DNA of 22,530 bases. Source: a virus. This document shows, in pieces, positions 1-22,530 of this stretch (positions are counted from its first letter, which is position 1; each line of letters begins with the position of its first letter). Made by a program: the position numbers and the translations under genes. The notes beneath the pieces were generated by a model. It saw only the letters and a program-made list of their open reading frames with translations, was not told where the DNA came from and did not search any database. The stretch spans positions 1-22,530 of IMG/VR virus record IMGVR_UViG_3300018876_001355; one strand, given 5' to 3'.

Positions 1-349
1 GCACTGCCATATGACCACAATTAAAGTTGGTCGCATTGACAGCATACTTGGGCACGTGCGTGTAAAACTCTTTGATGTTGGGTGCATATTTCATGTAGAA
101 TGCTGCACGAGAGTTCATCCATATACGTGGTCTTGTGCCGAGCACCCACATATACTGATCAATGTTGATTGACCCCTCGGTAAGTGCTGCCATCATCTTA
201 AAATCCACCATGCAGGTAGCATACACCTCTTTGGGCGGCACCTCAAACGGAGGCATATTACACAGCAGTTTCATACCATGCCTTGGTTTCTCAAGATAGT
301 AGGATGCCTTGTCTCCGTTGCCTAGTACATGAATCACTTTATTGGTCAT
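1..349 (-). CDS. Partial hypothetical protein (N-terminal 116 residues), possibly glycan-related
   Basis: An open frame begins at an ATG at 347-349 and runs off the left edge, so only the N-terminus is present. The start overlaps the stop of the upstream GT8-like gene by 11 bases, the same overlap seen at several other junctions here. The protein opens with a hydrophobic strand followed by GNGDKA, a glycine-rich turn that could be a nucleotide-binding loop, and later contains WVLGTRP and FNCGHMAV. I do not recognise the family. The opening vaguely recalls DUF115/sialyltransferase-like proteins (strand plus GNG loop), but that is a weak resemblance. Its position as the next gene of the glycosyltransferase operon makes a role in glycan synthesis plausible by inference only. 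Confidence 0.75.
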   Translation of the reverse strand, partial: MTNKVIHVLGNGDKASYYLEKPRHGMKLLCNMPPFEVPPKEVYATCMVDFKMMAALTEGSINIDQYMWVLGTRPRIWMNSRAAFYMKYAPNIKEFYTHVPKYAVNATNFNCGHMAV

Positions 350-989
350 TATAAATCTTCTTCTCTATTACATAATTACCTTTCTGTCCAGTCCAGTGCA
401 TGCATAATTTATTGGGAGAGTCTTGACCATCCAATAACTGTATGCGCAACCAGTTGTATTTGTTGGGCAGTGTAGTTATATATTTTTCTCTTAGAATGGC
501 ATTGTTGCCTAACATGGCATGCAACACCTCTTGATCACCCTGTTTTGCTCTGGTAGAGCATTCTTTGACCCAATCTCGCAAAATGACAGGAGTTCCACGC
601 ACACCCACGAATCCTGAGTTGTGCCATGTCTCACCTCTGCGCTTGGTCCATGGTTTGTCTTCTACCATTGCGAGTTTGTTGTCCTCGATGAGATCAAACG
701 CGCCTGAAATGTCACCCAGCACCTCGATGTCTGTGTCAATCCAGATCTTTTCTTCGCATGGTGCGTTCATGAGTGCGCGAGGTTTATAGAACCATCCTTG
801 ATACTGCTGTGGTGGTAGTTGGTAGACCTCATCAAATAGTGATAGTGCAAGCAAACGCATCTCGGTTGACACACCGAAATCACAAAATGCAATAGGAACA
901 TTATTGTGCTTGCGATAATTTTTTAAAAACCACTCTAACTGCCATTCACAGTTTTTGTCGCACCCCGTGATGAACATTCTATTTGACAT
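339..989 (-). CDS. GT8-like glycosyltransferase
   Basis: A 216-residue GT-A type glycosyltransferase that should transfer a sugar from a nucleotide donor in the cytoplasm. The metal-binding DxD is IDTDIE (D85 and D87). HNSGFVGVR follows near 123-131, a GDQ motif is at 151-153, and HWTGQKG begins at H198. The last matches the GT8 HxxGxK signature that completes metal and diphosphate binding. Donor and acceptor cannot be read from the sequence. The frame is open up to 1040, but that start would overlap the upstream gene by 62 bases. I chose ATG 987-989, which overlaps the upstream stop by 11. ATG 975-977 is a close alternative and neither has a strong Shine-Dalgarno sequence. No membrane segment or signal peptide is evident. 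Confidence 0.85.
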   Translation of the reverse strand: MSNRMFITGCDKNCEWQLEWFLKNYRKHNNVPIAFCDFGVSTEMRLLALSLFDEVYQLPPQQYQGWFYKPRALMNAPCEEKIWIDTDIEVLGDISGAFDLIEDNKLAMVEDKPWTKRRGETWHNSGFVGVRGTPVILRDWVKECSTRAKQGDQEVLHAMLGNNAILREKYITTLPNKYNWLRIQLLDGQDSPNKLCMHWTGQKGNYVIEKKIYNDQ

Positions 990-1635
990 TGTATATACCG
1001 TAAGTTGCTTCATTCCATGAGTGTTTGGACATACAACCACCCTTTCTCTGAATAGTGGTGAAAGAGTCTCTTGCCTCTACTGGCCATGGGTAATATTCTT
1101 GCAACCATGGAAAACAACTGGTGTTTAAGAATAAATCTGTAGGTCCAGCAAGTTCTTGATCCACTGCTGCGCTGATAAATGCTCGTGCTGCTTCGGGTTT
1201 GACTCTGTATGCGTGAGCACCACCAAAATATTGCTTGTGTGTGAGAGGATTGACCCCTATTGTCTGCGGTTGGTTGAATTTTCCGTAACTAGGTTTACCG
1301 AATGTGATACACCCCTGATAGGGGACATTTGGGATTGGAGAAACGGCAACGGCATCATGCTCAAATATTGTCACCTCTTCCTCGTGTATGGCACACCACT
1401 CCCATATACGAAAATGAGACATAAAAGCAGACATACAATTAAGTTGGTATGAATTGCCCTGCTCATTGAAAAACTGATAGTTTATGCCGCGACTCTCAAA
1501 CATACGGACGGGGTCATCTTTGGGTGTGGTTGCTTTCCACACCTCAACGGGGAAGTTTTTAACCGATTTGATGCAACGCTTTGCTGCTGACTCGGATGCT
1601 GCCATGCCTTCGATGGTGATAACAAATGCTTTCAT
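979..1635 (-). CDS. GT25-like glycosyltransferase, EHD variant (paralogue A)
   Basis: A 218-residue protein of the LPS-type glycosyltransferase family 25. It has the family layout: an N-terminal MKAFVITIEG strand, SAFMSHFRIWEW (69-80, the SH-x-x-x-W helix of GT25), a hydrophobic strand ending in FEHDA (E92, H93, D94), GGAHAYRVKP (138-147) and PTDLFLN (165-171). In ordinary GT25 enzymes the acidic motif is usually EDD; here the middle residue is His, as in all three paralogues in this window. The start at 1633-1635 gives an ATGA overlap with the stop of paralogue B. A longer frame to 1722 would overlap that gene by 91 bases and lacks family sequence. It is the third of three tandem GT25-like genes. 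Sugar specificity is unknown. Confidence 0.88.
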   Translation of the reverse strand: MKAFVITIEGMAASESAAKRCIKSVKNFPVEVWKATTPKDDPVRMFESRGINYQFFNEQGNSYQLNCMSAFMSHFRIWEWCAIHEEEVTIFEHDAVAVSPIPNVPYQGCITFGKPSYGKFNQPQTIGVNPLTHKQYFGGAHAYRVKPEAARAFISAAVDQELAGPTDLFLNTSCFPWLQEYYPWPVEARDSFTTIQRKGGCMSKHSWNEATYGIYNVK

Positions 1636-2372
1636 GTTGATGTCGATGATCCTGTATCCGCAATACGAGTGACAAATGGATATAAACATCCCATCTTGTC
1701 TGCTCCTACGAGTTGTCGGCACATGAGAGCATCATTTGGCCATGCGCCATATTCACGGGCAAGTTCAATCATTTTCTTTGCCCCTTGTGGTTTTATATAG
1801 TAGGCAGAGTTTCCGGGTAACCCTGCAGGCACGTCGAAGGTTGCAATTGCAGGAACCGGCACCACTCGCTGACCCTTCTGTCCACCAAAGTTGACAATTG
1901 CCTTCTCGTATGCTAAAGCTTTGGGTGTGCATCCCGGTTGTGGTTGATTGACTGAGATAATCCACTCATCACGTGAAGCAAGAAAGTCTGGATCTATCTT
2001 GTTTTGAAATCTTGCATCGTGTTCTAAAATAAGGTAAGGTTCGCCTGCCTCAGCACATTCCATCCATAAACGATAATGAGATAAAAAGCATGCCATTCTC
2101 TTTGCTGGTACAGCAGTCTGGTACCCTGTCTTGGTGAGACCAGATTGCATGTCACGCACTACCTCACCATTCCACGGGTAGTTCCACTTCAGCATGTACC
2201 GGTTCATTTGGTCTTTGACTTGTGGAGGTTCCGTTGCTTGAAATGACGCAATCTGTAAATCATTGCCGCTATTGACTGCACTATTGCAGATTGCGTCAAA
2301 AAAGTTATAGAAATTATCTCTTGCTACATGAAACCCTTTAAAAGAGTTCATGATGATGACTTTTGTTTTCAT
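1632..2372 (-). CDS. GT25-like glycosyltransferase, EHD variant (paralogue B)
   Basis: A 246-residue GT25-like enzyme. Visible motifs are MACFLSHYRLWMEC (93-106), LILEHDA (114-120; E117, H118, D119), GNSAYYIKPQGAKK and WPNDALM, in the order expected for GT25. Compared with paralogue A it is longer near residues 50-90 and 125-170, so the three tandem copies are diverged rather than recent duplicates. It starts at ATG 2370-2372 in a 4-base ATGA overlap with paralogue C and ends in a 4-base overlap with paralogue A, suggesting translational coupling. The likely role is adding one sugar to a growing glycan. The exact linkage is not predictable. Confidence 0.88.
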   Translation of the reverse strand: MKTKVIIMNSFKGFHVARDNFYNFFDAICNSAVNSGNDLQIASFQATEPPQVKDQMNRYMLKWNYPWNGEVVRDMQSGLTKTGYQTAVPAKRMACFLSHYRLWMECAEAGEPYLILEHDARFQNKIDPDFLASRDEWIISVNQPQPGCTPKALAYEKAIVNFGGQKGQRVVPVPAIATFDVPAGLPGNSAYYIKPQGAKKMIELAREYGAWPNDALMCRQLVGADKMGCLYPFVTRIADTGSSTST

Positions 2373-3043
2373 ATTCCGTATGACGTACTCAGGTTTTGTT
2401 TGTTAAATTTAAATAGCGTCATGTACTGCATTCTCACGTTGTACGAGTTGATCATAAAATCAGACTGATCTAACCCCTCCCAGTTTGCAGCACCTAACAT
2501 TTTCAATGCTCCCTTTGGAGTGATAGCATATGCTCCCGTGCCCGGTGCCATGTTGCTGCCCTTCCAGTTATTCTCTCTGTAGTACTGCAGAGGGTAGTTG
2601 TCTGGTAGATCTCTCGGCACATTTGTTTTAGGAAACTCAAACGACTCGTATTTCTTCAGTCCTAGTTTGTTTGGTGGTCTGAACACATGATCAGCATTCA
2701 GTATCAAATACTCATCAAATTCATAGTCTTTCCAAGATCCTATACAGATTGCATCATGCTCTATAAATGCGCACGGTTCATCTAATTCTACCACTTTTTG
2801 CCAAAAGGTCAAGTGGTTCATTGCGCAACTAACTTTGGTCTTAAACCTGTTCTCGTTCTCTTTCTGGAAGTTAAGCAGTCTGCTCTGCTCTTTGATGGTA
2901 GGATATTCTCCTAGTGTCCTTGGTGTTATACCCTTCGTCAGTGTTGGTTCCCAACCAGACTTGACATTGAACGACCTAAGTGCATCCTCTGCCTGTAGGA
3001 TAGATGGCGAGTGATTGCTGATATAGTGTATAAATGCTTTCAT
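2369..3043 (-). CDS. GT25-like glycosyltransferase, EHD variant (paralogue C)
   Basis: A 224-residue member of the same GT25-like group. The SCAMNHLTFWQKV helix (72-84) replaces the usual SH with NH. CAFIEHDAICIG (91-102) carries the E95-H96-D97 triad, and GTGAYAITPKGALKML plus LDQSDFMINS complete the family pattern. It begins at ATG 3041-3043 after a 24-base gap, one of very few gaps in the sugar block. No clear Shine-Dalgarno sequence stands before it; the upstream sequence is a TA-rich run. The stop overlaps the start of paralogue B by ATGA. Likely a cytoplasmic sugar transferase of unknown donor and acceptor. Confidence 0.85.
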   Translation of the reverse strand: MKAFIHYISNHSPSILQAEDALRSFNVKSGWEPTLTKGITPRTLGEYPTIKEQSRLLNFQKENENRFKTKVSCAMNHLTFWQKVVELDEPCAFIEHDAICIGSWKDYEFDEYLILNADHVFRPPNKLGLKKYESFEFPKTNVPRDLPDNYPLQYYRENNWKGSNMAPGTGAYAITPKGALKMLGAANWEGLDQSDFMINSYNVRMQYMTLFKFNKQNLSTSYGI

Positions 3044-3067
3044 GATATAAAATATAGCGGTACTTTA

Positions 3068-3823
3068 TTATTTTGCATAGTCTGTCTGCCTTAAATACTT
3101 CTCAATCTGTGCTCCGCCATAGTAACACTCGTGCGTGTCACCGTATGGTTGCGAGAGTATTTGATAAAACCCTCTTTCTGCTGCCAGAAGACTTCGCTTC
3201 GAGTGTAACTCTTTGAGTCGTTCTCTGCTCCACAGTTTTCTAGGATGCAGTATCAACGGGTCCATGATATAACCTCCCCAGTCGTTGCTGATGCCGGGGG
3301 ATGGTTTCCATCGGTCTGCCCATAGTTTCGGCACCTCTACCAGACTGTCCAGACTTTTGTGTCTTGAAGTGCGTGTACCAAACCCTATTGCTATGTTCTC
3401 GTTGTAACTCCTTTCTAGGTATTGTGTCAGATCAGCAATCTTTGAGAGTCTAGTGTCGTATCGCATGCGTACAATCATGTCGTAGTCTTCGGGCACCTCA
3501 CCCAGCAGCATGTCATGAGCAAAGATCTGCTTTGATTGATGCCGCATTCGCTCGTATAACATGAAATCTGTTTTGATTCTCTCGCGCAGCGACCATGTCT
3601 TTGCTACGGGCGGCATCACTTCCTCTGGTACATCAGCAAGGGGGTGATACGATATCTTAGGTTCCGGGTGCAGGAAATAATCCTGTGTGTGCTTTCGTAT
3701 GGTTTTCTCTTGATCGTGATACGTTGCATAGAACACATCACCACCAAATTGTTGCTGTGCTATTGCTAGATTTTGTTTTACATCACCACGGGGTATGCCA
3801 GACATGCATATTGCGACTTTCAT
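3068..3823 (-). CDS. Putative glycosyltransferase of the RxRYD family (member 2)
   Basis: A 251-residue protein in a group of four similar proteins in this window. It begins MKVAICMSGIPRG, continues with a DVFYATYHD strand, an EPKISYHPL segment (54-62), then MIVRMRYDT (117-124; R119, R121, D123), and ends with GFYQILSQPY and a Tyr-Gly-Gly-Ala segment. The RMRYD segment sits where a DxD-type motif would be in a GT-A fold, so I infer a glycosyltransferase. No enzyme of known activity comes to mind. The start is settled by GGAGG at 3830-3834, six bases before ATG 3821-3823, which overlaps the upstream stop by one base (TAATG). A longer frame reaching 3919 is discounted for that reason. It is most like the neighbour at 3823-4542. 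Confidence 0.78.
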   Translation of the reverse strand: MKVAICMSGIPRGDVKQNLAIAQQQFGGDVFYATYHDQEKTIRKHTQDYFLHPEPKISYHPLADVPEEVMPPVAKTWSLRERIKTDFMLYERMRHQSKQIFAHDMLLGEVPEDYDMIVRMRYDTRLSKIADLTQYLERSYNENIAIGFGTRTSRHKSLDSLVEVPKLWADRWKPSPGISNDWGGYIMDPLILHPRKLWSRERLKELHSKRSLLAAERGFYQILSQPYGDTHECYYGGAQIEKYLRQTDYAK

Positions 3824-4542
3824 TATATACCTCCGGGAACATGGTGTAAAGTTTTCTGCATATATCTTGTCAACCCTACACCGCCACCATAGTTTTTCCT
3901 GTCCTCTGGATTTGGCCATGGTTCACATAGCACTTGATAAAATCCAAGATTCGCAGGTCTGAGTTCTCTTTTCCTATCGAGTTCTATGGCATGTCCTCTT
4001 CTCATCTTATACTTCGGGTGAATGTTCATGAAGTCAACCATAGATCTCCACATCTTGGCATTGTCTTTTTCTGCCAAATATAACTCGTTGCGGTGGTTCT
4101 TGTTCTTATCTTGACTGCCACCCCAACTACCAAAACTAATCACACGGTCATGCTCGTAACTTTCTTTTATGTGCGATGCCCAGTCATGTGCTTGTCCCAC
4201 TGAAGTGTCATATCGCATGCGAATGATTATGTCATAAGAGTCATCAAGATAGTCACACGCGAGTTGGTGCGCGAGCACCTGTTTGGTCATCCATGGCCAT
4301 GCCTGATTGTGATAATGGTTTTTATAGCAAGAGGGGTGATTTATTCTGAGGTTCTCAGTTTGGTAGCAGTTGTAAGTAATCATGGGTTCTGGAAATACCA
4401 CAGTCTGCACACCTTCAGGTTTGGGTTGTCCCATCCATGTTGTGTATAATACACGATCAGCAAGATCTGTGATGACCTTGTGATCCTTTCTCCATCCATC
4501 AAAGTGACGGTACAATCCTGAATAACAAACTGCTACTTTCAT
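3823..4542 (-). CDS. Putative glycosyltransferase of the RxRYD family (member 1)
   Basis: A 239-residue protein with the N-terminal MKVAVCYSGLYR, a VLYTTW strand (31-36), PEPMITYN (51-58), IIIRMRYDT (105-113; R108, R110, D112), and a C-terminal GFYQVLCEPW followed by NYGGGVGLTRYM. The same landmarks occur in order in the next gene, so these are tandem paralogues. The SGxxR opening and H/TTW strand recall poorly characterised putative glycosyltransferases of phages and surface-polysaccharide loci. The catalytic assignment is inference. ATG 4540-4542 is preferred to the in-frame ATG at 4546-4548 because it makes an exact ATGA overlap with the FkbM gene stop and aligns with the paralogues' MKVA start. 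Confidence 0.78.
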   Translation of the reverse strand: MKVAVCYSGLYRHFDGWRKDHKVITDLADRVLYTTWMGQPKPEGVQTVVFPEPMITYNCYQTENLRINHPSCYKNHYHNQAWPWMTKQVLAHQLACDYLDDSYDIIIRMRYDTSVGQAHDWASHIKESYEHDRVISFGSWGGSQDKNKNHRNELYLAEKDNAKMWRSMVDFMNIHPKYKMRRGHAIELDRKRELRPANLGFYQVLCEPWPNPEDRKNYGGGVGLTRYMQKTLHHVPGGI

Positions 4543-5198
4543 TTCCAAAACTTTATTGTTGCTTCGTGATATTTCTTCTGACCACCAGACACATTGAAAC
4601 CTCTTTTAGACAAGAAGTCATAAGCAACTTCCCAACGATTATCTGTCCCCGTGTAAAGTTCAGTCTTTGCTGCACACTCGATCTCGCCCCTCTTCACTCT
4701 ATCTAGGTACGGTCCCATCCCACGCAACACATTGATGTCGTTGCCTTGTGCATCGCAGTGTAGATACTCAATAGATCCGTTAAAGAATCTCTGTCTAAAA
4801 AAGTTTTCTAGATTCACGGTGTTGACCTTGATGGTCTCGATCATCACAAAGTCATCCCGACCTAACCACTTGTCGTTGATGTCTTCGGGAAACTCATATA
4901 AACTGCTGCACCCGTATGGGTGTACAGGTTTATCGTCGTTCTTGGTCTCTGGATCGCTAATGTGAAAGTCTCTCACCGAATCCTTTTTGTCTACTGCTGC
5001 TTCATAAATGTATACGTCTTTATAATTCTTAAACTTCTCGTCGAGCAAAGGATAAAGATAAGGAACCGGTTCAAAACCAATCACGGGCAGATTAAATCTG
5101 TCTAGGTATCTCTCCGTGTGGAATCCATCACTGACTCCCACCTCCAAGACTATATTGTCAAAGGGAATCACTCGTTTGTCTGTAATAGGTAAGGTCAT
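4539..5198 (-). CDS. FkbM-type SAM-dependent methyltransferase
   Basis: A 219-residue class I methyltransferase of the FkbM family, which usually O-methylates sugars or polyketides. The AdoMet loop is VLEVGVSDGFHT (17-28), followed by GFEPVPY (41-47), which matches the FkbM EPxP strand. ETIKVNTVNLENFF (121-134) and YLHCDAQGNDINVLRG (145-160) match the family's C-terminal pattern, where DxEGxE is more common; here it reads DAQGND. The gene overlaps its neighbours on both sides by 4 bases, within a run of putative glycosyltransferases. By context it most likely methylates a hydroxyl of the glycan made by this operon. A protein or lipid acceptor cannot be excluded. Confidence 0.88.
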   Translation of the reverse strand: MTLPITDKRVIPFDNIVLEVGVSDGFHTERYLDRFNLPVIGFEPVPYLYPLLDEKFKNYKDVYIYEAAVDKKDSVRDFHISDPETKNDDKPVHPYGCSSLYEFPEDINDKWLGRDDFVMIETIKVNTVNLENFFRQRFFNGSIEYLHCDAQGNDINVLRGMGPYLDRVKRGEIECAAKTELYTGTDNRWEVAYDFLSKRGFNVSGGQKKYHEATIKFWK

Positions 5199-5995
5199 AA
5201 TGTTGTGTACGTCTTGTTTTCAGTTTTATATGTCAGATGATATAGTCCGTCCTCAACTTTCCATATGTTCTTCTTTGTCTGTGGGTCCACACCGGATAAA
5301 CAGTTGCGAACTAGGCAGTGGTCTTCATCTCTGTTGAGAATATATCTGACGGGCACTCCACTGTCGTTGACCATTTGCCTTGCAGCAACATGCTGCGGAG
5401 ATCTCATCATGCCGTTCTTCAGATATTTATTAGGCATCAACATCGATGGAGTCAGGTACTGTTGCAACTTGCTGTAGTTGCTGTTCAGTTTTTTGATTGT
5501 CTTGCTGCTACCAAGAAACCACCAGTCGCACAGGTGATGCGTGTTCCACTCTCTAGCACCAGAAACTCCCTCATTTTTCTCTAACCAATTGCTGTGTTGC
5601 ACATACAAATAGTTTGGATCATATGATGAGAAATCAAAGGGAACATGCCAAGCAAGATCAAACCGTGTGAGAAATACTAAGTCATAGTCCTCCTGCAGCA
5701 TGTCAGTGGCAAGTTTTTGTGAGTAAAACCTGCAGTGAGTTCCATAGTATTTTTCAGGAACATTAAATTTAGGTGTGCTCTCAATTACACAATGCTTTGG
5801 TTTATACAACTCCATTGCTTTTGTACTGTAAGGACTCTCCCACGTGTGAAAGTACACATCGTAGTCATCCTTTAAAACACCAAAGTATTTGTAATGATCG
5901 TAGCATATCTGAGGATCAATGTACTCTGCATCAATGTTTTTTGATCTGGTTGATGTCTGACCCACACCACCATACAGTACAAATGCTACTTTCAT
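5195..5995 (-). CDS. Putative glycosyltransferase of the RxRYD family (member 3, divergent)
   Basis: A 266-residue protein with the N-terminal MKVAFVLYGGVGQ, DVYFHTWES (46-54), the LVFLTRFDLAW strand (106-116; R111, D113) and a long C-terminal part with DWWFLGSSKTI. The order strand, HTW, then RF/YD matches the other three family members, but the first Arg of RxRYD is replaced by Thr-110 minus one position, so it is the most divergent. WWFLGSSK resembles the second half of other putative phage glycosyltransferases where an acceptor-side loop follows. The assignment to glycosyltransferases is inference from these motifs and from flanking methyltransferases. The start at 5993-5995 and stop at 5195-5197 both form 4-base overlaps. 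Confidence 0.72.
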   Translation of the reverse strand: MKVAFVLYGGVGQTSTRSKNIDAEYIDPQICYDHYKYFGVLKDDYDVYFHTWESPYSTKAMELYKPKHCVIESTPKFNVPEKYYGTHCRFYSQKLATDMLQEDYDLVFLTRFDLAWHVPFDFSSYDPNYLYVQHSNWLEKNEGVSGAREWNTHHLCDWWFLGSSKTIKKLNSNYSKLQQYLTPSMLMPNKYLKNGMMRSPQHVAARQMVNDSGVPVRYILNRDEDHCLVRNCLSGVDPQTKKNIWKVEDGLYHLTYKTENKTYTTL

Positions 5996-6660
5996 CGGTT
6001 GTCAATGATCCAGAACCTGCGCAGTCCATGCTCCCACCGTTCGTCTTCTACTGCTACCCAATCGTAGCGGTGACCTATATTAGGATTTCCAGACCTACTG
6101 GCATTCAGGTCACTGTCATCATATCTTGTCCAGTTACAATTATTCTGGTCTAGTATCTTCTCAACAAAGGCAGGAGATGGTTTGGTGCCAATGCCGTTCA
6201 CTGCCTGATCGTTTGCGCTTTCTGCCTCTCGAATCTTTATCTCAAAATCTGGATCTAAACTGTCACACACCTCTGTTTCTAAGAACAGCACCTTTGTGTG
6301 TTTTATAGCAGTCTCAAGGTCTCTTTGCCAGTTGTCTAGATGATACAGTACGCCCCAGTGAATTACAAAATCAAATTGTTTTTGAAATGCGTGGTCCCAA
6401 GGTTTGTCTTGGTCTAGCAGCATCAACTCCTGATCTGGGTTGATCTTTGCAAACCCTGCTGGGTGTGTGGGTCTGCCATCAGAGAATGTCATTTTGCAAT
6501 TGAAGCGATCAATGAGTTCTCTGCCGGTATGCCCGTATCCGCATCCCAGTTCCAGTCCGGTTGCGTCCTTAAAAAAGTCTTCACCCATGACAGAGACAAT
6601 CTTTTTAATTCGTGTCTCTCTCCATGGTATATAACCACCCTCGAACTGTGCGGTAGACAT
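5992..6660 (-). CDS. Class I SAM-dependent methyltransferase
   Basis: A 222-residue Rossmann methyltransferase. The AdoMet-binding loop is GLELGCGYGHTG (35-46), an acidic SDG (60-62) follows the second strand, and FDFVIHWGVLYHLDNW is the post-II strand with the YHL segment common in small-molecule methyltransferases. The acceptor is unknown; sugar or nucleotide-sugar methylation is suggested only by context. It differs from the FkbM protein two genes on, so the operon carries two unrelated methyltransferases. The start is ATG 6658-6660, overlapping the upstream stop by one base (TAATG). The frame extends to 6714, but that sequence lies inside the upstream gene and has no family similarity. 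Confidence 0.85.
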   Translation of the reverse strand: MSTAQFEGGYIPWRETRIKKIVSVMGEDFFKDATGLELGCGYGHTGRELIDRFNCKMTFSDGRPTHPAGFAKINPDQELMLLDQDKPWDHAFQKQFDFVIHWGVLYHLDNWQRDLETAIKHTKVLFLETEVCDSLDPDFEIKIREAESANDQAVNGIGTKPSPAFVEKILDQNNCNWTRYDDSDLNASRSGNPNIGHRYDWVAVEDERWEHGLRRFWIIDNR

Positions 6661-8009
6661 TATTTTTTTTCCTTGAGGTAGTATTCTAAATCTTCGGGAG
6701 TTCCTAGTCCCCACATTGCTGCAGCATTACTGACTCGAATTTCTTTACCGTCTTCGATTGCCTCGTTGAATACAGGGCACACATAAAACTCATTGTTTAC
6801 ACGCACATCTTTCTCAATCATCTGCTCTGCATACTTGACAAAGTCAGATCCATGCTTCCAATAGTAATACCCAACGGTTGCACAATCACTAATGGGGTTC
6901 TTCTCTGCCACTTCGGTGACCAATCCAGTTTCATCATCAACACGAGCATATGACCACTTGGGATGCGTTGCCTTGAATGAGACAATGCCACCGTCTGCTT
7001 GTGTTTCTTGCATGTCGTACATAAACTGTACAGGGTCCCAGTCTACCCACTGGTCACTGTTTGCGAAGAATAGTGGCGCATCATTGTCAATGTGTTCTTT
7101 TGCAAGCAATGCAGTGCATGCTGCACCCTCGGTGATACCATCAACCTCTACGATCTTGCAGTTAGGAGCAATCAAAGGCAGCATGTTGTCTAGGTGGAAA
7201 TGCTCTCGGTGTGCCTTCTGGCAGACGAATATAAAGTTTGCTTCAAGTCCAAGATTTTCTACCACCACCTGAATCATAGGTTTACCGTTTACATCGATCA
7301 GTGGTTTGGGGAATGTATACCCCGCTTGTTGGAATCTTGACCCTGCCCCTGCCATGGGTATGAGCACGTTTAGTTTATCGTCTTTCCATTTATTCATAAT
7401 CTCTGACACCTCCAGTTTAGGCATAATATTTTCTTTAGTCACCTCATAGGGATTTTCTACTCTTATATATGATGCCCTAGATCTTGCTGCTGCAAGAAGT
7501 CCCGGCGGTGAGTCTTCCACAATGACAGTCTCTTCTGGTAAGCAATTCATCATGGACATTGCTTTCCAGTATATCTCCGGGTGCGGTTTAGAGTTCTTGA
7601 CATCTTCGTTAGATAATATCACAGAACAATATTCTATTAAACCAGACTTTGCCAGTGCTGTCAAGACAGTTCTACGAATGCTATTAGAACATACCCCAAT
7701 CATGTAACCCTGATTCTCTAACTCTTTGAACAGGTCAAGGGCATGCGTGTTGATGGGGAGATCATGCATCATCTCCACCGTCTTTTTCTGTTTCAGGTCA
7801 AATATTGCTTCGTGTCGATCTACAGGTAGTCCCACCTTCTCGGTGAGCATTTGCAGTTTCTCTTTTGTTTTCCTACCATCGTATATGTTCCGGTGATCTT
7901 CGGGTGAGATTGCATATCTGTCTGTGAGTGCGTAGTTCAGTGCTTCATAGTGTATCTGTTTGGCATCAACCAGCACACCATCAAGATCAAATAGTATCAG
8001 TTTTATCAT
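6660..8009 (-). CDS. Bifunctional HAD phosphatase / sugar nucleotidyltransferase fusion
   Basis: A 449-residue two-domain protein. Residues 1 to about 205 form a HAD hydrolase: FDLDGVLVDA (D8 nucleophile, D10), CSNS (S109), KPHP (K141) and VEDSPPG (E165, D166) give motifs I to IV. Residues from about 212 form a nucleotidyltransferase: IPMAGAGSRF (217-226), FPKPL (233-237, K235) and ANSDQW (316-321, D319) bind NTP, sugar phosphate and metal. Such a protein could dephosphorylate a sugar bisphosphate and then activate the sugar 1-phosphate as an NDP-sugar, as separate enzymes do for heptoses. The actual sugar is inference. It is probably the only donor-activating enzyme in the block. It overlaps its neighbours by 4 bases (upstream) and 1 base (downstream). 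Confidence 0.9.
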   Translation of the reverse strand: MIKLILFDLDGVLVDAKQIHYEALNYALTDRYAISPEDHRNIYDGRKTKEKLQMLTEKVGLPVDRHEAIFDLKQKKTVEMMHDLPINTHALDLFKELENQGYMIGVCSNSIRRTVLTALAKSGLIEYCSVILSNEDVKNSKPHPEIYWKAMSMMNCLPEETVIVEDSPPGLLAAARSRASYIRVENPYEVTKENIMPKLEVSEIMNKWKDDKLNVLIPMAGAGSRFQQAGYTFPKPLIDVNGKPMIQVVVENLGLEANFIFVCQKAHREHFHLDNMLPLIAPNCKIVEVDGITEGAACTALLAKEHIDNDAPLFFANSDQWVDWDPVQFMYDMQETQADGGIVSFKATHPKWSYARVDDETGLVTEVAEKNPISDCATVGYYYWKHGSDFVKYAEQMIEKDVRVNNEFYVCPVFNEAIEDGKEIRVSNAAAMWGLGTPEDLEYYLKEKK

Positions 8010-8461
8010 AAGTAAGTCTCAATGTAATCAGAGCATATACCCCGAAACCCCTGTTCTTTCCAAGGATAGTCTTTACCTTTTGCCACAGTGATGCAGATGC
8101 CCGGACCCTTCGGTGCCCTCAGTCCCGGATATGCCCATATCCAACCACCAGAGGTCAGCGTGTAATCATCCTCTTGATGCCAGAAAGCATTGAAGGTGTC
8201 GGTAGTCACAGCAAGTGCCTCTACAGTTTTACAGTGAATGACGAGACGCTCTCTTCGCTTGGTCAACCATGACCAGTCAACTTCGTATTGCGGTTCATCG
8301 TGTCCAAGATAGCAATACGGATCGTGCACGTCTTTGACCCACACATCCACCTCAACCAAAAACTTAGGGTTGCTGTACAGTGCTTGATCAATGTATGCAG
8401 GTTTGTTTTCGAACTGTGGATCTGGTCCATCAATGTTACCACGGTGTGAAATGTATATCAT
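8006..8461 (-). CDS. Short GDPD/PI-PLC-like TIM-barrel protein
   Basis: A 151-residue protein with glycerophosphodiester phosphodiesterase landmarks: SHRGN (H6, R7), LVEVDVWV (E37, D39), LGHDEP (H54), an HCK segment (K78) and a C-terminal GICSDYIETY (141-150). These are the family's metal and phosphate ligands in the right order. It is much shorter than typical GDPD enzymes, which are around 230 to 250 residues, and appears to lack some barrel strands between 80 and 140. No signal peptide is seen, so it should act in the cytoplasm. It may cleave a phosphodiester in a lipid- or glycan-linked intermediate, or bind phosphosugar without catalysis. Both gene ends are 4-base overlaps with its neighbours. 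Confidence 0.8.
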   Translation of the reverse strand: MIYISHRGNIDGPDPQFENKPAYIDQALYSNPKFLVEVDVWVKDVHDPYCYLGHDEPQYEVDWSWLTKRRERLVIHCKTVEALAVTTDTFNAFWHQEDDYTLTSGGWIWAYPGLRAPKGPGICITVAKGKDYPWKEQGFRGICSDYIETYL

Positions 8462-9240
8462 ATCATTTGCATCAGACTAGCGAGGTCTTCTCCTTTATGC
8501 GGTAGTTTGTCTTTTAAGAAAAAGTGTACAAAGTCACATTCGTTAATCTTTGTGTTTGCGGTGAACAACCCGTTGAATTTATAGGGTAGTTTAGTGTGCG
8601 GTATCTTCTGTTTCTTTATCCACCAGTTGAGTAGTGTTTGATCAGTGCTCCACTTCCAAGGACCCACACCATCTACGAATCTTTTGAATTCATATCGATT
8701 GATAAACTGGCGTGGACTGTCACCGTTCAGGTAAGGCAAGAGTCCCTTGTTGAACACCATGACTCCCATGTTCATAAACTCAGCACCGTTGTCGTTCCAT
8801 TTCCAATCAACATCTTTGAGTGTGAGGTATTGCATGCGAGAATAGTTTTGAATCTTGCTGTAGTATGCAGGCGTCAGTGGCATGTCACGCTCAACGCATG
8901 CACCAAAGACAGTCCCCTCTTCCATCGCATCAAATATATTTGCAGAGTTCTGCCTCACGAAAACATCAGCATCAACAACTGCTATCTCGTCATACTCCCC
9001 GAGATGTTTGAATGCGTTTTCTTTCTCATATATTGGGAGGAATCCACCATGCTTCGCAGTTGCCTCCTTACTACGATTTGTCATGAAAGGATCAGGCGCA
9101 ATCCTTAGCAGGGGTTGCCTCTGTATGAAGTGATCGATATGATGCTGCTTACAATACTCAGCAACACTTTCGATGCAGAAATTGTATAGTTTCGATTTAG
9201 CATTTTCGCCCAATGCTACTTGATATATTAGTCTTTTCAT
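8458..9240 (-). CDS. GT8-like glycosyltransferase
   Basis: A 260-residue GT-A glycosyltransferase. IAVVDADVFV (86-95) supplies the metal-binding DxD as D90 and D92, FMNMGVMVFNK (155-165) is the following acceptor-side strand, WSTDQTLLNWW (197-207) holds the DQxxLN motif, and FVHFF near H239 takes the place of the C-terminal metal-binding His. It is a different subgroup from the GT8-like protein at 339-989, with little obvious identity beyond motifs. Donor and acceptor are unknown. Coupled by 4-base overlaps to the RxRYD family gene upstream and the GDPD-like gene downstream. Confidence 0.85.
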   Translation of the reverse strand: MKRLIYQVALGENAKSKLYNFCIESVAEYCKQHHIDHFIQRQPLLRIAPDPFMTNRSKEATAKHGGFLPIYEKENAFKHLGEYDEIAVVDADVFVRQNSANIFDAMEEGTVFGACVERDMPLTPAYYSKIQNYSRMQYLTLKDVDWKWNDNGAEFMNMGVMVFNKGLLPYLNGDSPRQFINRYEFKRFVDGVGPWKWSTDQTLLNWWIKKQKIPHTKLPYKFNGLFTANTKINECDFVHFFLKDKLPHKGEDLASLMQMI

Positions 9241-10070
9241 CCTACGTGTTTCTTCCCTAACATGTGCCGCAGGATTGCAGCACCCCCGTTATAATTTAAA
9301 TGTTTTCTTTCATTTAGGCACAAGACCTGCCACCATGCCCACTCTGCAGCAAGCAACTGCTCAGTTTCGTACCAGTGATTTACAAGTTTAGTGTCAAACC
9401 ACTCCGGTTTAAACATAACAACACAATCTAGCATCCTTTGATACCACATTGGGTTGTCATCTCTTCGGCGTTCTATGTGGAAGATTGATCTTTCAAACTT
9501 TTCTCTTGTCTTCAACCACCTCATAGAGTCATAGGCATCCATCATGCAACCCACTGGTTCATTCCATTTCATCACATAGTCCATGAATCGTTTAAAGTCC
9601 ACGTTGTGCGACAAGAGACAATCCCACCTCACTCTAATATATAGATCCGGTGGTTCACCCTCAAGTCGTAACCTTTCAATCAACCTTGCAGTTGAGATTA
9701 TCTGCAAGTTTCTGGTTATGTGTCCCGGTTGCGGGTACGTGTCTAATGATAGATTGCTGTAACGCGCATGTCTGCTCAGTTGATCTTTCCACTCTGGGGC
9801 ATCAAGATATTTGGGGATGTCTTTGTAAGGATTGTAATGCACTTTTGGCATAGGATCCGTGTGCAGGAATTTCTTAGCATGACGAATGTATTTGTTTTCT
9901 GGTACGAGAGCATTGTGCATTTCCTCTCTATCCCAAGTATGATAGTATACCTTTACATCATAATCATTTGCCTCCACTAATCTTTCATGTATTCTGTAAA
10001 GGCAGTCTGTCAAGTGCCGGTAGTCACATGACGAAGGGTATTGACCAGTTACTAGTACTTCAACTCGCAT
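9237..10070 (-). CDS. Putative glycosyltransferase of the RxRYD family (member 4)
   Basis: A 277-residue protein with MRVEVLVTGQYPSS, DVKVYYHTWD (38-47), PMPKVHYNPYKDIP (73-86) and DLYIRVRWDC (142-151; R146, R148, D150). Near the C-terminus WAWWQVLCLNE is followed by NYNGGAAILRHML. The shared order with members 1 and 2, including the Q-V/I-L then Y-GGA ending, supports common ancestry, although the gene is separated from them by about 4.7 kb. The P-K-V-H-Y-N-P segment matches the PKISYHPL segment of member 2 closely. Glycosyltransferase activity is inferred, not proven by a recognised fold signature. It overlaps the radical SAM gene by 11 bases and the GT8-like gene by 4. Confidence 0.76.
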   Translation of the reverse strand: MRVEVLVTGQYPSSCDYRHLTDCLYRIHERLVEANDYDVKVYYHTWDREEMHNALVPENKYIRHAKKFLHTDPMPKVHYNPYKDIPKYLDAPEWKDQLSRHARYSNLSLDTYPQPGHITRNLQIISTARLIERLRLEGEPPDLYIRVRWDCLLSHNVDFKRFMDYVMKWNEPVGCMMDAYDSMRWLKTREKFERSIFHIERRRDDNPMWYQRMLDCVVMFKPEWFDTKLVNHWYETEQLLAAEWAWWQVLCLNERKHLNYNGGAAILRHMLGKKHVG

Positions 10071-11064
10071 TCTGATAGTCCTTCAAATCAAAATCCGTGC
10101 CGTGCATTTTGTACACGTCTCGATCATGATTTGTCCAGACTAGAATTTCAGGATCGTCCACCAAGAAGTCACAAGATTTACAATAGTCAGGATAATCACC
10201 GCTTCGATGAGCGTCACGGAGCGCAGTGTATTCCACACCGTTCCAAATATCTTCGATAGAGTTTTCTGAGGTGTGCCCGAGGACTGCTTCTTCGTCTCTT
10301 CCGAGGACTTGGCAGCAAGGGTGAACAGCACCTCTTTTACCATCAAGACCACCAGCACGAATGACAACGTCAGGACTAAAAGGTCTGCCACAGGTTTTCT
10401 TCTCCCCTTGCCGTGCGCTCACGGGATCGTAGACCCCAGACCAATTATGCATCTTCCAAATTTCTGTTTTGACTCGTAGTTTCTCTACGATGTTTTTATA
10501 TTGTGTGAGTTCTGATTCCAGCAACACTGGGTCAGTCTCAGTCATGAGATGGTATGTCGCAACTACGCAATCACTCTCAACTTTCTCCACATACTCCTGC
10601 ATTCGTTTGACTTTGTCCCATGTGTTACCAAAGGTTCCGCCTATACGATTATGCATCCACTTTGCATATTTAGTAGGATGAGATCCAATCCAAGAGAATC
10701 TGTAAAAGTCTAGTCCTGCATCGACGCAGTCCATCATGAAGTTGCCCTCCATGCGATACCCGTTCGAGAAAATAAATGCTTTCGCATTGTACTTCTTGAC
10801 AATCTCGATATATTCTGGTAAGTTGCGATTCAGTGTTGCCTCACCACTACCATCAAGATTGACCACGCGGAGACCATGCTGTGCGCAGTCTGCTACATTG
10901 TCTTCAAACTCTCGCAGAGACATCTTTTTGAGGAAGTCTTTGTGTCTACCCCCTGTACGCATGTCTTGTGGACACATAGTACATGAGTAGTTGCATCCCC
11001 CGTTTACTTCTATAACTGCTCTATCGATTTTCAATGAATTTTTCCAAGGGTTCTTTATATGCAT
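10060..11064 (-). CDS. Radical SAM enzyme with SPASM/twitch-type C-terminus
   Basis: A 334-residue radical SAM protein. CNYSCTMC (C24, C28, C31) is the CxxxCxxC motif for the 4Fe-4S cluster that cleaves AdoMet, and DGSGEATL (71-78) is the glycine-rich GGE-like motif. The C-terminal half has CGRPF (C225), HPCCQVLG (C250, C251) and DYCKSCDF (C295, C298), a SPASM or twitch-like arrangement for one or more auxiliary clusters. Members modify peptides, sugars or cofactors. In this context a sugar or sugar-nucleotide reaction such as dehydration, epimerisation or oxidation is a reasonable guess. The ATG at 11062-11064 overlaps the upstream gene by 44 bases, which is unusual; TTG at 11032-11034 is a possible shorter start and still keeps the motif. 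Confidence 0.88.
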   Translation of the reverse strand: MHIKNPWKNSLKIDRAVIEVNGGCNYSCTMCPQDMRTGGRHKDFLKKMSLREFEDNVADCAQHGLRVVNLDGSGEATLNRNLPEYIEIVKKYNAKAFIFSNGYRMEGNFMMDCVDAGLDFYRFSWIGSHPTKYAKWMHNRIGGTFGNTWDKVKRMQEYVEKVESDCVVATYHLMTETDPVLLESELTQYKNIVEKLRVKTEIWKMHNWSGVYDPVSARQGEKKTCGRPFSPDVVIRAGGLDGKRGAVHPCCQVLGRDEEAVLGHTSENSIEDIWNGVEYTALRDAHRSGDYPDYCKSCDFLVDDPEILVWTNHDRDVYKMHGTDFDLKDYQNAS

Positions 11065-11908
11065 TCAATTTATTATGTAGGACTGCTCTATTTCTCTTAA
11101 AATCTTTAGTCCAGAGCATAAGATTTACATTGTCATTTTTGGGCGAGAAGAACCATTTTGCTTGAGGATTATGATGTCTTATGATTCCAGAGTTTCCTAC
11201 GATCACTGTGGGTTTGAGCATCATGCGAGCAACATAGTGCCACATACCATCATAACCAAAACAATACTCCGAGGTTTGTATGTGATAAAACACTTCTCGA
11301 ATTGGCGTTCTGTAATCAATCTGAGTTATCTTGTAACCCTGTTTATTTAAATGATGTTCTACCTCATCCCAGTGTTTATCACTGTAACTTGTTTTCCATG
11401 CTGCAGGAGTTTCTGAGTTGAACCTGCTTCTCCACATCACAACCTTTTTGTCTGTGGTGGGATTATCGTATACGTGGGAATTAAACTTCCAAGAGTTTAT
11501 CATGTATGGGACCAGTGTTCCGGAGGCACCACTAATTTCAACGTCCCATAAATTTAAGATCATCTCGCCTTGGAATAGATCATCAACATCGAAATTGTAT
11601 ACGTGCTGATAGGTGACATTCTCCTTTTCGTGACACATAGAGTGGAAGTAATCTATCTTCTCAAATATAGATTCTGGATCTTCGGGATGGTGGACATAAT
11701 CCGGTCCATGCTTCCAGTAGTATATGAGATGAATTGGAATCTGTAGAAGATGCGACAAATAGAATGCTGATGACATGGTGAACATAAAATCACCAGCACC
11801 GGGCGTCCCCCTTACAAGAAGGGTTCTGTCTTCTATGCGCCACCTTCTGTTTTTGTTTCTTGAATCGACAAAGTAAATATCAGTGTCAATTGGTGGATGA
11901 TACTTCAC
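11021..11908 (-). CDS. GT-B (heptosyltransferase-like) glycosyltransferase
   Basis: A 295-residue protein starting with GTG at 11906-11908 in a GTGA overlap with the small gene upstream. GTPGAGDFMF (34-43) resembles the glycine-rich N-terminal loop of GT9 proteins. SEYCFGYDGMWHYVARMML followed by KPTVIVGNS (213-240) matches the GT9 segment in which a donor-binding turn is followed by a His helix and a strand with P-x-V. The length is a little short for GT9 but complete. It is the first large gene of the sugar block in the direction of transcription. The sugar is unknown; heptose or a similar donor is suggested only by the family resemblance. Confidence 0.7.
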   Translation of the reverse strand: MKYHPPIDTDIYFVDSRNKNRRWRIEDRTLLVRGTPGAGDFMFTMSSAFYLSHLLQIPIHLIYYWKHGPDYVHHPEDPESIFEKIDYFHSMCHEKENVTYQHVYNFDVDDLFQGEMILNLWDVEISGASGTLVPYMINSWKFNSHVYDNPTTDKKVVMWRSRFNSETPAAWKTSYSDKHWDEVEHHLNKQGYKITQIDYRTPIREVFYHIQTSEYCFGYDGMWHYVARMMLKPTVIVGNSGIIRHHNPQAKWFFSPKNDNVNLMLWTKDFKRNRAVLHNKLNAYKEPLEKFIENR

Positions 11909-12057
11909 ACATTATATTTCCGTTCAATCTCTCTCAACCTTTCTGTTTCTGCTGATCTGCTGCCTCGTGAGGCATTCTTTTGACTTTTTTTATCAGATCT
12001 GTATTTGTCCTTGCTGGTCTTCTTGTTGCGCGGATCAAATTTTCCATACTTTGCCAT
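11905..12057 (-). CDS. Small basic hypothetical protein (50 residues)
   Basis: The frame starts at ATG 12055-12057 and ends with TGA at 11905-11907. The product is strongly basic, rich in Lys, Arg and Ser, opening MAKYGKFDPRNKKTSK and ending in a charged helix-like LREIERKYNV. The start overlaps the upstream stop by one base (TAATG), the stop is in a GTGA overlap with the GT-B gene, and the preceding AAGGTAGG can serve as a ribosome site. It fills what would otherwise be a hole in a gap-free region, which supports it being real. I do not recognise a domain. A nucleic-acid-binding or packaging-related role is possible from its composition only. Confidence 0.72.
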   Translation of the reverse strand: MAKYGKFDPRNKKTSKDKYRSDKKSQKNASRGSRSAETERLREIERKYNV

Positions 12058-12203
12058 TACCTACCTTGCCCTCTGTATCTTTTAAAACTTGCCTTTTTCT
12101 TTTTGTTAAGGGATGCCGTTTTAAAGTTCCCATTACCAATAGAAGTTCCTTTCGGTTTACGGACAGGGCGAGGAGTACCACCTACCCCGCCACGTCCTGC
12201 CAC
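12057..12203 (-). CDS. Small Gly/Arg/Lys-rich hypothetical protein (48 residues, GTG start)
   Basis: The frame opens with GTG at 12201-12203 and stops with TAA at 12057-12059. GGAGG at 12211-12215 lies seven bases before the GTG and inside the end of the lysozyme gene, and the GTG shares one base with the lysozyme TAG. The product begins with a Gly/Arg-rich stretch (AGRGGVGGTPRPVRKPKG) and ends with KKKKASFKRYRGQGR. No acidic residues are present, so it is extremely basic and probably disordered in part. I know of no assigned function. Together with the following 50-residue basic protein it forms a small pair between the lysozyme and the sugar genes. Confidence 0.75.
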   Translation of the reverse strand: MAGRGGVGGTPRPVRKPKGTSIGNGNFKTASLNKKKKASFKRYRGQGR

Positions 12204-12649
12204 TAGACTTCCTCCAAACGCTTCATCAATCGTTCAGCACGATTGGTCACTTGCTTGTGCCAACGAGAGTCTCGACCCTCATGTGCAGCAGTTTTCCACG
12301 CACCAACTTCTAATGCAGCGTTGAATTTTTTGAAACCAGACAGACGTGGTCTGCCCATGTTGAACATCATATTGACCACAACTTGCTGGACTTCCTCGGG
12401 AAAGGAATCAAACTTGCTTTCTCCGTATAGCACATGGCATTCGGAGATGGCAACGTCGAGGTCTTTCTCGAAACATTCCCATACCCGTTCTTCAGAGACG
12501 GGAGTTCCAAAGTCTGCCCCCCACTCCTCATCACCCTCAACAATAAGATGTCCAACACCAAACGTGTGAAGTCCAAGGTGATCCGCATACACTTCATATA
12601 CTACACCTTCGTCTACCTTCAGTGTTTCGAATACTGCTTTACGATCCAT
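12203..12649 (-). CDS. T4-type lysozyme (GH24 endolysin)
   Basis: A 148-residue muramidase that cleaves the N-acetylmuramic acid to N-acetylglucosamine bond of peptidoglycan. The catalytic triad of T4 lysozyme (E11, D20, T26) maps to E14 in KVDEGVVYEVYADHLG, D23, and T29 in HTFGVGH. NMMFNMG (93-99) matches T4 NMVFQMG, and SRWHKQVTNRAERLM matches T4 SRWYNQTPNRAKRV. The length is close to T4's 164 residues. No signal peptide or SAR segment is visible, so a holin encoded elsewhere would be needed for release; none is seen here. It could instead act at cell entry, like a gp5-type lysozyme domain, but it is not fused to a baseplate protein. It overlaps the upstream gene by 11 bases. Confidence 0.93.
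   Translation of the reverse strand: MDRKAVFETLKVDEGVVYEVYADHLGLHTFGVGHLIVEGDEEWGADFGTPVSEERVWECFEKDLDVAISECHVLYGESKFDSFPEEVQQVVVNMMFNMGRPRLSGFKKFNAALEVGAWKTAAHEGRDSRWHKQVTNRAERLMKRLEEV
12211..12215 (-). promoter_or_regulatory. Shine-Dalgarno site deciding the GTG start at 12203
   Basis: GGAGG on the minus strand, followed by AAGTCTA and then GTG. The site lies within the last codons of the lysozyme gene and favours GTG as the true start of the 48-residue basic protein. Confidence 0.75.
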
Positions 12650-12839
12650 TTAATTTCTCCAATGTTGCGAGCAACTCATCATACTTTGCGATTTGCTCTA
12701 GTTCTTTTTCTAGCGTCTCCATAAAGTCGCCGTGTTCTGCAACACCTACGGGATTTGCTGTAAATGTATCCCAGTTGGCAACGTGATAAGCACGTTTTCC
12801 CTGCAGGTATTGCTTCATTGCTTCTCTAATATGTAGCAT
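12639..12839 (-). CDS. Small hypothetical phage protein (66 residues)
   Basis: A 66-residue, mostly helical, slightly acidic protein with MLHIREAMKQYLQGK at the N-terminus and a heptad-like METLEKELEQIAKYDELL near the end, which could form a coiled coil. I believe similar short proteins occur in marine T4-like phages, but I cannot assign a function. AGGAG at 12846-12850 precedes the ATG and overlaps the PhoH stop codon, so translation is probably coupled to PhoH. The 3' end overlaps the lysozyme start by 11 bases. Confidence 0.75.
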   Translation of the reverse strand: MLHIREAMKQYLQGKRAYHVANWDTFTANPVGVAEHGDFMETLEKELEQIAKYDELLATLEKLNGS

Positions 12840-12848
12840 TTAGTTCTC

Positions 12849-13550
12849 CTATTTTAGACCCATCCATTCTTTCGTCATGATGTAGTCCCTTACAAAATCT
12901 GACCTTACGATATCTTCCCATCCAAAGTTTATTATACTAAAATGTCTCATATTGTCAAGTATACTCATAAACTTGTGGATGCCTTCCTTATCCTTTTCTT
13001 GTTTAAAGTCTGTTTGGTGATAGTCTCCACAAAACATGACTTTGGTTGCTTGTCCGACTCGGGTGATAACCGAGTCTAACTCATGAAAGTTTAGATTCTG
13101 GCACTCGTCAACGATCACAATGCTTGAGTTAAAAGTCACGCCCCTGATATAAGAAGTACTACCAAAAGAGACATACCCATTATGAACCAACTTGTCCCAT
13201 GCTCTCACATCGTCAAACAACTCTGTACATGCTGCCCGATATGGTCCTGTAAAAGCATCGAGTTTGTCTTCGAGTGTTCCGGGCAGATACCCCACTTCTC
13301 TCGTGGGAACAACGCTTCTTACGATATGTATTGTCTCAAAGGGACTGCTTTTGTCCATGACTTCTTCTAGTGCAAGATACAAGGCAAGAAAGGTCTTTCC
13401 TGTCCCTGCAGTACCCAACAATGCTAGATGGTCGCCATCTCGGTATGCATCCCATGCTTCTTTTTGTTTTGGTGTGATTGGATCAATAGTCAGTAGATTA
13501 TCCAATCGGATGTTCATAGATTCTGTCTGCTGTTTTCTTGTCTGGGTCAT
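12849..13550 (-). CDS. phoH: PhoH-like ATPase
   Basis: A 233-residue P-loop ATPase of the PhoH family. TPKQKEAW (26-33) is the family's lead-in, GTAGTGKT (46-53) is Walker A, SIVIVDECQN (143-152) is Walker B, and MFCGDYHQTD (172-181) is the following sensor segment with the GDxxQ typical of PhoH. PhoH is widespread in marine phages and has been linked to phosphate stress and to RNA metabolism, but its precise role in phages is unproven. No PIN domain is present. The ATG at 13548-13550 is in an ATGA overlap with the upstream stop; an in-frame ATG at residue 12 is a weaker alternative start. Confidence 0.93.
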   Translation of the reverse strand: MTQTRKQQTESMNIRLDNLLTIDPITPKQKEAWDAYRDGDHLALLGTAGTGKTFLALYLALEEVMDKSSPFETIHIVRSVVPTREVGYLPGTLEDKLDAFTGPYRAACTELFDDVRAWDKLVHNGYVSFGSTSYIRGVTFNSSIVIVDECQNLNFHELDSVITRVGQATKVMFCGDYHQTDFKQEKDKEGIHKFMSILDNMRHFSIINFGWEDIVRSDFVRDYIMTKEWMGLK

Positions 13551-13801
13551 ACTTTGATACGATCCGCAAGGTGACCATGTCTACGACTCTTTGATGCTGC
13601 ATTTTTAATATTCTGCAGGTGATTTTTCCAATCACTAGAAGTCTTGTTGATTATATTACCGGTGTGAGTTACAACACCAGCAGCTCCTAGATGCACTTGT
13701 TCGTATTCACCAGACTCAACCATTTCTTCTTTCTTTGCAATAGACACAAAATGCTCTTCTATCTCTCCGGTTTTTAAGTTTTTTAAATCATATGCTGGCA
13801 T
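13547..13801 (-). CDS. Small FmdB-like hypothetical protein lacking cysteines
   Basis: An 84-residue protein that opens MPAYDLKNLKTGEIEEHF, recalling the first strand pair of FmdB-type putative regulatory zinc ribbons (MPxYxYxCxxCG). The usual cysteines are absent: Asn and Thr stand in their place, so zinc binding is unlikely. The C-terminal part (SDWKNHLQNIKNAASKSRR) is basic and helical. I recall comparable proteins near PhoH in marine T4-like phages, but with no known function. It is coupled to PhoH by an ATGA overlap, and its start overlaps the glycosyltransferase upstream by 14 bases. Confidence 0.75.
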   Translation of the reverse strand: MPAYDLKNLKTGEIEEHFVSIAKKEEMVESGEYEQVHLGAAGVVTHTGNIINKTSSDWKNHLQNIKNAASKSRRHGHLADRIKV

Positions 13802-14483
13802 GATCCACTCTCCAACTCTCTCCTATAATTTCTCTGCTATGGTCTATGGTAGTTCCCCATTTCATATTAGTATACTGAAAACTATATGTATGGTCAATTG
13901 TTTTTTGACCTAACTTGGCAAACTCTTTTGCTATCCGACCTATGTGTCCATCTGAGTTTATTGTTATTGCTCTGTTTAGTGTGCCTATCAACTGCGTGGC
14001 GGCAGTAGGGGTAATGTAATATGCTCCGCCAACTGTTTGATGTCTCTTTTCTTTTATCCTAGCACAGTCTTTACACCAGCAACCTCTTGCTGCTGGATAT
14101 TTTCTAACATCACCGTGACAAAAACAGGTGTAGTCAGATTCGTTGTTAGTAAAGTAATCCGAATCAAAATGTCTTATCAGTAAAGCATCGTGTTCTGCTA
14201 CAATTATATTTTCTTGAAACACTGCGCTCAACTGCCATAATTTATGATGAGAATACCAAATTGCTTTTTCGGTAGGACTGAAATCTCTTGGTCTGAGTGA
14301 TTTTATAGTGTCAAACTCAAGTATTTCATTTGAGTAGTGTGAGATGGTTTCTGGTGTGCACCCTTGAACCAGTTTTACAGTAAACCCTTTTTCTTCCCAA
14401 GAAGGTTTTGTAACTTCCACATATTTTTGAGAAACAATATTGTCTCTCATATGAATCATATATACTGTCGAAAAGTTATTCAT
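13788..14483 (-). CDS. GT25-like glycosyltransferase, EHD variant, isolated copy (paralogue D)
   Basis: A 231-residue GT25-like enzyme placed about 10.7 kb from paralogues A to C, among phage core genes. SHHKLWQLS (78-86) is the GT25 SH-W helix, IIVAEHDALLI (93-103; E97, H98, D99) carries the same Glu-His-Asp replacement, and VGGAYYITPTAA (151-162) is the conserved strand. A cysteine cluster absent from the other copies lies between: C120, C122, C135, C137 and C140, possibly a small metal site. The gene looks more AT-rich than its neighbours, and a strong hairpin lies just upstream. The start at 14481-14483 has only a weak AGG before it. It may act in the same pathway as the block at the left, or be an independent cargo gene. 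Confidence 0.85.
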   Translation of the reverse strand: MNNFSTVYMIHMRDNIVSQKYVEVTKPSWEEKGFTVKLVQGCTPETISHYSNEILEFDTIKSLRPRDFSPTEKAIWYSHHKLWQLSAVFQENIIVAEHDALLIRHFDSDYFTNNESDYTCFCHGDVRKYPAARGCWCKDCARIKEKRHQTVGGAYYITPTAATQLIGTLNRAITINSDGHIGRIAKEFAKLGQKTIDHTYSFQYTNMKWGTTIDHSREIIGESWRVDHASI

Positions 14484-14491
14484 AACCTAAT

Positions 14492-14517
14492 GTGGATCCC
14501 CAGTTAAGGGGATCCGC
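14492..14517 (-). other. Perfect inverted repeat (RNA hairpin) upstream of the isolated GT25-like gene
   Basis: GGATCCCC at 14494-14501 and GGGGATCC at 14508-14515 are exact reverse complements around a six-base loop, extended by a G-T and a G-C pair at the base. The hairpin lies in a 46-base gap between the stop at 14530 and the start at 14483. No T-run follows on either strand, so a classic intrinsic terminator is not supported. An mRNA-stabilising or translation-controlling structure, or a recombination scar, is more likely. Each arm contains GGATCC. Confidence 0.75.
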
Positions 14518-14529
14518 TTAGATAAAGGA

Positions 14530-14694
14530 TCACCCCCTTGCGACTTGCGCGATTGCTGCATCTAAAAATGCTTGTTTCTTTTGCATTCGATATGCTGCAT
14601 CATTTTTACCTTTTTTATTTAACTTGTGAATATAGTGTCCAAGTTCCCTAGAGTCTTTTTTTAATCTTTCTATTTGGTATGCTACCATAGGCAT
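14530..14694 (-). CDS. Small hypothetical phage protein (54 residues)
   Basis: A 54-residue basic, alpha-helical protein beginning MPMVAYQIERLKKDSREL and ending with KKQAFLDAAIAQVARG. The start at ATG 14692-14694 is chosen because AAGGAG (14699-14704) stands four bases before it. The open frame extends upstream to a GTG at 14724 with no comparable site. The heptad-like spacing of Leu, Ile and Tyr may allow a short coiled coil. No function is recognised. It lies between the 142-residue phage protein and the hairpin. Confidence 0.68.
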   Translation of the reverse strand: MPMVAYQIERLKKDSRELGHYIHKLNKKGKNDAAYRMQKKQAFLDAAIAQVARG

Positions 14695-14698
14695 AAGT

Positions 14699-14704
14699 CT
14701 CCTT
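14699..14704 (-). promoter_or_regulatory. Shine-Dalgarno site deciding the start at 14694
   Basis: AAGGAG on the minus strand, followed by ACTT and ATG. It supports the 54-residue product over the longer GTG-initiated reading at 14724. Confidence 0.65.
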
Positions 14705-14728
14705 GTTATCGATTTGGATTTCACATTA

Positions 14729-15157
14729 TCAATCTGGGATTAAGTCGGGTAATGCCTCCTTTACTATTTTTTCTGTTAATCCTTTCGCTGGTGCTTTTTT
14801 GTTGATCATCGAAACCAGAATTGCTGCGTCTCGACTGTCTATTGATTCGAGCATGTCAACGAACATTCGCTCACGTTTAATGTTAAGCAAATCTTCAGAC
14901 TCGCGCAAACCAGATACGAAATATTTAAACTGCATATGAGTTTTGTTTAAGCTGCTAGGTGTCGGGGCATCTTCTGCCTGTGGGGTGTAAGGAACTGCTC
15001 CACTGGGTAGATTCCACTGGACCTTATCGTCGAAAGTTCCCTGCAATACGTCTCGCATTGCCCAATGCTGTGAGTTTTCTTTTAGAATCTGTATTCTCTC
15101 TTTACGATTCTTTGCTTTCTCAAACTTCTCAAAAATTTCCCATACTTCATAGTTCAT
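14729..15157 (-). CDS. Conserved hypothetical of marine T4-like phages (DUF6433-like)
   Basis: A 142-residue protein beginning MNYEVWEIFEKFEKAKNR with ERIQILKEN and a WAMRDVLQGTFDDKVQW segment (32-48). The middle is proline-rich (GAVPYTPQAEDAPTP) and the C-terminal half is helical and charged. The pattern matches, from memory, a family of unknown function found in T4-like marine phages and listed as DUF6433; I am moderately sure of that number. The predicted character is soluble, and no catalytic motif is visible. TTGAGG stands before the ATG at 15155-15157. The gap to the upstream kinase stop is 14 bases. Confidence 0.8.
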   Translation of the reverse strand: MNYEVWEIFEKFEKAKNRKERIQILKENSQHWAMRDVLQGTFDDKVQWNLPSGAVPYTPQAEDAPTPSSLNKTHMQFKYFVSGLRESEDLLNIKRERMFVDMLESIDSRDAAILVSMINKKAPAKGLTEKIVKEALPDLIPD

Positions 15158-15171
15158 AATTTACCTCAATA

Positions 15172-15837
15172 TTATTTAGATCTCTCCGCTTCAATCCATT
15201 TCTTTGCTTTTGGGTTTGCAGGAGGTTTCTTAGCAAACTTAGATGCCCACTTGTAACCTTTTAAAGTTCCTGCTTTCCAATTTGCTCCATCACTATTATC
15301 TAGGATAATAAAATTCTGCTTGAAAAAACTTTGGAATTTACCAATGTTGTTTTGTACTTGCTTCCAATACTTCTCGACTTCTGCATCAGGCAGAGATCGA
15401 GCACGTGCTCTATTACGCTGCATTGCTGTTTCAAGGTCAGTGTTAACAAAAATCATGGCAGTGTCGTAACCCAACTTTTGTAGTTCTACTGCCTGAGTTC
15501 TGATCTTGTTGTAGTCTTTGCCGGTTCCATCAACAACAATACCTAGTCTCCCTTTCAGGTACAACTCTTGCTTCTTACCTGTCAGTGCTTTTGCACGTCC
15601 ACGTAGTTGCTGTCCTTTATCAGAGAAGATGTTTTCTGGGTCCATCTCTAGACCCGCTTTTTTCATTGCTGTTTCGAAGGCATCGTCGGAGTTCACAACA
15701 CGCATTCCTAATGCCGTGAGTGCAGTCTGACCAACGATGAAAGACTTTCCGCTGCCGGGACCCCCAGCAAGGAATACTGCTTTGAAGATGGCGGGATCGT
15801 TGACCCCTTCTGAAATGAATTGACTAAACTTTAACAT
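15172..15837 (-). CDS. P-loop kinase (zeta-toxin / AAA_33-like)
   Basis: A 221-residue P-loop protein. GGPGSGKS (25-32) is Walker A, NSDDAFE (49-55) follows strand 2 as in zeta-type and polynucleotide-kinase-like enzymes, IVVDGTGKDYNKI (100-112) is the Walker B strand and acceptor loop, and RNRARARSLPD (141-151) is the arginine-rich lid. The first 11 residues (MLKFSQFISEG) resemble a leader seen on several marine T4-like phage proteins. It probably phosphorylates a small molecule, nucleotide or nucleic acid end; the substrate is unknown. No antitoxin partner is nearby, so a toxin role is not supported. It overlaps the GIY-YIG gene by 14 bases. Confidence 0.85.
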   Translation of the reverse strand: MLKFSQFISEGVNDPAIFKAVFLAGGPGSGKSFIVGQTALTALGMRVVNSDDAFETAMKKAGLEMDPENIFSDKGQQLRGRAKALTGKKQELYLKGRLGIVVDGTGKDYNKIRTQAVELQKLGYDTAMIFVNTDLETAMQRNRARARSLPDAEVEKYWKQVQNNIGKFQSFFKQNFIILDNSDGANWKAGTLKGYKWASKFAKKPPANPKAKKWIEAERSK

Positions 15838-16246
15838 GCTTGGAATGTATCTTACACCCTATGAATTCGTTATAATAATCGTCTCTTAGTAGAACGTCAT
15901 TTTCAAATTGAAGTTTTGCCTCGTAGTAAGAACATTCGCCTTTTGAGCGACACAATCTTAATATCACTCTATTATATAGGCTTTCTGCCTCTGCGACTCG
16001 TTCTTTTAACGCCTCACTAGAACCATGGTAGGTTCTCCAATCGCTCTCTACAAGCGTCTTCTTGCGTCTCTTACGGGTTTTAGTGATAGGTAAAGTCTTG
16101 GTCTTCCAAAAAAACTTTTTTCCTATGTACTTCTTCCCTGTAGAAACTTCTTCTATCTCATAGACAAACCCATACCAATCATCGAGGGACTCTGGTTCGA
16201 AGTCTTTTCCCTCATACTGCCACCTGTTCAATTTTATACACCTCAC
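15824..16246 (-). CDS. GIY-YIG nuclease-fold protein (SegE-like family)
   Basis: A 140-residue protein with WYGFVYEI (24-31) and KKYIGKKFFW (38-47), the two strands that give GIY-YIG nucleases their name, followed by DWRTYHGSS (69-77) and a C-terminal NEFIGC that can supply the conserved Asn. The Arg/Lys-rich stretch 54-63 (ITKTRKRRKK) suits DNA contact. Related free-standing proteins occur in T4-like phages, some of them homing endonucleases and others of unknown role. The start is uncertain: GTG 16244-16246 gives 140 residues and a 35-base overlap with the carbamoyltransferase. TTG 16229-16231, preceded by GAGGTG, gives 135 residues and may be the true one. Confidence 0.82.
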   Translation of the reverse strand: MRCIKLNRWQYEGKDFEPESLDDWYGFVYEIEEVSTGKKYIGKKFFWKTKTLPITKTRKRRKKTLVESDWRTYHGSSEALKERVAEAESLYNRVILRLCRSKGECSYYEAKLQFENDVLLRDDYYNEFIGCKIHSKHVKV

Positions 16247-18098
16247 CGTCTTTCACTACAAAAAATGCATCAAGTCCTGTATCTTTCAAGACTTTGTGTG
16301 CATGCTTTATGCTATTTAGGATGGGTTTACCTTGCACATTAAAAGAGGTGTTCAGTAGCACACCGTCCCATTTGGTGAGCAATTCGTAGAAAAACTTATT
16401 GGACTTCTCTGTTACTGTCTGCAATCTAGCAGTGTTGTCAATGTGAGTTATCGCAGGAAATGCCCTTCTAAAGGGTTTCTTAACATCGACAACAAAAGAC
16501 ATTGCTTCCATGTTTTCGAAGTATGGTGACTCGAAATATGTGGAGGCATCTTCTAATCTACAAACTGGAGCAAAAGGTCTGTACCACTCTCTGAACTTCA
16601 CTTTCTCGTTTAGAGTATCTTTCATATCGGAGATAGAAGGGTCGCACAATATAGATCTAAACCCTAGTGCCCTTGGTCCAACTTCCATTTTACCTTGGAT
16701 GAGACCAACAATTTTACCTTTGGATATGTAATCTAAAATTTCATCTTGACTTGACAACACAGGATTATAATTGTCTAATTCATCTAAGTCTATAATATCC
16801 GGACCCTGTACCTTAACCGGTTCTGTGATTTGATCTTTGTTGTAATGATATATCAATCCCATCCCTAGTCCATCATCTGCAGGGTTGGGGGAGACCCACA
16901 CGTTTATTTCAGGAAACTCTTTTTTGATCTCTTCGTTTACCAAAACGTTTAGTGCACACCCGCCGCTCATGAGTAAATTGTTATCGCATCTTTCTATATC
17001 TGTCTTGAACACATTTCGTATTAAAGTCAGCATAGATTCTTGTAAAGTTTTTTGTATGACCCATGCAGTAAATTGGGCAGTGTTGCCTTCTAACTCATGT
17101 GGGATTGGTGACGTTCGATTAAACCAATGCGGCAACATTCCTTCGAAATATTCTCTTCTTCTTTGCCAAGCGGTATTTTTGTTTGTCCTATACTTTTGAG
17201 CAAGAGTGTGAGAGTTAAAATCTTTAAAAGATTGAAAGTCATGAGTATTATAGGTTGGTTCCGCATTCTCAAAAAACATACACATTTTTTTCCATAAGTT
17301 TAATGCGTTAGTAATTTCTTGAGAGTGGGTTTCCTCAAACCGTTTTCCATAAGCAGAGTAACCCATTAACTTACCTGCATTGTCTAAAGGATGAGTGCCC
17401 TTGCTCAATATGCCGGGGAAATATTCGCTGCTAAGGTAAGCATATATTGATCCAAAGTTAAAAGGAAAATTAACATTCTTGAGTATGCTTCCTTTCTTGT
17501 CTATAACATAAAAGTTGAATGCTTGCCAGTCTCCGCCACCATCCCATGTAATTGCTGCAACTGGTCTATCACTTTTACAGAAGGGAGATTGCCAATATGC
17601 GTTGTACGCATGACAGTCATGGTGTAATGCAATGTCAATCTTTCGTTGATGGTTTAGAGGAATGTTGTTTAGGATATACTCGTTTCCCTTTGCTAAAGTG
17701 CTCCAGTCTTGAATCCCATAACCAGACATGCTATTTGCAAATCCAACATATACTTTATCATAGTCATTGTCAATACCAAACCCTTTCTTTATGTACTGGT
17801 GGATTTTTTCGATGCTCTGGGGTATATTTTCGGCAAACCCGTAGTGTTGCTTTTCCAGATATACTGGGTTAAAATCTACATCTAAGTAACCGTCTTCTAT
17901 ATTTTTGACATCGTCAACTCTAGACAGTCCTAATGCCTGCATATTAGTTCTCAGGAATATCCCAGATATACCTTCACAGTGCTTTTTATCTTCGACTGTA
18001 TCTGCTTTTAAAACATGTACGATATTTTTATCGGGTTCGTATATAGTTATTGCAAAATCATGTGCGAAATAGAAGCAGATATGGGGTTTAGTATTCAT
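16212..18098 (-). CDS. O-carbamoyltransferase (NodU/CmcH/TobZ family)
   Basis: A complete 628-residue carbamoyltransferase. These enzymes make carbamoyl-adenylate from carbamoyl phosphate and ATP in a Kae1-like domain and pass the carbamoyl group to a hydroxyl. Visible are HHDCHAYNAYW (159-169), the metal-binding HHxxHA region; TWDGGGDW (184-191); SGGCALN (378-384); DDGLGMG (408-414); EVGPRALGFRS (472-482); RPFAPV (507-512); THIDNTARLQTV (551-562); and LLNTSFN (581-587). Both domains are intact, so activity is likely. Known acceptors are sugars and antibiotics; phage versions have also been reported to act on modified cytosine in DNA. It sits beside nucleotide-metabolism genes rather than in the sugar block. 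It overlaps the upstream gene by 11 bases. Confidence 0.95.
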   Translation of the reverse strand: MNTKPHICFYFAHDFAITIYEPDKNIVHVLKADTVEDKKHCEGISGIFLRTNMQALGLSRVDDVKNIEDGYLDVDFNPVYLEKQHYGFAENIPQSIEKIHQYIKKGFGIDNDYDKVYVGFANSMSGYGIQDWSTLAKGNEYILNNIPLNHQRKIDIALHHDCHAYNAYWQSPFCKSDRPVAAITWDGGGDWQAFNFYVIDKKGSILKNVNFPFNFGSIYAYLSSEYFPGILSKGTHPLDNAGKLMGYSAYGKRFEETHSQEITNALNLWKKMCMFFENAEPTYNTHDFQSFKDFNSHTLAQKYRTNKNTAWQRRREYFEGMLPHWFNRTSPIPHELEGNTAQFTAWVIQKTLQESMLTLIRNVFKTDIERCDNNLLMSGGCALNVLVNEEIKKEFPEINVWVSPNPADDGLGMGLIYHYNKDQITEPVKVQGPDIIDLDELDNYNPVLSSQDEILDYISKGKIVGLIQGKMEVGPRALGFRSILCDPSISDMKDTLNEKVKFREWYRPFAPVCRLEDASTYFESPYFENMEAMSFVVDVKKPFRRAFPAITHIDNTARLQTVTEKSNKFFYELLTKWDGVLLNTSFNVQGKPILNSIKHAHKVLKDTGLDAFFVVKDGEVYKIEQVAV

Positions 18099-19488
18099 AA
18101 CTATTATTGGTGCCTTGTATCAGCACAAGGCAATTGTCTTCCTGTGCTTTTTTTATCATCTCATCTTTAGAGTCGAATTTAATTTCGTATCCAAAAACCA
18201 CGTTCTCTGGTATATCTAGGAATCTTGTAAACAAACAGGAATTAGTAGATTTTAAAACATACAAATCTTTTTTCTTTGTTGGTATGACTACGGATTCGTT
18301 CTCTATAAAAAAAGTAGGGTCTTTCAACTTGTCTGAAGTAGTCAACTCGTATATCTTTTGTTCAGTTTGACATCCTCGATAGCACATAAAACCAGAAAGG
18401 TCAGTGTTGACAAATAAAATTTTTGTGTTACTATTGAACTTATCAAACACTTCTCTTCTGTTATATTTCTGCTGTGCATCTTCGAAGTCGCACGGTTCTC
18501 TTATCGTTATACACTCTCCAATACCCTGATTTTTTTCACCATCAACTGCCATACCATGTGCAACGGTACCGGTAATCAAAGGGATTTTACTGTAATGATT
18601 GTTCAAATCTCTAAAGAGTTTGGGATATTTTGCTGCTTCTCCAGTGAGGATTACAGTATCTAATTGTTTATGTTTTTTAAATTTAAACTCGGAAGTGAAT
18701 AATTCTATAATACACTCGTAAACTGCTTGTCTACCCCAGAAAAGTCTTTCTCTTTCTTGCTCAACATTTTCAAACACTTTCTTTCGTTTTTTATCCGTGT
18801 TGACCCATTCTTGAAGTGGGTTGTGCTGCTTAAAAAAGTTGTTGACCTTCCATTGTAAATAATCAGGTCTGTTTCTGAGCATTGCTTTGAAATTTTTTCT
18901 TCTCTCTTCAACATCCTCTTTGGGTTCTTCTAGTTCTAGGTCTAACACCGCATCTAAATAGTTTTCAGGACTGCAGTTAATTAGTTCTACACACGAATGA
19001 CCCAACCAATACAAAAAAGAAGTATAAAACCCTAACCATGTAGGACTGTACCCTTCTACAAATTCATTGTCTTCAAATTGAGATAGGAATAGATTCTCGA
19101 AGTCTCTGCCCTTTCCCATCGAACATACCAGAGCATTTCTATAGCGTGTTTTGTGGTAAGCAGATAGAGTAAGTGCTTTATGATGTGAAAGGGATGAGGA
19201 GTTTATATAAGACGCAGACAGGGTACGATCTCTAGTTTGTAACCAATTAACCAGTTCTAAAATTTTTCTATCTTTTATGATAAGATCGTTGTTGTATCCC
19301 TTGCTTTCTTTTTTAAAAATAAATTTGCTCGGGAGTTCTATTTTTTTAGAACCATATGCTTCTATTATATCCGCAATTCTTACGACATCAGACATTTCAA
19401 TGTAATCTTGTGTGACAGTGTCATATTGACAAAAGTGGTATTTGGAATCTTTATAGATGCTCCATACAATAGGTTTATATTCCTTCAT
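18088..19488 (-). CDS. Divergent carbamoyltransferase-like (ASKHA-fold) protein, probably lacking canonical activity
   Basis: A 466-residue protein of no family I can name outright. SLSHHKALTLSAY (99-111) followed by ALVCSMGKGRD (119-129), and WLGFYTSFLYWLG (151-163), line up with the N-terminal carbamoyltransferase pattern (HHxAHAxSAY, ALVLTxDGxG, GxxYS). VILTGEAAKYP (279-289), then TGTVAHGMAVDGEKNQG, sits where SGGxALN and DDGxGxG would be. The second His of HHxxHA is lost (KALTL), the DG is MG, and the GPRALG, NTSFN and RPFAP motifs of the C-terminal domain are missing. I infer a paralogue that has lost or changed activity and may partner the intact enzyme next to it. The DNA is visibly AT-rich here. 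The start at 19486-19488 overlaps the zinc-ribbon gene by 14 bases. Confidence 0.7.
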   Translation of the reverse strand: MKEYKPIVWSIYKDSKYHFCQYDTVTQDYIEMSDVVRIADIIEAYGSKKIELPSKFIFKKESKGYNNDLIIKDRKILELVNWLQTRDRTLSASYINSSSLSHHKALTLSAYHKTRYRNALVCSMGKGRDFENLFLSQFEDNEFVEGYSPTWLGFYTSFLYWLGHSCVELINCSPENYLDAVLDLELEEPKEDVEERRKNFKAMLRNRPDYLQWKVNNFFKQHNPLQEWVNTDKKRKKVFENVEQERERLFWGRQAVYECIIELFTSEFKFKKHKQLDTVILTGEAAKYPKLFRDLNNHYSKIPLITGTVAHGMAVDGEKNQGIGECITIREPCDFEDAQQKYNRREVFDKFNSNTKILFVNTDLSGFMCYRGCQTEQKIYELTTSDKLKDPTFFIENESVVIPTKKKDLYVLKSTNSCLFTRFLDIPENVVFGYEIKFDSKDEMIKKAQEDNCLVLIQGTNNSYEY

Positions 19489-19624
19489 CCGTTAGTAACC
19501 ACTCTTCATTAACATCCTCACCACACATAGGACAGTAACAAGGTAGTTCATCTAATTCATGAACTACCAAGTCTAACACTGTCTCACAAGATACACATTC
19601 TAAATGGTACTTATATTCATCCAT
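19475..19624 (-). CDS. Small zinc-ribbon protein (49 residues)
   Basis: The frame starts at ATG 19622-19624, directly after the TAA of the reductase gene with no gap, and ends with TAA at 19475-19477. The product has two CxxC knuckles, CVSC (C10, C13) and CPMC (C31, C34), spaced 17 residues apart, as in a rubredoxin-like zinc ribbon. The rest is acidic (MDEYKYHLE at the start, EDVNEEWLLTDEG at the end). The family is not identified. Direct adjacency to the reductase suggests joint translation; whether it helps that enzyme, for example as a redox partner, or regulates a neighbour is open. Confidence 0.78.
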   Translation of the reverse strand: MDEYKYHLECVSCETVLDLVVHELDELPCYCPMCGEDVNEEWLLTDEGI

Positions 19625-21547
19625 TTATTGTATCTCGCAGAAACCTGAAGCACAGGCGAGTTCTTGACTACCAATCGTCATGTCACTTGCTTCATATTCT
19701 GCGAGTTTAGACCAGTCCACTTCCTTTGGCATTTTAGCAAGCAACTCCTTGTAACCCGCTTCGTCAGTATCTTGATACGGTGCTTGTGCATACGTATGAT
19801 CAGAGAATGGTAGGAATGACACACCACTCATATAATCAAAATGCTCGTATACCCATGCACCAACATCTAACCACTCGTGTTCTTTCACGGATACAGTGAT
19901 TGATGGTTTGTGTTCACACCAGTGCTTCTGATAGACCAACCACATTTCTAACTGTTCAATAGCAGTCATATCTGTGCGGAAGATTGCACCCTTGTCTACT
20001 TTCATTGGAAACGAGAACACAGACGTGTGTGAGGGATTCATCTGGTCATCTTCAACGGGAAACCCTTGATCAACCATCATCTGAGTGAGAGGGTCTTTCT
20101 TGTCACCACGTACAGTACGAATATAGTATGGGTTATGTCGAGCATGAATACCACTGGCAGCATCAACCAACTGAGACACGGTACCAGAAGGTTTAACGCA
20201 AGTGATAGCAACTGACTGGTTGATACCCAGTTTCTTTGCCATATCTGCGTTGGTTTTCACGGCAACGGACTTCAAGTGTTCTAGTCGTTCAGAAAGATCA
20301 TTGGACTTCTTGCCATTGGTCAATGGGTTGTCCATAATACCTGTCATTGAAACCCCTAGCAGGCGTTCCTCTTCGCAGTTCTTACGCCAAGAACTGCCAA
20401 TGTACTTGAAGTTTACCAAACTGCTCTGGAAAGTACCTAGAATCGTTGCTAGGCGCACTTTCTCTTCTAGGTCTTCCCATGAGTCACCGGGACGCACCAC
20501 AACCTCAGAGAGATTACAGAACTCACGAGAGCGTAAGATGATCTCAGAACATGGGTTAGTGCCAAACTCATGATCACCGACTTCCCTACGACCCGATGCA
20601 GTTGCCATCATGTTAGCAGATGCACGGTTGAAGATACCACGCTCACCAGACTTTGAGTCGTACAGTGCCTTCCACTCATCCATGAAGATACCGATGTCTG
20701 GTTTCTCAGTGTAGCAAGCAGAGTTGTTAGCAAGTGCGCGTTGCCCGTGATCGTTCCACCACTGCCCTGCCTTGGCATGACGCATGCGATCATCTGATAG
20801 GTTTGACAACGAGATCAGTGCAGAACGGCGTACACCACCCACCACAACAATCTCTGCGATCTTACAGACGATATCGTGACACTCAACTGAATTAAGTTTG
20901 CGTCCAGCAGCATTCTTAAATGTTTGAACACAGAAGAGAAATAACTGATTGAGAGGTTCTGGACCTGATGCACGTCCCCCAAAGGTCTTGAGGGGTGCAC
21001 CAGCAGGACGCACTTTGGTCAAGTCCCACTTGGGTACCTGCCCTGCGTATAACAAACCAACCAACTCTTTCATTGCCTTTGCCCAACCCAACTTGGAATC
21101 GGCAACCATGATTGTTGTATCTGTATCATGGAATTCTTCAGCAACTACGGGCATCTGAGAAATGAACTGGCGTTCTACGGAAAACCCCACACCCGTGCCA
21201 TTCATGAGTACATAGAGGATCTCATCGAATGCTTGTGGGCGATCTACTGCAACATAGGAACAATTATATCCAGCAATATTCTCACGCTTCAGTGCTTCAC
21301 CCGCAGTCATCAGACAACGCATCGAGGGCATGACCTTCTGAGCAAGCACTGCTTCCTCTAACTCACCTCTGAGTTTAGCAGGCAACTTGTAGTCGCAGGT
21401 TTCTTCGAGGTGCTCTGTAAAAAAGTCAAAGTACCTAGCAATTGTTTCTTCCCACGTTTCTCTGCGTCCTTGATCAGGCAACCATCGTGAATAACGGGAC
21501 AGGTGGATAAATTCTTGGTAACTCGTGGGTAAAAAATTGCTGGGCAT
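19625..21547 (-). CDS. nrdJ: Class II (adenosylcobalamin-dependent) ribonucleoside-triphosphate reductase
   Basis: A 640-residue monomeric-type reductase that converts NTPs to dNTPs by a cobalamin-generated thiyl radical. NPCSEI (331-336) holds the radical cysteine C333 with Asn and Glu of the active site, FCNLSEV has C344 eleven residues on, and GYNCSYV has C96; these correspond to C408, C419 and C119 of the Lactobacillus leichmannii enzyme. The C-terminal ELACASGFCEIQ carries the redox pair C632 and C637. It is shorter than the 739-residue Lactobacillus protein. AGGAGG at 21557-21562, nine bases before ATG 21545-21547, fixes the start; an ATG at 21565 would place that site inside the coding region. 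It supplies dNTPs for phage replication and depends on host or environmental B12. Confidence 0.95.
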   Translation of the reverse strand: MPSNFLPTSYQEFIHLSRYSRWLPDQGRRETWEETIARYFDFFTEHLEETCDYKLPAKLRGELEEAVLAQKVMPSMRCLMTAGEALKRENIAGYNCSYVAVDRPQAFDEILYVLMNGTGVGFSVERQFISQMPVVAEEFHDTDTTIMVADSKLGWAKAMKELVGLLYAGQVPKWDLTKVRPAGAPLKTFGGRASGPEPLNQLFLFCVQTFKNAAGRKLNSVECHDIVCKIAEIVVVGGVRRSALISLSNLSDDRMRHAKAGQWWNDHGQRALANNSACYTEKPDIGIFMDEWKALYDSKSGERGIFNRASANMMATASGRREVGDHEFGTNPCSEIILRSREFCNLSEVVVRPGDSWEDLEEKVRLATILGTFQSSLVNFKYIGSSWRKNCEEERLLGVSMTGIMDNPLTNGKKSNDLSERLEHLKSVAVKTNADMAKKLGINQSVAITCVKPSGTVSQLVDAASGIHARHNPYYIRTVRGDKKDPLTQMMVDQGFPVEDDQMNPSHTSVFSFPMKVDKGAIFRTDMTAIEQLEMWLVYQKHWCEHKPSITVSVKEHEWLDVGAWVYEHFDYMSGVSFLPFSDHTYAQAPYQDTDEAGYKELLAKMPKEVDWSKLAEYEASDMTIGSQELACASGFCEIQ

Positions 21548-21556
21548 AGAAATGCG

Positions 21557-21562
21557 CCTCCT
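21557..21562 (-). promoter_or_regulatory. Shine-Dalgarno site deciding the nrdJ start
   Basis: AGGAGG on the minus strand, followed by CGCATTTCT and ATG. Its position downstream of the ATG at 21565 argues that translation begins at 21547. Confidence 0.75.
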
Positions 21563-21614
21563 CATCTCTTCAAGGGGTTTTTTTAATCGGTGGAAATAAT
21601 ATATATGGTTTTTG
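21563..21614 (-). promoter_or_regulatory. AT-rich intergenic stretch upstream of nrdJ, possible promoter
   Basis: The 67-base space between the SDR-like stop and nrdJ is the longest non-coding stretch in the window. On the minus strand it contains CATATATATTATTTCC, similar to but not identical with the T4-type late promoter TATAAATA, and a run of seven A before CCCC. I see no stable hairpin. A phage promoter here would fit the strong ribosome site that follows, but support is weak. Confidence 0.3.
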
Positions 21615-22256
21615 CTATTTGTAACTTTTCATGATAGATTTGGACATGTTGGCATCAGTAATTTTTCTTACCGACTCCATTTTCTCCAGATCAAAAAACT
21701 TATGCGTAACCATGACCTCGGGTATCAAATAGTTTTTAGGTTCGATTAGATCGATCATAATTTCTGCTGCTTCATCTGCAGTAATAAACTCATCATAGTA
21801 TTCAGAACCTTCGACAAGAGCAGATTGTACATATCCAAAACTGACCACATGACATCTACATTTGTTTGCCCATGGCCATTCTACAGACGATCTTATACAA
21901 TAGTCTATTAATTCTTTCGTGTCCTGTACATAAAGATTATCACCAATTTCTCCCTGCCAATAATATGCAGTGCACGATCCGGTGTTGATGATTACCTTTT
22001 CTTTATCAGACCATTTTTTATGTAATGCTTTTAATATTTCTGGTTGGGCATTATTTCCATATGCCCAAGCATTATTAAATACTACATCTGCATCCCATTC
22101 GACAATCTCGTCAATAACAGTTTGATAATCTAATGCTAAATCATATCCATTGTCACGGGAAAATAATTTAAATTCAGTATCATCGCTGCTGATCATCAAC
22201 TGGCGATGGATTGCTTGTCCTATGCCACTACTGTGACCCGTTATTGCTATTTTCAC
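21615..22256 (-). CDS. Short-chain dehydrogenase/reductase-like protein
   Basis: A 213-residue Rossmann protein of the SDR type. TGHSSGIG (6-13) is the NAD(P)-binding TGxxxGIG, FNNAWAYG (60-67) is the NNAG-like strand, and VIINTGSCTAYY (88-99) carries the catalytic-serine strand. In place of YxxxK it has Y109-VQDT-K114, with one extra residue, so canonical dehydrogenase activity is uncertain. The length is shorter than the usual 250. Small SDR-like proteins of this kind are, to my knowledge, common in marine T4-like phages, without a proven substrate. The start is GTG 22254-22256, overlapping the upstream gene by 29 bases, with GAGGAA about 14 bases before it. Confidence 0.82.
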   Translation of the reverse strand: MKIAITGHSSGIGQAIHRQLMISSDDTEFKLFSRDNGYDLALDYQTVIDEIVEWDADVVFNNAWAYGNNAQPEILKALHKKWSDKEKVIINTGSCTAYYWQGEIGDNLYVQDTKELIDYCIRSSVEWPWANKCRCHVVSFGYVQSALVEGSEYYDEFITADEAAEIMIDLIEPKNYLIPEVMVTHKFFDLEKMESVRKITDANMSKSIMKSYK

Positions 22257-22530
22257 TATGTTCTAACCATTCCTCTGCTGTGGTACCTTCACTTTCTGTG
22301 GTTGCTTCACGATAGTAGAGGATCAGTTCTTTCTGTTGCCTCACATAACGGCGAACCTCTTGGAAGTTCTCTGCCATTTTCTCATAACCATCGGGTGTCA
22401 GTGCGAACACTACAAAATTACCATCAAGGATCTTCTCAATTTCCTTGATTTTTTCCTGTAGGTTCTCTTCGGTGATGACGAAGAAGTTTACGTTGAGAAG
22501 ATCAATCTCCGCTGGCAGCGGTGGTTGATA
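22228..22530 (-). CDS. Partial conserved phage hypothetical protein (C-terminal 100 residues)
   Basis: The frame is open to the right edge of the window and ends with TGA at 22228-22230, so the N-terminus is missing. The visible part begins YQPPLPAEIDLLNVNFFVIT, then has KIKEIEKILDGNFVVFALTPDG, a mixed alpha/beta pattern with a charged helix, followed by RRYVRQQKELILYYREATT and an acidic tail. I recognise this as similar to a widespread hypothetical protein of marine T4-like phages, but not with any known function. It overlaps the SDR-like gene by 29 bases. Confidence 0.8.
   Translation of the reverse strand, partial: YQPPLPAEIDLLNVNFFVITEENLQEKIKEIEKILDGNFVVFALTPDGYEKMAENFQEVRRYVRQQKELILYYREATTESEGTTAEEWLEHSENSNNGSQ

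Follow-up and report, generated by a model that had tools for sequence, protein, structure and literature searches.

Directly upstream of an intact carbamoyltransferase gene, a salt-marsh phage carries a gene for a protein that is almost certainly a strongly diverged and catalytically dead homologue of the same enzyme family, linked to it through a 572-residue intermediate. The DNA analysed here, referred to as the window, comprises the 22,530 nucleotides of IMGVR_UViG_3300018876_001355. We call the 628-residue carbamoyltransferase CT, the 466-residue upstream protein PT, and carbamoyltransferases in general CTases (Table 1). By analogy with known inactive partners, PT may have been kept as a non-catalytic subunit that binds CT and shapes its acceptor binding or regulates it, a tentative reading to which we give slightly less than even weight.

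Table 1. Features of the CT-PT locus (positions in the window)
Feature	Position	Strand	Basis
SegE-like GIY-YIG endonuclease; bounds the variable slot downstream; 35-base overlap with CT	15824..16246	(-)	
CT, 628-residue intact class III O-carbamoyltransferase (Kae1-like and YrdC-like domains)	16212..18098	(-)	ORF, Pfam, PHROG, PDB, residues
CT residues 474-479, GPRALG, in YrdC-like domain; G479 and R481 of canonical type, unlike the 5hmdC enzyme	16662..16679	(-)	PMC8670742
CT residues 159-163, HHDCH, with metal ligands H159 and H163	17610..17624	(-)	Alignment; PMC9633730
Overlap of PT end and CT start, 11 bases, ATGAATACTAA	18088..18098	(-)	ORF coordinates
PT, 466-residue catalytically dead CTase homologue; Kae1-like ASKHA domain at 1-316, C-terminal 150 residues unrecognisable	18088..19488	(-)	Homology, residues, fold
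PT residues 208-235, PDYLQWKVNNFFKQHNPLQEWVNTDKKR, block best conserved with the dead L119 homologue; near the position of GdmN inter-subunit loop 4′	18784..18867	(-)	Alignment; PMC9633730
PT residues 102-106, HHKAL, remnant of metal-binding HHxxH with Leu for the last His	19171..19185	(-)	Alignment
Terminator-like hairpin of 10 pairs between nrdJ and PT, at start of cassette	19542..19568	(-)	Pattern match only
nrdJ, B12-dependent ribonucleotide reductase; bounds the variable slot upstream	19625..21565	(-)	

CT matched PF16861 (1e-52), PF02543 (2e-26) and phrog_1601 (3e-97), and its matches in the PDB were TobZ, VtdB, NovN and GdmN. The Kae1-like N domain (PF02543) and the YrdC-like C domain (PF16861) were both present, and none of the 22 family-conserved signature positions checked showed a deviation, which bore out the initial annotation of a protein with all its motifs. 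The metal ligands are H159, H163, D186 and D408 and the general base is H13, as read from the GdmN equivalents (H133, H137, D156, D333 and general base H27; PMC9633730). Judged from its sequence, CT is a class III carbamoyltransferase of the TobZ/GdmN type that keeps all the catalytic residues. Its YrdC-like domain would be expected to convert carbamoyl phosphate and ATP to carbamoyl-adenylate, and its Kae1-like domain to pass the carbamoyl group to a hydroxyl of the acceptor. The C-terminal dimerisation domain of about 100 residues found in the GdmN type was absent from CT, which stops 14 residues past the PF16861 match.

The descent of PT was far less visible. No match was found in Pfam, PHROG, the PDB sequences, phages or plasmids, nor in a scan of bacterial and archaeal genomes, and BLASTP between PT and CT was not significant (E 0.2). 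A hidden Markov model of 90 mixed phage CTases could not tell PT from shuffled sequences (rank 2 of about 1,000), as it had been built without the close intermediate. The link emerged only through an nrdJ scan and inspection of the nrdJ neighbourhood. In sister phages, the same slot between nrdJ and the SegE-like gene holds an intact 572-residue CTase (L097), which phmmer matched to PT with an E value of 4e-11; PT also matched a homologue in the record L119 (1e-25). The hhalign probabilities were 93-98; against a CTase profile PT had a probability of 93 and an E value of 3e-7 (score 60.6; best of 40 shuffles, 32), and a global profile alignment of PT residues 1-316 to the CTases gave a z of 9.9. 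The N-terminal ASKHA resemblance noticed earlier is therefore real.

In PT the general-base histidine is replaced by lysine, and H102 is the one metal ligand left of four. For residues 320-466, no C domain of a CTase gave a detectable match (profile z 0.0; no Pfam match), and the predicted structure there had a pLDDT mostly under 45. These results confirmed that key residues and the C-terminal signature set are missing, as initially annotated. Because the base is Lys, three of the four ligands are gone and the YrdC-like domain is missing or unrecognisable, PT is incapable of carbamoyl transfer. We also considered a CT truncated at the domain border, on the strength of a LIQG match, and rejected it: the match was due to chance, and the C-terminal part of PT is like neither that of CT nor that of the L119 protein.

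The model of PT (pTM 0.52) had a pLDDT mostly of 70-88 across the ASKHA core. In structure comparison, the best 15 VIA rows were all class III CTases (Z 12-14), followed by TsaD, Kae1 and Qri7 (Z about 11); this match is partly circular, since CTases were in the alignment. With that qualification the predicted fold is CTase-like, rather than unrelated to the family. The block of PT best conserved with its L119 homologue (residues 208-235; Table 1) can be compared with loop 4′ of GdmN, where a loop from one subunit enters the active site of its partner (PMC9633730), through an alignment that crosses a poorly conserved region. Over residues 211-240, PT was identical to the L119 protein at 18 of 30 positions and to the intact CTase of L096 at 9 of 30.

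The slot between nrdJ and the SegE-like gene was empty in most close relatives of the window phage, held an intact CTase without PT in L096 and L097, and held a lone dead CTase in L119 and L176; both kinds occur in the window. The exact pair was seen only in the window and in the near-identical L001, that is, in two contigs of one phage type. In the tree, PT grouped with the lone degenerate homologue of L119, and the L096 CTase was a closer relative of it than CT, in agreement with the profile alignments (z 14.9 to the L096 CTase and 0.5 to CT). A tandem duplication of CT was rejected on these grounds; PT and CT are not sister copies and so did not originate jointly as two subunits. Because sister phages show the slot in live, dead and combined states, the events can be put in order. 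In L096 we also observed a third gene (9712-10695), residues 96-180 of which resemble lobe 2 (z 4.7, equalled by 1 of 150 shuffles), with phrog_1601 at E 0.006. As another dead CTase this gene was not accepted, being only suggestive, with no C-domain signal and a poor model.

A hot spot of this kind, together with the greater nearness of PT to the L096 enzyme, could also be explained if PT were an older resident of the slot, a decaying CTase of the L096 type with no role, and CT a later replacement, the two being adjacent because the insertion site is busy. The comparison of L119 with L176 agrees with such decay: their dead genes differed at 8 nonsynonymous codons and 1 synonymous codon, against 13 and 38 in the compared flanking genes (Fisher p 0.0006), so that this copy looks unconstrained, without a sign of purifying selection. 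The reading frame of PT speaks against it. In neutral simulations at 0.1 substitutions per site, the frame stayed free of stops in 0 of 300 runs, while the 466-codon frame is open although about 75% of the residues of PT are unlike those of its relatives; an intact frame at such divergence implies selection at the protein level for most of the history of PT. Moreover, PT and the L119 protein are more alike in their conserved block than either is to the live enzyme, and an unrelated phage shows the same order of dead before live gene. We regard decay as fairly unlikely.

The unrelated phage is L061. There, an intact CTase is preceded, at a distance of 22 bp, by a full-length dead homologue of 594 residues; the two are 43% identical, and 11 of the 22 key positions are changed in the dead copy. 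Since L061 and the other loci of the range L016-L095 were picked for an intact CTase, the proportion of dead copies found beside live ones is overestimated. The search for the pair in other phages thus had a divided outcome, with the exact pair confined to one phage type, live and dead genes apart in sister phages, and an independent pair in L061. The dead-upstream-of-live order in both the window and L061 suggests a two-part enzyme.

The lone dead relatives bear on another explanation, in which PT acts on its own, as an ASKHA protein with a new function (e.g. nucleotide binding, regulation or counter-defence) for which CT is not needed. The dead genes of L119 and L176 have no adjacent CTase, there are non-catalytic ASKHA proteins with other functions, and PilM, ParM and FtsA were among the fold matches of PT. 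However, the 11-base overlap couples PT to CT in the window, and the L119 and L176 contigs are short pieces (12.5 and 4.5 kb) of genomes that could hold a CTase elsewhere. We consider this role improbable, to much the same degree as decay.

The partner reading draws on the homology, the open frame, the 11-base linkage, the recurrence in L061 and the split genes of Synechococcus phage S-SCSM1, in which Kae1-like and YrdC-like halves lie on separate genes in the tandem order C-N-C-N; by analogy with the latter, a functional split within the CTase family is plausible. Against it stand the restriction of the exact pair to one phage type, the lone dead copy in L119 and L176, the unconstrained codon pattern there, and the separate origins of PT and CT. 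The overlap is compatible with translational coupling of the two genes. PT would be translated just ahead of CT and bind it, and would shape or regulate acceptor binding by CT as the inactive TsaB serves TsaD, its block at 208-235 sitting where the GdmN loop reaches the active site of its partner. Of what had been proposed at the outset, the overlapping active and inactive pair was confirmed; the heteromeric complex stands in part, as the best reading, helped by the L061 pair. More doubtful still is the generalisation that phages have repeatedly made heteromeric CTases from a live enzyme and a dead Kae1-like subunit, the latter being translated immediately before the former and serving to hold or select the acceptor. 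If true, an unaltered catalytic subunit could gain new substrates.

For the acceptor, carbamoylation of a DNA base or of a glycan had been proposed. A phage 5hmdC carbamoyltransferase was proven in the MetaGPA study, where it co-occurs with a hydroxymethylase of the thymidylate synthase family (PMC8670742). CT, with PT as accessory, might likewise carbamoylate hydroxymethylcytosine in phage DNA or nucleotides, and the slot does adjoin ribonucleotide reductase genes; in L016, the nearest relative of CT, the CTase is flanked by a glutaredoxin-like gene and nrdB. However, PF00303 (thymidylate synthase type) was found in none of 18 records (the window, from an incomplete phage genome, and 17 related ones, several over 100 kb). 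CT and the characterised 5hmdC enzyme also fell in separate clades, and at the positions of TobZ W408, G421 and R423 CT has L466, G479 and R481 where that enzyme has I, C and T (PMC8670742), so that Gly and Arg replace Cys and Thr at the two discriminating GPRALx positions. The DNA-base proposal was therefore not supported, and we think hydroxymethylcytosine a very improbable acceptor. A slight preference went to the glycan alternative: the CTase gene of L096 overlaps a homologue of a gene in the sugar cluster of the window (E 4e-16), but L016 has no sugar gene nearby. From these gene contexts and residues, a glycan hydroxyl appears somewhat likelier than a DNA base.

A live enzyme that overlaps a dead homologue, in an order shared with an unrelated phage, offers a small, testable case of a pseudo-enzyme partner. 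It is also a caution for phage annotators, as strongly diverged CTase-derived genes lack a family model and are invisible to Pfam and PHROGs.

Like TobZ, GdmN, VtdB and NovN, CT combines the two domains with the HHxxH...D...D metal site, a general-base histidine and the YrdC-like motifs; PT shares with them the Kae1-like fold and descent, but not the catalytic residues or a recognisable YrdC-like domain. The class III CTases described in the literature consulted are monomers (TobZ) or homodimers (GdmN), whereas the window has a live-dead pair of genes. The MetaGPA enzyme (PMC8670742) is of the same superfamily, phage-borne and conserved in its catalytic residues, as is CT, and differs in its clade, in TobZ positions 408, 421 and 423 and in its thymidylate-synthase-type partner, absent from the relatives' records. 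S-SCSM1 resembles the window in placing CTase parts on separate tandem genes, but its halves complement each other with their motifs retained, no copy is dead, and the genes follow a thymidylate synthase gene. In the L061/L062 pair (IMG/VR 3300013014_001806 and 3300013006_001981), again from a phage, a dead CTase gene immediately precedes an intact one; unlike PT, the dead copy is of full length, keeps the YrdC-like domain at the sequence level, is 43% identical to its neighbour and is of independent origin. In bacterial t6A synthesis, a live ASKHA carbamoyl-transfer subunit, TsaD, is assisted by TsaB, an inactive ASKHA paralogue (PMC9654439) without a metal and nucleotide site. PT and CT are of other families, with another substrate, PT has a long unrecognised C-terminal part, and its complex with CT is a proposed one; PT is not TsaB itself, but it resembles TsaB in being the dead ASKHA homologue of a live enzyme.

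In the window, the gene of a live carbamoyltransferase (CTase) overlaps that of a diverged, dead homologue whose descent within the CTase family is different. On the minus strand, from high to low coordinates, the order is nrdJ, a hairpin, PT (the diverged homologue), CT (the live enzyme), a SegE-type GIY-YIG gene, a kinase-like gene, DUF6433, GT25, PhoH, lysozyme and a sugar-gene cluster. PT and CT share 11 bases (ATGAATACTAA). A short inverted repeat near the end of PT lies 13 bases ahead of the CT start codon and could affect how CT translation is coupled to that of PT. The habitat is presumably salt marsh, judging by the IMG sample numbers of near-identical contigs.

Coordinates of features in the window and in compared loci
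Feature	Locus	Position	Strand	Remark
nrdJ	window	19625-21565	-	first gene of the order
10-pair hairpin	window	19542-19568	-	between nrdJ and PT
PT	window	18088-19488	-	466 aa
Inverted repeat	window	18111-18132	-	
CT	window	16212-18098	-	628 aa
SegE-type GIY-YIG gene	window	15824-16246	-	next after CT
Radical SAM/SPASM protein	window	10060-11064	-	
L096-related protein	window	9237-10070		
Phosphatase-nucleotidyltransferase fusion	window	6660-8009	-	
phrog_13607 proteins	window	3068-3919, 3823-4548, 5195-5995	-	one weak match
nrdJ-segE slot	window	16212-19625		
327-aa protein	L096	9712-10695		
Lone dead CTase homologue	L119	7331-8959		no adjacent live CTase
Lone dead CTase homologue	L176	190-1818		no adjacent live CTase
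Altered and intact CTases	L061	4062-7632		
Three tandem CTases	L043	3124-7315		
Two split CTases	S-SCSM1 (L187)	1683-5265		

The initial annotation held one CTase to be intact and its neighbour to be a degenerate, CTase-like protein lacking key residues and C-terminal signatures; all of this was confirmed. CT matched both Pfam carbamoyltransferase domains and the PDB chains TobZ, VtdB, NovN and GdmN, and deviated at 0 of 22 conserved positions (alignment of 91 rows). The general base H27 and metal ligands H133, H137, D156 and D333 of GdmN (PMC9633730) map onto H13, H159, H163, D186 and D408 of CT. In the alignment of PT (CT numbering), the general base is replaced by Lys, H163 by Leu and D186 by Gly, D408 is absent, GG reads GE, and H102 (PT numbering) is the only metal ligand left. 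None of the C-domain signatures was present, and PT 320-466 showed no similarity to CTase C domains or to the C-terminal part of its relative in locus L119, which, unlike that of PT, is still similar to a CTase C domain (z 5.3). Judged by its sequence, PT is dead as an enzyme.

As the sole query, PT matched nothing in Pfam, PHROG, PDB, phage and plasmid searches, and its direct comparison with CT was not significant. Among sister loci (80, from scanning IMG/VR with nrdJ), it matched the L097 CTase (4e-11) and the L119 protein (1e-25). Against CTase profiles, hhalign gave probabilities of 93 for PT, 98.5 for L119 and 98.3 for both together; PT scored 60.6, shuffled PT 32 at most, and global profile alignment of PT 1-316 gave z 9.9. 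For an AlphaFold2 model (30 sequences; pTM 0.52; pLDDT mostly 70-88 over the ASKHA core, low elsewhere), the best 15 VIA matches were all class III CTases (Z 12-14), followed by TsaD/Kae1/Qri7 (about 11). These matches support the homology, with some circularity, since the alignment behind the model included CTases. PT is a real but hidden CTase homologue.

The PT N domain aligned with the L096 CTase at z 14.9 and with CT at z 0.5. The tree groups PT with L119 (SH-aLRT 96, subject to a long-branch caveat) beside L096 (80), and places CT elsewhere, with L016 (97). These comparisons show PT, at the sequence level, to be no recent duplicate, its ancestry within the family differing from that of CT. 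The L016 CTase sits in a comparable slot, in the order glutaredoxin-like gene, CTase, nrdB, SegE, DUF6433 and PhoH (names are our reading of translations).

The nrdJ-segE interval is a hot spot. Most close sister loci have segE directly after nrdJ, L096 and L097 carry an intact 572-aa CTase there, and L119 a 542-aa protein; L176, near-identical to L119, was found separately from the nrdJ scan. Across the window and L096-L127, in phages whose nrdJ is 83-95% identical, the slot was empty or contained a single live CTase with two genes, a dead CTase alone, or one of each kind. The L096 operon also encodes a 327-aa protein with a weak match to the second ASKHA lobe of the CTase; it may be a further degenerate derivative.

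Conservation of the pair among phages held for the type only. The exact pair was found only in the window and its near-identical L001. L061 and L062 show an independent recurrence: 22 bp upstream of an intact CTase lies a full-length homologue of 594 aa, sharing 43% identity with it, in which 11 of 22 key positions and most catalytic residues are changed. Loci L016-L095 were picked for an intact CTase, so the frequency with which a dead copy accompanies a live one is biased upward. In L043, GT25, O-FucT-like and methyltransferase genes are followed by two N-domain-only CTases, with the Kae1-like catalytic residues kept and the whole YrdC-like domain missing, upstream of a complete one. Isolated phage S-SCSM1 has two split CTases (four genes, C-N-C-N, motifs conserved) directly after a gene annotated thymidylate synthase, and L088 and L094 carry two intact tandem copies.

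We infer that PT serves CT as a non-catalytic partner; the main rivals are a decaying gene and a protein with an independent role. Decay fits the comparison of L119 with L176, where the dead gene has 8 nonsynonymous and 1 synonymous codon differences. The compared flanking genes have 13 and 38, respectively, and drift of the dead copy is therefore possible. PT is identical in the window and L001 and therefore uninformative on selection. However, PT differs from relatives at about three-quarters of residues with its frame still open, whereas 0.1 neutral changes per site left no stop-free frame in simulation. Also against decay, PT and L119 agree at 18 of 30 residues in the block PT 211-240, which is conserved only half as well in the comparison with the live enzyme. 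In the family alignment, this block maps near GdmN residues 238-246, a loop entering the partner's active site (PMC9633730).

As the acceptor of CT we favour, without proof, a glycan hydroxyl. The sugar cluster holds several GT25 and GT8 genes, methyltransferases and a nucleotidyltransferase; the L096 CTase gene overlaps a homologue of one of its genes (4e-16), and several related phage CTases sit in sugar operons. The cluster also includes a radical SAM/SPASM protein, a HAD-type phosphatase fused to a nucleotidyltransferase domain in one gene, a paralogous set matching phrog_13607 (unknown family), and a protein without that match, homologous to the gene after the L096 CTase. DNA-base carbamoylation, raised in the initial annotation, was not borne out. 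The proven phage 5hmdC enzyme is accompanied by a thymidylate-synthase-family hydroxymethylase (PMC8670742), a family found in 0 of 18 records of this phage, whose genome is incomplete, and its relatives. That enzyme belongs to another clade than CT in the tree, and at three compared positions it has Ile/Cys/Thr where CT has Leu/Gly/Arg (PMC8670742).
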